A DNA stretch of 64,000 bases from Aurantiochytrium sp. KH105 (taxonomy: Eukaryota; Sar; Bigyra; Thraustochytrida; Thraustochytriidae). Numbering within the stretch: position 1 is the stretch's first letter; each line of letters opens with the position of its first letter. The translations under genes were made by a program, and so were the position numbers. Positions 1 to 64,000 of this stretch are shown here, in pieces. The notes beneath the pieces were generated by a model, which was not told the DNA's origin, did no database searches, and saw nothing but the letters and a program-made list of their open reading frames with translations. The stretch spans positions 186,001-250,000 of the forward strand of contig BGKB01000052.1 in assembly GCA_003116975.1 (NCBI GenBank), read 5' to 3'.

Positions 1-339
1 CTCTGATTACAGATTTGACATCACAAAGCACCTCGTCTTTGTTGGACAATTTGAGTCGTCTTGTACTTGAATCAAGAGAGGCTCCTCAATGTGATCGCCG
101 TGGACGCGCCCGTCGTGCAAACTTGCTTGCCAAGATCGTATGACAAGCCGCGAGATTTGCTGGCTCCAAATTGTCTTTATTTGGACGACCGGTCTATCAA
201 ACAAAGCCCCCTTTCTTCCCCGTCCTCCCTTTCAACTTTCTTTCCTGTCCTGTCCTTTCCTCTGTCGTCGTCGTCGTCGTCCTCGCCGTTGCCGTCGTCG
301 TCCTCGTCGCCGCCTTGGCCGTCGTCGTAGCTGAGTGTA
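1..339. other. No gene recognised; GTC-rich trinucleotide tract
   Basis: I see no convincing gene here. From about 263 to 330 the plus strand is a run of GTC/GCC triplets, which on the minus strand would encode an acidic Asp/Glu-rich stretch. That pattern is expected of a trinucleotide repeat and is not by itself evidence for coding. Confidence 0.4.
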
Positions 340-858
340 TTGTTCTGTGAGAAAGTGAAGTTGTGCGGTTTTTGCCCGTATCGCGTTCGGCAAGCGCGGT
401 CGAAAGAGCAAAGTGTGCCAGACGAATTCCAAAGATTCCTCAACGGGCGTGCGAGTGCCATCCCGAACATCAAGCCCCGGGATGTGGTCAAGGTCATGCG
501 CGAGAGTTTCCCAGACCTGGTCGGCATCGACGGGGTGGTGTCTAACGATGAGCAGCTCAAAAGAGCTTTCACCGCCGCCGAAGCGACAGTAGACTTGAAC
601 TAGCTCAGGTTCTAGACGTACCAGCTAACTCGGCCTCAGGACACCACATCTCACCGTACCTCATCACGCCCGCCGAGCTCGAGTTTTGTCTCACGCGCTC
701 CCTGCTCGCCGTCGAGGGCCCCGAAGACCGCCGGGAGGCTGGCTGCCCACGCCTGGCGCCGCCTCTCGCGTGCTCTTGTCAGGTTAAGGCACCTGCGCCC
801 AACCCTGCTTTTGAGCACCTTGTTCTCGACGACCGTGACTACTCCGCCTCCCACTGAG
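340..858 (+). pseudogene. Interrupted, unrecognised coding remnant
   Basis: Two neighbouring open frames on the plus strand both have protein-like composition. The first (340-603) has no ATG and reads through residues such as NIKPRDVVKVMRESFPDLVG. The second (about 552-858, one base out of phase) includes SPYLITPAELEF and ends at a TGA at 856. The apparent protein changes frame near 590-600. A short GT-AG intron with a CTAAC branch-like motif (about 589-639) can be drawn, but it does not restore the frame. This may be a decayed gene, a sequence error, or exons with splice sites I have missed. I recognise no family. Confidence 0.35.
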
Positions 859-1176
859 CAAGATCCCGCCAGCGGCTCGCCTCCATGTCCCGGCAGAACG
901 AAACTCTTCGCCCAAAATCGATCCCGCCTCAGTCTGAGAGCGACCCCTTTTTGGGCCTATTCTGGACCCACTTTTTTTTCAAGGGGATATTTTTTTAGAT
1001 TGAAGTTGTTGTTGCGTCAACGTGTGTGGTTTGGAAAGAAGGTAATTGATATTCGTTTTAGGCCTACAAGCAAACCTTTTGTACGAGAAAATACCACGCG
1101 GGGTCGCTCGGTGACACGAAAGCGTCGCGCAATGCTGTGCGCCGCTTCTTTACACAGTTTACTCTTTTGTCTGCAC

Positions 1177-2065
1177 TCAGACAGAGTCTTGAATACGAGC
1201 GACCGTCTCGAGGTACTTTTGTGTGAATGCGTTTGCAATGAATTGAAAGAGATCGTTGACTCCAGTGTTGCGCAGCGCGGACGCTTCCATGAACGTGAGA
1301 CCGTTATCGCGCGCAAAGCTCTCGCCTTCCTCACGTGTAACTTCAATGCGACCCTTTTCCCGAAGATCAACCTTGTTGGCGACGAGAATACCTGGCATCG
1401 GCCTGCCGCTATTCTCGCTGCGCACCGAAGCGAGCCATTTACTGCAAGAGAGAAAGGACTTGCGGCTACTTGCGTCGTACACGTACACGGCGACAGACGC
1501 GTTGCTCCAGTATTGGCCCCCGAGCTCTCGTTGATTGAATACAGATTGCCCGCCTGTATCGTACATGTACATTTCCACGACCGTGTCGTCATGATTCTGG
1601 ACTTGCATCTCCTTAACGGAAAAGTCCACACCGAGCGTCTGCGTGGGAAAAGAGAGAAATCAAGTGTCAGATGACAGTAGAGAAAGAAGTGCGTGCGAAT
1701 GATGAACGTACCATGAGGTATGACTTTGGAAAGTTTTGGCCCCCATTCTGAAAGACCTGACAAAGACTTGTCTTGCCGACGTGGGGGCCTCCGACGATGA
1801 GCACCTTGCATCGCAAGACTCGCTGCGTCACATTTTGGGGTCGCGATGGTTCACGTCAATGCCTAAGAGTTGAGGACCTCGTTTCCGTATGTAAGTGAAT
1901 GTTTTGACGTACCTTTTGCTGATGCGAGGTCTTCATGCTTCTCAGCGCGCTCCCCTGATGCACGTTCGCGGTCGGACCTTGCCTCATCATCATCTCCCCT
2001 TCTACCGGGTCATTTCCGAGCGCTGCAAACTCGTCCTCATCGCCAAACATCTTCGACTCCTCCAT
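1177..2065 (-). CDS. IFT27: Intraflagellar transport protein 27 (RABL4-type small GTPase), three exons
   Basis: Small Rab-like GTPase of the IFT-B complex, which acts in cilia or flagella (established for the family). Exons on the minus strand are 2065-1913, 1822-1712 and 1638-1177. Both introns (90 and 73 nt) start GTACGT, end in CAG and are in phase 0. The product is about 241 residues. Visible motifs are a P-loop (GGPHVGKTS), a switch II variant DTGGQ, NKVD and EASA. The text around FPKSY, CSKWL and PGILVANKVDL matches vertebrate IFT27. There is no C-terminal prenylation cysteine, which is normal for IFT27. The first exon adds an acidic, Met-rich extension of about 50 residues before the GTPase fold. 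The start lies in a CACCATGG context. The gene implies a flagellated stage. Confidence 0.9.
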
Positions 2066-2818
2066 GGTGCCTGGCCTTTATTCGGACCCGCACCCGCGAC
2101 GCGACGCTACGCGACGCGACGCTACGCGACGCGACGCTACGCTACACTTGGTTGCGTTGCCTTTCGATCGCGTCTCGGCCGCGTATTGGTTACGCCTTCT
2201 CACGATCGATCCCCGACTGGCCACGGGCCAGCTCGGTCCAAGGCACGGGCGATCACAGCATTCACTATTATTCTCAATCACTCCATCGCGTTCATGCTGG
2301 GATCGCGATTTGGGGTTGCGCAAATATGGCCGTTTGGCCAGCCCTCGGCGCGGCCGCGTCGCCGCGCGCGCAGCGCCTCTCGTCCTAAACTCGACTTTCG
2401 GACGCGGGCTGTCCGAAACCTCGGCAGTCCGGCCTTTGGCGGAGGGAGGCCTGGCTGGACTCCGAGAAGATGGGGTTCTTCACAGCTCGTCAACACCATC
2501 TTTTTAGGCTGCCTGCGCAAGGCTTGGACCGACCTTTCTCGTGCAGTGGCAGTGACAGGCAGGCTCGTCTCTCTTCCTGCATATCTTAACCCTGGCGTGG
2601 ACCGGGCCGTGCAGCGAGAAGTCTGCTGACTCGCGCGTCGAGGCTTGGAGGGCCCGGGGCCTCTAGACCCAGAGAGCAAAACTGCATCGTAGCCACGGCC
2701 AATCCACAAACCCTCTTGGCAGACGCAGAAATCTCTTCCGCGCAGTACCGCAAAGACATTTGGCTTGCTTGGAGACTGGACACGAGACAAGACCAGACAA
2801 GACACAAGACAAGAAACC
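2066..2818. promoter_or_regulatory. Divergent intergenic region between IFT27 and the nitronate monooxygenase-like gene
   Basis: About 750 bases separate two divergent starts, so both promoters should lie here. I see no TATA box I would trust. The IFT27-proximal end carries a 15 bp tandem repeat, listed separately. The rest is GC-rich and without a convincing gene. Confidence 0.5.
2094..2152 (+). repeat. 15-bp tandem repeat (GCGACGCGACGCTAC), about 3 copies
   Basis: Three near-perfect copies of GCGACGCGACGCTAC sit about 30-90 bases upstream of the IFT27 start codon. They could be a neutral minisatellite or part of the promoter. Confidence 0.85.
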
Positions 2819-3823
2819 ATGGGGCTGCGCACGAAGCTGACCGAAGCCCTCGGCATCGAGGCGCCCATTATTCAAGGTGGTATGCAATACGTGGGGTACG
2901 CCGAGATGGCGGCGGCCGTGTCGAACGCCGGCGCCTTGGGCATCATCACGGGCCTAACGCAGCCGACACCAGAGGACCTGCGCAAGGAGATTCGCAAGTG
3001 CCGGAGTCTGACGGACAAGCCCTTTGGCGTGAACATTGCCATTTTGCCCATGCTCATCCCCGCGGACTATGACGCGTACGTGCGTGTGATTTGCGAGGAA
3101 AAGGTGGCCGCCATCGAGATCACGGGCGGATCACCGCGCAAGTACATGGCGCAGCTGCGCGAGGCTGGCATCGTCGTCATCCACAAGTCCGCGACGATCA
3201 AGCACGCGCTCAAGGCGCAAAAGGACGGCGTCGACTTTATTGAGATTGCGGGCTTTGAGAGTGCGATTGCTGGTCGCAGCTCCGAGGACGACGTGACCAC
3301 CTGGGTTCTTGTTACCAAGGCGCTCGAGGTGCTCGACACGCCGCTCATCGTGTCTGGCTCTGCAACAGGCCGTCAATTGGCGGGTGCACTCGCGCTAGGT
3401 GCCTCGGGCTTGACCATGGGCACCCGCTTTCTCGCCACCCAGGAGTGTCCTATTCACGAGAACGTGAAGAAGTTTATTGCAGATCCGGCAAACGATGAGC
3501 TTTCCACGACGCTAGTCTTGAGGACGTTGAACAACGCCACTCGCGTGTCCAAGAACACGGTTGCCAAGCAGATCCTTTCCATCGAGGCAGACGACACGAT
3601 TGACAACAAAGAGGCATTCAAACTCGCTTCGGGCATGAAGGCAAAGAGCATGTTCAGGGAAACGGGCGATGTCCAGGGCGCCATGTGGAGCTGTGGCCAA
3701 AGTGTTGGGCTCATTAATGATATTCCGACCTGCAAGGAGCTCGTCGACCGCCTGGTGTCGCAAGCCGAGGCGCGACTTCAGAACGCGTATAGCTTTGTTG
3801 TGTCTCCTGGATCCAAGTTGTAA
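2819..3823 (+). CDS. Nitronate monooxygenase / 2-nitropropane dioxygenase-family FMN enzyme
   Basis: A 334-residue single-exon protein of the FMN-dependent TIM-barrel NMO/NPD family, which oxidises alkyl nitronates or, in PA1024-like members, reduces quinones with NADH. The N-terminal PIIQGGMQYV matches the family's substrate and FMN-binding start. ITGGSP, VSGSATGR and GASGLTMGTRFLAT match the FMN-phosphate region. At residues near 140-150 the protein reads AGFESAIAGRSSEDDV where PA1024-like members have a GFECAGHPGEDD-type loop, so the usual His of that loop appears to be missing. Exact substrate is therefore uncertain. The start chosen is the ATG in an AAACCATGG context, matching the family N-terminus. 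Confidence 0.85.
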   Translation: MGLRTKLTEALGIEAPIIQGGMQYVGYAEMAAAVSNAGALGIITGLTQPTPEDLRKEIRKCRSLTDKPFGVNIAILPMLIPADYDAYVRVICEEKVAAIEITGGSPRKYMAQLREAGIVVIHKSATIKHALKAQKDGVDFIEIAGFESAIAGRSSEDDVTTWVLVTKALEVLDTPLIVSGSATGRQLAGALALGASGLTMGTRFLATQECPIHENVKKFIADPANDELSTTLVLRTLNNATRVSKNTVAKQILSIEADDTIDNKEAFKLASGMKAKSMFRETGDVQGAMWSCGQSVGLINDIPTCKELVDRLVSQAEARLQNAYSFVVSPGSKL

Positions 3824-4051
3824 TTGCTAATTGGCTGACCTGCCTTCCTTTCATTTCGTTTCGATCAAGGCTTCGCGTTTCATCTTCAACGACTGGGGAG
3901 CTTTCGCATCGTGTTTTCTTTTTCGTTCCATAATCATAGCAACGGTCAAGGCAACAATTTTTTCTTTTCCGCATCATTTTTAAGTCGAAGCCTTTGGTTT
4001 TGGTTGCTATTTTTCAAAGAAAAAGTGTTGGGTTAATCTTTTCTTGTGGTT
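3824..4051. other. 3' flank of the NMO-like gene
   Basis: T-rich, A+T-rich sequence between the stop codon and the inverted-repeat element. It probably holds the 3' untranslated region. No gene seen. Confidence 0.4.
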
Positions 4052-4838
4052 TTAACACGGAGTTCGCGAGTGAAATGTACCAAAAACAGCAGGCCAATCG
4101 GCACCTAGACCCCTCCGGCTTTGATTTTTTTTTCGAATCAGTTGGTCGACCGTTTACCCAACGGCGAGAAACGTCGATTGCCGCACTCTTGGTCTGCAAA
4201 GTCAACTCGTTGCAAAGTTAGACCCGGGCGCCCTATGTAATATATGGGCAGGCGGGCGCGTGAAGGGNTTGGATGCCCTCCACTTCTTCCGCGAGAAGTG
4301 GGACCAGACCGAGGCAGACTGGAGCGCGATGCCAGGCGACAAGCCGGCGTCGTTTCCGGACGACAAGCAGCTCAAGACCAAGCTCGCCAACATGAAGCAT
4401 GCCCTCAAGAAGCAGAGGTCGGAGGTTTGACGACTTGCTGACCCCAGACGTAACGATAAACAAAGATCATTCCGATGCATTTGCGCTAATCCAACTCTTC
4501 TACCCCGTCCATGCAGTACGTCCATGGCCTTGTCACGCCCTCCACGCCTCCGCAAGGCCCGCACGCCCGCCCAGGGCCTCGCAGGTCCCGGTTCTGCCTG
4601 CTTGTTCCCTATGATGCTTGCTGATGATTAGCTGCTGATTAGGTGTTTGCCGGGCCGAAGCAACTTTGCAGAGACGGCCCGCACGCCCGCGCCCTTCCGG
4701 CCGGCGTCCTCCCTCGGGGGGGCGCGCACGCTGCCGCGGCCGCGCGCCGATCGAAGCAAAGCCGGACAGGGCTGATGCCCAGAACCTCTGGCAACAAGGA
4801 GAGGCCAGGTGGCACTTTACTCGCGAACTCCGTGTTAA
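4052..4838. mobile_element. Small DNA element with 20-bp terminal inverted repeats beginning TTAA
   Basis: TTAACACGGAGTTCGCGAGT at 4052-4071 is repeated exactly in inverted orientation at 4819-4838, with weaker matching for about ten more bases inward. Both ends begin with TTAA, the target duplicated by piggyBac-type transposons. The 787-bp interior carries a 53-residue open fragment and two direct copies of a 15-mer (4556-4570 and 4676-4690). There is no room for a full transposase, so this would be a non-autonomous or internally deleted element. An ambiguous base (N) lies at 4268 inside it. Calling it piggyBac-like rests only on TTAA and the inverted ends. Confidence 0.55.
4269..4430 (+). 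pseudogene. Short coding-like fragment inside the TTAA element
   Basis: An open frame of 53 residues with good amino-acid composition (contains ALHFFREKWDQTEADWSAMP and LKTKLANMKHALKKQ) ends at a TGA at 4428. Its upstream end runs into the unresolved base at 4268 and has no start. It looks like the C-terminal piece of a longer protein, possibly one once carried by the element. I do not recognise the family. Confidence 0.35.
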
Positions 4839-5132
4839 CCTTAAAAATGAAGAGGAGCAGGAAAAGCAAAAGGCAAAAGGCGAGAGAGAGAGAGAAAAGA
4901 AAACGAAGATTGGCCAGCGTGTTATCTTATGAGTGGCGATAGGCAGGATCAGCTCAGAACGGACGATAGAAACGACCAGCGCAAGGGCGCGGTGTCTGAC
5001 TGACTGACTGGCGAATGGGATTGTGCATGTGTCAGATGTTGCCAAGATTGGAAAATGTGGGACATTGATGGGAATGCGCAGTAGAGCAAACCGTTCTCGG
5101 CGGAAAGAAGGAATCAGATGGAGTGAGCGCAC
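4839..5132. other. 3' flank of the capping protein gene
   Basis: Purine-rich on the plus strand (pyrimidine-rich in the sense of the minus-strand gene). Likely the 3' untranslated region of capping protein beta. No gene seen. Confidence 0.4.
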
Positions 5133-5975
5133 TTACTTCATCCGCATACCCTTGATGGCGCCCGTGAGATCAGCCACGAAGGCCTGGCTGGGAAGATCGC
5201 TCGCGTGAACGGGGCGGCGAATGGAGTTGACAACCTCGCGAGTCTTTTGGATGTAAAGACCATCCATTTGGTTGCGCACGTCGATTTCCATTTCCTCGAT
5301 CATGGAGCCAATGTTGACGACGTGGTCGTCTTCGGACTTGATCTTGAGGGTTTTTGGCTTGGCCTGACGCGTGAGTGAACCGGAGAGAGTGACATCGCCG
5401 GCGTCGCCCTTGGAGGTGACCATGGCGAGCATGACAGTGGTTGTGAGGTGGTACTCGAAGGTGCCCTTTCCCCACTTTGCACCGGCCTGGGGAATGACGT
5501 CCACGACGTGGATGGAGTCCCAAGAGCCCTCGGAGACCTTGCGCTGGGGCTCAATGACTTCCTTCTTGATGAGAAAGCAACCCGCGAAGGCGCCCTCCTC
5601 ATCCTGGTCCCACAGGTAGGCGCTGCTAACACCACCCTCGTAGTACAGCTGGCGGTACGAGTCAAAGACGGCGTTGCACTTTTCCTCGAGCACGCGCAGT
5701 GTCTTGGAGGGCTTGAGACCGTCCGGCAGCTCAGGGTTGTAGTTGTTGCTCCAAGGGCTACGGTATGAGTCTGCGTCGCGGTTGTAGTCGCTCAGCAAGT
5801 ACTGCTTGCCGTTGATCGGGTCCTTGGCGGCCTGCAGGGGCTGATCCACGCGCTGCAGGAGCTCGTCCGTAAGGTCTGGCATCAGGTTCACGAGGCCCGA
5901 CAGGTTGAGCTCGATCTTGGTGGGCGGCATGCGCCGCATAATGTTGAGCGCCGAGTTCATCTCTACGTCGCCCAT
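5133..5975 (-). CDS. CAPZB: F-actin-capping protein subunit beta
   Basis: A 280-residue single-exon protein, the usual length for the beta subunit of CapZ, which binds barbed ends of actin filaments as a heterodimer with the alpha subunit. The N-terminal region (LNIMRRMPPTKIE, LVNLMPDLTDELLQRVDQPL) and the block YLLSDYNRDADSYRSPWSN are strongly diagnostic of the family. GGVSSAYLWDQDE, GSWDSIHVVDV and the C-terminal actin-binding tentacle region follow in the expected order. The start is ATG in GCACCATGG. No introns are needed. The alpha subunit is not in the window. Confidence 0.95.
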   Translation of the reverse strand: MGDVEMNSALNIMRRMPPTKIELNLSGLVNLMPDLTDELLQRVDQPLQAAKDPINGKQYLLSDYNRDADSYRSPWSNNYNPELPDGLKPSKTLRVLEEKCNAVFDSYRQLYYEGGVSSAYLWDQDEEGAFAGCFLIKKEVIEPQRKVSEGSWDSIHVVDVIPQAGAKWGKGTFEYHLTTTVMLAMVTSKGDAGDVTLSGSLTRQAKPKTLKIKSEDDHVVNIGSMIEEMEIDVRNQMDGLYIQKTREVVNSIRRPVHASDLPSQAFVADLTGAIKGMRMK

Positions 5976-6733
5976 GGTGCCTGTCTTGTCGCCCTGCGCG
6001 CGCTAGCGAGCGAGTAAGCGAGCGAGGGAGCGAGCGAGGGAGTGCGCGACGAAGCTTTCCTGAGCGTGCGACGCTCGATTGCGCTCGGCACCGCCTCGCA
6101 GAGACCTCGCGTACTGTGCTTCGCAGCCGACGCGGGCAACGCGGGGCGCACGCGGGAAGGCTTGCGCTGCGCTCTGGACTTGGGCTCGCGCGCGACGCGG
6201 GCGAAGGCGGAGTCGGTCAAAGTCGAACTCGGATTTGCGCGCCCTTCTTCTGTAGGATACCATAGAAAACTTGCAAAGAGACCCCTTTTGGCCGGATGCC
6301 TGCTGCAAAACGTAGAGATCAAGGAGGGGTAACTGGTGACTCTTTGATCACCCATACTAATATTGTGCGTGTGCGCGCGCGAGGCGCTTTGGGATCTGGA
6401 CAGCATAGCATGCGTGCTCGTCAGCACTAGCCGAGTAGGCTCTTTGCGAAATTGAGGTGAGGAAAGCCTACGCTGATGAGAAAGGTACTTGCACGCTCCT
6501 CTCTCTCGCTACGCGATGCAAGTGCAAGTGAATGAATAGATGATGCGTGCTGCTGCTGCGGAGGACGAGACAGGCAGGGCGAAACAAAAAATTTGAAGGA
6601 GGAGATGATGAATTTTTATAGCGAATTATAGCCTACATGGCTGCTTTGAGACAAGACAGGTCCTCCGGAGCTATACTCGTCGCGCTGCAGAAATACATCG
6701 CGCTCATCAAACTGCTGCAGTGGGTGGAGATGG
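5976..6733. other. Intergenic: capping protein promoter and PA28 3' flank, with a GCGAG repeat
   Basis: Immediately upstream of the capping protein start (about 6000-6045) is a GCGAG/GAGC-type simple repeat. Further right, from about 6245, the sequence is AT-richer and probably carries the promoter of the capping gene and the 3' end of the PA28 gene. No convincing gene. Confidence 0.45.
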
Positions 6734-7381
6734 TCACTGAACGAAGATCGAGTTCATCTCGCCCTTGGGCTTGCGCAACTTTTCAATGTTCTTCATCATG
6801 GTGTCCCGAAGGACGAGAATGCTGTTGAAGAGGTCGAAACAATGCTGAATAAGCATGGAAAAATAGACGTCGTCGATGGTTGCAATGCTGGCCGCATAGT
6901 CCTCCAAGTGAAGGCGTTTGCGCATGTTGGTGAGGAGCTTGCCTCTCGAGCGATTGTAAATGGTCAGGTTGGCTAGCGTCTGGCGGCCGGACTTGTACAG
7001 CGCGTTAATCATCTCGAGGACCTCCATTTGTACCTCGACGCCAAAGTTGTTGCCGTCCTCCATGCGTGGCATGCTGAGTTCGACCCATGTCTTGAGTGAG
7101 TCGGTCTGCGCGAGAACGTGCTCGATTTCTCCGCGCACGCGGTTCGCGGCATCCATGACGGCCGCGTTCACGGGAATTTCCTCGTGCAGGTTCGCTCGCC
7201 AGCTCTCCACGGTAGCTCGGGCGACCCTGTGGTCGCCGCTCGCCCGACGGCTCACGAGCTCCTTGTGGAGGGCCCCGAGAGCCACCGCTCTCGTGGGAAG
7301 CTGCTCCGTCAGAACTTCTTGCGCCTCGCGCATCGTTTTGGCTCGGAGCGCCTCCAGCTTCGTCTGCACCTCGGTCGCCAT
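6734..7381 (-). CDS. PSME3: Proteasome activator PA28/REG (11S regulator) subunit
   Basis: A 215-residue all-helical protein that forms a ring on the 20S proteasome and opens its gate without ATP (family knowledge). Residues about 104-118 read PRMEDGNNFGVEVQ, the conserved PA28 activation-loop region. The C-terminal half (DVYFSMLIQHCFDL, VLRDTMMKNIEKLRKPKGE) matches the PA28 C-terminal domain. The non-animal lineage and single gene suggest the ancestral gamma-like form, hence the symbol, which is approximate. The start is the ATG beginning MATEVQTKLEALR; an open extension upstream is Arg-rich and unlike the family. It is divergent with the gene at 7715. Confidence 0.9.
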   Translation of the reverse strand: MATEVQTKLEALRAKTMREAQEVLTEQLPTRAVALGALHKELVSRRASGDHRVARATVESWRANLHEEIPVNAAVMDAANRVRGEIEHVLAQTDSLKTWVELSMPRMEDGNNFGVEVQMEVLEMINALYKSGRQTLANLTIYNRSRGKLLTNMRKRLHLEDYAASIATIDDVYFSMLIQHCFDLFNSILVLRDTMMKNIEKLRKPKGEMNSIFVQ

Positions 7382-7714
7382 GATCTCGCCGCGCGTGCCC
7401 TTCCGCACCGCTCGCTCGCACTGGCCGTCGCGACTCGCGCGCCCAACCACCGCGTCTTTAGTTGCTTGGCTTTGCTCTCACTCTGCTCCTCTCTGTCCAG
7501 AAAAGGGCCCTTAAAAAAAGGGTTGCGCCCCTTTTAAAAGGGTTGCGCAGAGTCCAAGCTCGGCCATGTAACGCCACTGTTATGCTGGCAGGAGCAGCGC
7601 AGAGCGACTTGAGGAGCTCAGGAATGCTAGCGGCAGCGGCCGAGAGGCTAGCTACCTGAGCAGAGGTCACGCTGCGTGCGCTGCGTGCGCTGCGTGCGGT
7701 CCTCACAGACCGCC
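7382..7714. promoter_or_regulatory. Short divergent promoter between PA28 and the 7715 gene
   Basis: Only 333 bases separate two divergent ATGs. Within it, 7503-7512 (AAGGGCCCTT) and 7529-7542 (CCCTTTTAAAAGGG) are perfect palindromes, and AAAAGGGTTGCGC occurs twice (ending at 7528 and 7548). A GCTGCGTGC triplicate (7670-7698) abuts the right-hand gene. Such paired motifs between two starts are candidate regulator sites or core promoter elements. Confidence 0.5.
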
Positions 7715-9304
7715 ATGCAAAACGCGGACGAGCTGGGTGCTGCTGCACCAGCAGGCTGGCGCGTCTGTGCGCGAATTCACCGCGACGGAAGCGTCTCGTT
7801 CTTTGACGGGCCGAGGGCCAGAGACGTGGGCAACTTGCAGCAAGAAGACGCAGCTGAGGTTGCCTTCTTTGGATCAGCTGCGGAATCCTTTTCCGATACC
7901 ACGACTCGCCCTTTCGAAGTCTCGGCCCCTTCTGAAGTAAAGCCAAAACCAATAAATGCGCGTCAAGGAGCACTTCACAAAGGTGCTCGATCGAGCGATT
8001 CGAAACTTGCATCAACAAATGCCGTAAGCAAAAGTCGGACATCTGCATGGTGGGATGCGCTTTCCGTCGAGTCAGGCGGGGCTCTTGGGATGAGCATCAA
8101 TAGCAGTGGTGTTACTTTTCGTGATCAATCTCGTGAAACGTGGACTTCGCTCGCAGACTCGACATCGGCCTGGTCGGACCGCGGTTCCTTGCACGACTAT
8201 TTGGAAGCTTCACTGCGGGAAAGTCGTGAAAAACACAAACGAATCCTTACGCGCTCCGACGAGATCCTCTCGCGATCTCGAAATCGAGATTTAACGTCGA
8301 AAAGAGGGACCCGTAGCGAAGATGATCGTCAGCACGACCATCATCGTCATGTACCGCTGGACGAGAGCAGTGTATTGCGTGCGGAGAGTTTGGAAAGCAC
8401 TGAGGAGAGTTTTGGAAGCGTCAAGACTAGTAAGTCTCTGACTGCCTTGACCATTAATAATGCCAGCGATTCCCTCGCCCCACCGAATGAAATGGATTGC
8501 GCATCGCCAGATTCTCTGGCGTGGGCGACCAAGGACCCGAAGAACCGCGACTTGGGTTTAAGTGCTGTAGACGTTGATGCGCTTCACCAATTAGAAGAGG
8601 ATGAAGTGATTCGTTCGGGAGAGGATGATGCAATTCGTTTCGAAGAGGAACGCTCGAATGTATGTAAGCAGGCTCATCTTCAATCGAAAGGCTCGCCATT
8701 TGCAGGCAAGCGCGTGGGGACGCGCTTTGACACGGTCCGTGCGCGGGGTAAGGCTGTGACTGCGGCACTCGCCGACGCGCGGGCCACGCTTGCCCCTTCA
8801 AATCAGCTGCAGCACAAACCGGGACGTGACACCTATGTTTTGAGCTACGAGCATTTGCTGGCGGAACTGGAGGCGCACCAGCTCGAGCTTTTGCACGCAC
8901 TAAACACAGTGGAGAAACGTATGTTACGTGAGGGCATTGAGTTAGGGGAACGCTGGGTTAAAATTCGTCGCACAGCATTGAAACATATTCGAAGGCACCA
9001 GGAGAGCGCAGGACGCGCTCTGCATGAAGCGCGAGAAAGGTATTACGCGGCACTGGTGTCTGTGCACGAATCGAGCACCTCAACGTCGTTATCCATGACA
9101 CCGGAAGATTCATCCTCCTCCGGACCTGGACACGTCTATGCTGAGCTCATGATGGAGAGGGAAGTGGTGATGGGTGTTCAAAATGATTGTTTGCGGGACC
9201 TTGTAAAGGCTTGCACCCTTCAAGTGGAGGAGCGTGCAAAATCTTTAGCCCGCGAGTATGTAATTGGCGCAGCAAGAGCGCGCTCCGCCAAAAGAAACCG
9301 GTAG
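7715..9304 (+). CDS. Hypothetical protein with C-terminal coiled coil
   Basis: A 529-residue single-exon protein that I do not recognise. The first 330 residues are Ser/Asp/Glu-rich, low in hydrophobics and probably disordered. Residues about 370-450 contain long helix-forming stretches (YEHLLAELEAHQLELLHAL, ERWVKIRRTALKHIRRHQES) that look like a coiled coil, followed by a second helical block near the C-terminus ending KSLAREYVIGAARARSAK. No signal peptide or membrane segment is evident. Codon use and length support a real gene. The first ATG after the GCTGCGTGC repeat was taken as the start. Confidence 0.75.
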   Translation: MQNADELGAAAPAGWRVCARIHRDGSVSFFDGPRARDVGNLQQEDAAEVAFFGSAAESFSDTTTRPFEVSAPSEVKPKPINARQGALHKGARSSDSKLASTNAVSKSRTSAWWDALSVESGGALGMSINSSGVTFRDQSRETWTSLADSTSAWSDRGSLHDYLEASLRESREKHKRILTRSDEILSRSRNRDLTSKRGTRSEDDRQHDHHRHVPLDESSVLRAESLESTEESFGSVKTSKSLTALTINNASDSLAPPNEMDCASPDSLAWATKDPKNRDLGLSAVDVDALHQLEEDEVIRSGEDDAIRFEEERSNVCKQAHLQSKGSPFAGKRVGTRFDTVRARGKAVTAALADARATLAPSNQLQHKPGRDTYVLSYEHLLAELEAHQLELLHALNTVEKRMLREGIELGERWVKIRRTALKHIRRHQESAGRALHEARERYYAALVSVHESSTSTSLSMTPEDSSSSGPGHVYAELMMEREVVMGVQNDCLRDLVKACTLQVEERAKSLAREYVIGAARARSAKRNR

Positions 9305-9676
9305 GATCGTCTTGTCTATGCATGATGTGAGGGAGGGGAACTGCGCGGCGCTGGAACCTGCCCGCGAGCCGCACACCACGTTATTCTTCTTGATACATTT
9401 GTTTGGGGCGCGCGCGGGGGGGGGGGGGGGAGTATCACGTGCACATTTGAGTTCATAATGTAGCGAGAGGCGGCGATAAGCGAAGGAAAAAGTTTTCTTC
9501 GGGACCTCGGTTGGTATTGCTGACGCGAATGTATTTTTATTAAAAAGAAACGAGCACTTGAGATTCAGACTCTATCCGAACGCTTTCATTCTTGACCCTT
9601 TGGCTTCTTCTCGTGCCACATGACGTAATTCTTAAACATATTTGACGAGAGTGGAAAGAAAATGGTTGGCACATGT
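9305..9676. other. Convergent 3' flanks with a 15-base G run
   Basis: Lies between the ends of two convergent genes. Contains a run of 15 G at 9416-9430 followed by ATCACGTGC. Otherwise AT-richer than the genes. No gene seen. Confidence 0.45.
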
Positions 9677-10127
9677 TCATTTTTTTCCCCGCAGCGCAGC
9701 GTACATTGCGGCATCGGCGAGGAAACGTGCTTCTTCTCTGCCCACAGACCCATCCTTGGCCTGCTTTTGTGCCTCGAACAGCGGCTCGAATGCAGCCCTC
9801 CTTGCTACAGACGCAGAACTGACTATCACTTGGAAAACTCGGAAACAGAAGGAGCTGATCGCCGGATTTCTCCAGGGAGTCGTCGGTGCGTTCAAAACAA
9901 AGCACCTTTCACCGTTTTACCACGTTCTGCTTTTGGCACATCCGCGAGAATGGATTTGTCTACAACATTAAAGAAAACAAAGCTCTGGCGACTCTTGAGG
10001 TGACTTTGAAAAGAAAACTTCGGAAGTGAAAAAAAGCGAGGAAAAGACAGAAGGAATTGTAAATACGTACGTACAAAAGGGGGGATAGACTTCTCGGCGC
10101 AAAGCGCCGAAAGGCCAGTCGGGACAT
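9677..10127 (-). CDS. Small, spliced protein with a mitochondrial-type presequence (64 residues)
   Basis: Exon 1 (10127-10075) starts MSRLAFRRFAPRSLSPL, an Arg/Ser-rich amphipathic leader with no acidic residues, typical of mitochondrial targeting. It ends at a GTACGT donor. A 256-nt intron ends in TCAG at 9819, and exon 2 (9818-9677) continues in frame with SASVARRAAFEPLFEAQK and ends FLADAAMYAALRGKK. The exon lengths 53 and 142 give exactly 65 codons including the stop. The splice model is my inference from donor, acceptor and phase; no family is recognised. A matrix protein or a small subunit of a respiratory complex are possible roles. Confidence 0.5.
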
Positions 10128-10207
10128 AATGAGTTCAGGAAGAGTTGCGTGGTAAACGGGCAAAGAGGAAGCGAATATATATACAGGCGGTAGCAGAGAG
10201 ACTCTCT

Positions 10208-11524
10208 TTACTCGCGCGTGGCCATGTACACGCGCAAACCGATATCGGAGGGAGCGCCAGCACAAAGACGGGCAGGCGCAAAAGTGCACATTGCCCATGC
10301 CGCATACGAGGTCCACGATCGGGACTTGATAGAAAGGTGTATCTTCTGCTGTGCCATACCAAAGGGCAGAAATTCACGCACCTCGCGCTCGATGGCCCTC
10401 GATGTGAGCTGCTCGGCCGTGGCGAAGCCAGCTTCCTTGAGGAGATTACTAAAGGCGCGGGCATTCCTCGGTCCGTAGAGCCAGGGCGAGTTGCACTCGG
10501 AGCCAAAGACGGCCAATATGTCAGAGGTTGCACCTGGTAGTTTGCCCTGCACAGTGATGCGTGGGACCCAATCGCCACATATGATGCTGTCGCGCGCCGA
10601 GAGCGCGGACACCTTGGCGAGGACGGCGCGAAAGTCTTGCTCGGGCATGTACATGGATACGTCTTCGATGAGGAATAGAGAGCGTACAGAGGAGTCAAAG
10701 TTGGGATGGTGGACGAGGGCGCCTCCCCACTCCTCGGTGCAGGCGAGAGCTGCGGGGATCTCAACGCGTCGGCAAAGCGGCTGCGCGATGACTGAGGGTC
10801 CGAGACGCTCGCGCTTCATGTCGAGGAGGACGGGCTCGTCGACCTCGAAAAGGGTAAAGCCCCGCGAGGCTCTTGCGAGACGTTGAAGGCGCCAGGCGCG
10901 CGAGTCCATGCCTGCTCCAAGAATGACGACCTGTTTGCCGCCCGCCTGCACAAAGTCCTGGATAACATTATCGAGGTACACTGTGCGGAGGGCGACGACG
11001 TCTTTCATGAAGCGTGCGCCCAAGTCGTCCATAAATCTTGCGTTAAGACGGGCTCCCTCTTCGCCTGCGAGCTTGAGCGCCCACTCGTCCCTGATGAGCT
11101 CCGAGGCGCCGCGCGCGAACGCGGTCCAGCACGTCGGGCCGACGCGGAAATCCTGGCCCATGGACGCGGCCTCCTGGACGCGGCCCTGTGTCTTGCGCAT
11201 GGTCGCCGCCGCCGCCTCGCCTTCTGTTCCAGCTGCTGCTGCTGCTTCTTCTCCAACTGCTGCTGCTGCTGCTGCAGCTGCTGCTCCAGGTGCCGCTGGC
11301 GCGGCTTCTTCCGTTGCTCTTTGTCTCTGTGTTTTCCGAGGCCTGAGCGCCTGCGCCTGCGCCGCGGGCTCTTCCGTGTGCGCGTGCGCGTGCGCGTGCG
11401 CGACCGCGGCGCGCGCCCGGCTGCGTCTGCGCCCGCTCGCGAGCGCCGCCGCCGCCGGGGGCTGCTCGCCGCCGGCCTTGCTCGTGCTCGCCGTTCTGGG
11501 TTTGGGTCTGGGTCTGGCCGCCAT
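10208..11524 (-). CDS. SAM-dependent methyltransferase, leucine carboxyl methyltransferase-like (PPM1/TIGR00027 family)
   Basis: A 438-residue single-exon protein. Residues 1-108 are Ala/Arg/Pro-rich with a poly-Ala run and an AHAHAHAH stretch, and look disordered or wrongly included. An internal Met at 109 (MRKTQGRVQEAAS) would start just before the conserved fold. The catalytic domain shows motif I QVVILGAGMDSRAWRL (about 198-213) and the acidic FEVDEP (226-231) that contacts the ribose of SAM, then SLFLIEDVSMYMPEQ and CGDWV. This is the pattern of the TIGR00027/LCM family, which O-methylates carboxylates such as the C-terminal Leu of PP2A; many members make other products, so the substrate is open. 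Confidence 0.8.
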   Translation of the reverse strand: MAARPRPKPRTASTSKAGGEQPPAAAALASGRRRSRARAAVAHAHAHAHTEEPAAQAQALRPRKTQRQRATEEAAPAAPGAAAAAAAAAVGEEAAAAAGTEGEAAAATMRKTQGRVQEAASMGQDFRVGPTCWTAFARGASELIRDEWALKLAGEEGARLNARFMDDLGARFMKDVVALRTVYLDNVIQDFVQAGGKQVVILGAGMDSRAWRLQRLARASRGFTLFEVDEPVLLDMKRERLGPSVIAQPLCRRVEIPAALACTEEWGGALVHHPNFDSSVRSLFLIEDVSMYMPEQDFRAVLAKVSALSARDSIICGDWVPRITVQGKLPGATSDILAVFGSECNSPWLYGPRNARAFSNLLKEAGFATAEQLTSRAIEREVREFLPFGMAQQKIHLSIKSRSWTSYAAWAMCTFAPARLCAGAPSDIGLRVYMATRE

Positions 11525-12628
11525 GCCCGCTGGAAGCGAGGATCGCTAGTTTCTACCGCCGCCTAACCGTAACCAGTAGCAGTCAGAGAAGGAAGGACGC
11601 GGGCGAAGTGCGCTTCTGCTCCGGCAGGGCGGTTCAGGTGCGCACCGCGCTCGCCGCTCGCTGCCTGAGCCCTCCCTGCGCGTGGTCTCGCCAGGACTCG
11701 CAGCTCCCCGCCTCCGCCGTCCGCGTCTCCAGCCGCCAGCGCGGGCGTCCGCTGCGCTGGCTGGGTGAATGAGCGAGCGAGGTCGAGAACGAGGCGAGCG
11801 CGGCCCGCGTCTCCTCTCCTCTCCTCTCCTCTCTCTCCCTGCTCGCAGCTAGCTGCTTGTGTCGCTCGCTCGCGCGTGTGCGCTCCCGACCTGCACGCTG
11901 GTCGAGCGAGGCCAGTTCGCCAGCGGCCAGGCGCAAGGCGCGGCGCCGGTGCCGATCCGTGTTTGCGCAAGGGCCTCAGGGCGAGCGCGCCGGGCTTTCG
12001 ACCGGTGGTTGACGAGAGAGCGAGATGAATGCGGAATGAGCGACGTCTCCTCTCCCGTCCCCTCCCCTCGCCTCGCCTCGCCTTGCCTCGCCTCGCGCCC
12101 CCGCGTCGCGGCGTGCGCGCGCGGAGCTCGCGACGCGACGCGAAGGCTGCGCACCTGCGCAAGCGGAGCAGAGCGAAGCAGAGCAGAGCGGAGCGGCGGC
12201 TCGCCAGCCAGCTATTTGGGAGAGGAGCGAGCGGCACGTGCCGTGCACTCGCCCACGAGCTCGCCACGCGCCCTCGCCCACCTCGCTTCGCTTCGCTTCT
12301 CCTCGCCTCGCCTCGCCTCGCTTCGCGCGCTCGCCCAAGCTGACACAGACGGGCCTGGCCTTCGCGCCTCCGCTGCCTCCGCTTTCCTGCTCTCCGCGCC
12401 GCGCTCGCCTCCACGCTCGCGCCGTTCTTGCTCGCGTCGAGGTCTTCGAGCGCGAACCTGGAGGGGAAATGGAAAGGAAAGAAATCTGCTACGCCAAGAT
12501 GCAGCTGCCGCCGCCGCCGGTCGCGACGTCCGCGCACGAAAGGTCCCTCGCTCGCCGCTGCCGCGCAGACTCGCGCCGCGCGACGCCGGGCTGCCGCCGC
12601 GACCTCTCTGGATCCGGGTTTGCTCGCG

Positions 12629-12675
12629 TCGGTCGGTCGGTCGGTCGGTCGCTCGTTCGGCCGGTCGGTCGCTCG
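12629..12675. repeat. GGTC/GCTC tetranucleotide repeat
   Basis: Consecutive GGTC units broken by GCTC variants, in the gene-poor tract. Confidence 0.85.
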
Positions 12676-12812
12676 CGCTCGAGCCGCCGGGCTCGCACTC
12701 TGAGGCGGGATAGAAATATGCAGAGCAAATCCCCTTCACCGCCAACCGAATTTTCAAACCCAGCGCGGCGCCGGCCAGCAAGACGGACACGGCGAGACGC
12801 GCCTGGTGTCGA

Positions 12813-12853
12813 GATGCGCTGCGCTGCGCTGCGCTACGCTGCGCTGCGCTGCG
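12813..12853. repeat. GCTGC pentanucleotide repeat
   Basis: About eight tandem GCTGC units with one GCTAC variant. Confidence 0.85.
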
Positions 12854-15027
12854 TGCGTCGCCCCGGCCGACAGGCAGGCGGCCAACTCACGCGCGGCGAG
12901 GCGCCGAATCCCGCGGCGAGCGAGGGCTTGGTTGCTTGCGGTTCAAACGACCGGCCAGCCTGATTTGAAAAGCGGCCGCGGGAGGGAGGCTGCTCGGACG
13001 ACGCGAGTTCGCTGCTGCTGCTGCTGCTCGCGCAGTGGAGGGATGGACGCATGCACGCCTGTCGCGATGGGTGTTCGATCGCATCTCGCGCGCGGTTCGT
13101 TGATCTCCGCCCTTCCTGCCAGTGCGGACTTGACCCGGTTCGGCCACAGCGGCCAGTTGAGTGGGAGAACGAGTCCTACTCGTAGAGAGAGAGAGAGTGC
13201 GGCAGGCGCATTCATTCTTTCGAACTGGCTGCTGCTGGCGACAGCGACCCGGCGATAGCGACAGCGACGGCGGCGACAACGACCGGGACCGGGCCCGAGA
13301 CCGCCCCGAGATCTTCTTTCTTCTCCGTCGCGCAAGCGAGGCGCTGCAGCGGCAGCGGCAGTGCAGACGACGGCTCTGCGCGACGCTCAGGACGCGGGCT
13401 GCTCGTCTCCCGTTCTGTCGTGTTGTGTCGCTCGCCAGTGCGGGCGTGTCGCGCCCACCGACGGGGAAGCGGTCAGAGAGCCCGGCAGAGGCAGGCTGAC
13501 TCAACTTGTTGCAGGGTTGCGCGTCCGTGAGCACCAAACTGCGCTGCGGCCACGGGTCCCCTCGGGGGGTCGGGAAGCCGCGTCCCTGGCTCCTCCTGGC
13601 TCCTCGTGCGTCTCTGCGTCCTGCTCTGCTCGTCCTCTTCCGCCGCCGCGCAGCGCTCCCTCCCCGCTTTGTCCCAGTCCCCGCCTTGTCTCGCGCTGCT
13701 TCCTGCGTCGCTATCGCTCTCGGCATCGAGCACGAGCTCGCCCGTCGACGAAAGGCTCCTTCACCATCATGGACGGCCGGTCGGTCATCACATGATGCTC
13801 CCTTCTTCCTTTCTCATTCCACGCATGCACGCGTGCAAGCAAGCAAGCACTCGTCCCTGCCACGCGCGTCCGCCGCCAGAACCGCAGGCACGCGCGGAGC
13901 GGCTCGTGCCTTCGCGTTCGAGTTGCAGGGAGGGAGGGCGGCGTCGCCCTGCCGCCAGCGTCCTCGCGGTCGCTCGCGCACGGCTCGCGAGCGGACGGAC
14001 GAGCCCGGGATCAACGACGTCGCGGGCGGGAACCCGCCGCGAAGCTTGGTGCTGCGGTAGGAGGCGGAGCGAGGGCTGGCCGGAGGAGGAATCCGGGTCA
14101 ACGCGTTGGGACAACCAAGACGTTGCCCGAATTGGGATCGATGCGAGATGGATGATGGGCAAGGGGGGGATGGGACGCGTCGCACGAGTTCTTCTTCTTT
14201 CCTGGCTCGTGGCGGCAGTGATCGACTCGGAGAGGCGCGGAGCCGGGACGGACCCGGAGCTCCGGCTCCGACCGAGGCCACGAGCAAGAAAACACTGTGT
14301 CACGTTTTGTCACAGATAGCTTGGCCAAAGGAAGCAAGTGTCCAACCAACCATGGCAAATGCAGTGCAGCCAGTGGCCATGGTGGCCACAGCCGCTGGAG
14401 CTGGCTGGCTGCTGGAGTCACATGCAGAAGTCCGGGCGGACGCTGGCCGTGCAGCCCGCACAAAGCAACCGACATCGACGTCGTGGCGACACCCACTGGT
14501 GGCAGTTGGCTCCCTGTTCACCTGCGATTCCCAGTTGGAGAAAAAACAGCCAGCCAGCCATGACGTAAATTTAAAAAGGCGGTCAAGTTCAAGTTGCCCA
14601 CGACGACGGTTGGGGACAAAACAGGCAACCAACCTGGCAGCTGCAGCGGGGGAGGCGAGCAGGCTGATGACTGACAAACAAGACAAGACAAGCCACCTGG
14701 CTGGCTGGCAGGCTCGCAGACAGGCAGTGGCAGCAAGAAGATTCAATGTGAAAGAGAGAAAAGTAGAAAACAAAATCATCACCAAATTCCCTCATGGCGC
14801 ATTTTACCAAGGCAAAACCTGGCTTGCACGCCAAGACTTATGGCGAGTAGAAAACGTGGACTTGCAGTCAATCAGCTTACGAGTCAGCCGGCCAGCCAGG
14901 ATTGGCCGCTGCTCAAAGCATTGCACAGAGATGTAGGCCTATGTATTTCCTTGTCCACCAAAGAAGAACAAGAAAAATCGTGCACCAGGCAAAGGACGCG
15001 AAACAACGCAAATGAACTCGCGCCTAC

Positions 15028-15080
15028 GATGCGATGCGATGCGATGCGATGCGATGCGCTGCGTCATGCGTCATGCGTCA
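15028..15080. repeat. GATGC pentanucleotide repeat grading into TCATGCG
   Basis: Six GATGC units, then TCATGCG heptamers. It lies just beyond the 3' end of the small gene at 15131. Confidence 0.85.
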
Positions 15081-15130
15081 GTCATCAGCCAACCAGATAG
15101 GGCTGGCTGGCTCTTGATCTTTTCCTGTTA

Positions 15131-15391
15131 CTACAGGTTCTCGCGCGTGGAGTGATTGAGAAAGTCTGTGTAGGTGATGGTCTTGATAAAATTCTTGGAC
15201 ACCCTCCTGCTGGCTGCGCGACGCGACGCGTCAACCTCCGAGGTCGTGGCGGTCCCGGCAGGAGCCTCCTCCTGCGCCTGGAGGGTCTCCTCCTCCGTGA
15301 GCACGCCGCGCAGGTCCATGCCCGCGCGCACCGACATCCGCTTCGCCTGCCGGGCCTGCGACTTGCGCCGCATGTACGTAATAATCCCCAT
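15131..15391 (-). CDS. Small hypothetical protein
   Basis: An 86-residue open frame beginning MGIITYMRRKSQARQAKRMS. It has basic N-terminal, acidic middle (LTEEETLQAQEEA) and Ser/Arg-rich segments and ends TITYTDFLNHSTRENL, a more protein-like composition than its surroundings. The frame stays open to the left of this ATG to 15463, but that part is Arg/Ala-rich and starts within a GCAC repeat. No family recognised and no membrane segment. A TTTGCAG just upstream could be a splice acceptor, so there may be an upstream exon. Confidence 0.45.
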   Translation of the reverse strand: MGIITYMRRKSQARQAKRMSVRAGMDLRGVLTEEETLQAQEEAPAGTATTSEVDASRRAASRRVSKNFIKTITYTDFLNHSTRENL

Positions 15392-15692
15392 GATCCCGCC
15401 TGCCTGCAAAGCCGCGCGCCGCTGTGGCTTCGCCCGCTCGCCCGCACGCCCGCAAGCACGCACGCACGCACGCCCCTGGCCTCCGCCGCTACTCCGGTCT
15501 CCGCGTGCGCGGCGATCGATCCCTCGCTGGCACGTAGCGCGAGAGAGAGAGATGGACTTTTGCTGCCGCGTTACCGCCGCATTAATGCTTCAGCAGTCGG
15601 CATGCACACCCCAAAGCACGCCGGCACGTGCTGCTGGCTCTGCGCGCGCGCACCCGCCAGCCGACCGCCGTCGCCGCCGCTGCATCGGCGCG
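15392..15692. promoter_or_regulatory. Divergent spacer between two small candidate genes
   Basis: Contains a GCAC repeat near 15450-15475 and otherwise GC-rich sequence. It would hold the promoters of the two small candidate genes on either side. Confidence 0.3.
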
Positions 15693-15956
15693 ATGCGCGC
15701 CGCGCTGCCGCTGCTGCTGCCGCTGCTGCTGCCGCTGCTGGCCGCGCTGGCCGCCTCGGCCCGCGGCCACTCTGGCATGGCCGACCTCGCGTGCATGGCG
15801 TTCCAGTCGGGATGGGCGCCGCCGGGATGCGCGACGCGGAGCCGCGCGGTCGTCGGGGACCGGACGGAGATCGCGAGGGAGCGGCAGACGGTGAGCAATC
15901 TCGCGCAAGGCGCGCTCGGCGACTTTGATTGCTCGAGCTTCGGCATGCTGGCTTGA
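15693..15956 (+). CDS. Possible small secreted protein
   Basis: An 87-residue frame that starts with a textbook-like signal peptide (MRAALPLLLPLLLPLLAALA, then ASARG) and continues into a mixed-composition mature part with four Cys (LACMAF, PPGCAT, FDCSSF). The leucine run is encoded by a CTGCTGCCG repeat, so the signal may be an accident of GC-rich simple sequence. No family recognised. Could also be a first exon. Confidence 0.35.
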   Translation: MRAALPLLLPLLLPLLAALAASARGHSGMADLACMAFQSGWAPPGCATRSRAVVGDRTEIARERQTVSNLAQGALGDFDCSSFGMLA

Positions 15957-16351
15957 GGATGCCGCGACCAAGCCTTGACTTTGGAATGGAAAAGTCTTGA
16001 ATAGTACATGAATCCATCAGCCCGCTTGTTGACACGAAGGCTGCGCGTAGCCAGGCAAGCTTTGGTTTATCATCGTACGTCACGCTGGCCGCTGAGAAGT
16101 GAAAGCGGAATCGTACCGACCAGGAACAGGCCTAGCCTTTGGTCTGACTGCTTTTTTCCTGCCTGTGAGGCCTACGAAGCTGTGTATATCTTCCTGCTTG
16201 CGTGCTGGACATAATCTTCAGAAAAAGAAGCCAAGGATAGCTTGCGCGCTAACAATGATAAACAAAAAACACATCAGCCTGCTCCACGCGTCGCGAATTT
16301 TCCCGCGCGTTTCCCCAGCCGAAAACACCAAACGAATTCCAAAGTCATCAT
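15957..16351. other. Convergent 3' flanks, no gene seen
   Basis: A+T content rises here compared with both sides, as expected for untranslated 3' ends of the two convergent genes. Confidence 0.4.
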
Positions 16352-18019
16352 TTACAACATTGCAGGACTCGTGGAAGGCGTTTCTTGCGGCGGAATGCTC
16401 TCACGCTGCGGCACACCTCTCGAAACAAGCTTGCTTGCTTTGATGCGCCAACCGAAAAGAAGGCGCTCCAGCAGATCACGCGTATTCACGACCTCTCGCA
16501 CACCAGGAAAGGAGGCGCGAGGCTCCTGTGCCGAAAAACCACTCTCGAGGTCAAGACCTGCACAGACTGCTGCCGCAGCTCGCTCTCCAGCCTGAATCGC
16601 GCCGTCCACGTAACCCGTCCAACATGTGGCTGTTTCGGCCCCAGCAAAGTGCAAACGACCTTCCATGTGATCCTTGCGCATGCTGCGCCATGCTACATCC
16701 AGCGATCCCGGAGGCAACCCCGGCACACAGCCTCGCGTCCACGTTTCTTGTGTCCAGTCTATCTGACGGAGGTTGATGGGCGCACGAGCCGCTTGATCTC
16801 CAAAGTAGTGAAAGAACTGCTCGCATACTGCATCTTGTTGAGCCCGCGTGCTCCCCAGCGCATTATACGATTCCACGAATCGCTTGCCCACCACAAAACC
16901 AACAAGACCAAACCGCTCCACGTCTCCCTCTGCGCGAGAGTCATCCAAAAAGTACGTCAACGGGCCTTTGCATGAAAGAACTTGCCCAGAATATTTTGGC
17001 CGCCACCATGCTGTTGGATAGGAAACGCGTACCTTGACATAGCAGCCTTGTACGCGATTCATCGTCTCACAGAGAGCAAGCTTGTCGGATGGAAGCGTGG
17101 GCGAAAATTGAATGTCCTTGTACAAGCTCGGCTGCAAGGCCAGCACCACATGCTTGGCAATGATGACCTCGCCTTGACCAAGTTTGACACGAAGATCTCC
17201 GGTTTCGGCAAGCTTCTCGATCGCCACCACAGAATCTCCGAGACGTACACTATCCGGACGCAAGAGCGCAGCCATGCGCCGTGTTAGCTCGCCAAATCCG
17301 CCAGCGTGAGCAAGCTTGTACTCTTGCGCGCCATCCTTGACGGCGAGGAGCCGTGAAAGCGAGCCGCCCGCCCGTGCATAATACAAGAGCCACGCTAGCG
17401 ACAGCTCATGGGTCTCGGCGCCAAAGACGGGCAGTAGGGCAAGCCGGAAGAGCGATCGCGCCTCCTCATCGCGAGCTGTTGCTTGCACAAAATCTTCGAC
17501 CGTGAAAGCGTCGAGCGCTCGCAAGGTCTCATCTTCCCAGGGTGCTTCGAGATTACGAATGTCTAGCGAGGTGATCTCGGCACGATTGACAAGTCGTGCA
17601 GTGTCCAAAAGGGTCCCGAGGCTTTGGCCGCGCGGAATATCATCAACAAGTCTGCGACGGGCTCCCGGGACGGCCTCTACGAGGTGGCGCCCGGAATTAT
17701 TGACGGCCTTGACGCCAAGACCTACCCGAGCGGCCATTCTCAGCACGCGTCGCTGCGTGGCGTCTACATAACCTGCACCCAGCGAATTCTGTGCCGCCGC
17801 TGCGGCAGCTTGGTCTTCAGCGTCTCCGCCGCTGCCGGCGTCGGCATCGTCTCGCCACTGTGTTTGCAAGTTTCCAGCGCCGGCCCTGCCGCCGGTGGCG
17901 TCTCGCGCCTCGACCAGGACCACGCGGCTGCATCCTTGATCTTGGAGATGCAAGGCTGCAGCCAGTCCTGACGCGCCGCCGCCGACCACCAGCGCGTCCA
18001 CGTGCGTCTCGCTCTCCAT
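16352..18019 (-). CDS. Flavin-containing amine oxidase (monoamine oxidase family)
   Basis: A 555-residue single-exon flavoprotein. The dinucleotide-binding motif VVGGGASGLAAALHL lies at about 11-25, followed by VLVEARDATGGR. The C-terminal FAD motif FAGAETATCWTGYVDGA is at about 458-475 and is nearly identical in pattern to animal MAOs (FAGTETATxWSGYMEGA). RGCVPGLPPGS near 437 aligns with the region where MAO carries its flavin-linking Cys, so 8-alpha-S-cysteinyl FAD is plausible. There is an insertion rich in Ala/Gly/Asp near residues 50-75. No C-terminal membrane anchor is evident, unlike animal MAO-A/B. Substrate is unknown. The ATG at 18019 directly precedes the Rossmann motif; open sequence upstream does not resemble the family. 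Confidence 0.88.
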   Translation of the reverse strand: MESETHVDALVVGGGASGLAAALHLQDQGCSRVVLVEARDATGGRAGAGNLQTQWRDDADAGSGGDAEDQAAAAAAQNSLGAGYVDATQRRVLRMAARVGLGVKAVNNSGRHLVEAVPGARRRLVDDIPRGQSLGTLLDTARLVNRAEITSLDIRNLEAPWEDETLRALDAFTVEDFVQATARDEEARSLFRLALLPVFGAETHELSLAWLLYYARAGGSLSRLLAVKDGAQEYKLAHAGGFGELTRRMAALLRPDSVRLGDSVVAIEKLAETGDLRVKLGQGEVIIAKHVVLALQPSLYKDIQFSPTLPSDKLALCETMNRVQGCYVKVRVSYPTAWWRPKYSGQVLSCKGPLTYFLDDSRAEGDVERFGLVGFVVGKRFVESYNALGSTRAQQDAVCEQFFHYFGDQAARAPINLRQIDWTQETWTRGCVPGLPPGSLDVAWRSMRKDHMEGRLHFAGAETATCWTGYVDGAIQAGERAAAAVCAGLDLESGFSAQEPRASFPGVREVVNTRDLLERLLFGWRIKASKLVSRGVPQRESIPPQETPSTSPAML

Positions 18020-19284
18020 CACGCCAAGCCTTTTATACAATCTAATCTTGTCAAGGTTCTCGTTCACTGAGCAGAGTGAAGAGGGGCGGGGGGCGGCGAT
18101 CCCGCCGCATGTGCAGCAGACCTTGCCTGCGGGAGGCAAGACGCCATTACACGCACGCACGCTCGCAGAGCATCTACTGCTACGTGGTATACCTGGCGCT
18201 TGTGCAAGCCGCGAAAAGTCATGAAGGATAGATAGATAGATAGATGGATCTGGCGAAGATGGGCGGAGGCCAATGTCCACGATGCTTGTCTTGTCAGCGA
18301 TTCTCAGCTTCGGGCTTAGCCCAAAGATCGATCTTTTCCAACGCTCCCCGAGCGGTCGCTCGCTGTGTAAGTAGACCATCCATTCCATTCCATTCCACCC
18401 TTACCTTGTCCTGGCTGCTGTGGATCATCTGGCTGGATGAGGCTGGCAGTGGCTCGTTGTTGGACGACGGACTCGCTGCTGCTGATCATGGCGAGACGAG
18501 GCTTTGCACATCGCGTCGGCCGACCGACAGACAGACAGCGATTTCATCATCTTTCATCATCTTTCATCTTCTTCATTATTCTTCATTTTGGTCGCCACGT
18601 CTTCCGTGCGTGCACAGTCCGCGGACCGCGAAGGAGATTTGTCGGCAGCTGCAGTCCAACGGCCTGCAGGCCCTGCAACCGCCCGCCACGCCTTCACTGT
18701 CATTTCATTCCTCCATTCATCCATCCGTGCCACCATTGCGCACCTTCCCTTTACATTTTTTTACGCTCTCGTCAACAACAACATCTTGCACCTGCCACTC
18801 TACCATGCCGCCATGGGCGACAGCGTCAGCGTAGCGTCTGCCTCCATCCACACCGCTTCTCGCTCGCCGCCCATCGTATTTTTTCCCCGGCCCGCTCCCC
18901 GTCGCGGTCGCCGTCGCGGTCGCCGTCGCGGTCGCCATCGCTCGATCGTGCGAGCCGCGAGCGCAAAGCTTCTTGGCCACGCGCACGGACTTGGTGCAAA
19001 AGTCAGGAGGCGCCGCGCCCCGATTTTCCTCTGTCAAGTCCGAGTCGCGCCTTTCTACAGTTGTTCTTTTCCCCATTCTACTGTTCGACCATCGCTCTTG
19101 CAAGTCGAAGGAAGGCCCGCAAAGCGCAGAGCAAGGCCGTGGACAAGTCCGCTTCCGAGCGGCGGGCGCTTGCGCCAGGCCAGGCCAGGCTCGCCGACCG
19201 GCCAGGCGCCGCGACCGGCAGCAGACCTCCTGCCCGCCCGCCCTTCCGCGCGCCCGCCCGGACTCGCGCGCGGCCGGTGGCGAG
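18020..19284. promoter_or_regulatory. Divergent intergenic region with several simple repeats
   Basis: Holds the promoters of the amine oxidase (minus) and the Cys-repeat membrane protein (plus). Contains GATA repeats (18226-18246), CATTC near 18380-18400, TCATCTT words (about 18540-18590) and a 12-bp repeat CGTCGCGGTCGC (18900-18940). The reading frame of the downstream gene stays open leftwards to 18973 but has no ATG there. Confidence 0.45.
18900..18940 (+). repeat. 12-bp tandem repeat CGTCGCGGTCGC
   Basis: Three tandem units upstream of the Cys-repeat protein gene. Confidence 0.85.
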
Positions 19285-20595
19285 ATGGCGCCCGGGCGCC
19301 GGGATGCCGAGGGTGATGGGGGTGGTACCTCCGTCGGTGCCCGGACCAGGTCTGCCGTGCCGGGCCTCGACGCCGCGCGGCGGGAGCTCGCGGAGGACCG
19401 CGGCAGGGACCGCGACGCCGACGCAGGCGCAGGCGCAGACGCAGACGCGGCGACCGCGACGTCGCCGCGCAGCACCGAGAGCGTGTCGCTGACGGCGGAA
19501 ACGTGCGACGGGGCGTTTGAACCGGAGAGGGCGCAATTCGGAATTCCCGAGGAGAGCCTGCACCTCTGCAGCGTGCGCCTGCTGGAGCTGGATGGAGCGC
19601 TGCGCAAAGACGTCTTCTCGTGCCGATGCCCCGACCAACTGGCGTGTCTTGAACAAAGGGTTATTCACGCCGACGATTCAACAAGAGGGCACAGCACCAA
19701 TGGGACGAATTCCGGTCGTCACATTGTGGAGCACGGCGCCTGCGTGTCAGCCTCGACGAGCTACTGCGGCGCGCAAATGTGGCCCAGACTGGACTTTTGG
19801 CAGCACTTCAGGCTCGGCGACACCGTTCTGGGCCCCATTCTTGCCACGAACCAAGCCCCATTGTGCCACTTGAGCTATCGTCCCACACATGAGAATATCT
19901 ATGACCCCGGAATTCACAACATCTTCTCCTGCAGCTGCCCGGGTCACTTTACCTGCCAGCGAGAGACCTTTGCATTGACGCTCGACCTCTCGTCCACGAT
20001 AAAGGGCGAGAAAATCCAAGATTACTACGTCTCTGTCGGGCATTGTTCGGCGCCCAGCCACGTGATCGAGAGCTCACTCATGCTTTTTCTCCCATTTGCT
20101 TTTGCAGGCGCCATTGCTTTGCTGGGATTCATTATCAAGGCTCTTTGGAATGGCACAGATCTGAGCAATTTCGACATGCCCTCCTTTCTGGGCCGCCTTC
20201 CTGGTTTCCAGCGCGTGTCCCGGACCGACCCGGATCAGGGCGTCGAGCTCCTCAGCGAAGCCTGTCGGGGCGCGAACGCAGCCCGGTCTTCGCGTGGTCA
20301 ATTCGAACGTACCTTGCCCGACGGCGAGCGCGGCGCCACCCTTCTCGAGAGCGAGAGACGCCGTGGCCGCAATGAGAGACGCCGTGGCGACAAGCCTACC
20401 CGGGGCCGCGGCGGTCGCGATGGCGAGGATGACGACGGCTACGACTCTACGGGAAGCTTCGATTTTTATGATGATCTTGACGACGGATCGTTCGAGGACG
20501 GCCACGCCCCGCGTCGGAGTCGGCGGCGCGACCGATTTGCCCAGAACAAGCAGCCCGAGCTCGAGGTCCCGCTCACCGTGCGATACGACGAGTAG
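19285..20595 (+). CDS. Single-pass membrane protein with a duplicated Cys-rich module
   Basis: A 436-residue single-exon protein of unknown family. Residues about 1-70 are Asp/Ala/Arg-rich and low complexity. Two related segments follow: one ends DVFSCRCPDQLAC and the other HNIFSCSCPGHFTC, each preceded by another Cys (LHLCSVRLLE, APLCHLSYRP), suggesting an internal duplication of a small disulfide-bonded ectodomain. One strong transmembrane helix lies at about 262-287 (LMLFLPFAFAGAIALLGFII). The C-terminal about 150 residues are Arg/Asp/Gly-rich and acidic (DFYDDLDDGSFED). No signal peptide is visible at this start, so a leader exon may be missing, or the protein uses the internal helix as anchor. 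The ATG was chosen as the first in the frame. Confidence 0.7.
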   Translation: MAPGRRDAEGDGGGTSVGARTRSAVPGLDAARRELAEDRGRDRDADAGAGADADAATATSPRSTESVSLTAETCDGAFEPERAQFGIPEESLHLCSVRLLELDGALRKDVFSCRCPDQLACLEQRVIHADDSTRGHSTNGTNSGRHIVEHGACVSASTSYCGAQMWPRLDFWQHFRLGDTVLGPILATNQAPLCHLSYRPTHENIYDPGIHNIFSCSCPGHFTCQRETFALTLDLSSTIKGEKIQDYYVSVGHCSAPSHVIESSLMLFLPFAFAGAIALLGFIIKALWNGTDLSNFDMPSFLGRLPGFQRVSRTDPDQGVELLSEACRGANAARSSRGQFERTLPDGERGATLLESERRRGRNERRRGDKPTRGRGGRDGEDDDGYDSTGSFDFYDDLDDGSFEDGHAPRRSRRRDRFAQNKQPELEVPLTVRYDE

Positions 20596-20925
20596 TCAGT
20601 TGCGCCAGTGACGGGGCCGCTTCACTGCCTTCTTCTTCCTCACTTACTTTATATTCCAAATGGAGAATGCCAATGGCAACGTCCATGGCGACGTCTGTCT
20701 GCTCTGCCTATGTACACATCAACCCATCACCACATCACTTATATATCATTTATTGGAATACTTTTATTTTTCGTGTCTCCGTGTGCTTTCGTTTGCATTG
20801 TTTGATCATGGACACCGCTTTCAATGCCAATGCAAAGCCCGTCCTGTTGCGAGCATTCATAATATGTGAGAAGACGGATCATGTCTCGGGGTGTGTAAAA
20901 AGCCATTTTCGTGGCTTGCCATCCT
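20596..20925. other. Convergent 3' flanks, no gene seen
   Basis: A+T-rich spacer between two convergent stop codons, probably two 3' untranslated regions. Confidence 0.45.
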
Positions 20926-21819
20926 TTAGGCGTCCACGACCGTGGTCATGGACTGCATGGCCTTGGCCAGCTGCGCTGGAATTTCGTCTGCGGTGACAAC
21001 ATCGCCATGCGCAACCACAATGGCCTCGAGGCGTACGGACTCATTCTTGACAAAGTTCGTCTCGATCCAGCGCCGCAAATGAGCCAAGTCCGGACACATG
21101 ATGCGGCCAATAGCAGTCATGCCAAGGTGACCCGTCGCAGAGCCAACGAGACTGCTGACGAAATCTGCCTTCTCTTCTTTGATGTTCCAGAGCAGGTCGT
21201 TAAAGACAGCTACCTGACGACCAGCGGCACTTTTTTCCACGGGAAACAAGTACACCAGCTCGTCAAAACCGATTTGCGCGTCGGGCTCCAGTGCTTGGAA
21301 ACCGAATTTCGACGCAGCCTCTTCTGCCGTGACGGTAAAGTTGGTTTTGCAGGAGGCCACCTTTTTGGCCATCTTTGCCGGACACACAAAGCTTGCTTCC
21401 GGGTATGCCTCACGATATGCATATTCATCGAGGCGGTGGTGCATATTGGGGACGATGACACAGGCCACGGTGCCGAGGTCTTCGAGTGCAGCGCGCGTTT
21501 CCTTGTCCAAGCAAATAGGCGAATGGATGACGAGGTCGGACGAGTCGGGGACCCGCCACACGGTCATGTTGCGATTGAACCCTGGGCCTGGCTGCGGCAG
21601 CGTGCCCGAGACCGTCCAGACATTGCGTGCCAGGCTCTGCAGCTTTCCATGCGGCAAAGCCTCGTACTTGCGCGAGGTATCGAGCTCGGGATCGCCCTCC
21701 TTTAGCATAGTCGCTTGCAGGAGCTTGCGTTTAACGCTGCGCGGCGCAAAGTATACCGTCGTCACTGCGCCGAGCACCAAGCTGGTGCTCAGGCCAACGA
21801 CACGGAGCGCAAGCTCCAT
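20926..21819 (-). CDS. DUF4336 (metallo-beta-lactamase-like fold) protein with N-terminal membrane anchor
   Basis: A 297-residue single-exon protein. An N-terminal hydrophobic helix (VVGLSTSLVLGAVTTVYFA) precedes the domain. The pattern NVWTVSGTLP, RNMTVWRVPDSSDLVIHSPI, GTVACVIVPNMHHRLDEYAYREAYPEA matches the DUF4336 family, whose fold is related to metallo-beta-lactamases and whose function is not established. NMHHRL contains the His pair that commonly sits at the metal site in this group. Upstream of this ATG the frame is open through an SST-type repeat with no other ATG, so that part is taken as 5' untranslated. The helix could anchor the protein or act as a targeting signal. Confidence 0.75.
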   Translation of the reverse strand: MELALRVVGLSTSLVLGAVTTVYFAPRSVKRKLLQATMLKEGDPELDTSRKYEALPHGKLQSLARNVWTVSGTLPQPGPGFNRNMTVWRVPDSSDLVIHSPICLDKETRAALEDLGTVACVIVPNMHHRLDEYAYREAYPEASFVCPAKMAKKVASCKTNFTVTAEEAASKFGFQALEPDAQIGFDELVYLFPVEKSAAGRQVAVFNDLLWNIKEEKADFVSSLVGSATGHLGMTAIGRIMCPDLAHLRRWIETNFVKNESVRLEAIVVAHGDVVTADEIPAQLAKAMQSMTTVVDA

Positions 21820-22921
21820 TTTCCACGTTTGCTGCGTGCTTCTTTGCGCGCTGCTGGTGCTGCTGGTGCTGCTGGTGCTGCTGGTGCTGCTGATTCCGCG
21901 GACGCGTGGTCCTCGAGGCTCGCTGGCTGTCGCTGCCAAGCAGGGTTCTCCCTGCTGCTGAGATCTGTCTTTAGTAGCAGACCTAGGTCACCGCGCAAAG
22001 AGCTTCTGCGTGGTCTGGCTTGCTCAACCGGTCCCTCACCCGCTCGCAGACGTCCCGCGCGCTGGCTGCTCTCGTTCAAGGTCTGCGTGCAGCGGAAAAA
22101 GTATCCTTTTTTCTGCCTCGATGCGGATGCCAAGTGCGTCCGGGCCATCTTCGTCAGTCAAGGCCGATCAAGGCGCAGCTTTCGCTCCTCTCCTACAAAG
22201 GCAGCGTCCGCGTCACGGCGCACGGAGATTCACGCACGCGGCGTGCTGCATACATGTCTCGAGTGCTCGATCTCGCCCTTGTTACACGCTGTTCTTGCGT
22301 TTGGCTGGTCTTGGCCATCGGTCTTGCCCGAAGACAAGCACGAAACCATCCAAACTTGCAACCAAGAGTCGAGATGCAAGTTGCAGAGAATTCCTGCTCA
22401 AGCTTTGCTCCGCATGAAAAGTAAAAAGAACAGAAAGGAGAAGGAAAAAGCCTCCTCGCAGGGTCGATCGAGCAAGCACCCCGCCGCAAGTCTCTAGCTA
22501 GCTGGGGCCTCGAGGCGGGTGCCGTATACGCATCGAAGAACGCGGCGCAGAGTCGTTGCGCTCCTGCACTGCAAGGCTTGCCAGGCCCCTCCCTCCCTCT
22601 TCTGACGGTTGCCGCCGTTTCCCTGCTCCTTTCATTTTTTTACACTGTGTAATGAGGGTCCACATGATGTACGCGCTTGGTGCACCCCGGCTGGCGCGTA
22701 CCGGACCCGGAGCGGCGCCGCGCAAAGGATCGCGAACCAGCCGGGTCCGGTAGGCGCGCCAGCGGCTCCAGTCTCCCGGGGCAAGGAGGAGAAAGGAGAA
22801 AGGAGGAGGAGGAGGAGGAAATGGACGAGGAGCAGGACGCGCAGGCTGAGATCTTGCAGATCACCTTCGCGAGGCGCACGCACGGAGGCGCGCGGCGCGA
22901 GCGGCGGTGCGGGCGAGGTGG
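21820..22921. promoter_or_regulatory. Divergent intergenic region between DUF4336 and ELMO-domain genes
   Basis: About 1.1 kb. Contains a GCTGGT-type repeat at 21851-21891 next to the DUF4336 start and a purine-rich GAGGAGGA stretch near 22790-22830 next to the ELMO gene. The frame beginning at the ATG at 22821 (MDEEQDAQAEILQ) is open for about 75 codons and could be an upstream exon, but I see no splice pair that joins it well. Confidence 0.4.
21851..21891. repeat. CTGCTGGTG tandem repeat
   Basis: About four 9-bp units upstream of the DUF4336 gene, in its probable 5' untranslated region. Confidence 0.85.
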
Positions 22922-24085
22922 ATGCGAGACGAGATGGAGCGAGAGGCGCTGCTCAGGGACCGGCGCGGGTCGCAGGAGGACGCGTACGCGCCGTACGGGG
23001 ATGATATCGACGAGGAGGAGGAGGAAGACCTCTACTACGGGACCGGCGTGACGAGCGCGGCCGCGAGCCCGAACGTGGATGACGCGCGCGAGCGCAGCCT
23101 GCAGCGCGCGTGGAGGCGCCAGCAAAAGGCCAAGGGCTACGAGAACAAACAGCAGACCGACGGCGTGTGCCAACCGTGCATGGAGCGGGTCTGCCCGTTG
23201 CGCTATCTGCTCGATGTGCCGGAGCCCACGTGGCGGATGGTGATCGGCGCGGGCGAGAGCGATCTGGAGAAAAAGACGCTCGCGCCCATTGCCCTCGCGA
23301 GCCTCCAGTCCTTTGACGGCACGCGTCGCGACGATATGGCTCTCTTGCAAGAACTCTGGAAGCTGACGGTTCCGAGTTCCTCGCCCATCTCTTTCAAGCG
23401 CAAGTCCGAGGGCTGGAAGGAGATCGGGTTCCAGAGCGAGGACCCGATTTCTGACCTCCGCGGCTGCGGCATGCTTGGTCTTCGCGTGGCCGTTGCTGTC
23501 GCGCGCGACGCGCCCGAGGTCGTCAAGGGCATCCAAGACGCTCATCTTCTTTTCGGCGCCATTTGCATCAACATGACCGCTGTCGTGCTTTACCACCTGC
23601 GCATTTTGCACATTACTGCCTTTGACAGCGAAAAGCGCGCGCTCATGGATCCCTCTTCCTTTCCTGTTGCCGGCATCGATCTTTCGCAGCAGGAACTGCA
23701 AATCAACCGCGCCGTCCAATTCGATGCTATGAAGGGTTTTATCGGGATCATTGACAGCTCGCGCGGTCAGCAGAGTGTGAGCAGTCGGAGCAGCCGAAGT
23801 AGCCGAAGCAGCGTCGCCACCACGGGCCCTGCCATCGACGAATCGGGCATTCGCACCTTTACGAGTGTCTGCACGGCGGGCATGACACTTGTGCTGCGCA
23901 CCTGGCGTGAGCTTTTGGTGGTCAACCCGAATGCCACCATGCTCAACTTTGGCACCGCTTTGTACTCTGCACGCGTCAACCTCGTGCACATGCTGGCCTG
24001 CAAGCCTCGCTCCCTAAAGATTCTTCAGGCCTGGGCCACGGACGCCCGCTCGCTCCTCATCGAGCCTTCTCGCGGCATTCCTTGA
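22922..24085 (+). CDS. ELMO/CED-12 domain protein (ELMOD-like)
   Basis: A 387-residue single-exon protein. The N-terminus is charged and acidic (DIDEEEEEDLYYG). The ELMO core reads LQELWKLTVP, SEGWKEIGFQSEDPISDLRGCGMLGL, which is the family signature WxxxGFQxxDPxxDxRGxGxxGL. In animal ELMOD1-3 the Arg of this motif is needed for GAP activity on Arl/Arf GTPases, and it is present. A Ser/Arg repeat (SSRSSRSSRSS) interrupts the later part near residue 290. Role is therefore likely as a regulator of Arf-like GTPases, or of Rac if it pairs with a DOCK protein. The ATG at 22922 is the first in frame; 22934 is an alternative. Confidence 0.8.
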   Translation: MRDEMEREALLRDRRGSQEDAYAPYGDDIDEEEEEDLYYGTGVTSAAASPNVDDARERSLQRAWRRQQKAKGYENKQQTDGVCQPCMERVCPLRYLLDVPEPTWRMVIGAGESDLEKKTLAPIALASLQSFDGTRRDDMALLQELWKLTVPSSSPISFKRKSEGWKEIGFQSEDPISDLRGCGMLGLRVAVAVARDAPEVVKGIQDAHLLFGAICINMTAVVLYHLRILHITAFDSEKRALMDPSSFPVAGIDLSQQELQINRAVQFDAMKGFIGIIDSSRGQQSVSSRSSRSSRSSVATTGPAIDESGIRTFTSVCTAGMTLVLRTWRELLVVNPNATMLNFGTALYSARVNLVHMLACKPRSLKILQAWATDARSLLIEPSRGIP

Positions 24086-25010
24086 CTCACCTTACCATAC
24101 TTTATCTTCACTTTACTTTTGCTCCACTCCACGCCTAGGCCTACTTTACTTTTTCTTTACTGTTAAACCCATCAACGTTCTTCGAGCTACGTTCTCGCTC
24201 ACACTCTCGTAGGATTGATCCTGCCACGGTGCTCGCTTGAAAAGCTTTTCATCCTTGTCTGCGACGCAGACGGAATCGCGGACTACCAAGGCCAAAGGAC
24301 CTGCAAGGCCGGCCATCCAGGGCGATCCTTTTTGCAGACTTGGAAGTCTGCCAAAGCCAAGCCAAGTCAAGTCAAGCCGAGCCAAACAGAGCCGTCATCA
24401 TCTCCACATCGTCGTCTTCTCGGGTGTCGCCTTCCCTCCTTTTACATCGAGGCAGCTCCCGCTACTGCTGCTGCTGCTGCTGCTGGGTCCTAGCAGAAAT
24501 GTAACAGCAGCCTAGCAGCAGTACCACGTCTAGGCCTCTCTTAGGTTCCACTTACACCGCGCACTGCTGCCTTGCTGCACGCCAAGAATCATCTAGCCGA
24601 CATCTAGGCCCTCTTACGCGTCCAAGTCGTGGCAACCGCGAGTCATAACACTTCCTAGCTATCCACTACGGCCAACTCTCGCTGCGCGCCCGACCGCCGC
24701 GAGGTTTTTCCTGCGTACCCCCTCTCTTCCTCCTACGCGCCAGCTCCACTCAGCTGCCCCCCTGCGCGCGGCGCTGCGCCCCGACTGCCCCCACTGACGG
24801 ACGTTTCCAGCTGCATCCCCCACGCCCCGACTCGGCAGGACCCAGTGGTCCTCCCGGCAGAACCCGCTGCTGCGCAGTGGCGCAGGTGGAGCAAAGTGCA
24901 CCAGTGGCGCCGAGGGGGCGCGGGCGCCAGGGGAGGGGCGCTGCCGCTCTTTGGCTGTCGCGGCAGCCGTAGACTTCGATCTCTCGATCCTTTCGCTATC
25001 GCTCGCACAG
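24086..25010. promoter_or_regulatory. Promoter and leader region of ATP synthase alpha; no gene
   Basis: Contains a GCT repeat at about 24462-24486, CTAGGCC words, then a GC-rich stretch leading to the inferred leader exon that ends CGCACAG at 25010. I see no protein gene. Confidence 0.45.
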
Positions 25011-25450
25011 GTACGTCGCGCGCGCTCGCGCAGCGCCCGCCCGCCGGCGCGCCTCGCCGCACGGAGCGCCTCCCCACGCGCCCCCGCCCTCCTCTCCCGC
25101 CCCGCGCGCCGTCGTCGGCCCCGCGCCGCGGCCGCCGCGGAGATGAGATGGAGTGGATGGAGCAAGCACCTCGCGCGCCGACGACCACCACGAGCTTGAC
25201 CTGCTCGACGGTGGCCGCGCTGCCGCCGACGACGACGACGACGCGCCGCAGAGATGCGGACGCGCAGACGAGGACGGGAGGAGGCTCGCAAGATGCCTTC
25301 CCGCGCATTGTCCGTGGTCGTGGTCGGGCGCAGAGGCTAGCCGCGAAAAGGTGCGGCTGTCAGGCTGGCATGGCAGACATAGAGGGCGCAAGGGCCCGAG
25401 AAGAAGGACAAAGACTAACCTTTTACGCTCGAACGAACAATGACAGGCAG
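25011..25450 (+). other. Inferred 5' untranslated intron of the ATP synthase alpha gene
   Basis: Donor CAG|GTACGT at 25010/25011 and acceptor GACAGGCAG at 25450, giving 440 nt, 31 bases upstream of the start codon. It resembles in length and donor the leader introns inferred for uS8 and uS19. Inference from sequence only. Confidence 0.5.
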
Positions 25451-25481
25451 GAGTTTGCGCCGTAAAAACCTTTGAGGCAAG

Positions 25482-27152
25482 ATGAGCTTCACCCGCCGTG
25501 GTCTCATGGCCGCCTCGCGGCTCGGCCTTCGCCAGTCGCGCGTGGCCGTCGCCAAGAGCGGCGTCCAGCAGGCGACCCGCGTCCAGGCCGCCATGAACGG
25601 CGTCCGCGCCTTCTCCATGGGTGCTGCTGAGCTCAGCAACATCCTCGAGGACCGCATCGCCAACTACAACAAGGAGAACTCTGGTGTCTCCGTCGATGAG
25701 GTCGGCCACGTCATCTCGATTGGTGACGGTATCGCCCGTGTCTTCGGCCTCAACAAGGTCCAGGCCGGTGAGATGGTTGAGTTCGTCAACGCCGGTATCA
25801 AGGGTATGGCTCTGAACCTGGAGAACGACAACGTTGGTGTCGTGATTTTCGGTAACGATCGTCTGATCCTTGAAGGTGATGTGGTCAAGCGTACGGGTTC
25901 CATCGTCGATGTGCCCGTCGGCCGCGGCCTCCTCGGCCGCACCGTCGATGCCCTCGGTGAGCCCATCGACGGCAAGGGCTCCATCGATGCCGACCGCCGC
26001 GACCGTGTCGAGGTTAAGGCCCCCGGTATTCTTGCCCGCAAGTCCGTGCACGAGCCCATGCAGACCGGCCTCAAGGCCGTCGACTCGCTCATCCCCATTG
26101 GCCGTGGCCAGCGTGAGCTTGTGATTGGTGATCGCCAGACCGGCAAGACCGCCATTGCTGTTGACACCGTCATCAACCAGAAGGACCTCAACTCTGGTGA
26201 CGACGAGTCCAAGAAGCTCTACTGCGTGTACGTCGCCGTCGGCCAGAAGCGCTCCACCGTCGCCCAGATCGCCGCCAAGTTCGCCGAGTACGGCGCCGAT
26301 GCCTACAGCATTGTCGTGGCCGCCACCGCCTCGGACTCTGCTCCCCTTCAGTACCTTGCCCCCTACGCCGGTGCCACCATTGGCGAGTTCTTCCGTGACT
26401 CTGGCACCCACGCCGTCATCTTCTACGATGATCTTACCAAGCAGGCCGTTGCCTACCGTCAGATGTCGCTCCTCCTCCGCCGCCCCCCTGGCCGCGAGGC
26501 TTACCCCGGTGATGTCTTCTACCTTCACTCGCGTCTCCTCGAGCGCGCCGCCAAGGTCTCTGATGACCTCGGCGCCGGCTCGCTCACCGCCCTCCCCGTC
26601 ATTGAGACCCAGGCCGGTGATGTGTCCGCCTACATTCCCACCAACGTGATTTCCATTACCGACGGTCAGATCTTCCTCGAGGCTGACCTCTTCCATCAGG
26701 GTATCCGCCCCGCCGTGAACGTCGGTCTCTCCGTGTCCCGCGTCGGCTCCGCCGCCCAGATCAAGGCCATGAAGCAGATCGCCGGTACCATCAAGCTCGA
26801 GCTTGCGCAGTACCGTGAGGTCGCTGCCTTCGCCCAGTTCGGTTCGGATCTCGATGCCGCCACCCAGCACCAGCTCAACCGCGGTGCCCGCCTCCAGGAG
26901 CTCCTCAAGCAGGGCCAGTACCAGCCCATGGGCGTCCACGAGCAGGTTGTTGTTATCTTTGCCGGCGTGCGCGGCTTCCTTGACCCCATTGACCTCAAGA
27001 AGGTCGGTGAGTTCGAGGCTGGCTGGCTCAAGTACGTCAAGGACAACTACAGCGAGGTCCTCGAGGAGATCAAGACCAAGCAGCAGATCACCGACGACAT
27101 CGAGTCCAAGCTCCAGAAGGCCGCTGAGGAGTTCTCCGCCACCTTCGCTTGA
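25482..27152 (+). CDS. ATP5F1A: Mitochondrial F1F0 ATP synthase subunit alpha
   Basis: A 556-residue protein, full length and uninterrupted. The first about 45 residues ([20 protein letters not shown] and on to GVRAFSMGA) form an Arg/Ser/Ala-rich presequence. The mature part starts [12 protein letters not shown] and carries the non-catalytic Walker [10 protein letters not shown] (about residues 213-221), [11 protein letters not shown] and [21 protein letters not shown], which are diagnostic for alpha. The arginine finger sits in [10 protein letters not shown]. It forms the alpha3-beta3 head with subunit beta in the matrix. Codon use is extremely biased to C/G-ending codons, as expected for a highly expressed gene, and this creates a long antisense open frame. 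The start ATG is in a GGCAAGATG context. Confidence 0.98.
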
Positions 27153-28239
27153 TTTTTCTGCCTAAGCTAAACCGCTAAACAACATTCACCCCAGCCCTCT
27201 GCCGGGACGACTAAATGATTGATTTTCGCAGTGCAGTGCCGTGTCGTGCAATACTTTTTTTTTTCCTAGTTCTTGTTTGTATCTACAGAATCAGGATGTG
27301 GCATGCTGTATACGGATGGAGGAAGCGCGAGTATCTGTTCTTGAATCGTAAAGAGAAAGAAGATTCGCTGCTTGAAAATGATCGTGCGGTGCGGTCTTGC
27401 CCTGAATGCCACAGGTGCACAAGTCTTTGCTTTTTCATTCCTTGCAAGGGATTGGATTCCATTTTCTGTGATGGAATGACTTTGACCTTTCGTTAAACCA
27501 CAAAGTGAAAGCGATCACATGTGAAAGCGATCAAATCATGGCTCTGAGCAAAGGAAAGATGGACGACTTTGGCTCGTGCTTCCTGCCTAAAATGCAAGTC
27601 CCTGGGATGCCATCTTTGACCCGTCATTGATCACAAAGATGGAGAGGGTAGTTTCAGCGATCTTACGCCGGGAGGAAGGCTACGAAAAAACATTATGGAA
27701 CGCGGTCAAACGATGGGCCTGTACAAAGAGAAGAAAAACGGATTGACTTGGCTCCTTATCTTTTTCTTTTCTTTTTCTCCCGATATGCAACTCCTCGCGG
27801 TGCATACGATGACACCAACATCACGAAGACAAGTTTTTAGCATTTTAGTAGAACAAAGGAAGAATGTTATCTCGCGACCCGAGTGGCAGCACCTCATTTT
27901 CAACATGCACGTTTTACGGGTGCATCGAAAGTCGGGATCGCTTCACGCCAAGTATGAAATGGCAATGTTGTAAGGTTCATTTCTCCTGAAATGAAAGAAG
28001 GCAGAGGAAAGAAACAGCAAGAACAACAAGGACAGACAGATGGTGAAAGTAAGCCTGACAAGTCTAAATAGGCCAAAGGCGAAAAGAACAATAGTAAAAG
28101 AAAGATGAAACAAGGCAAGGCAAGGCAAGGCAAGACAAGGAGAGTTGAAGATGTTGTGATTTGGTGGCCCTTGTACGCATAAGTCTCACGATAGGATAGG
28201 TATGTAGATTAAACGGGGCGAGAAAATGGTTTCATCAAA
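27153..28239. other. 3' flanks between ATP synthase alpha and uS8; no gene
   Basis: About 1.1 kb of A+T-richer DNA between two convergent genes. Holds a 13-bp direct repeat GTGAAAGCGATCA (27505-27517 and 27521-27533). A 92-codon frame near 27695 has no protein-like character. Confidence 0.5.
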
Positions 28240-28632
28240 TCAATAGAAGAAGCCGAGGATCTTGCCACCAGTCTGCTTTCGCCGGGCCTCCTCGTGGTCC
28301 ATGATACCGGCCGAGGTGGTAAGGATAATGTGACCAAACTGGCGCGAGGGGAGCAGGTTACCCACCCACTTCTCAATATCGCCGACCTGGACGTCGAAAC
28401 GGGGGCTAATGACACCGCACTTGTTAAGGCGGCCAGTGAGTTCAACAACAATCTTGCCCGAGCGATGGTCATCCACGACCTCGAACTCGCCAATGTAGCC
28501 GTGCGCCTGCATGACCTTGAGGAACTTGATGATCACCTTGGAGCAGGGGCGGATAAGGACCTGCTTCTTGCCGCGCTTCTCCGCGTTGGAGAGCGTCTTG
28601 AGAGCGTCCGCGAGGACGTTCATGCGCACCAT
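28240..28632 (-). CDS. RPS15A: 40S ribosomal protein uS8 (S15a/S22)
   Basis: A 130-residue protein, exactly the family length. It begins [14 protein letters not shown], and [47 protein letters not shown] and the C-terminal [24 protein letters not shown] are near-universal in eukaryotic uS8. It binds 18S rRNA in the small-subunit platform. The coding part is a single exon with strongly biased codons. A 5' untranslated intron is inferred directly upstream, and a telo-box-like motif lies about 800 bases upstream. Confidence 0.98.
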
Positions 28633-28642
28633 CTTTGCTGGC

Positions 28643-29083
28643 CTGCGAGTCGAGCTACGACAGTGCTGTTACTACTCCTGTGGTGCCACCAGAAGGAATG
28701 CAACCAAAACAGTTGTTTCAAGTTGAGTCGCTCCGTGTCAGTCTTCGTGTCCGCGCAATCATCAATCTTCCCCTTCTCCAGCCTGGCAGCGCGTCTGCCT
28801 TCGTCCCCTCCGCCCTCCGCCCCTTTCCTCTTTCCCCGCGTTCGCGCTCGCGCTCGCCCTCGCGCTCTCGCAGGCCGCCAGGACGGAGACGACGAAGAGC
28901 GAGCGGGCGTGGCCATCCATCCATCCATCAATCCACGCCGCCATCTCCATCCTCTCCCGGCCTCGGCCCACGCACCGCGGCGCGCCCGGCCCCGCCGTCC
29001 GCGGCAGGGCCCCGCGCAGCCCGAGCCCCGCCGCCCGCGCCCGCGCACGCCGCCGCCGCCGCCGCCCGCGCCCGCGCACGTAC
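28643..29083 (-). other. Inferred 5' untranslated intron of uS8
   Basis: In the gene's direction there is a GTACGT donor at 29083 and an acceptor CTCGCAG at 28643, 10 bases before the start codon. Length 441 nt. The interior is GC-rich. Inference from splice-like signals and from the parallel in uS19 and ATP synthase alpha. Confidence 0.5.
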
Positions 29084-29962
29084 CTCGGCTCCAGTCGATT
29101 GCAGAATGAATGATCGCGGCAAAGGGGCCAAGCAGGGCCTCCCCGCGGCCCTGCTTGGCGCCTAACAGCGGCGGCCCGAATGAGTGGCCGATTGAGGGCG
29201 CGCCCGGCAAAGGCGCGCAAGCAGGCGCCGCCGCCGCCCCGCTTTGGGCCCGCAGCGGTCGCAAACCCCGCCGCCACCCACGGCTCCCCCCCGCGCCCGC
29301 GCATTCCGCACTTGCGCGCCGCGCATTCCGCACTTGCGCGCCCCGCGCGCAAGTGCGCTATAGCCCAACCGCCGCGCAGAGCGCGCGCCCGCAGCGGAAG
29401 CAGGGAGGGGAACGAGGGGAAGCGGATGGGGGTAGGGTTAGGGTTTGGGAGGAGGAGGAGAAGGGGTGCGCGGGGATGGGGTGTGCGAGAGAGGTGTGCG
29501 CGGCGGGGGTGTGCGAAGAGGTGGAAGATCCTGGAGTGGGACGAATTTGGGAGAGGGAGCATCGCGGGGGCGATGGAGGGAGGAGTGCGTCAGGAGATGG
29601 CAGAGATGGTCGAGGTCGCCGACGAGGGAGGAGGAGGAGGAGGAGGAGGAGGAGGAGGAGAGGGCCGGGCACGAGCAGCGGAAATGGCGGTAGCGGCGGC
29701 GATGACTGCTTCGGAAATGAGCGAGTGTGGGTCGTAGATTTGGGAAAAGCGCGACGTGAGATGTGGTGCAGATCACGCTCGAGGTGGTCCGGAAGAAAAA
29801 GGGCGGCACAAGATGCGAGATAAGCCACCCTTTGGGCTGGTGGGATTTGGCATGCCTCCCGACATGCAGCAGCGTTGAAGTCACGCCAGCGACGAGCAGA
29901 ACGTCAAGCAGCTCAGCTCACGACGCGTGCCGGGCCTTGTCGGTGCGTCGTGGTTTGTGGCC
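29084..29962. promoter_or_regulatory. Divergent promoter region of uS8 and the multipass membrane protein
   Basis: Very GC-rich near 29100-29400 with repeated GCGCATTCCGCACTTGCGC words (29297-29345). A GAGGAGGAG repeat lies at about 29625-29665. The telo-box-like motif is listed separately. Frames here are Arg/Gly-rich and not convincing. Confidence 0.5.
29428..29449 (-). promoter_or_regulatory. Telo-box-like motif upstream of uS8
   Basis: The plus strand reads GGGTAGGGTTAGGGTTTGGG. In the direction of the uS8 gene this contains AAACCCTAA, the telo-box known from plant ribosomal protein promoters. Whether it acts this way in this organism is inference. Confidence 0.5.
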
Positions 29963-32305
29963 ATGACGAAATGTCAGAGTCGCCGTCGTCGGAAGAGGAG
30001 GAGGAGAAGGAAAGGCTCTGCTGCTGCTGCTACTACTTTTACTGCTGCTACTGCTGCTGCTTTTCTTGGCGTCGTTGCACTGTGCCTCGCTTTTCGAGTG
30101 GCCTCCGCGCGCCACTGTATTCCAGCAGTCGGCCAGTCGGCCACGCCAGACCAAGCCATCCTACTGCATTGCGCTCTTCCCTTCGAGTATGTTCTTGCAA
30201 ACGGCTCCAAGGTCGAGGTGGAGTCCTGCGAGGAGGCAGCAAGCGCAGCGCAGCTCGTGGACAACAACTTGTCGCAGCAGAATGACCTTTTCTGGTGCAC
30301 GTCGCTTGTTACAAGAGACGAAAATAGCTGTATGTGCATGTCAGAGGGTCCTCTTCGTCACCACCGTCGCCGCGAACTCGTAGCGGCAAGAGAAATTACA
30401 TTGCAGACCAATCAAGTCGGAATTGTTGCCACAGCAGTCATTCTTTTCGCCGTGAGCGTATTCGTTGCCGGCATCGCACTTCTCACATGCGCCGCGCAAA
30501 GCATGCGGTATCCATTCGAGGATATCGCTGCTGCAAACGCAGCTACGCGACTTGCCTATCACTACGATCGAGCAGGCATCCTGGGTGGATGTCTCACGAG
30601 CGGCATGGGCTGGCGAGAGGCAGCGGTCCTTTTGAAAGGCTTTGGAAAACTTCCGCGCATGCTCGTGCATGTTCGCATTGTCACAGTACTGCTGGGCGTG
30701 GCAAGTCTACCCTTGATCCTTCAAGGGCCAGCATGCTTTGCGAGCCCAATGATCGTCATTTGTGGGCTGGTATCTACGGCGTGGCACGTCTGCATAACAA
30801 TCTTAGGTCTGAGTAAGCTCAAGGTCCTTGGCGATCGTCGTAGATGGCAGAAACAGGTCGCGACGTTGGAGCGTAAGATGAGCCAAAGGGTTAGCGCCTC
30901 CACCATCGTTTTTGTCGTTGAGTTCATGCTTTTTACCTTTGCTGCAGCCTCAGGGTTTGCAGGGATTGTCATGTATCACATTGAAAAGACAAGCCTGGCT
31001 GCGGCAACACTTACTTTACTCAACGCGATCCTTGCCATTCTTGGTCCCGTGCTGGCGGCCCATACGGCATGGATGGGCAACGATCTTGACGCATTGACGC
31101 CAGATTTGGAAAAGCTTCATGCGCACATCAAGTACCACGATAGGGAAAAGACACGGTCCTTTCATGCATCTTTTCGGTCCTCTTTCCGACAAGGAGTGGC
31201 TGTGGGCATGTCTGCCGCGGTGGCGGCTAGCGTTGAGCAGACTACCGAAACCGTCAAAGACAATGCGTCCTTTCGACAAGGATCCGCAAAGCAATCAAGC
31301 ATGGGCGGCATTGATGTCACATCTCTTTCGGATGCAACAAATGAGGCAGAAAGCGGAGAAGCTTTCGCTGTTCCGTCGCGGCTTCGTCGAGCATCCGTGG
31401 CGCAAGACCTATTGCGCGTATCTGGTGCCTGGGGCGTTGTCAATCTGTTCAACCGTGGTCTCGGCATCGTCCTTGCTCTCATCGCAGCGAGCATGTGGCT
31501 CCTAGGAAGTGCATCTGCACTTGAAGTCTTCGCAGGTCTCTTTGGATTCGCCTTGATCTTGCTGAATGGGCTTCATCTGTGCTTTGATCTCCGCATGCGA
31601 TATGCCGTCCAGTATCGCAAGCTCGTTGCCAAATTTTGCGGAGGAGACGCGGAGAACTTTGCTACAGACAGTGCTCGAGAGCTCGCGCGGGTGCAGGATA
31701 CTCCACCTGTCATCTTGTGTTGGAAAAATCAAATCCCGGGTCGAGTGATGCTCGTCATTGAAACTGCGGCTTTGATTCTTGTTATTCTCACAATTTCTCG
31801 CGCAAATAGTATTCCATCAAGCTCGCTGCATCCGTGCGCTGTTGCCGGGACTGTACTCTTCATTTGCCTCGTGCCTGTGCAGAGCGCCGCGCTTGTATTT
31901 TCCTACATGGCCTGCTTTGGTTACGCGGGTGGAGAAATTGAAGTGCCAAAAGATCGTCTCGCGGTTCTCATGCGCAATGTCACGGCGCAGCACAATCGGC
32001 AAAGCACCAGAGGTTTCGTGTTCCCTATTGCACTGCGCAAGCAGTCAATGATGGGTCAGAATGAAGATGTAGAGCAAGGAGACCATGTCGGAGACTCGCC
32101 AACTCCCAATGAGTCTGACTCCCACGGCGCACACAACTTATTTATCGAGCTGGCGGATGCGTCTTTACAAGAACCAAGTCTTTGCGACGCCGATCATGAC
32201 AGTCATTTACTCGTATACAAGAGTGAAGCAGACGTGGAGTCGCAGAGTGAGCATAGCGACTCGAGTGAGAGCGTCCACGAATTGGATCAAGTACTCTCTA
32301 CATAA
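29963..32305 (+). CDS. Large multipass membrane protein, unknown family
   Basis: A 780-residue single-exon protein. A basic N-terminus (SRRRRKRRRRRKG) and a hydrophobic segment near 24-46 form a signal anchor or signal peptide. A lumenal/extracellular loop with several Cys (residues about 50-150) follows. Further hydrophobic helices lie at about 150-176, 232-280 (two), 312-370 (two), 490-540 (two), 590-612 and 622-655. A Ser/Glu-rich loop at about 385-480 and an acidic C-terminal tail of about 95 residues look cytoplasmic. The arrangement resembles a receptor or transporter-like integral protein, but I find no motif that names it. The ATG beginning MTKCQSRRRR is the first in frame. Confidence 0.75.
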   Translation: MTKCQSRRRRKRRRRRKGSAAAATTFTAATAAAFLGVVALCLAFRVASARHCIPAVGQSATPDQAILLHCALPFEYVLANGSKVEVESCEEAASAAQLVDNNLSQQNDLFWCTSLVTRDENSCMCMSEGPLRHHRRRELVAAREITLQTNQVGIVATAVILFAVSVFVAGIALLTCAAQSMRYPFEDIAAANAATRLAYHYDRAGILGGCLTSGMGWREAAVLLKGFGKLPRMLVHVRIVTVLLGVASLPLILQGPACFASPMIVICGLVSTAWHVCITILGLSKLKVLGDRRRWQKQVATLERKMSQRVSASTIVFVVEFMLFTFAAASGFAGIVMYHIEKTSLAAATLTLLNAILAILGPVLAAHTAWMGNDLDALTPDLEKLHAHIKYHDREKTRSFHASFRSSFRQGVAVGMSAAVAASVEQTTETVKDNASFRQGSAKQSSMGGIDVTSLSDATNEAESGEAFAVPSRLRRASVAQDLLRVSGAWGVVNLFNRGLGIVLALIAASMWLLGSASALEVFAGLFGFALILLNGLHLCFDLRMRYAVQYRKLVAKFCGGDAENFATDSARELARVQDTPPVILCWKNQIPGRVMLVIETAALILVILTISRANSIPSSSLHPCAVAGTVLFICLVPVQSAALVFSYMACFGYAGGEIEVPKDRLAVLMRNVTAQHNRQSTRGFVFPIALRKQSMMGQNEDVEQGDHVGDSPTPNESDSHGAHNLFIELADASLQEPSLCDADHDSHLLVYKSEADVESQSEHSDSSESVHELDQVLST

Positions 32306-32623
32306 CCAAGGGAGAAGTCATCCAGGTGTTGATTCCCTCATTGTAAAAAAAAAAAGAAGAAGAAATGACTCACGCGCTGGCAAAACTCAGAAAGCGAGAA
32401 CACCAGGTCTCCTCCAACCCAATAAGTACGCAGCAAAGTCATAGATAACTTCAAAGGTGTTGTGTATTGTTTTTATGGTTTGCTTTTGGGGTGGGTGGGT
32501 GGGTGAGGTGTGATTTTTACTTTTTGCTTGAAAACGCATCAGTCAAGTCATTGAGACAGACACTAAAGCCAGTCAGAGATGGGCACATCATGACCAATGG
32601 TCGTCTTCACTGGACCCAAGGGT
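32306..32623. other. Convergent 3' flanks with an 11-base A run
   Basis: Spacer between two convergent stops. A run of 11 A followed by GAAGAAGAAA lies at 32345 onward. No gene seen. Confidence 0.45.
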
Positions 32624-34411
32624 TTAGATCCAGTTGGTCTGACCCATGAGGCCAACCTCCTTGATGACCCACTTGACCTCGGCGAGCTCCTCGTCGTACT
32701 CGAGAGTCAGACCCATGACGTAAAAGACGCCAACAATACGGTCGTCGCTTCCCTCCACGACCTCACCCTTGAGGTTGTACAGGCAGTCAATCTGCTGGAC
32801 CATGAACTGAACAAAGATCATGGGACCCATCTTGTCGACCACCTTGGCGGCGGCAATGTTCATGTCGCCAATAGAAAGGATGTGCTCATCCATCTTGCGG
32901 CCATTGCGCACGCGCTCCTGAATGGCGGCCTTGAAGGCGGCGCCGGCACCCTCCGAGCAGTACGACTCAATGGTGGGAATGTCACCGCGCAAGAAGGCGC
33001 TAATCACCGCAGGCACAATGGTGTACTGCATCTCATCCGTAAAGTTCTCGATGGAGAACTCCGGGTCGAGCTTGCGGAACTCGCGAATGGCCTCGCCCAT
33101 CTCGGTCTCACCAAAAACCGAGTCGTACGCGGAGTACATACGGTACACCATCGGGTTCTGACTCGTCTCGAGCGTCTCGCGGACGTCCTCGGCGGCGTCG
33201 CGGGCCTTTCGTGCAACCTTGGAGTCCGCAATGCCAAGGATAGAGCGGAAGATGGGGGCCTCGCGCAAGGTCTCATTGAACTTCTCCCAGGTGCCCTTCT
33301 CCTCCTCGACAAAAACCATGGCCGTGGTGTTGGCCTGAGCCGAAAGCTTTTCGATTTCCTTGCGCATGGCGCGGATCTCCCCGTTGATCTCCTTGAACTT
33401 GGCCGTATCCGACTCAGCCATGGCGGCGTCGCGAGCCTCCTCAAGCTGGCTGATGAGAGCGGACTTCTCCATGATTTGCTTCTCCAAAAACGAGGGCTCG
33501 GCCGCCTTGGCCTTGTGCGCCTCGGCGGCGTCGTGGGCTTCGTGCTCGGGGGCCTTGACGATCTTGGCACCCTCGGGCTTTTCCCACACGGTCTGGCCTT
33601 CGTTGTTGTAGTAGTAGGTGTCGCCACTGTCCTTGTCGACGGCCTCGAACCACTCTGGCTCGGCGTCGGTCGCCTTGGCGCGGGGCTTGCGGCTCTTGAC
33701 GCCAAAGACAGCCTTGAAGGCCTCGTCCCACGAGCGATCATCGCTGCCAAAGGACTCGGGCAGCTTGGAAAGGACGGCCTGGCGGCCGGCGCTGAGGCGG
33801 CTCGAGATGCCGCTCAGGAGACCGCCGCTCGAGCTCGATTGCTGCTGAGAACCGGCATCAGCACTGGCACCGGCACCGGCACCGGCACTGGCATCGGCAC
33901 CAGCGCCGGCGGCCTTGTCCGCGCCGGCATCAGCGCCAGCGCCGGCGTCGGCCTTCTTCTTGCCGCTGCCGCCAATGCCAAACTCCTTGCCGAGGTCGCG
34001 GAAGAAGTCGCCGACGGTCTCGCCCGCCTCCTTGGCCTTTTCTGCGCCTTCGCTGACCTTTTCGCCGCCCTCCTTGATGCGCTGCTTGGCCTCCTCGGAG
34101 GCCTTGTCGGCGGTCTTGCCAAAGGACTCGGCGGTCTCCTCGACGGTCTTGTCGCCCACCTTGGACTGCTTGAGCTCCTCGAGCGTCTTCTTCACGTTCG
34201 GGTCATTCTCGACCTCCTTGCGGATCCGCGCAAAGAAGCCCTTGTCCGCGTCGCTCTTCTTCTTGTCGTCACCGCCGCCGCTGCCGCCGCTGGCCGCAGA
34301 GAACCCTCGCGCCCACAGCGCCTGCTGCTGCTGCTGCTGCGCGCCCCAGGTCCTGCGCGCGCCGCCCCACTGCGCGAGGCCGCGCGCGCCCGCGCCCGCT
34401 GCCCTGCGCAT
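32624..34411 (-). CDS. TIM44: TIM44-like mitochondrial import motor subunit with an internal WW domain
   Basis: A 595-residue single-exon protein. The start MRRAAGAGARGLAQWGGARR and on to ARGFSAA is a matrix presequence. Residues about 60-145 carry the TIM44 N-terminal features (FFARIRKEVENDPNVKKTLEEL, then helical KEAGETVGDFFRDLGKEFG). A Gly/Ala/Asp repeat (about 154-187) follows. At about 253-281 is a WW domain (PEWFEAVDKDSGDTYYYNNE, then GQTVWEKPEG) with both Trp. A coiled coil (about 300-370) leads to the C-terminal Tim44 domain (FSIENFTDEMQYTIVP, IGDMNIAAAKVVDKMGPMIF, DDRIVGVFYVMGLT). TIM44 tethers mtHsp70 to TIM23. The WW insertion is not part of yeast or human TIM44. Open sequence upstream of this ATG is Arg-rich and rejected. 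Confidence 0.88.
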   Translation of the reverse strand: MRRAAGAGARGLAQWGGARRTWGAQQQQQQALWARGFSAASGGSGGGDDKKKSDADKGFFARIRKEVENDPNVKKTLEELKQSKVGDKTVEETAESFGKTADKASEEAKQRIKEGGEKVSEGAEKAKEAGETVGDFFRDLGKEFGIGGSGKKKADAGAGADAGADKAAGAGADASAGAGAGASADAGSQQQSSSSGGLLSGISSRLSAGRQAVLSKLPESFGSDDRSWDEAFKAVFGVKSRKPRAKATDAEPEWFEAVDKDSGDTYYYNNEGQTVWEKPEGAKIVKAPEHEAHDAAEAHKAKAAEPSFLEKQIMEKSALISQLEEARDAAMAESDTAKFKEINGEIRAMRKEIEKLSAQANTTAMVFVEEEKGTWEKFNETLREAPIFRSILGIADSKVARKARDAAEDVRETLETSQNPMVYRMYSAYDSVFGETEMGEAIREFRKLDPEFSIENFTDEMQYTIVPAVISAFLRGDIPTIESYCSEGAGAAFKAAIQERVRNGRKMDEHILSIGDMNIAAAKVVDKMGPMIFVQFMVQQIDCLYNLKGEVVEGSDDRIVGVFYVMGLTLEYDEELAEVKWVIKEVGLMGQTNWI

Positions 34412-34956
34412 CTTCGCTCGCGGCGCCCGCTGAAGTCGCTCGCCAGCCTCGCGCGCTTCTCGGCGTCGCGGCCTCGCGCGCGGCGCCTCGCCGGGCCTAG
34501 CTCCGCGCACACGCCGCGCACGCGCGCGGCGAGACCACCTCCGGACGCGCCGTTTCCTGCGCCGCGATCTCCGCCTGCGCCTCGGCCTCTCTCGCGCGCG
34601 CGGCGGGCTCCAGCGCGCGCCGAACGGGCTCCGTGCGACTCGGGTTGGCGCTCTGCCCGCGCTGCCTGCGCTGCTTGTGCGGCGCCGCGCCGGGGCGGTG
34701 CGCCTGTTACGGACCCGGCGCGGGGCCCCGATTCGCGCCGCGCGCGGGCGCCGCCGCTGCTCGCTGATAGGAGAACCGGCGCGCGCCGGGTCCGGTGCGG
34801 CGCACGCCTGCTTGCGCCCCTGTGGCGCGCGGCACCAACCATTCCGGCAATTCCGCACTGCAGAATCCAGACCCCGCCGCGCGCGCGACGGAGACGCGCG
34901 GGACCGCGAGCGCTGCAGCCGGCCGCCGAGCCTGCGTGCCTGCCTGCCTGCGTGTG

Positions 34957-34991
<35 letters not shown>

Positions 34992-35019
34992 TCGTCTGCG
35001 TGGAGAAGTGAAATCCAAG
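34412..35019. promoter_or_regulatory. Divergent promoter region of TIM44 and the Dbp3-like helicase
   Basis: About 600 GC-rich bases between two divergent starts. A TGCG microsatellite (about 34948-34990) lies just upstream of the helicase gene. Confidence 0.5.
34948..34990. repeat. TGCG microsatellite
   Basis: About nine TGCG units in the helicase 5' flank. Confidence 0.9.
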
Positions 35020-36783
35020 ATGGGCGCCGCCGAGGACAAGGCCGCCAAGAAGGCGCGCAAGGCGCTCAAGAAGGAGAAGAAGATGAAGGAGCTGGAGAAG
35101 AAGGACAAGAAGGCCGAGGACGAGGAAGACGGCGAGGCCGAAGAAGAGGTCATCATCTCCAAAAAGGACAAGAAGGAGAAGAAGAGCAAGAAGAAGGGCA
35201 AGAAGCGGCCACTCGAAGAAGCGACCAGCGAAAACGCCGATGCCGACGCCGAGGAGGACGCCGAGGACGACTCGGAAACGAAGTCCGACAAGAAGAAGAA
35301 GAAGGATAAGAAAAGCAAAAAGGACAAAAAGGAAAAGAAGAACAAGAAGGCCAAGACCGAGGGCGCCAGTGGGAACACTGCCAAATCGGGCGCGACAGTC
35401 CCTGCCGCCGATATTTCCCAGTCCGAGGTCGATGCCTTTCGCAAGGAGAAACGCATTACTGTGGACGGCGACATGGAGGTCTTTCCCTACACGACGTTCG
35501 AGATCGCGCGAAAGTGCTTCGCGGATGTGGCCATGCCGCCTCTGAACGCGTGCTGCAAGGGTTTCAAGACGCCTTCCCCGATCCAGGCCCAGGCGTGGCC
35601 CATCGTCCTTGCCGGTCGCGACATGGTCGGCATTGCTCAGACCGGCAGTGGCAAGACGCTTGCCTTTCTCTTGCCCGGCTTGTGCCGCATGTTGCAGGGC
35701 GACTATGGCCCCGGAGGTGCGGCTGCGCCCCGCGCGCTCGTGCTGGCCCCCACGCGTGAACTGGCCATGCAGAGCGCCAAGGTCGCCGAGCAGGCGTGCG
35801 CAGCGTGCGACGAGCTCTCGGCTCTTGTGGTGTTTGGCGGTCAGCCCAAGTGGGAGCAGCGCAAGAAGATCCAGACGCTCAGCACTCTGGACATTCTCGT
35901 CGCGACCCCGGGTCGTCTGCTCGACTTTGTCAACGACCAGGTGATTGACCTCAGCAGGGTGCACTACCTCGTGCTTGACGAGGCGGACCGCATGCTGGAT
36001 ATGGGCTTTGAAAAGGACGTCCGTCGTATCATTGACATGTGCGCCCCGCGCAGTGACGGGCGCCAGACTGTCATGTTCTCCGCGACGTGGCCCACGGAGA
36101 TTCGCAACCTGGCCTCGAGCTTTATGGAGAACCCAATACGAGTCACGGTCGGCAGCGACAAGCTCGCAGCCTCCACGTCCGTGACCCAGATTGTCGAGGT
36201 GGTGGAGCCCTTTGAGAAGGAGCGCAAGCTGCTGGCTCTGCTGCGCAAAATCCACGATGGCAAGAACCGCATTGTTGTCTTTGGCCTCTACAAGAAGGAA
36301 GCCGCCAACCTCGAGCGCGCACTCCAGCGCAACGGCTTCAAGGTCATGGGTGTTCATGGCGACAAGCTTCAGAGCGCTCGTGAAGAGGCTGTGCGCAAGT
36401 TCGACTCGGGCGAGTTCCCGATTCTCGTGGCCACGGACGTTGCCTCGCGCGGTCTGGACATCAAGGGTGTAGAGTACGTCGTCAACGTGACCTTTCCGCT
36501 CACCGTCGAGGATTACGTGCACCGGATTGGTCGCACGGGTCGCGCCGGCGCCAAGGGTACGGCTTATACATTTTTCACACAGCACGACAAGCACCTTGCA
36601 GGTGCCCTGCAGAACGTGCTGCGCGAGGCCGGCGAAAAGGTGCCTGCGTCGCTGGCCAAGTTCGGCAACTCCGTCAAGAAGAAGGAACACAAGCTTTATG
36701 GCTCTCACTTCAAGGAGACGGATGGACCTATGAAGGAAGCCTCTCATGTTACCTTTGGTGATGACGATAGCGACGACGAGTGA
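35020..36783 (+). CDS. DBP3: DEAD-box ATP-dependent RNA helicase, DBP3-like
   Basis: A 587-residue single-exon protein. The first about 115 residues are Lys/Glu/Asp repeats (KKEKKMKELEKKDKK, KKDKKEKKSKKKGKK), the hallmark N-terminus of yeast Dbp3, a nucleolar helicase of 60S subunit biogenesis. All DEAD-box motifs are present in order: Q motif FKTPSPIQAQAWP, I AQTGSGKT, Ia PTRELA, Ib TPGR, II VLDEADRML, III SAT, then RGLDIKGVEYVVN and VI HRIGRTGR. The C-terminus ends in an acidic DDDSDDE. The start is the ATG after AATCCAAG, directly before the Lys-rich segment. DDX5-like assignment is possible but the charged tail and short C-terminus favour Dbp3. Confidence 0.88.
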   Translation: MGAAEDKAAKKARKALKKEKKMKELEKKDKKAEDEEDGEAEEEVIISKKDKKEKKSKKKGKKRPLEEATSENADADAEEDAEDDSETKSDKKKKKDKKSKKDKKEKKNKKAKTEGASGNTAKSGATVPAADISQSEVDAFRKEKRITVDGDMEVFPYTTFEIARKCFADVAMPPLNACCKGFKTPSPIQAQAWPIVLAGRDMVGIAQTGSGKTLAFLLPGLCRMLQGDYGPGGAAAPRALVLAPTRELAMQSAKVAEQACAACDELSALVVFGGQPKWEQRKKIQTLSTLDILVATPGRLLDFVNDQVIDLSRVHYLVLDEADRMLDMGFEKDVRRIIDMCAPRSDGRQTVMFSATWPTEIRNLASSFMENPIRVTVGSDKLAASTSVTQIVEVVEPFEKERKLLALLRKIHDGKNRIVVFGLYKKEAANLERALQRNGFKVMGVHGDKLQSAREEAVRKFDSGEFPILVATDVASRGLDIKGVEYVVNVTFPLTVEDYVHRIGRTGRAGAKGTAYTFFTQHDKHLAGALQNVLREAGEKVPASLAKFGNSVKKKEHKLYGSHFKETDGPMKEASHVTFGDDDSDDE

Positions 36784-36865
36784 AATTTGCCCAAATCAAC
36801 ACACAACACAAAAACAAAAACATTATTGTCTGCTTTTCACGGCCTTTCAATCACTTTCTATCTCT

Positions 36866-38011
36866 CTATCTATCCAGCGCGAGGTCGCGCGTGGTAGAGG
36901 ACGCGCCCGAGGCTCCCGATTGTTGCTGTCGATCAGGGATCCCGAGGCATTCTCGCAGCTCGCGCATCTCTGCTTCGGCGCCTTGCTTGGCCTCCGCGGA
37001 CTCGGGCTTGACAAGCCGAGCGCGCGCAAAGTCAATCACCCGGACAGCTTCCGTCTCGGGACACAGAACGAAGTTACGCAGCGCCACGTCGCCGTGCAGC
37101 CATCCAGCGGCGTGCACGCGGACCAACGCCGCAAGGGCCCCCTCGCGGACCTCTGCGGCAAAGGGCGGCCCGACCTCTTGCAGACTCGTCCCGACGTCCA
37201 GGGTGATGACGGCGAACCAGTTGCACTTGTCCAGGAGCGTGCCACCATAGACGAGCGGCGCCACGGCGATACCCTGCAGGGAGCGCAGCGCCCCGTACAC
37301 GCTTCTCTCATGCTCGACGGTGTCCCTGGCCTCGTCAACCGAAAGGCCGCCCATGCGTCCGCCCGTCACGAGCGTCTTGACCATAAAGGCGAGGCCGTCG
37401 GGCCGCCGCAGCCTCTTTACGCTTGAGCTCGAAGACTCCCGCACAGACTCGTAGGCCTTATCCCACGGCACGGGTAGCAGGTCTGCCATGGCGTTCCGTG
37501 GGAGCGGCAGAAGCACATCGTCGCCGGGAGCGCCCGGTTCGGTATCGCGAACGCCTTTGAAGTATTTATATGCCGCGTCATCGTACGGATTACGGCGCTG
37601 GATCTGGGTCCCGTTGTTGCCCCGCAGGCCGTTGCGCCACTCCCAGATCACGTGCTGCCCCAGTTGTGAGTCCTGTTCGGGAAACTGGTTGCGAGCTTCG
37701 CGGTCCTCCAGTGCTCGACAGAGCGCGATGAGGTAACCCATGTGCACGGACTTTGTACCTTCCCCTGTGCACGAATACGCCTTGGAGACGAGGAGCCGAG
37801 GCGTGATGGGTTCTTAATTCTCGTCGCTTCCTTGCCATTCCTCACGTTTGAGAAACCAGGTGTACTCTGTCGTACTCAGCGCCCCATACCGAAGCCCGAG
37901 GGCGATCATATAGCCATAGATTTGCTCCAGTGCATCCTTGGTGCCGTTATGGACATACTCGCGGCCGTCGTTCCCGCTCGTGCTCTGTGAACTCGCTCCG
38001 GCGTTAGTCAT
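36866..38011 (-). pseudogene. Interrupted nuclease-like/kinase-like gene
   Basis: The N-terminal part contains ALEQIYGYMIALGLRYGALS and TEYTWFLKREE, a pattern I associate with PD-(D/E)XK nuclease-like domains that precede kinase domains in fungal and oomycete proteins, including Crinkler-type C-termini. The rest is a protein kinase-like domain: LAFMVKTLVTGG, a catalytic-loop-like WLHGDVALRNF, and VIDFARAR in place of DFG. The reading frame is broken about once between these two parts and the N-terminal domain also looks shorter than usual, so the locus looks like a decayed copy unless the interruption is a sequence error. It is convergent with the helicase, 82 bases away. Family assignment is from memory of motifs only. 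Confidence 0.5.
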
Positions 38012-38234
38012 ACCGGCACGGGCCGTAGCGAGAGCGCGCGCGCGGGCACGCGCTGGTCACAAGGGCTTTTGACTTTGGAAAAAAAAATCGGAAAAAAATC
38101 ATAAAAACATTTCCAAAGTCAAAAAAGCAGGGCGGGAAACAACAGAATTGTCTGCAATACAATCACTTCCTATTTCTCTATCTTTTTAGCTTGTATTATA
38201 CCTGAGAAAGCGTCGCACTCGCTCGCTCACTCAT

Positions 38235-38268
<34 letters not shown>

Positions 38269-38510
38269 ATTCACTTCCTCACGACAAAGTTTGATCCGCA
38301 TTTCACTCCAGCTCATTGTGACTCGATTGGAATGAAATGTATGAATACAAATCTAGCTCAACATAGTGAAGTCTGTACTCATTGTCGAGTCGGGAGTAGC
38401 TGGAGCCTGCGTTCATACAGAAGAAAAAGCTACGAACGATGTGAAACATAATATGATTCAGCCATGGTTCTAGGCCAAGAAAGTTGTGATCCAAAAAGAG
38501 GCAGACCTCA
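38012..38510. other. A/T-rich spacer with A-runs and a CTCG/CACT repeat; no gene
   Basis: Contains runs of A near 38075-38110 and a CACTCGCT-type repeat at about 38215-38280. The right part, from 38300, is A+T-rich and is probably the 3' untranslated region of the next minus-strand gene. Confidence 0.45.
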
Positions 38511-39293
38511 TCAGGCACGACCAACGAATTGCTCCCATGCAAGCTCGATAGCCTCGTGCCGCAGATAGGCGTGCAGTGGCGGCACGCCTGCTGACCTTGC
38601 GCGAATTGCGCCCACCTGACAAGCGCTTCCACGTTGGCCCGAATCGGCGTCGACAATCTCCACCCAGACGATTGGCATTTGCGTCTCCGGATCTAGCTCC
38701 AGCAGATCCCAGAACATACCGACTGCAAGACGAAGGCCCACGGCGGATGAGGACTTCTGATCCCCGTTGTCGTTTGCTTCAGACGCCTCGAGTGCTTCCA
38801 GCGCCAGAGCAGCCCGTCGACGCGCTTCTGCTCGCACTCCGCTCCATGCAGACGCCGCGAGGCTGCTGTCATTTTCTTCCGTGGACGGCAAGTCAGCGGC
38901 GCTCACGACACTGAGCTCGGGGCTCACGCCCGGAAGCGTATCCTGCAGCACGTCGGCCACGGCTTCTGCGTCGAATTCATGCGCGCCCACCACGAGCACA
39001 CGTGCGAGGCCAGCCGTGTCGAGATCTCTGCGCAGCGCCTTTGCGAAGCTTCTGCGCTGCCAGAGCCGCACGAGCTCCCACAAAACTGCGCCCGCGGCCA
39101 CGGACGCGAGGCCCGCCAGCGCCTCGCGGCTCCCGCGCCGCCACGCCTGCCGCCAGAGGCCCTCGCCGCCCGCGGGATCGGCGTCGCCGCCGCCCCAGGC
39201 CCCGAATCGCCCGCCGCCCGCGCCATCGCCCGCGCCGCCGCCGCCGGGGGCGCGCGCGGGGCCGCCGAGGGGTCCTGCCGCCCGCCCCTCCAT
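38511..39293 (-). CDS. Hypothetical protein with one membrane-like helix
   Basis: A 260-residue single-exon protein, unrecognised. Residues about 1-45 are Gly/Ala-rich. A hydrophobic helix (ALAGLASVAAGAVLWELVRLW) at about 60-80 is followed by basic RRSFAKALRR and a soluble-looking domain with alternating strands and helices (LARVLVVGAHEFDAEAVADVL, SVVSAADLPSTEE, VGMFWDLLELDPETQMPIVW). This resembles a single-pass, cytosol- or matrix-facing protein. The ATG at 39293 was chosen because sequence above it is Arg/Pro-rich; the frame stays open much further upstream, so the start is uncertain. Confidence 0.6.
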   Translation of the reverse strand: MEGRAAGPLGGPARAPGGGGAGDGAGGGRFGAWGGGDADPAGGEGLWRQAWRRGSREALAGLASVAAGAVLWELVRLWQRRSFAKALRRDLDTAGLARVLVVGAHEFDAEAVADVLQDTLPGVSPELSVVSAADLPSTEENDSSLAASAWSGVRAEARRRAALALEALEASEANDNGDQKSSSAVGLRLAVGMFWDLLELDPETQMPIVWVEIVDADSGQRGSACQVGAIRARSAGVPPLHAYLRHEAIELAWEQFVGRA

Positions 39294-40085
39294 GGCCCCG
39301 GGCCCGCGCCGCGCCCCAGGAGCGGAGTCGGACGCCGTTTCGGGCGCCTCCTCGCCGCGGAGAAGGACAGAAAGAAAGCTAGATTGCCGCTCTGCAAGGC
39401 TTGCTTGCTTGCTTGCTGTTGTGTTGCTTGCCGCGCTCTCGCCGCCGTCATAATCGTTATAACAGAGAGAGGAGAGGCAGGACAGAGCCCACCTGTCCCC
39501 AGGCGGCGAGCAAGCAAGGGAGCGAGAAGGCGCCGGCTTATTGCGCTGACATGGTGAGGCGCGATTTGCGCGGACTGCGGGTGGACCATCTCGAGGCGCG
39601 GCGCGGGGCCCGGAGACGTGCTCGGGGCCCTGCCCCAACGGCCTCGCGCGCCCCGGACGTGTTTGGGCGAACCCTCGGTCCTGCGAGGTTGGTCTGGCTG
39701 CCTGCCTGCCACGGTGCCTGGGGGAGGAGTGAGCAGGCGCCGGCGCAGGGGTCATGCGCCGGCGGGTGGGGTGGGTGGGTGGGTGGCGCGCTGGCTGGCT
39801 GGCTGGCTTGCGAGCGTGCAAACGAGTCGGTTCATAGATTCGTGCGAGGCGAGACAAGGCATGGCATAGAGTTCTTTGAGCCAAACCTGGAACTTAAACT
39901 AAAGCTCGAAAGCTCGAGTGCAAAGGAGTCTTGGCTTCCTTTGTCAAGTGCGTCGACTTGAATCGACTCGACTCGACTCGACTCGACTCGACTCGGCTCG
40001 ACTCGACTCGACTCGACTCGATTGAAAACCCATTGGAACCTGGCCCTGCTGTAGGTGGGCCCCAAACCAAAATCGTCCTGGATCA
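39294..40085. promoter_or_regulatory. Divergent region with GGGT/GGCT and GACTC repeats
   Basis: Between two divergent hypothetical genes. It contains GGGTGGGT/GGCTGGCT (about 39765-39810) and the GACTC array. No gene seen. Confidence 0.45.
39965..40020. repeat. ACTCG pentanucleotide repeat, about 11 copies
   Basis: Near-perfect ACTCG array with one GCTCG variant, about 65 bases upstream of the next gene. Confidence 0.9.
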
Positions 40086-41297
40086 ATGCCAGCGCACGCC
40101 CGTGGAAGACGACGCAGGCGAACCCAACGCGAGTCTACGGCAAAACTCCAGCGCTTCGACTCTGCAACGCATTTCTGCGAGAACCAACCGGCGCCAGGCT
40201 CTGGACCTCAGCGCGGAAATCTGCGAGATCTTCCAGCCGCGCGGCACAAGCGAAACGCTGCTGTAGCGGCGCCAACTTGCCGCGTATCGTTCGCTTCGAC
40301 TGAAAGCGAAGGTGGTAAAGCGATGAACCCTCCGGTGACTCACTCAAGCCATGCTGGTCAGCTTTTTGAACAAGAGGCCCAGAGACCAAAAACACGCAAA
40401 GGCAAATGGCCGAGGACGCGGCCACGCTTTGCGTCGAGAAACTCCGCCAGAACAGCTGACCAGGACGAGAGAGATGGAAGATTGCGAACGAGTCGACCAA
40501 AGTCTCTCGAGATTCCACCACCTGATATGGTTGACTCAGACCTCGCTTCCTCGGCCATGCGCTGCAAAGACCTTCGGCGTCTCGTCGATGGTCATGTTGG
40601 CTCATGGGCAAAGAGCGCGTCAGCCTCGGCAGAGTTTCCAGACCGCTTGAGTAGTGGTCTCAGCAAGCTTGCAGCCATTAGCGGATCGAGCGTCCGATCC
40701 ACTGCGTGTCCATGTGATCCATGGACACTTACTTCGTGTCTGACTGATGACGAGAATCGCGCACTCGCATCCCTCGTCGCGGAGCTGCTTGTACGTGAGA
40801 TGAAAGTGCAGCAAACACGTCCCTCGTCTGCAGGGTTCTCTTCGACGGCGACTTCTTCATACGGATTCCACGCTCCTGGAAGCGGCGACGTTGCGGTCCT
40901 TGTCGCCAAGGCCGCAGCCGCTTCCTTGCATCCTCGCCCGCCACCCGCCCGATCCTTTCCGCACCTTTCAGGCCCTCTTGCGCTTCCCGTGCGCAAGGTC
41001 ATACCGCCACCTCTTTTACCGACATCTCGGGAGGTGCGCGATGGTGGGTTTCGTGGTAGATCGCATCGTTTTAGCACGGGCCCACGACTTGGAGGGGGAA
41101 GCGCTGGCGCAAGCGCAAGCGCAAATGCGCGACCTCTATCGGCCTCGACGGCGTCTCTACCCCCAAATGACAAATTTTGGGCCCTTTTAGCTTCGCAAGG
41201 TTTGCATCCTCTTTCCGAGCAAGCCTCTGTGCTTTTCCAGACACATCTTCGCTACGCCACCCCGCGCGTATCGCCCAATTCCACCGTAACAGCTTGA
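40086..41297 (+). CDS. Hypothetical Ser/Arg/Pro-rich protein
   Basis: A 403-residue single-exon frame of unknown family. It is rich in Ser, Arg, Ala and Pro with only short ordered-looking pieces, for example LTDDENRALASLVAELLVREMKVQQ (shown here in part: NRALASLVAELLVREMKVQ, near residue 230) and DKFWALLASQGLHPLSEQAS near the C-terminus. No signal peptide, membrane helix or enzyme motif is visible. Composition less extreme than that of the GC-driven artefact frames elsewhere supports it as real. The first ATG is used. Confidence 0.55.
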   Translation: MPAHARGRRRRRTQRESTAKLQRFDSATHFCENQPAPGSGPQRGNLRDLPAARHKRNAAVAAPTCRVSFASTESEGGKAMNPPVTHSSHAGQLFEQEAQRPKTRKGKWPRTRPRFASRNSARTADQDERDGRLRTSRPKSLEIPPPDMVDSDLASSAMRCKDLRRLVDGHVGSWAKSASASAEFPDRLSSGLSKLAAISGSSVRSTACPCDPWTLTSCLTDDENRALASLVAELLVREMKVQQTRPSSAGFSSTATSSYGFHAPGSGDVAVLVAKAAAASLHPRPPPARSFPHLSGPLALPVRKVIPPPLLPTSREVRDGGFRGRSHRFSTGPRLGGGSAGASASANARPLSASTASLPPNDKFWALLASQGLHPLSEQASVLFQTHLRYATPRVSPNSTVTA

Positions 41298-42015
41298 AAG
41301 TCACGGACATACGAGGTATACGTGCAAAACGCCCCACACATTAATGTGACCATTATTAGTTAGTAGTCAAAAATCTTGCACGATTCCTATGTTGCTGGTA
41401 TACTGCAGCTTTCTCAGCTTGTATACGAGCTTTGTATGCATGCATGCATGCATGCATATAAAGTCTTCATTTTGGGCCGAGATGGATGGCATTCTCACCT
41501 CCATTCTCGGGAAGAAGCCCGGCCAAGACTGCATCGTCTGCTTTGCCACGGCAGGCCAAGGCATTCGTCACCGTCGCAGTATACACATCCCACGCTCCCC
41601 TTCATCCCATCCGAATCCCTAACCTCCCTCCCATCCTCCAAGACATTTCCTCCTCCAGGCCAGCCAGCCTCCCTGGCCGCTGTCCCCCCTCCGCCGCCGT
41701 CCAGCCTGACCACCCTAACCAACCCTAACCTCCCTCCCTCCCGATACCGTCAGGGTTAGGGTACGCTACCAAAGAGGCCCAAAAAGCGGTCTATCGAGTG
41801 TGTGGCGGCCTCGCGGCGGGCGCCCGGGGCGGCGGCGGCAAGTGCGGCAAAGGGCGGCCGCAAGTGCAGAATGGGCGGCGGCAAGTGCGGAAAGGGCGGC
41901 CGCAAGTGCGGCAAGGGGCGGCGGCGCAAGTGCCGCAGGGCGCGGCGGCGCGAGGAAGGCAGACTGGAGACGCAGCGGGAGCAGCAGCACGGCAGGCAGC
42001 AAGCACAGCAGCACC
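41298..42015. promoter_or_regulatory. uS19 promoter region with telomere-like motifs and a TGCA palindrome
   Basis: Contains (TGCA)5 at 41436-41459 running straight into TATAAAG (41457-41463), pyrimidine tracts, and several CCCTAACC/GGGTTAGGG motifs. A 46-codon frame from 41482 (MDGILTSILGKKPGQDCIVC) is open but too short to call. The last 250 bases before the uS19 ATG are GC-rich. Confidence 0.45.
41616..41762. promoter_or_regulatory. Cluster of telomere-like motifs upstream of uS19
   Basis: CCCTAACC occurs at 41617-41624, 41713-41720 and 41723-41730, and AGGGTTAGGGT at 41752-41762 in inverse orientation. They lie about 250-400 bases before the uS19 start codon, separated by pyrimidine-rich CTCCCTCC words. 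Confidence 0.5.
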
Positions 42016-42874
42016 ATGGTACGTCTCGCGCGCGCGGGGCCGCCGCGGGCGCGCAGAGGGCCGCCGCGGGAGGCCCCCCCCGCCCCCCGCCCGCGGCCCT
42101 GCGTCGGCGCGGGGCCGGGCGTGGACGCGGATGGAGGCATGGAGGGATGGAGGGATGGCGAGATCGACGAGTGGCGAGCTCTAATGGTTGGCGTGCGGGG
42201 AGAAAGGACAGCTCGCGGGGAGAAAGGAAAGCACAGCGGCTGCGAAGACGTAGTGTTGGGTCTGGCCGACGGAAGGGTTGGCTGGATTGCTTGCCCTGTT
42301 TTGTTTTTATTTTGGAGGGGAGGGGTTGCGAAATGGGGTACAAGGAAAACGGGACGAACGCGGACAAGACTGACGATGACGCGATGATGTTGACGATTGA
42401 TTGGAACAGGCGGACACCGAGCCCGTGGAGCTTTCGCTCGAGGAGCAGGCGGAGCTCAAGAAGAAGCGGACCTTTAAGAAGTTCTCGTACCGTGGCATCG
42501 ACCTCGACAAGCTTCTCGACCTCACCCATGAGGAGCTCATGAAGATGGTCAAGGCCCGCGCCCGGCGGCGGTTCAACCGCGGCCTCAAGCGCAAGCCTAT
42601 GGCCCTCATCAAGAAGCTGCGCAAGGCCAAGAAGGAGACTGGCCCCATGGAGAAGCCGGAAATCGTGAAGACGCATCTCCGCAACATGATCATCGTCCCT
42701 GAGATGATCGGCAGCATGGTCGGCGTGTACAACGGCAAGACCTTCACCACCGTGGAGATCAAGCCCGAGATGATCGGTCACTACCTGGGCGAGTTCTCTA
42801 TTACCTACAAGCCCATTACACATGGCCGCCCCGGTATCGGCGCGACCAACTCCTCGCGCTTCATCCCCCTCTAA
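42016..42874 (+). CDS. RPS15: 40S ribosomal protein uS19 (S15), intron directly after the ATG
   Basis: Exon 1 is only the start codon (42016-42018, context GCACCATGG). The intron 42019-42409 opens GTACGT and ends GGAACAG. Exon 2 (42410-42874) begins GCGGACACCGAG, giving [14 protein letters not shown] and a total of 155 residues. [68 protein letters not shown] and [17 protein letters not shown] are near-identical to animal S15. The protein sits in the 40S head near the decoding site. An intron right after the ATG is a recurrent arrangement in ribosomal protein genes of several eukaryotes. The exon 1 assignment is inferred from phase and splice signals. Confidence 0.93.
42019..42409 (+). other. 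391-nt intron of uS19, phase 0 after the start codon
   Basis: GTACGT donor immediately after ATG and CAG acceptor before GCG GAC. Its 5' part is GC-rich and its 3' part becomes T/G-rich toward the acceptor. Confidence 0.8.
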
Positions 42875-43981
42875 ACTAATCTGTAAGACCGCGTTTAGTT
42901 TGGCTTTGACTCCCACGTTGTTGTTCCCTTGAATTTTGTTTTGGTCCTCTCGTGATGTTTTGCGTGGCATTTGTGAGCGAGGAAGATTCAGACGTGTCGC
43001 AAGAGAAAAAGTTTACTTTGCTTTGCTTTCCTTCGACTCCTTCGTTGTTAATCTTGTATTTCGGTTCTCTCATGCTGGGAACGACACAGTAGTATCGCCA
43101 GATCAGTGACACAGGATTATCGCAAAGAAAATATTTCTACACGTTGCGAAACAGGAGTAACGCAACAAAAATACGTTTTCATCTTGCTGCCCGTTGCTTT
43201 GCTTTATGTTGCTTTGCTTTATGTTGCTTTGCTGCCCTTTTGCTTTGCTGCCCTTTGTTTTGCTGCCCGTTGCTTTGCTTTGCTGCCCGTTGCTTTGCTT
43301 TGCTGCCCGTTGCTTTGCTTTGCTGCCCGTTGCTTTGCTTTGCTGCCCGTTGCTTTGCTTTGCTGCCCGTTGCTTTGCTTTGCTGCCCGTTGCTTTGCTT
43401 TGCTGCCCTTTGTTTTGCTTTACTGCCCGTTGCTTTGCTTGGCTTTGTTTGGCTTTGTTTGGATTTGCTTGGATTTGCTTGGATTTGCCTCGACTCACTC
43501 GTTCTTGATTTTGTCATTTAGTCAATCATCTCGTGGCAGAGAAGACGCAGAAGTATTGCAATAACCACAATTGCTCTGCTTTGTGTTTGGGGACCATTAA
43601 AGGCGTATGAGAGCCAGTCGCTTGCGCGCACGATTTGATTTGAAGAATATGTCAAAGGAGAATACGAAAGGAGATTCATGAAGCTATTTCTTCATTGTCT
43701 TTGATACTACAACATTATCGTAGGCGGGTCTGATTATTGGAGCAAAGCCGGAAGCACATCACTTTTAATGTTCCCTTCTCTTATTGGAATGGGGAGAAAA
43801 GGAGGTGGGTGTGTATCACGAGTCAATCGACTCTTGCGCGTGTCAGGTGTGCTGTCAGTGTTTGGTTGTTTCATTTGTGCAGGTTTCATTGTTGATCGTG
43901 GCTGGGTTTTCTTTCTGCGGGGCAAGGCGCGTCAAACACTCGAGAGGTTCGAGAACGTCGGGCCCTTGGGCTTCTGGGGCT
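42875..43981. other. Convergent 3' region of uS19 and NDC80, with a minisatellite
   Basis: About 1.1 kb of lower-GC sequence. Its centre is the 20-bp tandem array listed separately. Apart from that I see no gene; frames on both strands over the array are simple translations of the repeat. Confidence 0.5.
43187..43487. repeat. Minisatellite: 20-bp unit TGCTGCCCGTTGCTTTGCTT
   Basis: Seven perfect 20-bp units at 43261-43400, with degenerate copies on both sides (TTGCTTTGCTTTATG type on the left, TTTGTTTTGCTTTACTGCCC on the right) and a 10-bp GGATTTGCTT triplicate at 43461-43487. Perfect homogeneity at the centre and decay at the edges indicate recent turnover. Confidence 0.95.
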
Positions 43982-45955
43982 TCACGGAGAGACCGCGGCA
44001 AGACCCGCAACGCGCGCCTCGTGCTCCTCGCAAAAGACAGCTGCTGCATCCAAAGACCCCTGGAGTGTACCCTTGAGATCTGCAAGCGACTGCGCAACGT
44101 TCTCCTTGAACGAGAGAAAGCTGTCCACAGCCATGTGCAAGTCATCGTCGAGGGCCTCAATCTCGGTCATGTGGTCGGTAGCCTCGCTAGCCAGGCGATC
44201 GCGAAGAGCCTCGAGAGTCTCTTCCGCCTCCCGCAGCGGTTCCGCAAGCTGTTCCGCATCAAGCGTCAGCCGGTGGATGTCCTCCTCGACGGCCTCAGTC
44301 TCTGCGGCACGGCTTGCCAACTCAGCGTCCATGGCGGACTTGTCTTGCTGCAGCTGTGTTTCGGCCTCCTGGAGGCGCTGCTCCAAACCACGAATCACGC
44401 TGCGCACCGCCTCCTGCGCCTCGTCATTCTCCTCGACCTTGGCGTGCAATTCCATGTTGCTAGTACGAATTTGATGCGTCTTCTTGATCGACTCTTCTCG
44501 GAGATCCTGCAGCGCAGACGTGATGGCACCCACATCGGCGCGCTCGCCCTGGCCTGTCGCTTGATCTGCACCAAGAGAGACTAGCATGTTACGCCGCGTG
44601 TCGAGACGCAACTGGATATCAGCGCCCTGGCGCTGTTGGCCTGCGGCTGCCGCCTGGGTCAACTTGAGCGACTTGGCGATTGCATTGTATTCCTCGAGGA
44701 GCGCCTCGATGCGCTGCGTGCGCTTCGAAATGGACATTTCCACCTCCCATGTTTCATTCTGCATGTCATCACGCTGCTCTAGCACCGTGTTGCACGATGC
44801 CTCCAGAGACCGCTTCTCTTGTGTCATGCGCTCTGCATCCGCCGGGTTCAACTCCTGCTCATCGAGGATACTCTGGACCTTGGACTTGGCGTGCTCTGCC
44901 TGAGCCAGCTCGACCTCCTTGGCGCGGACCTCGGCCTCGCGCTCCCGCACCTTGGCGACCATAATGTCCTTGTTTTCTAGGAATTGGCGAATGAGCTTGT
45001 CCCACTTGAGCTTGTCGCTCGTGAAATCGCGTTTGCGCTGCTCCAGCTCTGGGATCAAACTCTGTTTCTCCGATTCGAATTCCAGGTCCTGGCCTAGGTC
45101 TGAACGCTTCCGCTCCAGATCCGTAATCTCCTCCTCAATGACCACGTCGCGCTCGCGGAACTTGCCCGCCAACTCGGCGTCGAGCTCCTCGTAACGGTTA
45201 TCGTCGCCACACAGAAAGCACTGGTACGCCTTTCGAATGTACGTGAAAAAAATACGGTCAATGTCCTCCTCCGAGGCATCGTCGTCGTCGTCCTCAGAAA
45301 GTCCAGCCAGCTCGTCATACTCGAGCAGTTCCACGAGCCACACGAGCGACGCCAGTAGCGCAGGCCACGTATGCGGGCTTCCCACGGCAGCAAGCGAGGT
45401 CTTGCTGATGTTGAAAGGGTACCTGAGACCCTTCATCATGACGGTCACCTCGTCTGCCACCTTGCTGCCGAATTTGCGGCTTGGATCAAGCATACGAAAG
45501 AGAAAAATAACCACATGCTCAAAGTCCTTGCCTGTCGGCCGATGCAGGATCTTGGGCGAGAGCGCCTGGTCGTAGTTGTGCTCCGAAAGGAATCGAATTA
45601 GCGTTTCGATGCACTGCGCCCGAAAGCTCTTTTCATTAAGAGGACGCGGGTCGCTCTTGAGCGCGCTCGTTGCGCTGCCCATGGTGGCGATCGACTTTCT
45701 GCGAGACGCCACAGAGACTGTGGACTGACGACGATTGCCCCCATGCATCGACGCGCCTACCGTGGGCATCATGGACATGCGTTTGTTCGCCTTGGCTTTC
45801 TTCGCCGTCGTGCCCATTCCTCCGCCCAGCGAATACCGGGGCAGCGTCGTCCCGGGACCGAGCGACATGCGCGTTTTCGCCGGCCCACCGCCGCCCATGT
45901 TCATGCGCGAGCTCGACACGCGCCCCAGCGCGGGTCTCCGCTGTTGACTCTGCAT
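43982..45955 (-). CDS. NDC80: Kinetochore protein NDC80/HEC1
   Basis: A 657-residue single-exon protein, typical NDC80 length. The first about 100 residues are a basic, Ser/Arg/Gly-rich tail with several RRxS-type sites (RRKSIA, RRQSTV), the tail that Aurora B phosphorylates in other species. The calponin-homology domain follows at about 105-215 (FLSEHNYDQALSPKILHRPT, VVIFLFRMLDP, LRYPFNISKTSLAAVGSPHT and WPALLASLVWLVELL), matching yeast and human NDC80. The rest is a long coiled coil to the C-terminus, which pairs with NUF2. The complex links kinetochores to spindle microtubules. The N-terminal MQSQQRRPALGRVSS is a conserved-looking start. Confidence 0.93.
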   Translation of the reverse strand: MQSQQRRPALGRVSSSRMNMGGGGPAKTRMSLGPGTTLPRYSLGGGMGTTAKKAKANKRMSMMPTVGASMHGGNRRQSTVSVASRRKSIATMGSATSALKSDPRPLNEKSFRAQCIETLIRFLSEHNYDQALSPKILHRPTGKDFEHVVIFLFRMLDPSRKFGSKVADEVTVMMKGLRYPFNISKTSLAAVGSPHTWPALLASLVWLVELLEYDELAGLSEDDDDDASEEDIDRIFFTYIRKAYQCFLCGDDNRYEELDAELAGKFRERDVVIEEEITDLERKRSDLGQDLEFESEKQSLIPELEQRKRDFTSDKLKWDKLIRQFLENKDIMVAKVREREAEVRAKEVELAQAEHAKSKVQSILDEQELNPADAERMTQEKRSLEASCNTVLEQRDDMQNETWEVEMSISKRTQRIEALLEEYNAIAKSLKLTQAAAAGQQRQGADIQLRLDTRRNMLVSLGADQATGQGERADVGAITSALQDLREESIKKTHQIRTSNMELHAKVEENDEAQEAVRSVIRGLEQRLQEAETQLQQDKSAMDAELASRAAETEAVEEDIHRLTLDAEQLAEPLREAEETLEALRDRLASEATDHMTEIEALDDDLHMAVDSFLSFKENVAQSLADLKGTLQGSLDAAAVFCEEHEARVAGLAAVSP

Positions 45956-46704
45956 CGTGCGCGAATTCCTCTCGCTCCCCTCCTTCGCGCCGCTCGCGTC
46001 GCTGGCCTGTTCCCGCCTGCGCGTCCCGTTCGAGCTGTGCTTGCGCCCGCGGCGCAGACTCCTCGACGTCCTCCGCGAGCTGTTGCTACCTGCTGCTCGG
46101 GTCCCGCCCGAGTTTTTTTCCCACGACCGTTACACACCTGCCCGACCTGCACCGGACTCGGAGTATACTAGTATTGAACATGTTAAGGTGGTGCGATGAC
46201 GCTTGTGCAAACGCAGCGGACCCGCGTCATGCTTTGAACCCTCACCCCAATAATAATCTTGGAGGGAAGGAAAGAGACAAGACGACACAAGCAAGAGAAC
46301 AAGAAACAAAGAAACAAAGAAACAAAGAAACAAAGAAACAAAGAAACAAGGAAAGACGCAATCTTTATCGATGCATTTCTCGGTGAACAAAAAGGTGTAC
46401 AAATAGAGACAAATGGATGATGGTCACTGAGATCTATATGCATCGAAAGCGTGCATCAATACAATGTCACGTGAATACCATGCGCTGGCTTAGCTGGCTG
46501 GCCTACGCAGTGAAGCAAAAAGCAAGGCTATAACATGCATGCCTACCTACCTGAGTGCCAACCTTACCAGACAACAATACAAAATTTACTGTCGCCCAGT
46601 CGGTCGGTCAGTCACTCACTCCATTGGCCAAGCAATAAATCAGAATCATAAAGTTCATCAGCCCATCAATGGCACAAAAGGCTGATGCGCAGATGGGACT
46701 TTGT
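45956..46704. other. Spacer between NDC80 and the giant DENN gene, with an 8-bp repeat
   Basis: The left part (45956 to about 46150) should hold the NDC80 promoter. An AAACAAAG array lies at 46303-46350. The right part is A+T-richer and is probably the 3' end of the giant gene. No gene seen. Confidence 0.5.
46303..46350. repeat. AAACAAAG octanucleotide repeat, about 6 copies
   Basis: Tandem AAACAAAG units in the 3' flank of the giant gene. Confidence 0.9.
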
Positions 46705-49700
46705 CTAGCCGCCAACAGCATCGTTCTCAAGGCCGCTCGGAACTGTAGCTGCCAGAGATGAGAGATCCTGAATCTGAGGAGCATCACTCGGGCGCGAAAA
46801 CTTGTGAGCATCCACAAAGCTTTGCACATCGGCCTGAAGGTCCACGGTTTTAAGGGCCTCATGCGAGACCTCCGTAAGCTCTTGGAGCTTGGTTTCCAGA
46901 CGCTTGTGCCAGAATTGAAGTCTCTCATGAAGCGAAATGAGAAAGTTGAACTGGTGCCGCTCAAGGTTGTCATATTTGCGCATTACGCGTGCGGCCTCGT
47001 TGCGATACAGACGCTGAAAATCAGCATACTTGTCGTTTGCGGCCATGTTGTTTTCCTCGGCCTCTCGAAGCTTGCGCCTGGCAGCCCCCACCTTGCGTTG
47101 CTTTCGATCTGTACCGGCTTCCTGGGTGATGTAATTACGATGGTAGTCCTTTTGCTCGCATTCATCAAGCGCTGCGCGAGCCTCAATGACTTTGTCGTTC
47201 GCGCGCGTAAGCGCGTTGCGGACAACGGCCCCGTTCCGCTTCAAATTCATACGAATGTCATTGATTTCCTTGAGATACTGCTGGCAGGTGTCCGCCATCT
47301 CCCGCAGTGAGTTCATCAAAAGATGATCCGACGCGTTGAGACACTCCATCATTGAGCCCACCTGAGCTGTCCATGACTTGTGCACATTATCAATTGCCAT
47401 GAAAAGAGTGCTGACCTCCTTTGTTGGCCCAGACTTGCCATCCGCCACCGAAGCGACGACAGACAATGTTCCATCTGTAGTTGCCTCATCGTCATCGTCC
47501 GCACCATCGCATGACCCAGCTTGTTTGGCCCCACCAGGCAAAGCTTCGGATCTCTCACCTAGAATACTCGTCAACGCGGATGCGCCATCAAGGCCAAAGG
47601 TGTTAGCGTCCAACTCTGTGACGTTGCCTCCGCCCTCTCCAGAGTCTGAACGCGCCTGCGAAGTGAATGACGTCACGGAAGGAGACGCTGACGAGACAGA
47701 CAGCAGAGGTGCCCCGGCGGGTACCTCCGAATGTGCATACGCATTTCCTGACCGATGCGATGCCCCCGAGCGATGCAAAGATCCTTGCCCCGGCACTAAG
47801 TGACGGATGCGTTTCCGAAAGTGACGAATCGAATGCCCAGGACGCCGCAACGAGTCAAAGCGTGCTGTGCCCGTGGTTGACGTTGACCGCGAAGAGGCGC
47901 CCCGCGTGGGCCGATCCATCGAGGCCAGCGACCGTGGCGACCCTGCGTCATCGTCAGCGCCCGTCGTACCATTGTGCAGAGAATCTTCATAGCCGTTCGC
48001 TAGCTTGCCCTGCGTGCTCGACTGAATTAGCTTGCGCTTCTTCATCAAGTCCCGCTTGCTCAACAAGAGCACGGGGAAACGGTCAATCTGATCCTGCGCT
48101 TGCCCAATCACCGACTTCATCACGGCCAGACGCTCCGGGAGAACTTCCAGCAGGCTCTCGCAAATAAGTTTCGAGTGCAGAATCACTGTCTCAACTTCGT
48201 CGCACCGCACGGGGCGCTCACGTCTGCCTGGCGAGTCGTGCAGGACGGGTCTGCGCAAAAATGCATGCCGTGACGAGGTAAACATTTTGGAAAGCTGCGC
48301 AACAGCACTCGACGGACTCAGCGACTGCTTGATACTGGAGGCCATCATTGATGCACCGCCAAGGGTGCGAAGCGACTCTCGCATACGCCGCTCGTGTCGT
48401 GACCCCGAGAATGTCCGCGATGGCGCTGAATCAGTCAGCAGAACCCTCTGGTCATCCGCTGTCGACGTGCTGCTGTAACTCAGATGCGCGCTGTCCGTGT
48501 CACGAGGTAGACGCGACAGGGAGTCAAAGAACCCATTCGTGTCCATCGCAGCGAGATCGAGAACCGCATCGTTGTCACCCTCCAACACAATAGGCTCCTC
48601 GGTCGTGTCCAGGGCACGTGAACGCTGCGACATAAAGGGAGACTTCTTGGCATGATCCAAGGAAATTTCTTGTACAGACTCCACAAAGGACTGCAGGTAC
48701 TGCAAACACGATGACAACGCGTCCGTGTACCCATTCTGCATAGAAACTAAAAGCTGTGAAAAGCACGTCTCGTAAACCTGCCGTGCGCCCATGTAGGCCT
48801 TTTCTGACTCCGACTTGGCCTTTTTCGCCTTCTCGCACTCGTCGCGCAATGCAAACAGCTTCTCGCATCGTCGTGACTCTTCTGATCGCGAGCGAAATTC
48901 AATGCCGCGCATCGATGCCTCGCACTCGTTCATCTCCGCTTCAACACGGGCAAGATTATCGCGCGAACTCGTAAATCGATCACGCGCTTGCATCAGGTCT
49001 ACTTCCGCATTATCCTTGCTTCTCACGTACTCGAGCAAGTCACCGTTCAATGATCGCTTGCTCGCACGTGCATCCATGGTCAGGGTACTCAACGCTGCAT
49101 GTAGTTCAGTCAGCTCCTCCATCTCGTTCGTAATACTTGCAAAAGTCTTGAGGAAGAGGTCGTCAAATGGATCAGCATCGCGTCGCTGCTCCAAGAGGTT
49201 CAGCGGCACATGACCTAACTGAGCACATAGTTTTTCAAGATCGTGTGTCGCACGTCGCTGCGACTTAGCGAGGCCGTCTGTGTGCTTATACAGGGACTTC
49301 ATGCGATACTTGAGCTCGTTAAATCGTAGCACGAGCGTTCCAAGGCTGCGACGCATGTAGACCGCAAAGAGACGCCCCTCCAAGCTCACAGAGTCCACGG
49401 AGTCAAAACGCCCAGATCGTCGCTGACCATTGGCGTCCAAAACCGGCACCATTGCGTTTCCTCCTTTGGGCGTTTCTGCGTCACCCTCCGCACCCGGCGT
49501 GTCGCTCCCCTCAGGACTCCCTCGGTCCTTGGCCGAGGCGCTTCCCTGCCCGGCGCCGTCCTCGTAATCATCAGTTTCGTCGCCATCCCCCTGTCGCTTT
49601 GCTTCGCTGGTGCTATCCTCAGCAGTCTTGGAAGGAATCATACCTGCCATCGAAGGGTGACGCGAGAAATGGTCCAATGCATCATCAAGGTATCGCTTGG

Positions 49701-52700
49701 TGCGTTCGTCGAGGTCCTTGTGTCGACGTAAATCTTCCTGGGGGTCCACCTTGCGAACAGCCTCCATCCGATCCGTGATGGCAAGCTTGACAACCTCCCT
49801 CTCGGCACGAAGGCTTTCAACAAAGATGTTGAGCTGACGTACACTCGTTGTCACGCGATCGACCTCAAGCGCACAGAACTCTGCATACGCGACTTCCATC
49901 CAGCGTCGGTATTCATTCGTAACCACCTGGAGGGCCTTGCGCTTTGCGTCACGGTCACTCGACAGGATTGTCTCTTCTTCAGCATAATCTTGCAGCTTCT
50001 TGGCCAAACGCTCCTGCTTCTTGTGAGCATGTGCGAGACGGTCGACGTCCGAGCTTTTTAAAACACGTTTCACGGCGCTCCGCAGACCTCCGCGCTGGTG
50101 GTGGGGGGCGTGATCATCCGAAGCCCTGCGGTCGGGCTCACTGCCAACATTCGAAGCGGCGCGGGTTTGGCCTCCATCGCCACCTCCAGCACCACTTCCA
50201 TCAGCAGCAAGAGCAGACGCAGGGGCGCGGGCATCACTGTCGGAAGATGAAGATGAAGAAGAAGCCGAGAGTGCGTTTTCTTGCGCGCCCACAACCTGCT
50301 CTTGCAGCTCGCGTGCTTCCTGGCCCGCTCGCGCCAAATCTTGCAAGACCCTTTCTTTGTCCAGACCCTTTGCAGCGAGCTGCTGCTCGGCCTTTTTCAC
50401 ATTCTGCTCGGCGACTAGCTTGCGATTCAACAGTTCCTCGTGCGCGTTGTTCAGATTCATAGAGCAGTTAATGACGAGACTGCGCAGCTCCTCCGACATG
50501 CGCGCGAGCACGCTGTTCATAACATCTGCGTTGTTGGACATGGTGCTTGCCATGATTGTCATGCACTCTTTGACGCGAACGAGAGCATTCTGCAGCGTAC
50601 TTAGTTTGCCATCTTTGCGCTGAAAAGCAAGCCCCACCCCCATGGCCTCCACGGTGGTGTGAACCTTATCCGCAAGAGTCCGCATGGCCATCGTACGGTA
50701 GCTAGCAGAGTCGTGACTTGTTTTGTAAAGCGCTGCAACCCCATTCATCCACTCTTGCCATTCCGCGAAAACGTCCTCGCGGTCCGTGTCAGTCCCGTGC
50801 GGACGCGTACTCATACTGGGAAGTGAATCTCGGAAAGGATACTCGATATCACGCGCATTCTCGACGCCCTGCGCGACAATCTCTCCTGGTGTGGGACTTG
50901 AGCACGGCGCCGTTGCTTGGTTTCCATTCGGATCAGAGGCGTCAGTGCTCGGACCTGCCTCGGTACGTGCATGCGGCTCAACATCAGAAGTTTCAGAGAC
51001 ATCCTTGTCGGCATTGCTCTTCATTTCCTCTGTTGCATCCGCACCGCTGCTGCCCTTGTCCAAACCAGCACTATGCGGTTCGCGTTGTGGCAAAGGCGTT
51101 CGCCAGATTGGCGACAAGAGTGCCACGTGGAGACTCTCAAAGGAGTGCTGGCGGTGCATTACCATCCAGCGATACAGGATATTCATGAGCTCCTTGAGAT
51201 GGTTCTTTACGTTTTTGATGCGCGTCCGCTCCGTCCGATGAAATGTCTGGAGATTCTCAGAATTTGCCTCAGTAAAATTGGTTAGCTCCCGCGTCAATGA
51301 TGCAACGTCCTGGGCGAATTGGAGCCTTGCAGCTCGCAACGTGCGCTTTGCAGCGACCTTGCGATCGAGCACACGCGCCAGCTCGCTTGTAGACACATGA
51401 TGGACCCGACTTCCGTTCTCGTAACCGCTGCGGCTTGGCGTTGCACTCGGTGGCGAGGAAAAGCCACCAAGTCGATCGACCGCGCTGCGGCTCTCGGTAG
51501 TAGATGAGTCCGTCACGGCGTCCTCGTTGTCAAGGTCATCGCGACTTGAATGTGAACTCAAGAGAGTGCGAGAAGATTCAAGCGGGGCAGTAGTCGCTGC
51601 GCGGATGCTCGACAGCCCTGGTGTCTCGGATCGACGCCGAAACCGCTGTGAGCCAATGGGACGTTTGCTTAAAAAGGTCGTTGACGCACGACGCCCGCTA
51701 CTACGGCTTGATGCCTTCGCGGAAGAGTTGGAGCTTCCACTATGGCCCGACATGGCAATGTTGAGGCTGACATCATCCGTGAAGATCCCAGATGCGAGCG
51801 TCGACTTTACATCAATGGTACCTGAACCACTCCGCCGCGCTTCAAGTTCGTTGCCAGCGTCATCATTGGCGAGAGGGCATCCTTCATCGCCCTCCCCACG
51901 CAGGAGGTCAGGCGAGCAAACGTCGCCGTTCTGGCTCAGATTATCCTCCTCATCGTCAAGAGACCCGGCATCGTCGACCTGACCGATGTCCTCGTCATCA
52001 CACCAATTCCTGTCAAAGAGGTCTCCCGCAGATGCTACCGAATGCGAGGAATACATTGAACCTTCCGATCGAGGCACGGTGCGAAGCGATTGCTCCGAGC
52101 GCGGGCTTCCCAGCGTCCCAAATCGAGACTGCACTGAGCGGGGCGAAGCGAGGTCAAAGGTGTCCAGGCCCCCTACCTGGGAGGCAGGTCCGCTGCCAAC
52201 GCTCGCTGGCGTCTGTCCACTCGTGCTGCTTTCGTGACGCCCGGGCATGGGGCCCAGGGGGGAGGCACCAGCGGACGCATCGGCCGAGCTTCCGAACCCT
52301 GGGCGCCGAATCTTGCTTCTCCTCGACTTGCGCTGCGCGGGTGTGGCACTTCGAAAATACTTTTGCAATGCAAAGGCTTGCTGCGTGCGGCTCGTCTCAA
52401 GTGTCTGGCGCTGTAGCTGCGCCTGCATCTCCACAAAGATCTTTTCGATGTGCGCGAACTCGTTCATAGCAATCTCCTTGCGCTTCTTGGATTGCTCCAT
52501 GGCCGTCTTTCGCGAGGTGATGTTGCTCATGTGTTTCTCCTCGGATGAAGTGAGGATATCGTACGCATTGCGAAGCTTCCGAATTACTTCCTTGAGCTTG
52601 CTGCTAAGCTTTTCCGACAGCTCCTTGGCCATGTCCCTACAGAGCTTCACCTGTCTCTCGGCCTCTTGCTGGACAGCAGACCACACAGACCCTCGCATGT

Positions 52701-55700
52701 ATGGATTTGGCTCAAAGTTTGGATTGAGAACGCGTGTACGTGGTTTGCCCTCCTGATCACGGAATGCTTTGTCCATGGTAGATGCGTACTCTTCGAGATG
52801 CCGAATGACACCCTCAATCACACCATGCAGCTGGCGTACATCCTCCAGGCCGGCCAAGGCGTAACGCTTGACCAGACTGAAGCGTGCACGAAAGAGACGC
52901 TGCTTGGTGAAAAAGGAGAGATTTACACTCTCGAGAACATGAGAGACCTTGTCGACGTTTCGAAGAAGGTGCGAACCGCGGCGGGCTCGAATGAGACTCG
53001 GGACAGCTCGCGGCTCTGGAAGCGCGTTCCAATGCAAGGGGTCGGGAAAGGCGCGCGAGTTCATCCGGAAGAGTCCAGCACCCACGTATTCAGCCGCAGC
53101 GGGAGGGGCTACGTCATAATTCGATCGATCGGCTTGCGAAGTATCGTCGAGGAAGGAAGCTTTGATGGTGTGTTGGCGACTGGAGTCGGTTGATGCGCTC
53201 ATGTCCCCGTTCAACGTCGCATTGACCATCACAGAGGGTGGCGGCGTGGTTCGTGCCTCCTTGACGAGATCGATCCAGGCGTCGAAGAGCATGATTTCAA
53301 AGTTGTGTTCGGCCGCAAAGACGCGCGAATCGAAAAAGGTTTGCATCATTTGCGTGGAAATGAACTCGTTCAGGAACTCGCGACTTGTTGCTGTGTCCTT
53401 GTGGTCGCGCAAGAATGCCTCGCGATCAATGAGCTCATCGCCATCCTCCTCAAGCCCCCCCATGTACCACCGGTAATCGCCAATCAGAGTGACAAAGAAC
53501 TCGACAAAAATTCTGCGCACCGTGTTGTTGAACTCCTCAGTCGAGGCGTCCACAACAGGAGCGAGCTTCGCCGTTGGTTCCTCCTCGAGAAAGTCGGTCA
53601 CGATTCGATGGGAGGCTGCCATCTCCAGCTCGGCACTCGGGCCGCTCGACAGCGCGCTCGAGTCCGAGTAGCGCTGTGGCCTCCGCCGGCGACTGTTGCG
53701 TCGCTCGCGAATACTTGCGGCTCCTAGCGACTCGCGCTTTTGCTTTTCGATGGGTCGATCCGCACCACTTTTCACATAGACGTAATCGCGAAGTGGGTAC
53801 CACAATTTCTGCTTCAGGATGCGAGGAGGCATGAGGGGCAGCTCACGATCCGATGGAAGCTCCACTATGTTTTCGTCGAGATCGACAAAGACGAGCGCGC
53901 TGTACGAGTTGCGATCTCGCGGAAGCTGAGAACGATGCATGCCAATAAGAATAGGCACGGGCGAATCAAGGAGGCCGGTCATGGAACTTGGGAGGACAGG
54001 AATGATGTTGCTTTGCCACTTCAGAGGCCATAAAAGTGCCAAAAGACCAGAGATGACATTGGACAGCAGATCGAGCCGGCTTGTCACCAGCAAAATGGGA
54101 TTCTCGAGAATAAGGGCGGAAAACAGGTTGAGCAGGTTCTGTGCGCCCAAACTCTCAAACAGAGGACGGAGCGGCACGTTGAGAAGCGGCAGGCGATTCA
54201 ATGGCGGCTTTGAGCAGGTGAAGTAATGAGGCATGTCGTCGTGAAGTTTGAAGCGAACGCGGTACTTGCCCGGCGGCGGTTCCGGCACCTCGAGAAGCAC
54301 ATGCTGGAGACACCGTTCGAGGGGCACAGGAAGAGCATCTTTTTCGCGAACGATGCGCAATATTTCGCGAAGGATCGCACCATAGAGCGTGTAAAATGGA
54401 AAAGGTGACACTAACGCGAGAGTCTTGGGCTCGTAAGGGTCCCACCGGGCGAGAGTTTCTGCAGAAAAATCCGCAAACGTTTCCTTGAGCGTCTGTACTG
54501 CAGCGAGGCGAATCTCTCGGCAGTACTGGACCGCGAGGTCTTCTCCTTGCAAGGCGTCATCCAAATGGTTTATAATGTCTTCCGTCACAGCTGTTGGCGG
54601 TGATGCAGGTGGTGCAGAACCAGGCGTAACGGTTGCCTTTTCGTCCATGGGCGACTGAAGAGGCGTAGCAAAGAGATGTTCGCTCGGACTAGCCTCTCCA
54701 TTTAAGATACCAGTATCTTCCCCATCCTCCTCCTCCTCCTCGCTGCTAATTGCGCCAATCGATGCACCATCGTCGTTGTCATCGCCGCCGCCGCCGCCGC
54801 CGCCAAGCTCGGTTCTCTTTTTCGCGCTATGGAAGCGAGCCTCTTCGAGAGAAACGAGGCTTGGCAGCGAGTCCGAGTCAGCGTCCGAGTCTGCGACCGC
54901 ATCCTCCTCGACATCAGCCGTCTTGTTATGATCGTCGCTGCCCTTGCGAGTCCCTGTGGCCTCCATTTCGTTGCCTTTGCCCTCGGCAGCTTGGTCCTCG
55001 GCAGCAGCTTGGTCCTCGGCCTCGAGAACTTCTGCAAGCGCTGCTCGCTCATCTGCCTCCTTGCGCATGCGAATTGTTTCCGCGAGTGACGCCACATACT
55101 CTTCTTCCATGAGATTCTCCATGGGGCCACGGTAATGCAGGAGATAGCCATCGAGAAGAGTGTTGAAGCGCGATTGGTTTTCCGGTTGGTCGGCAGCGTC
55201 TCCAAGCTCGCGCTGAATGCTGTCAAACTGCTGACAAAATTTGAACCAAACCATCTCGTCCTCTGTCGCGCAGCGTTTGGCAAGGTACTCGGAAAAGGAG
55301 CGCGTGATCCAATCGCTTCGCGCGCGATCTCGTTTGAGGACCTGGTCCAGGGAAATGTCTACAAAGCGGGCCCGAATTTTGTCAGGAACTGGGTCGTAAA
55401 ATGCAAGGCAAGTCCCGTGCGTCATCTGGTGCATTTCGTTTGTGATGAGAAACGAGTAATCTTGCACGCGGCCGAGGTCAGCATCGTGGGCTCCGCCCTG
55501 ACGTATAGACATTCCGATGGGGTGACAAAACTGACAAAGCGACGGATTGAGAGGTAGATCGGCGTAGTTTTCGGCGGGGAAGCGGTCCTTGATAATGCCA
55601 GGCAAATCTACACAGAAACTCGGGTCCAGAAGATCGAGTTTTGCGATTGAGCCCTCGGCCAAGGCACGTCGCCAGTCGATACCAGTGGCCGCAAAGTATG

Positions 55701-56994
55701 TTGCGACAGTAGGCGGCCGTTTTCGTGCCATCGTCTTGGCAGTGCTCTTCACAGTGGGCGAGGAGAACATTGCGTTTTGCGCAGCTGCGTGGTTCATCTG
55801 AGATGCCGCCCCAGCGGTGCCTGGACCGCTGAACCCCGATCGTTGTCCAAAGCGCTCGGGCCTTGCGTACGAGTTCGCACGCGGGCTGACGCCGCCGTCG
55901 GCCCCTCGCATGTTAGCCCGAAACTCTGGATCAGTAGTATCGAGTGCCATAAGCCGGAGAGAAGGCGCGGCAGCCGCGGCATTTGCAATAATTTCTGCCT
56001 CTTGAGCAGCGGCCTCTGCGTCATCATCATCATCGTCATCATTATTAATATCGGCCCGATCATCATTTTGTTGATCAAAATGACGGATATTATCTCGTTG
56101 CTCATGTTTTGTGCCATTGGGGAAAAACTCGTTCGAGCCGCTTGGCCGATGTTCTCTTTGCTCAGTGTCCACGTTCCCGCTGCCAGCGTCGCCATGCACA
56201 AAGGGCGTCTGCATTTCGAACTCTACGCCAAGCGCCCCGATACCATTTTCGTTGTGATCAAAAGGCGGGGACGCTGCTGAGGACGGCGAGAAGAGATCCT
56301 CACTGTCATCATCCTCGCTGCAATCGTCATCGTCGTTTGCATCGCCATGGCTGTGCAGATCGTTGCGGAGGTGGTCGTCCGGGCCCACTTCCTCGCTTTG
56401 ACCAAACTCGTCCACGTCCTTGTAGGACGAAGAGTCTCCCTCACGCAACAGCTCTGCAGCGATGAAATCGCCTATGATGCGGCGGCGGCTGCCGCTGCCG
56501 CCGCTACCCTGTTTCACCTCATGATGCGAGTCTCTGTCCTGCTGGCTCTCCTCGTCAGAGGCAGCCTCGGACTCTGAGCTTGTTTCGCTGAGATTGGCGA
56601 TGATTTCCCCGGCTAGGTTGTCGGTCGCGGCTGCAAGTTGTTCAAACTCTTGCAGCTCACGTTGCATTCGTCTTTGCGGCCCGTTACCCATGGACGCATC
56701 TGATTCCATTCCGTTGCCGTTTAATAGAACCACGTCGTGGCTATGAATGTCTTCTTCGCCGCTGTCATTTTTGTTGTCGACATTGGTAGCGGCTGCGCTA
56801 AATTGACTGCCTTTTCTTGCCTGGGTCAGCTGGCGATTGGGGACTCCTTGTCTTGCTTGCACGAGGTCGTCTTCGTTGCTATCTTCGCTGTCGTCGATGT
56901 CATCAGGATGCAAGGTTCGCGTGGATTGGATATTTTCGCGCCGAATGAGAAACTGGTCCTGGGAAGCCGTTTTGTCATGTTGATCAGTGTCCAT
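46705..56994 (-). CDS. Giant DENN-domain protein with multiple BAR/F-BAR-like coiled-coil blocks (3,429 residues, one exon)
   Basis: One uninterrupted 10.3 kb frame. Residues 1 to about 430 are acidic and disordered. A uDENN-like segment (PIGMSIRQGG, DYSFLITNEMHQMTHGTCLA) lies at about 440-560. The central DENN domain is at about 860-1065 (VSPFPFYTLYGAILREILRI, FESLGAQNLLNLFSALILEN, LWPLKWQSNIIPVLPSSMTG). A dDENN-like segment follows at about 1155-1250. DENN proteins are Rab GEFs in known cases. After this come several amphipathic helical blocks at about 1370-1540, 1865-1960, 2075-2390, 2535-2780 and 3200-3380, with Lys/Arg-rich long helices such as ELSEKLSSKLKEVIRKLRNA that resemble F-BAR or BAR cores. 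They are separated by Ser/Asp/Glu-rich linkers. No membrane helix is seen. The DENN call is firm; the BAR-like call is inference. Start: first ATG in frame, MDTDQHDKTAS. Confidence 0.85.
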   Translation of the reverse strand: MDTDQHDKTASQDQFLIRRENIQSTRTLHPDDIDDSEDSNEDDLVQARQGVPNRQLTQARKGSQFSAAATNVDNKNDSGEEDIHSHDVVLLNGNGMESDASMGNGPQRRMQRELQEFEQLAAATDNLAGEIIANLSETSSESEAASDEESQQDRDSHHEVKQGSGGSGSRRRIIGDFIAAELLREGDSSSYKDVDEFGQSEEVGPDDHLRNDLHSHGDANDDDDCSEDDDSEDLFSPSSAASPPFDHNENGIGALGVEFEMQTPFVHGDAGSGNVDTEQREHRPSGSNEFFPNGTKHEQRDNIRHFDQQNDDRADINNDDDDDDDAEAAAQEAEIIANAAAAAPSLRLMALDTTDPEFRANMRGADGGVSPRANSYARPERFGQRSGFSGPGTAGAASQMNHAAAQNAMFSSPTVKSTAKTMARKRPPTVATYFAATGIDWRRALAEGSIAKLDLLDPSFCVDLPGIIKDRFPAENYADLPLNPSLCQFCHPIGMSIRQGGAHDADLGRVQDYSFLITNEMHQMTHGTCLAFYDPVPDKIRARFVDISLDQVLKRDRARSDWITRSFSEYLAKRCATEDEMVWFKFCQQFDSIQRELGDAADQPENQSRFNTLLDGYLLHYRGPMENLMEEEYVASLAETIRMRKEADERAALAEVLEAEDQAAAEDQAAEGKGNEMEATGTRKGSDDHNKTADVEEDAVADSDADSDSLPSLVSLEEARFHSAKKRTELGGGGGGGDDNDDGASIGAISSEEEEEDGEDTGILNGEASPSEHLFATPLQSPMDEKATVTPGSAPPASPPTAVTEDIINHLDDALQGEDLAVQYCREIRLAAVQTLKETFADFSAETLARWDPYEPKTLALVSPFPFYTLYGAILREILRIVREKDALPVPLERCLQHVLLEVPEPPPGKYRVRFKLHDDMPHYFTCSKPPLNRLPLLNVPLRPLFESLGAQNLLNLFSALILENPILLVTSRLDLLSNVISGLLALLWPLKWQSNIIPVLPSSMTGLLDSPVPILIGMHRSQLPRDRNSYSALVFVDLDENIVELPSDRELPLMPPRILKQKLWYPLRDYVYVKSGADRPIEKQKRESLGAASIRERRNSRRRRPQRYSDSSALSSGPSAELEMAASHRIVTDFLEEEPTAKLAPVVDASTEEFNNTVRRIFVEFFVTLIGDYRWYMGGLEEDGDELIDREAFLRDHKDTATSREFLNEFISTQMMQTFFDSRVFAAEHNFEIMLFDAWIDLVKEARTTPPPSVMVNATLNGDMSASTDSSRQHTIKASFLDDTSQADRSNYDVAPPAAAEYVGAGLFRMNSRAFPDPLHWNALPEPRAVPSLIRARRGSHLLRNVDKVSHVLESVNLSFFTKQRLFRARFSLVKRYALAGLEDVRQLHGVIEGVIRHLEEYASTMDKAFRDQEGKPRTRVLNPNFEPNPYMRGSVWSAVQQEAERQVKLCRDMAKELSEKLSSKLKEVIRKLRNAYDILTSSEEKHMSNITSRKTAMEQSKKRKEIAMNEFAHIEKIFVEMQAQLQRQTLETSRTQQAFALQKYFRSATPAQRKSRRSKIRRPGFGSSADASAGASPLGPMPGRHESSTSGQTPASVGSGPASQVGGLDTFDLASPRSVQSRFGTLGSPRSEQSLRTVPRSEGSMYSSHSVASAGDLFDRNWCDDEDIGQVDDAGSLDDEEDNLSQNGDVCSPDLLRGEGDEGCPLANDDAGNELEARRSGSGTIDVKSTLASGIFTDDVSLNIAMSGHSGSSNSSAKASSRSSGRRASTTFLSKRPIGSQRFRRRSETPGLSSIRAATTAPLESSRTLLSSHSSRDDLDNEDAVTDSSTTESRSAVDRLGGFSSPPSATPSRSGYENGSRVHHVSTSELARVLDRKVAAKRTLRAARLQFAQDVASLTRELTNFTEANSENLQTFHRTERTRIKNVKNHLKELMNILYRWMVMHRQHSFESLHVALLSPIWRTPLPQREPHSAGLDKGSSGADATEEMKSNADKDVSETSDVEPHARTEAGPSTDASDPNGNQATAPCSSPTPGEIVAQGVENARDIEYPFRDSLPSMSTRPHGTDTDREDVFAEWQEWMNGVAALYKTSHDSASYRTMAMRTLADKVHTTVEAMGVGLAFQRKDGKLSTLQNALVRVKECMTIMASTMSNNADVMNSVLARMSEELRSLVINCSMNLNNAHEELLNRKLVAEQNVKKAEQQLAAKGLDKERVLQDLARAGQEARELQEQVVGAQENALSASSSSSSSDSDARAPASALAADGSGAGGGDGGQTRAASNVGSEPDRRASDDHAPHHQRGGLRSAVKRVLKSSDVDRLAHAHKKQERLAKKLQDYAEEETILSSDRDAKRKALQVVTNEYRRWMEVAYAEFCALEVDRVTTSVRQLNIFVESLRAEREVVKLAITDRMEAVRKVDPQEDLRRHKDLDERTKRYLDDALDHFSRHPSMAGMIPSKTAEDSTSEAKRQGDGDETDDYEDGAGQGSASAKDRGSPEGSDTPGAEGDAETPKGGNAMVPVLDANGQRRSGRFDSVDSVSLEGRLFAVYMRRSLGTLVLRFNELKYRMKSLYKHTDGLAKSQRRATHDLEKLCAQLGHVPLNLLEQRRDADPFDDLFLKTFASITNEMEELTELHAALSTLTMDARASKRSLNGDLLEYVRSKDNAEVDLMQARDRFTSSRDNLARVEAEMNECEASMRGIEFRSRSEESRRCEKLFALRDECEKAKKAKSESEKAYMGARQVYETCFSQLLVSMQNGYTDALSSCLQYLQSFVESVQEISLDHAKKSPFMSQRSRALDTTEEPIVLEGDNDAVLDLAAMDTNGFFDSLSRLPRDTDSAHLSYSSTSTADDQRVLLTDSAPSRTFSGSRHERRMRESLRTLGGASMMASSIKQSLSPSSAVAQLSKMFTSSRHAFLRRPVLHDSPGRRERPVRCDEVETVILHSKLICESLLEVLPERLAVMKSVIGQAQDQIDRFPVLLLSKRDLMKKRKLIQSSTQGKLANGYEDSLHNGTTGADDDAGSPRSLASMDRPTRGASSRSTSTTGTARFDSLRRPGHSIRHFRKRIRHLVPGQGSLHRSGASHRSGNAYAHSEVPAGAPLLSVSSASPSVTSFTSQARSDSGEGGGNVTELDANTFGLDGASALTSILGERSEALPGGAKQAGSCDGADDDDEATTDGTLSVVASVADGKSGPTKEVSTLFMAIDNVHKSWTAQVGSMMECLNASDHLLMNSLREMADTCQQYLKEINDIRMNLKRNGAVVRNALTRANDKVIEARAALDECEQKDYHRNYITQEAGTDRKQRKVGAARRKLREAEENNMAANDKYADFQRLYRNEAARVMRKYDNLERHQFNFLISLHERLQFWHKRLETKLQELTEVSHEALKTVDLQADVQSFVDAHKFSRPSDAPQIQDLSSLAATVPSGLENDAVGG

Positions 56995-57349
56995 GTCTTC
57001 AATTCTGCGCAGGTCCACGGCGCATCCACAAATGAACAAAGAGAAGCGCAAGAGACCGTTTCGACGTCTTACAGAAGAAGGACGACGACGACGACGACGA
57101 CGACGACGTCAAAAGTAGAAGAATTACTAGAAGAAGGACGGAGTGGTGAAACGAAAAGTTGCGTAGCCCTCCCGTTTCACCTTTGGTACATGTTACAGCC
57201 AGCTAGCCAGCAAGCACGCCAGCCAGCACGCCAGCCCGTCCGCACGCCGGCCTGCCGGCCAGCCCTTGCGCCCCTCGCGGCCTCGCCCCTCGCGGCGCTC
57301 TGCGCAGGCTCCGCGGGCCAAGCCAAGAGCGACCCGCGCGAGACACAGC

Positions 57350-57413
57350 AAGGCCAGCTAGCTAGCTCGCTAGCTAGCTAGCTCGCTAGCTAGCTAGCCA
57401 GCTAGCTAGGCAG
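57350..57413. repeat. AGCTAGCT/CTAG self-complementary repeat
   Basis: CTAGCTAG units broken by CTCG and CCAG variants. The array is its own inverted repeat and could extrude a cruciform. Confidence 0.9.
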
Positions 57414-57814
57414 TTCTTGCCTCGGGTCCCCAGTCCTCGCGCCGCCCGCGCCTCCGCCTGCGTCGCGGGCCGGCCGGCCGGCCAGCCGGACGGAGGCGGG
57501 CGCCGGCGGGCTCGCGCGCCGCTCCTGCGCGAGCCTCCCTCGCCTCCCGCGTCGAGGCGGTCGCGAGCTTGTTTGCTCGCTCGCTCGCTCGCTTGCTCGC
57601 TCGCTTCTCTCCCTTTTTCAAAACCGGCCGACCCCGCCGGGGGCCCTCGCTCCCGCCGCGCCGCGCCGGCCTGCGCGCGTGCGTCGGAGGCCGCGCGCCG
57701 CCGCGCCGCACGCGCGCCGCCGCTCGCTCCCGCCGCCGCGCCGGCCTGCCCGCGCCGCCGCTGCCCGCGCGCGAGCTGTCTGCCTGCCTTGCCTCGGCGT
57801 GGCTCGAGCGAGCT

Positions 57815-57880
57815 TGGCTTGCTTGCTTTGCTTGCTTGCTTTGCTTGCTTTGCGTGCTTGCTTGCTTGCTCTGCTTTGCT
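57815..57880. repeat. CTTG/CTTTG simple repeat
   Basis: TTGCTTGCTTTGC-type tetranucleotide array with pentanucleotide variants. Confidence 0.85.
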
Positions 57881-58024
57881 ATACGTATGTTTTGCTTGCC
57901 CGCCTCGGCGCTGCGGCCCACCGCCGCCGTACGTACTACGTCCCGCCTGCTTGCCGCGCCTCTCCCCGCGCCGAGCTTGTATCTGCGCGCGCGCGCAGCT
58001 TTCCAAGGCCCCCCGCGCCGGCGA

Positions 58025-58155
58025 AACACCCCTCTGCTCGGGTTCAGCCTGCTCGCGCAGGTTCAAGAGCGCCGTACTGGAGATACTGCGGCACCCCCTA
58101 CCTGCGCTGGCAGGTTTGACCGGTATCGCCGGCGAGCGCGGGAAAGAGGGGTGTT
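58025..58155. ncRNA. Candidate structured RNA or DNA element, closed by an 11-bp stem
   Basis: AACACCCCTCT (58025-58035) is perfectly complementary to AGAGGGGTGTT (58145-58155). A further 5-bp pairing (58036-58040 with 58133-58137) continues the stem across a 7-base bulge. Inside, four small hairpins can be drawn in a row: 58048-58061, 58071-58092, 58100-58115 and 58120-58132. This would be a multi-branched fold of 131 nt. No known RNA family fits. In GC-rich DNA some such folds arise by chance, so confidence is low. Confidence 0.3.
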
Positions 58156-59118
58156 ATGCTTGACTTGTCGCGACCGATAGAATACTTGTAGAGATCCTTG
58201 TATAGACACTTCCCGCTACTGCACCTGGCGCGCGACGAGACAGCCAGTCCGGCGAAAGTTCACTTGCGCTTCCACATTACCCACTTGCGCCTCCCCAATC
58301 TTCACTTGGGCCCGCGCTTCCCGCCCCTTTTCGCGCCTCTTCCCACCGAATCACTAAGAGGGCCCCACGCCCAACTCGCTCGCCTCGCTCGCCCCGCGAT
58401 CCGACATCGCGGAGACCTTGCAGCTCTTCCGGTATCGCTCTTCCTGCCATCTGGCTGGCCGCCGCTCCGCGTCTCCTCGCCGCCCCAGCCCGGTCGGGCG
58501 GGCTGGTCTTGGCCACGATCAGCGCGCTTTCGCAAGTCAGGTTGACTGTCCCAGCTTTTCGGAGCAGCGGCTGCGTGCTCGGCTCCATGGACCGTGGGTC
58601 CGCTGCTACCGGACTCTATCCTTTAAATTTTATCGAATGTACTATGCCGCGGGGTCCGGTGGCGTAGGCGCAGGTTGCGGTTGGCGGCGGGCTCGCGATG
58701 TTCAAACCGCAAATCGAAATCGATCGATCGATCGAAGGATTGAACGCGGGCGCGACGCAGCCCTGCGCGCGGCGCGTGGCGAGTCGAGGCCCGACGCTGG
58801 CACCGGCGCGGACCAGACGCTGATACCTGGTGCGGTAGGGTTCTGCTCGCCTCGCAGCCCGGCGCGCGCGAGGAGATTCACGGCGACCAGTTCTGTTGCG
58901 CGGGAGCGGCCGCGACGGAAAGGGGGGGCCACGTCGCCACCCACGCACCAAGGCGAGCGGAAGGTGACGGCAGCATAAACCCAGACGTCGGGCCGTGCGA
59001 AATATCCGTGCGGGATACCCGACCGACCTGCTTTGTGCCAAGCTCGCTTCAAAAGGATAGAGCAAAGAAAGCCGCGCGACAAGGCGTGAGATCCTTGGCG
59101 CCTGAAAGGTCTGGAAAC

Positions 59119-62100
59119 ATGCTGCGACCCGCTCTCTCCGTGAATATAAGCGGCGGTACCGGCGGCGGCGATGGCCTCGGCAGCAATGCGAGCAAGGGTT
59201 TTCGTGACGACGATGAAGTCAAAATGGCTTTCAGCGAAGTGAGAAAGAACCCACACTCCTCACGTGAAACCAGCGCTTTCGCTGGTTCAAAGGGCGACAA
59301 AGACGTCAAAAGTCGTGCAGTCTGCATTGCCTTGATTTTGATTGTTCTTGCAACCGTGGCCGTGTGGGCTTCGACGACGGCAAGTCTCATGATGACGTCC
59401 CCAATCGCCAAGTTTGCCCTCGACGATGTCAATCTCGACGAGGTCCTTTCCCAACGACAGGCCCGCACGGCCACGTGCATCAACGAGCTTTCTCTACGTC
59501 ACTCCTTGCAAGGCAAATCCAAACATGCTGGAGACATCGAGGAGTGCCCCCAAGTTCAATGGCTCGCGCATCCCGACCACCGCTGGCAGGACATGAAAAT
59601 TCTGGTCGTCATCATGGCCACTCCCGAGGCCGTGCCCCAACTCGACGAGTGGCTCGGCCATGACTGGCTTCACGTCATCATCGTCAAAGACACAGGTCGC
59701 AACAATGGCTTTCAGTTGAGCCATCGGCACGAAAAGCTCGCGCGCTACGTGGTGGAGCTCGAGGCCGACAGCCCTTTCTTGGGCTCTCTGGACGGACGGC
59801 GTCGGCACTGGACGGCCGTGGCCCGTGCTCTGCAGCCGCTGCGCATGCGCAACTACAAGTACACCTGGTTCCCAGAAACAAACGTGCGGATGGACGTTCA
59901 AAGCGTGCAGCGCATGCTTCACATCGCCGCCTTCTATGATGTGCGCGCAGGACATCCAGCCTTGGGCACAAGTCTCGGCTCACGGATTTCGGCCGAAAAG
60001 AATTCGAAAATCAGAGGTCTTGCTCCCGTGCAATGGTCTGGGAACGCTGTTGAATGGGTTGCTGGCATTGGCACAGTGGCTCCCTTCTTCCGAAGTGACG
60101 CCGTGCCCGAAGTGCTCACCCTCCTAGGGAGCTCGCTCATCTGGTCCATGAGCTGCGGGCCAGAGATTATCCTTGGCGAGTTCATGGCCATGTCAGGCGC
60201 GCGACTGGCAGTTATATCGGCGGTCAACTACGACTATCATTCCATGGAAAATCAAGACAAAATGAACGCATGCATGAAGTTGCACGGCAACGTGCTTTCC
60301 ACGAGCAGCATGGACGCTTACCGGCAGCTCATCGCCAAGAGCTGCCCATGGTGCATCTCGACGTCTGCTGATGCACAGGCCTTTGCTGCTAGCTTGCAGC
60401 AGCTCCCCATGGATCCGAATCTTCCACCCCGATGGCGATCGCAACGCTTCCTGCACGAATCCCGTTTCCGCGTCCTGGCCATTGTCGTGGGTGGTGATGA
60501 CCTCCGTTTTGAACATTTGAGCGGTTATGAGCAGTTTGATATTGCTCTGGTGTATACAGGTACCTCGGGTGCAAAGTTCCGCGCGTTCTCAAAGGACGCC
60601 GATTTCGCGTACCGCTTGCGCGGAGACAAGTTCACGGTGGCGCGACGCATCTTGCTGGAAATCGATAACTGGGCTGCCAACTATGAATACGTCTGGTTTC
60701 CCGACAGCAACGTCGACATGACCGTGCTGAGCCTGCAGCAGCTGGTCAACGTGGCGTCCCGCATGAAGGTGACTCTTGCGCATCCCGCGTGGACGCGCAT
60801 GGGTGCGAGGGAGAACGAGCATGTCCTTATCCAGGACGAGCCCGCTTTTGAGCAACGCCAGGGAATGTCTGTTCACTTTGTCAATCGCATGCCCATGGAC
60901 GCGCCGCTTTTGCGCGTGGACGCGGTAGAGTATCTCCTTCCGACGTTAATCGGAGACGGAACCTTTCTCGACGTTCTCTGGCCGCAACTTCTCCGGAAAC
61001 CGCTCACTGCCATCGTGGACGCTGCGCCGTACCTTCAACGCGCCTCTAGCGTTGCCCCTCGCGGTCACGAAACGCCAGAGCAGCTCCTTCATTATGGCTG
61101 TGTCGAGGACTTTCCCATCAAGATGGGCGACAAAATCACACGCTTTCAGTTCCAGATGCTGGTGCGGCGCAACGAGGACAAGGACTGGTGCAGTATCGAG
61201 CCTTACCGGCATTGGATTGACGAGTTGCGCAAGCCCACCGACGGCGTTGCCGTTGAAGAGCACACCCTTGCATGGGAAGAGAGGGCCCTGTCGACGCTTC
61301 GAGTCGACCCAACGTTGCTGCCGCTTTGGTGGGGCCGGCAGCGTCTCGCCAAGGTTCGTGGCAGAAACCTCATCATTGTTGTTGCTGGCGATAACAGTTT
61401 GCACCGCGCATGGGCTAGCAATCCCAGTTTTGACTTGTGTGTCGTGTACTTTGGCAACAACATGAACATTTTCAAGGAGTACCAAGAAGAATCAACCTAT
61501 GCTTTCAATGTCAAGGGTATGAAATGGCAGCTCGTGCGCTATGCACTCAATAACATTGACTACAGGCGCTACGAGTACGTTTGGCTTCCCGACGACGACA
61601 TTACAATGCATCCGGATCTGGTTGCAAAAATGTTCGATCTCGCAGTGCTGTATGATGTGCGCCTTGGCCAGCCTGCGGTCCACAGCTTTGGCGCTCACTA
61701 CCATCATCACGTGGTGCGAGGCAATTGGTCAATCCACTTTGTCAATTTTATTGAGATTATGGTCCCGCTTCTTCGCGTCGACTCCATCGAATACCTCTTT
61801 CCTCTTTGGAATCTGGATATGGTCGAGTCCGGCTACGGCCTGGATAGTCTTTGGCCGCAATTTTTGCGGAGGAAAATGTACGGTATCTTTGATGCGACAC
61901 CGTGCAACCACACTGGTGGCAAGATCATGGGCGGTCGCAAGGATACATTCTACAGCCGCCTCAAGATGGACCCTGTGGAGGAGCTCAGGCTGACAATGAC
62001 GCCATACGACTGCTTTGAGCTCTGGAATGTAACCGAGATTCTCGGTCATGTCACCATTGAAGAGCATAACGCCGCTTTCCCCAAGATGCAGCTCACAGCC

Positions 62101-62274
62101 CAAAGGTTCACACCCGGACCGAAGCTTGCAAAGGAGCGCTTACATGTTCGCGACACGCACATGGTCAAGCTTCCTTCCCTCAAGGCTATCAACAAGGTTC
62201 AACTCTCCGGAAGTGGTCGTAAAACCTTCTTGCTACCTCGAAGGGCAAGGAGTGAATTCGAAAGCGGAGCGTAG
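59119..62274 (+). CDS. Type II membrane protein with three tandem DUF707-like (glycosyltransferase-like) modules
   Basis: A 1,051-residue single-exon protein. A cytoplasmic tail of about 65 residues, one membrane helix (VCIALILIVLATVAVWAST, about 67-90) and a long lumenal part give type II topology, as for Golgi glycosyltransferases. Three homologous modules follow at about 155-430, 450-720 and 745-1000. Each has a strand-rich start (FDIALVYTG, FDLCVVYFG), then a YxWxPxxxxxM motif: YTWFPETNVRMD, YVWFPDSNVDMT, YVWLPDDDITMH. Only the third retains an Asp triad. Modules 2 and 3 also share VHFVNRMPMDAPLLRVDAVE and IHFVNFIEIMVPLLRVDSIE. The pattern matches DUF707, a putative glycosyltransferase family of unproven activity. 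No ATG lies upstream in frame. Confidence 0.8.
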   Translation: MLRPALSVNISGGTGGGDGLGSNASKGFRDDDEVKMAFSEVRKNPHSSRETSAFAGSKGDKDVKSRAVCIALILIVLATVAVWASTTASLMMTSPIAKFALDDVNLDEVLSQRQARTATCINELSLRHSLQGKSKHAGDIEECPQVQWLAHPDHRWQDMKILVVIMATPEAVPQLDEWLGHDWLHVIIVKDTGRNNGFQLSHRHEKLARYVVELEADSPFLGSLDGRRRHWTAVARALQPLRMRNYKYTWFPETNVRMDVQSVQRMLHIAAFYDVRAGHPALGTSLGSRISAEKNSKIRGLAPVQWSGNAVEWVAGIGTVAPFFRSDAVPEVLTLLGSSLIWSMSCGPEIILGEFMAMSGARLAVISAVNYDYHSMENQDKMNACMKLHGNVLSTSSMDAYRQLIAKSCPWCISTSADAQAFAASLQQLPMDPNLPPRWRSQRFLHESRFRVLAIVVGGDDLRFEHLSGYEQFDIALVYTGTSGAKFRAFSKDADFAYRLRGDKFTVARRILLEIDNWAANYEYVWFPDSNVDMTVLSLQQLVNVASRMKVTLAHPAWTRMGARENEHVLIQDEPAFEQRQGMSVHFVNRMPMDAPLLRVDAVEYLLPTLIGDGTFLDVLWPQLLRKPLTAIVDAAPYLQRASSVAPRGHETPEQLLHYGCVEDFPIKMGDKITRFQFQMLVRRNEDKDWCSIEPYRHWIDELRKPTDGVAVEEHTLAWEERALSTLRVDPTLLPLWWGRQRLAKVRGRNLIIVVAGDNSLHRAWASNPSFDLCVVYFGNNMNIFKEYQEESTYAFNVKGMKWQLVRYALNNIDYRRYEYVWLPDDDITMHPDLVAKMFDLAVLYDVRLGQPAVHSFGAHYHHHVVRGNWSIHFVNFIEIMVPLLRVDSIEYLFPLWNLDMVESGYGLDSLWPQFLRRKMYGIFDATPCNHTGGKIMGGRKDTFYSRLKMDPVEELRLTMTPYDCFELWNVTEILGHVTIEEHNAAFPKMQLTAQRFTPGPKLAKERLHVRDTHMVKLPSLKAINKVQLSGSGRKTFLLPRRARSEFESGA

Positions 62275-63172
62275 TCGATGTCGGCAGATTTATAAAATGC
62301 AAATGCAATGTAATGGAGAAACACAATCTCCGCGTCTACCAATTTGAAATGAGCTGCTACGTAACTCGAACGGAACAATAATAACAAGTACAGGATCTAT
62401 TGTTGTCATCTATGAATTTTGAAAGCGACGGCATGTAGCCCGGGCAAGTGAATCTGTCCAAGCTTTGATTTTTTTTTTTTTTTTGGGGGGGGGGGGGGAA
62501 ACAGATGTCGCGGTTGTGCTTGCATCGCACATTGCTTACGCCACCAATGACTTCAAACTTAGGGTGTCGAGGTTGGTCATCCTTCGTGGATGGATCTCTT
62601 GGACCTCACTTTCGTCATGATGTTCGGAAACGTGCTCGCATTTTTTAAAATTTTAATGGCGGTATCAGGTTGTCAAAGAAAACCTTGAGTGATCCTGAAC
62701 CATCGCCGCCGCGCAATTGCGAAGAGGGCCTCGAGAGCGTTAAAAAGGAAGTCTTAGCCCACCCACTAAACGTCTGAGAGATGTTGAGCCCCGTGGGGTA
62801 TCAAATGTAAGCTATCTTGTCTTGAAACTTTTTGAGAATACTCTCCATCATCCCTATTTTCGCCCGCCACCGCCGCTCGCCGCCACCGCTGTTGAAGCGA
62901 AAAGTCGCTGCAAGTTTCAAGATGTTTAGAAAGAAAACGAGAGCAAGGAGACAGCGAAAAAGAGGAGGAAAAATGAGGTAAAAGAGTTGGAGACAATCCG
63001 AGTTTTCCCTGTCAAGTCCACCATTCCTTCGATTCAATGATAAGATGATCGATCGATCCACGCGCCGGACAGCTAAAACGAGTGTCCGAGTTGCAGCACC
63101 GATCATTAAAAAAAGGAAAAAGTACGCGTGCTTTTTTCTCTCTCTCTCTCCGCACAGACCCAATTGCGTGGT
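62275..63172. other. Convergent 3' flanks with a T16-G14 homopolymer pair; no gene
   Basis: Lower GC than the genes. T16 at 62469-62484 is followed directly by G14 at 62485-62498. The remainder has no coding-like frame. It probably holds both 3' untranslated regions. Confidence 0.5.
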
Positions 63173-64000
63173 CTACTCGCGTCGAAGTTCCCGATTAAAG
63201 GTGCAAAGTTCTTTGGCAAAGGTGTCATTGGAACGTAGCACAACGTTGAAGAGGGCAGGATTGGAAAGTGCGGGGCCGAGCTTGGTGAAGAGCGCATCGT
63301 AAGCCTCCCGAATGCGCGGCTCGCGCACAGCCGATTGAGCGGATAAGAACTGCTGACGCTGTTTCTCAAACTCTGCAGGCGCGCAAAAGATGAGAGGCAT
63401 GATAGGCTTGGCCATGGACCACTGATTCGGGAGCTCCGAAGACCCGCTCGAGAAAAGCTGGTCCATAACAACGGCCAATAGGCTGCTGAAAAGATTCGGG
63501 TGGGCGCGCTCATGTTCTTGGAAGAGAAGCGCAGCACGGCGGTACTCTTCGAGCGAGGTCGTATCACCGCGCGAGCGGTGCTCAGGATTCAACACGGCGC
63601 GCACACGGCGCAAGGGGTCCGTGTCGACAGCGTTGCCATCACCCTTGCCGTCATCCCCAGAAGGACCGTGGACCGCGGCCGCGGCGCGACACCGAAAGAT
63701 GGCAATCGACTCGACCGCACTTGCCGCCGGTGAGCTGAGCTGGGCGTTGCCCGAGACGAGCGCCTCACCGAGGCAACACATGATGCGTGCAAACAGTGAA
63801 GGCGAGAGGTCTACAAGTGCAATGACGAACTTCTCCGACAGTTGGTTGAGAAGACTCACGAGCGCCTTTGACATCTTCGGAAAGGACATGGTGTGTTTTG
63901 GCGAAGAGGCAAGCGCAAGCTCGAGCGTGACCCGACGCGCATCAAGCAGGCAGCTGTCCCCAAAGAGCTGAAAGGTGCCCAGCGGCGCGTACCTGCCATT
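63173..64000 (-). CDS. XPO7: Exportin-7-like nuclear transport receptor, C-terminal part (runs off the window)
   Basis: The frame is open to the right edge and encodes the last 275 residues. NGRYAPLGTFQLFGDSCLLD at the edge, LPNQWSMAKPIMPLIFCAP and the tail LRSNDTFAKELCTFNRELRR align with the C-terminus of human exportin-7 (RanBP16), including its NQWSMSRPLLGLIL motif. Exportin-7 is a RanGTP-dependent importin-beta family carrier built of HEAT repeats. An insertion of about 30 Gly/Asp-rich residues (DDGKGDGNAVDTD) is specific to this protein. The N-terminal about three quarters lies outside the window. Confidence 0.85.
   Translation of the reverse strand, partial: NGRYAPLGTFQLFGDSCLLDARRVTLELALASSPKHTMSFPKMSKALVSLLNQLSEKFVIALVDLSPSLFARIMCCLGEALVSGNAQLSSPAASAVESIAIFRCRAAAAVHGPSGDDGKGDGNAVDTDPLRRVRAVLNPEHRSRGDTTSLEEYRRAALLFQEHERAHPNLFSSLLAVVMDQLFSSGSSELPNQWSMAKPIMPLIFCAPAEFEKQRQQFLSAQSAVREPRIREAYDALFTKLGPALSNPALFNVVLRSNDTFAKELCTFNRELRRE

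Follow-up and report, generated by a model that had tools for sequence, protein, structure and literature searches.

A putative DENN-type Rab activator joined to an F-BAR domain, and probably to further BAR-type units, on one predicted thraustochytrid protein

Introduction

The minus strand of the window (the whole 64,000-nucleotide stretch of the Aurantiochytrium sp. KH105 genome analyzed here) carries an apparently intron-less gene for a very long protein. On balance, we favor the view that this protein combines a DENN GTPase regulator with an array of BAR-superfamily units ending in an F-BAR domain, and that the resulting tail serves to place a Rab regulator. DENN and BAR-type domains provide two activities that are usually found on separate proteins. 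Sequence comparison supports the joining of a DENN module and an F-BAR domain on one chain. The array as such, proposed in a sequence-only reading as tandem BAR-type modules behind the DENN module, is supported in part, units 1 and 3 being probable members. That reading counted at least five BAR/F-BAR-like blocks; four units are recognized here, of which unit 4 is firm. Thus reduced, the core of the idea stands, and the protein is both real and unusual. Its features are as follows, with positions in the window.

46705..56994, minus strand: whole open reading frame, 3,429 residues, with a partner copy on contig C62
55399..55593, minus strand: uDENN (longin-type) domain, residues 468-532 (Pfam PF03456, E 1.9e-8)
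53869..54432, minus strand: central DENN domain, residues 855-1042 (Pfam PF02141, E 8.5e-39; DENND1A 6ekk, E 3.7e-17)
53281..53427, minus strand: dDENN domain, residues 1190-1238 (Pfam PF03455, E 2.7e-5; 24.6 bits, just under the Pfam cut-off of 26.8 bits)
52339..52899, minus strand: first half of probable BAR-type unit 1, residues 1366-1552 (Pfam ATG17_like, E 2.7e-4 over 1331-1560, below the cut-off)
51418..52338, minus strand: Ser-rich low-complexity insert in unit 1, residues 1553-1859 (composition; pN/pS)
51100..51417, minus strand: last helix of probable BAR-type unit 1, residues 1860-1965 (F-BAR profile, 6.2-9.0 bits, at last-helix positions)
50260..50772, minus strand: first helices of unit 2, the weakest unit, residues 2075-2245 (AlphaFold helices only, pLDDT 56)
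49711..50064, minus strand: last helix of unit 2, the weakest unit, residues 2311-2428 (hhalign 22.9; hmmsearch -6.1 to 3.5 bits)
48610..49413, minus strand: probable BAR-type unit 3, residues 2528-2795 (Pfam BAR, E 8.3e-4, 19.5 bits)
47935..48174, minus strand: possible split-off first helix of unit 4, residues 2941-3020 (a guess from reading the sequence, with no profile match)
46759..47433, minus strand: unit 4, regarded as F-BAR, residues 3188-3412, match over 3206-3406 (hhalign and hmmsearch)

One Continuous Coding Frame

The frame at 46705-56994 runs from an ATG to a TAG without any internal stop. The frame has its first ATG at 56994, preceded by in-frame stops; a TTG at 57051 offers a possible extension, with in-frame stops slightly beyond it. 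The remaining five frames over the same interval contain 71-162 stops, and their longest open run is 228 codons. A partner copy (C62:231248-241588), also open throughout, encodes 3,446 residues, with 3,321 identical positions. In the protein-level alignment, the two copies differ in length at five places, amounting to 17 codons, and the frame is kept.

Over the 3,429 aligned codons, the copies show 202.5 synonymous and 113.5 non-synonymous differences, which corresponds to a pS of 0.084, a pN of 0.0144 and a pN/pS of 0.17 for the whole frame. When the frame is divided into 19 segments, linkers among them, each with few differences to count, pN/pS ranges from 0.00 to 0.50 and pN is below pS in every segment. 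The ratio is 0.14 in the DENN core, 0.13 between the DENN core and unit 1, 0.14 for residues 1546-1860 (the insert of unit 1) and 0.00-0.18 for the units. Because no segment looks non-coding, the interval is best read, by a wide margin, as a single continuous gene. It could be argued that the frame is single on paper only and covers more than one gene, or transcripts that are spliced, as the start was assigned simply as the first ATG and the single exon is predicted from sequence. However, the excess of synonymous change in all 19 segments and the survival of the frame across five length differences leave this explanation with very little probability. The predicted single-exon protein of 3,429 residues is thus retained as a real frame, open in both copies, and selection favors one continuous coding frame over the two or more genes that had been named as the finding to be feared.

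The DENN Module

The central DENN domain had been described as flanked by u- and d-DENN-like segments. Pfam identifies all three on the chain, in the order uDENN/longin, DENN, dDENN, the dDENN match being slightly below its cut-off and in the right place. Comparison with DENND1A yields a further weak stretch (3.4 bits) across the dDENN region. Searched against PDB sequences, the whole protein matches DENND1A and DENND1B, plus two chains of ribosomal proteins (E 1.2 and 2.4). At E<=0.01, matches to solved chains are limited to DENND1A and DENND1B, which does not fix the subfamily.

It can be proposed that this module is a Rab activator (Rab GEF). Alternatively, it may be an Arf-family GAP or an exchange-inactive scaffold, in which case the tail would position a GAP instead of a Rab GEF. 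Indeed, the portion consulted of a preprint states that monomeric DENN proteins can act as Arf-family GAPs and reports this activity for Avl9 and DENND6A (PMC12803157). However, the same portion takes DENND1B as a Rab35 GEF (PMC12803157), and the present module fits the classical uDENN, DENN and dDENN models as well as DENND1A/1B. The GAP or scaffold alternative is therefore held to be unlikely, and the module is treated below as a putative Rab GEF.

The genome contains 21 DENN places, mostly in pairs of near-equal score; among these pairs, the alignment covered that of the present gene. Eleven other DENN frames were scanned, two of which (L011 and L012) end at a locus edge. Since five of the 11 carry further modules according to Pfam (ankyrin repeats, C2, ENTH, RGS plus PDZ, and PPR, giving Ank-DENN, C2-DENN, DENN-ENTH, RGS-PDZ-DENN and DENN-PPR proteins), fusion of DENN to other domains is in itself nothing exceptional here. 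None of the 11, these five fusions included, has a Pfam match of BAR type at E<=0.01.

An F-BAR Domain at the C-Terminal End

When the C-terminal half of the protein was used as bait, F-BAR proteins of the same genome were retrieved (E 0.0014-0.002), and the match falls in unit 4. Reciprocally, the N-terminal 400 residues of one of these F-BAR proteins retrieved both copies of the DENN protein (E 0.004 and 0.0096), as well as the pair C30/C87 at E 5.5e-19. Relatives were sought in this genome and in the PDB; the nearest ones of unit 4 in the genome are C14/C76 and C30/C87. Unlike the DENN protein, these are frames of 490-923 residues with an ordinary F-BAR layout, C14/C76 having two SH3 domains by Pfam and C30/C87 one SH3 domain by reading. 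A profile made of C14 and C30, compared with 177,635 distinct PDB sequences, gave 23 matches at E<=10. The best match is PSTPIP1 (9e-10), and CIP4 (3e-9), FBP17 (7e-7), syndapins, Imp2, FCHO2 and GAS7 are also matched. Because all 23 matches are F-BAR proteins, sequence comparison indicates that the genome encodes true F-BAR proteins and that the profile ignores ordinary coiled coils.

With hhalign, unit 4 (3188-3412) matches the F-BAR profile with a P value of 7.7e-7 and a probability of 92%, and none of 100 shuffles does as well. The own-genome F-BAR profile alone gives the tail 10.1-11.5 bits (best of 600 shuffles 4.5); addition of PDB F-BAR fragments to the profile raises this to 22.0-26.1 bits (best of 600 shuffles 8.6). 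With residues 2955-3020 joined ahead, unit 4 reaches 33.0 bits, as compared to 9.7 for the best of 300 shuffles and -2.8 for the reversed sequence. The alignment begins at about position 74 of the 290 positions of the profile, so that the first, FCH-like part is either absent or split off. Over about 200 residues, unit 4 aligns with a profile containing PSTPIP1, CIP4, FBP17, syndapin and srGAP2. Its last helix ends with A...[VIL]D...D, as do those of CIP4, FBP17 and srGAP2, and not those of PSTPIP1 or of the syndapin fragment; this ending was noticed afterwards and, being present a single time in the N-terminal tail as well as in other frames, is a hint only.

A single-sequence PDB search with unit 4 yields nothing at E<=10, and the case for it is therefore carried by the profile. 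Pfam gives the whole protein no BAR and no FCH match at E<=10, leaving the FCH segment unmatched, and no NCBIfam family is found at E<=0.1. The FCH test has low power here: C14, itself an F-BAR protein of the genome, also lacks an FCH match and shows only GMIP-like_FCH at E 0.0055, and a Pfam FCH search over the genome returned nothing despite the F-BAR proteins present, so that such a search cannot show absence.

The F-BAR profile was also run over 300 distinct frames of >=200 codons, whether coding or non-coding, taken from the loci analyzed and from the window. The training F-BARs come first (360-378 bits), followed by unit 4 in the frames holding all of the unit (19.8-27.6) and by the C189/C29 pair (10.3-11.6). 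A mixed group comes next, with the BAR-SH3 and SNX-BAR proteins of the genome (7.1-9.3), unit 1 (6.2-8.1), unit 3 (3.1-7.1), unit 2 (-6.1 to 3.5) and one more BAR pair (3.1-3.7). Outside these groups, a single frame out of 258 gets to 3 bits (5.2), and reversed frames reach at most 3.1 bits. Among the eight frames above the Pfam BAR cut-off, six score 3.1-9.3 bits, a range that also takes in units 1 and 3. The two others, a BAR-RhoGAP pair with the best Pfam BAR matches of the genome, score about -7 bits, and the F-BAR profile is thus no general BAR test. Measured against shuffles, reversed sequences and real frames, unit 4 is the only unit whose profile similarity to F-BAR domains is significant, and it is regarded as an F-BAR domain on the strength of this comparison.

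Might the C-terminal two thirds nevertheless consist of plain coiled coils, forming a tether- or golgin-like rod, with the F-BAR match as an artefact? The long helices, the weak matches at E about 0.001 around the linker of unit 2 and the empty single-sequence PDB search of unit 4 would fit such a rod. However, the C14 and C30 profile draws no non-BAR PDB chain at E<=10, Ndc80, a coiled-coil protein encoded in the window, scores -3.5 bits with the F-BAR profile, and no shuffle ever equals unit 4. Moreover, a made-up 88-residue coiled coil matches 224 Pfam families at E<=10, as against 13, 2, 5 and 3 for units 1 to 4. Long coiled coils of the plain kind, which the sequence-only reading had named as an outcome fatal to it, are thus not what these comparisons point to, and a coiled-coil rod appears very improbable. 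The F-BAR assignment of unit 4 is kept in what follows.

Units 1 to 3

Unit 1 is split by a 307-residue Ser-rich insert. When the insert is omitted, ATG17_like becomes the top Pfam family (E 3.6e-5; 1.7e-3 with the insert), and because the match then spans both parts, residues 1366-1552 and 1860-1965 are taken as halves of one domain. Atg17 is a helical protein of crescent shape. For unit 3, the top Pfam family is BAR. Since both matches lie below the curated cut-offs (23.9 bits vs 43 for ATG17_like; 19.5 bits vs 28.5 for BAR), units 1 and 3 are named BAR-type and not members of these families. Pfam gives no BAR-type hint for unit 2.

With the F-BAR profile, unit 3 scores 3.1-4.2 bits in the window copy and 6.0-7.1 bits in the C62 copy. 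In units 1 and 2, it is the last helix alone that matches; what precedes it, namely the first half of unit 1 and the first helices of unit 2, scores below zero. The partial matches, some of them negative in score, align with the appropriate helices of the profile. At residue 2412, unit 2 has an F-BAR-like ending, A...VD...D, again a hint spotted afterwards.

The helical stretches of units 2 and 3 were taken from low-confidence models, and those of units 1 and 4 were read from the sequence. The AlphaFold2 single-sequence model of unit 3 (mean pLDDT 52, low confidence) shows helices of 63, 88 and 85 residues and two short ones. Lengths of 63, 88 and 85 residues suit a BAR domain. Compared with the PDB by Foldseek, this model has 17 matches, none below E 1, and eight of them are BAR-superfamily chains (ACAP1 twice, FCHO2 three times, Hof1, SNX1 and APPL2). 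The corresponding model of unit 2 is helical (pLDDT 56, low confidence), and its 11 Foldseek matches include no BAR protein.

These data raise the question of whether unit 4 is the only BAR-type unit, units 1 to 3 being unrelated helical spacers or bundles. Shuffled sequences separate poorly from units 1, 2 and 3: with hhalign and the F-BAR profile, 5, 2 and 10 of 100 shuffles equal them, respectively, and in a second test 6, 18 and 8 of 300. Against the plain F-BAR profile, unit 3 even scores higher when reversed than in its native direction (20.3 vs 17.1 with hhalign; 5.7 vs 3.2 in the second test); in the second test, this is no longer seen once unit 4 is added to the profile. Addition of unit 4, or of units 3 and 4, does not raise units 1 and 2. 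No BAR chain is found in the PDB with unit 3 alone, which matches three non-BAR chains at E 0.95-1.2, or with the first half of unit 1, which matches one designed protein at E 1.8; and the structural models are poor. On the other hand, unit 1 (6.2-8.1 bits) and unit 3 of the C62 copy (6.0-7.1 bits) beat all 258 other frames, and unit 3 of the window copy beats 257 of them. In addition, the top families of units 1 and 3 are ATG17_like and BAR (E 3.6e-5 and 8.3e-4), and the partial matches, including those with negative scores, fall where the helices of the profile would place them. A single F-BAR domain behind spacers therefore deserves some weight, while remaining doubtful. The reading preferred here is that units 1 and 3 are, from their sequences, probably BAR-superfamily domains and that unit 2 is possibly BAR-type, as a weak candidate.

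The blocks had also been called basic. This holds for unit 1 (net charge +20 without the insert) and fails for units 2, 3 and 4 (0, 0 and +1). Charge was considered as an argument for membrane binding and rejected, since the F-BAR domains and fragments used for comparison themselves range from -6 to +11. As CIP4 (-2), FBP17 (-6) and C14 (-4) are not net basic either, the neutrality of units 2 to 4 is no argument against F-BAR.

Two further observations concern the units. When unit 2, unit 3 or the first half of unit 1 was used to search the genome, the second copy and weak matches were all that came back, and the stretch around the unit 2 linker has weak genome matches at E about 0.001. The idea that the units are repeats of one another was dropped, block-versus-block identity being 13-20% with two invariant columns, which is too little.

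Comparison With Known Systems and Possible Mechanism

DENND1A and DENND1B (connecdenn), exchange factors of Rab35, share the DENN module with the present protein. They act with endocytic adaptors in trans and, to our knowledge, have no BAR domain on their chain. Conversely, we know of one F-BAR each, and of no DENN domain, in PSTPIP1, CIP4, FBP17, syndapin and srGAP2. The present protein differs from these in probably having several BAR-type units, and no SH3 domain is seen in it by Pfam. The closest parallel is DENND5A/Rab6IP1 with sorting nexin 1, where a DENN protein is likewise coupled to a BAR protein. In the part of that report consulted, two proteins are involved, the RUN2 domain binding the N-terminal region of SNX1 with a KD of 1.7 micromolar (PMC3338420); here, one chain would suffice.

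Judged by titles and abstracts, no DENN-F-BAR fusion is apparent in the open-access literature searched. Among the open-access matches listed, there is no DENN-BAR fusion either, the closest case being DENND5 binding SNX1 in trans (PMC3338420, in part), and, by title and start of abstract, no protein with tandem or multiple BAR or F-BAR domains. No BAR fusion is apparent in the part consulted of a DENN survey (PMC3521125). The architecture thus appears to be a new one built from known parts, as far as the open-access literature searched reaches, and within the same reach the array of units, if real, would be the first tandem BAR-type array.

By analogy with BAR and F-BAR domains, the tail may dimerize or oligomerize. 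It would then bind and order curved or tubular membrane, and the membrane-bound tail would place and concentrate the DENN module, which may activate a Rab at that membrane. The long acidic/Ser-rich linkers would give the modules mobility and may be phosphorylated. DENND5 and SNX1 bring DENN and curvature proteins together as independent molecules, whereas on one chain the coupling would become obligatory, and this could easily be tested by cutting the chain apart.

In a bolder version of this model, which we consider rather unlikely, the four BAR/F-BAR units would pair within or between molecules and form a covalent scaffold for membrane tubes with its own Rab switch. The protein would then found a DENN-multi-F-BAR class that builds the ectoplasmic-net membrane of thraustochytrids. 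In the consulted part of a thraustochytrid proteome study, one candidate ectoplasmic-net protein shows HHpred similarity to BAR, and the term "DENN" is absent from the main text (PMC12221091). If the array is real, the present protein would be a tangible candidate of this kind in cells that are likely to form such a net.

Genome Context

PfaA-type PUFA synthases mark thraustochytrids, and a probable thraustochytrid host fits the genome features that follow. A PfaA-type frame is present in both copies (930 bits, E 1.4e-278, positions 6-1035 of 2,582), at a score below the family cut-off of 1,010 bits and in a search that also produced matches of some kind in 11 of 14 prokaryotic control genomes. 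The assembly comprises 76.0 Mb in 367 contigs, about 2 x 38 Mb if two haplotypes are present, and the G+C content is 52-69% across the window. A published thraustochytrid genome has 38.7 Mb and 57% G+C (PMC5854782).

F-BAR proteins elsewhere in the genome

Two SH3-containing F-BAR proteins are encoded at separate loci of the same genome:
L024:136-2820, F-BAR protein with SH3
L044:961-2478, F-BAR protein with SH3
A search of the genome with the Pfam FCH model matched neither of them, and a Pfam scan of the one on contig C14 gave no FCH match either. Family searches may undercount the F-BARs of this lineage. A pair of frames on contigs C189 and C29 (734-745 residues) was also considered:
L047:535-2769 and L050:562-2763, frame pair
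When the F-BAR profile was run over frames, their last helix was F-BAR-like (10.3-11.6 bits), and their N-terminus, judged by eye, is TPR-like. This pair is possibly another divergent F-BAR protein.

DENN fusions and neighboring genes

Elsewhere in the genome, DENN is joined to PPR, RGS and PDZ, C2, ENTH or ankyrin (loci L013, L015, L016, L017 and L019). At two places in the window, a long open frame on one strand overlaps another on the complementary strand:
32594-35008 (+) and 32627-35065 (-), pair one
34195-36795 (-) and 34771-36780 (+), pair two
The Pfam scan covered one frame of each, 32594-35008 (+) and 34195-36795 (-), and gave neither a match at E<=0.001; it is likely that at most one frame per pair is coding. 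Two genes were identified by Pfam, the first adjoining the DENN-BAR frame:
43985-46129 (-), Ndc80/HEC1 kinetochore protein (E 1.3e-42)
16355-18400 (-), flavin-containing amine oxidase (E 2.6e-43)
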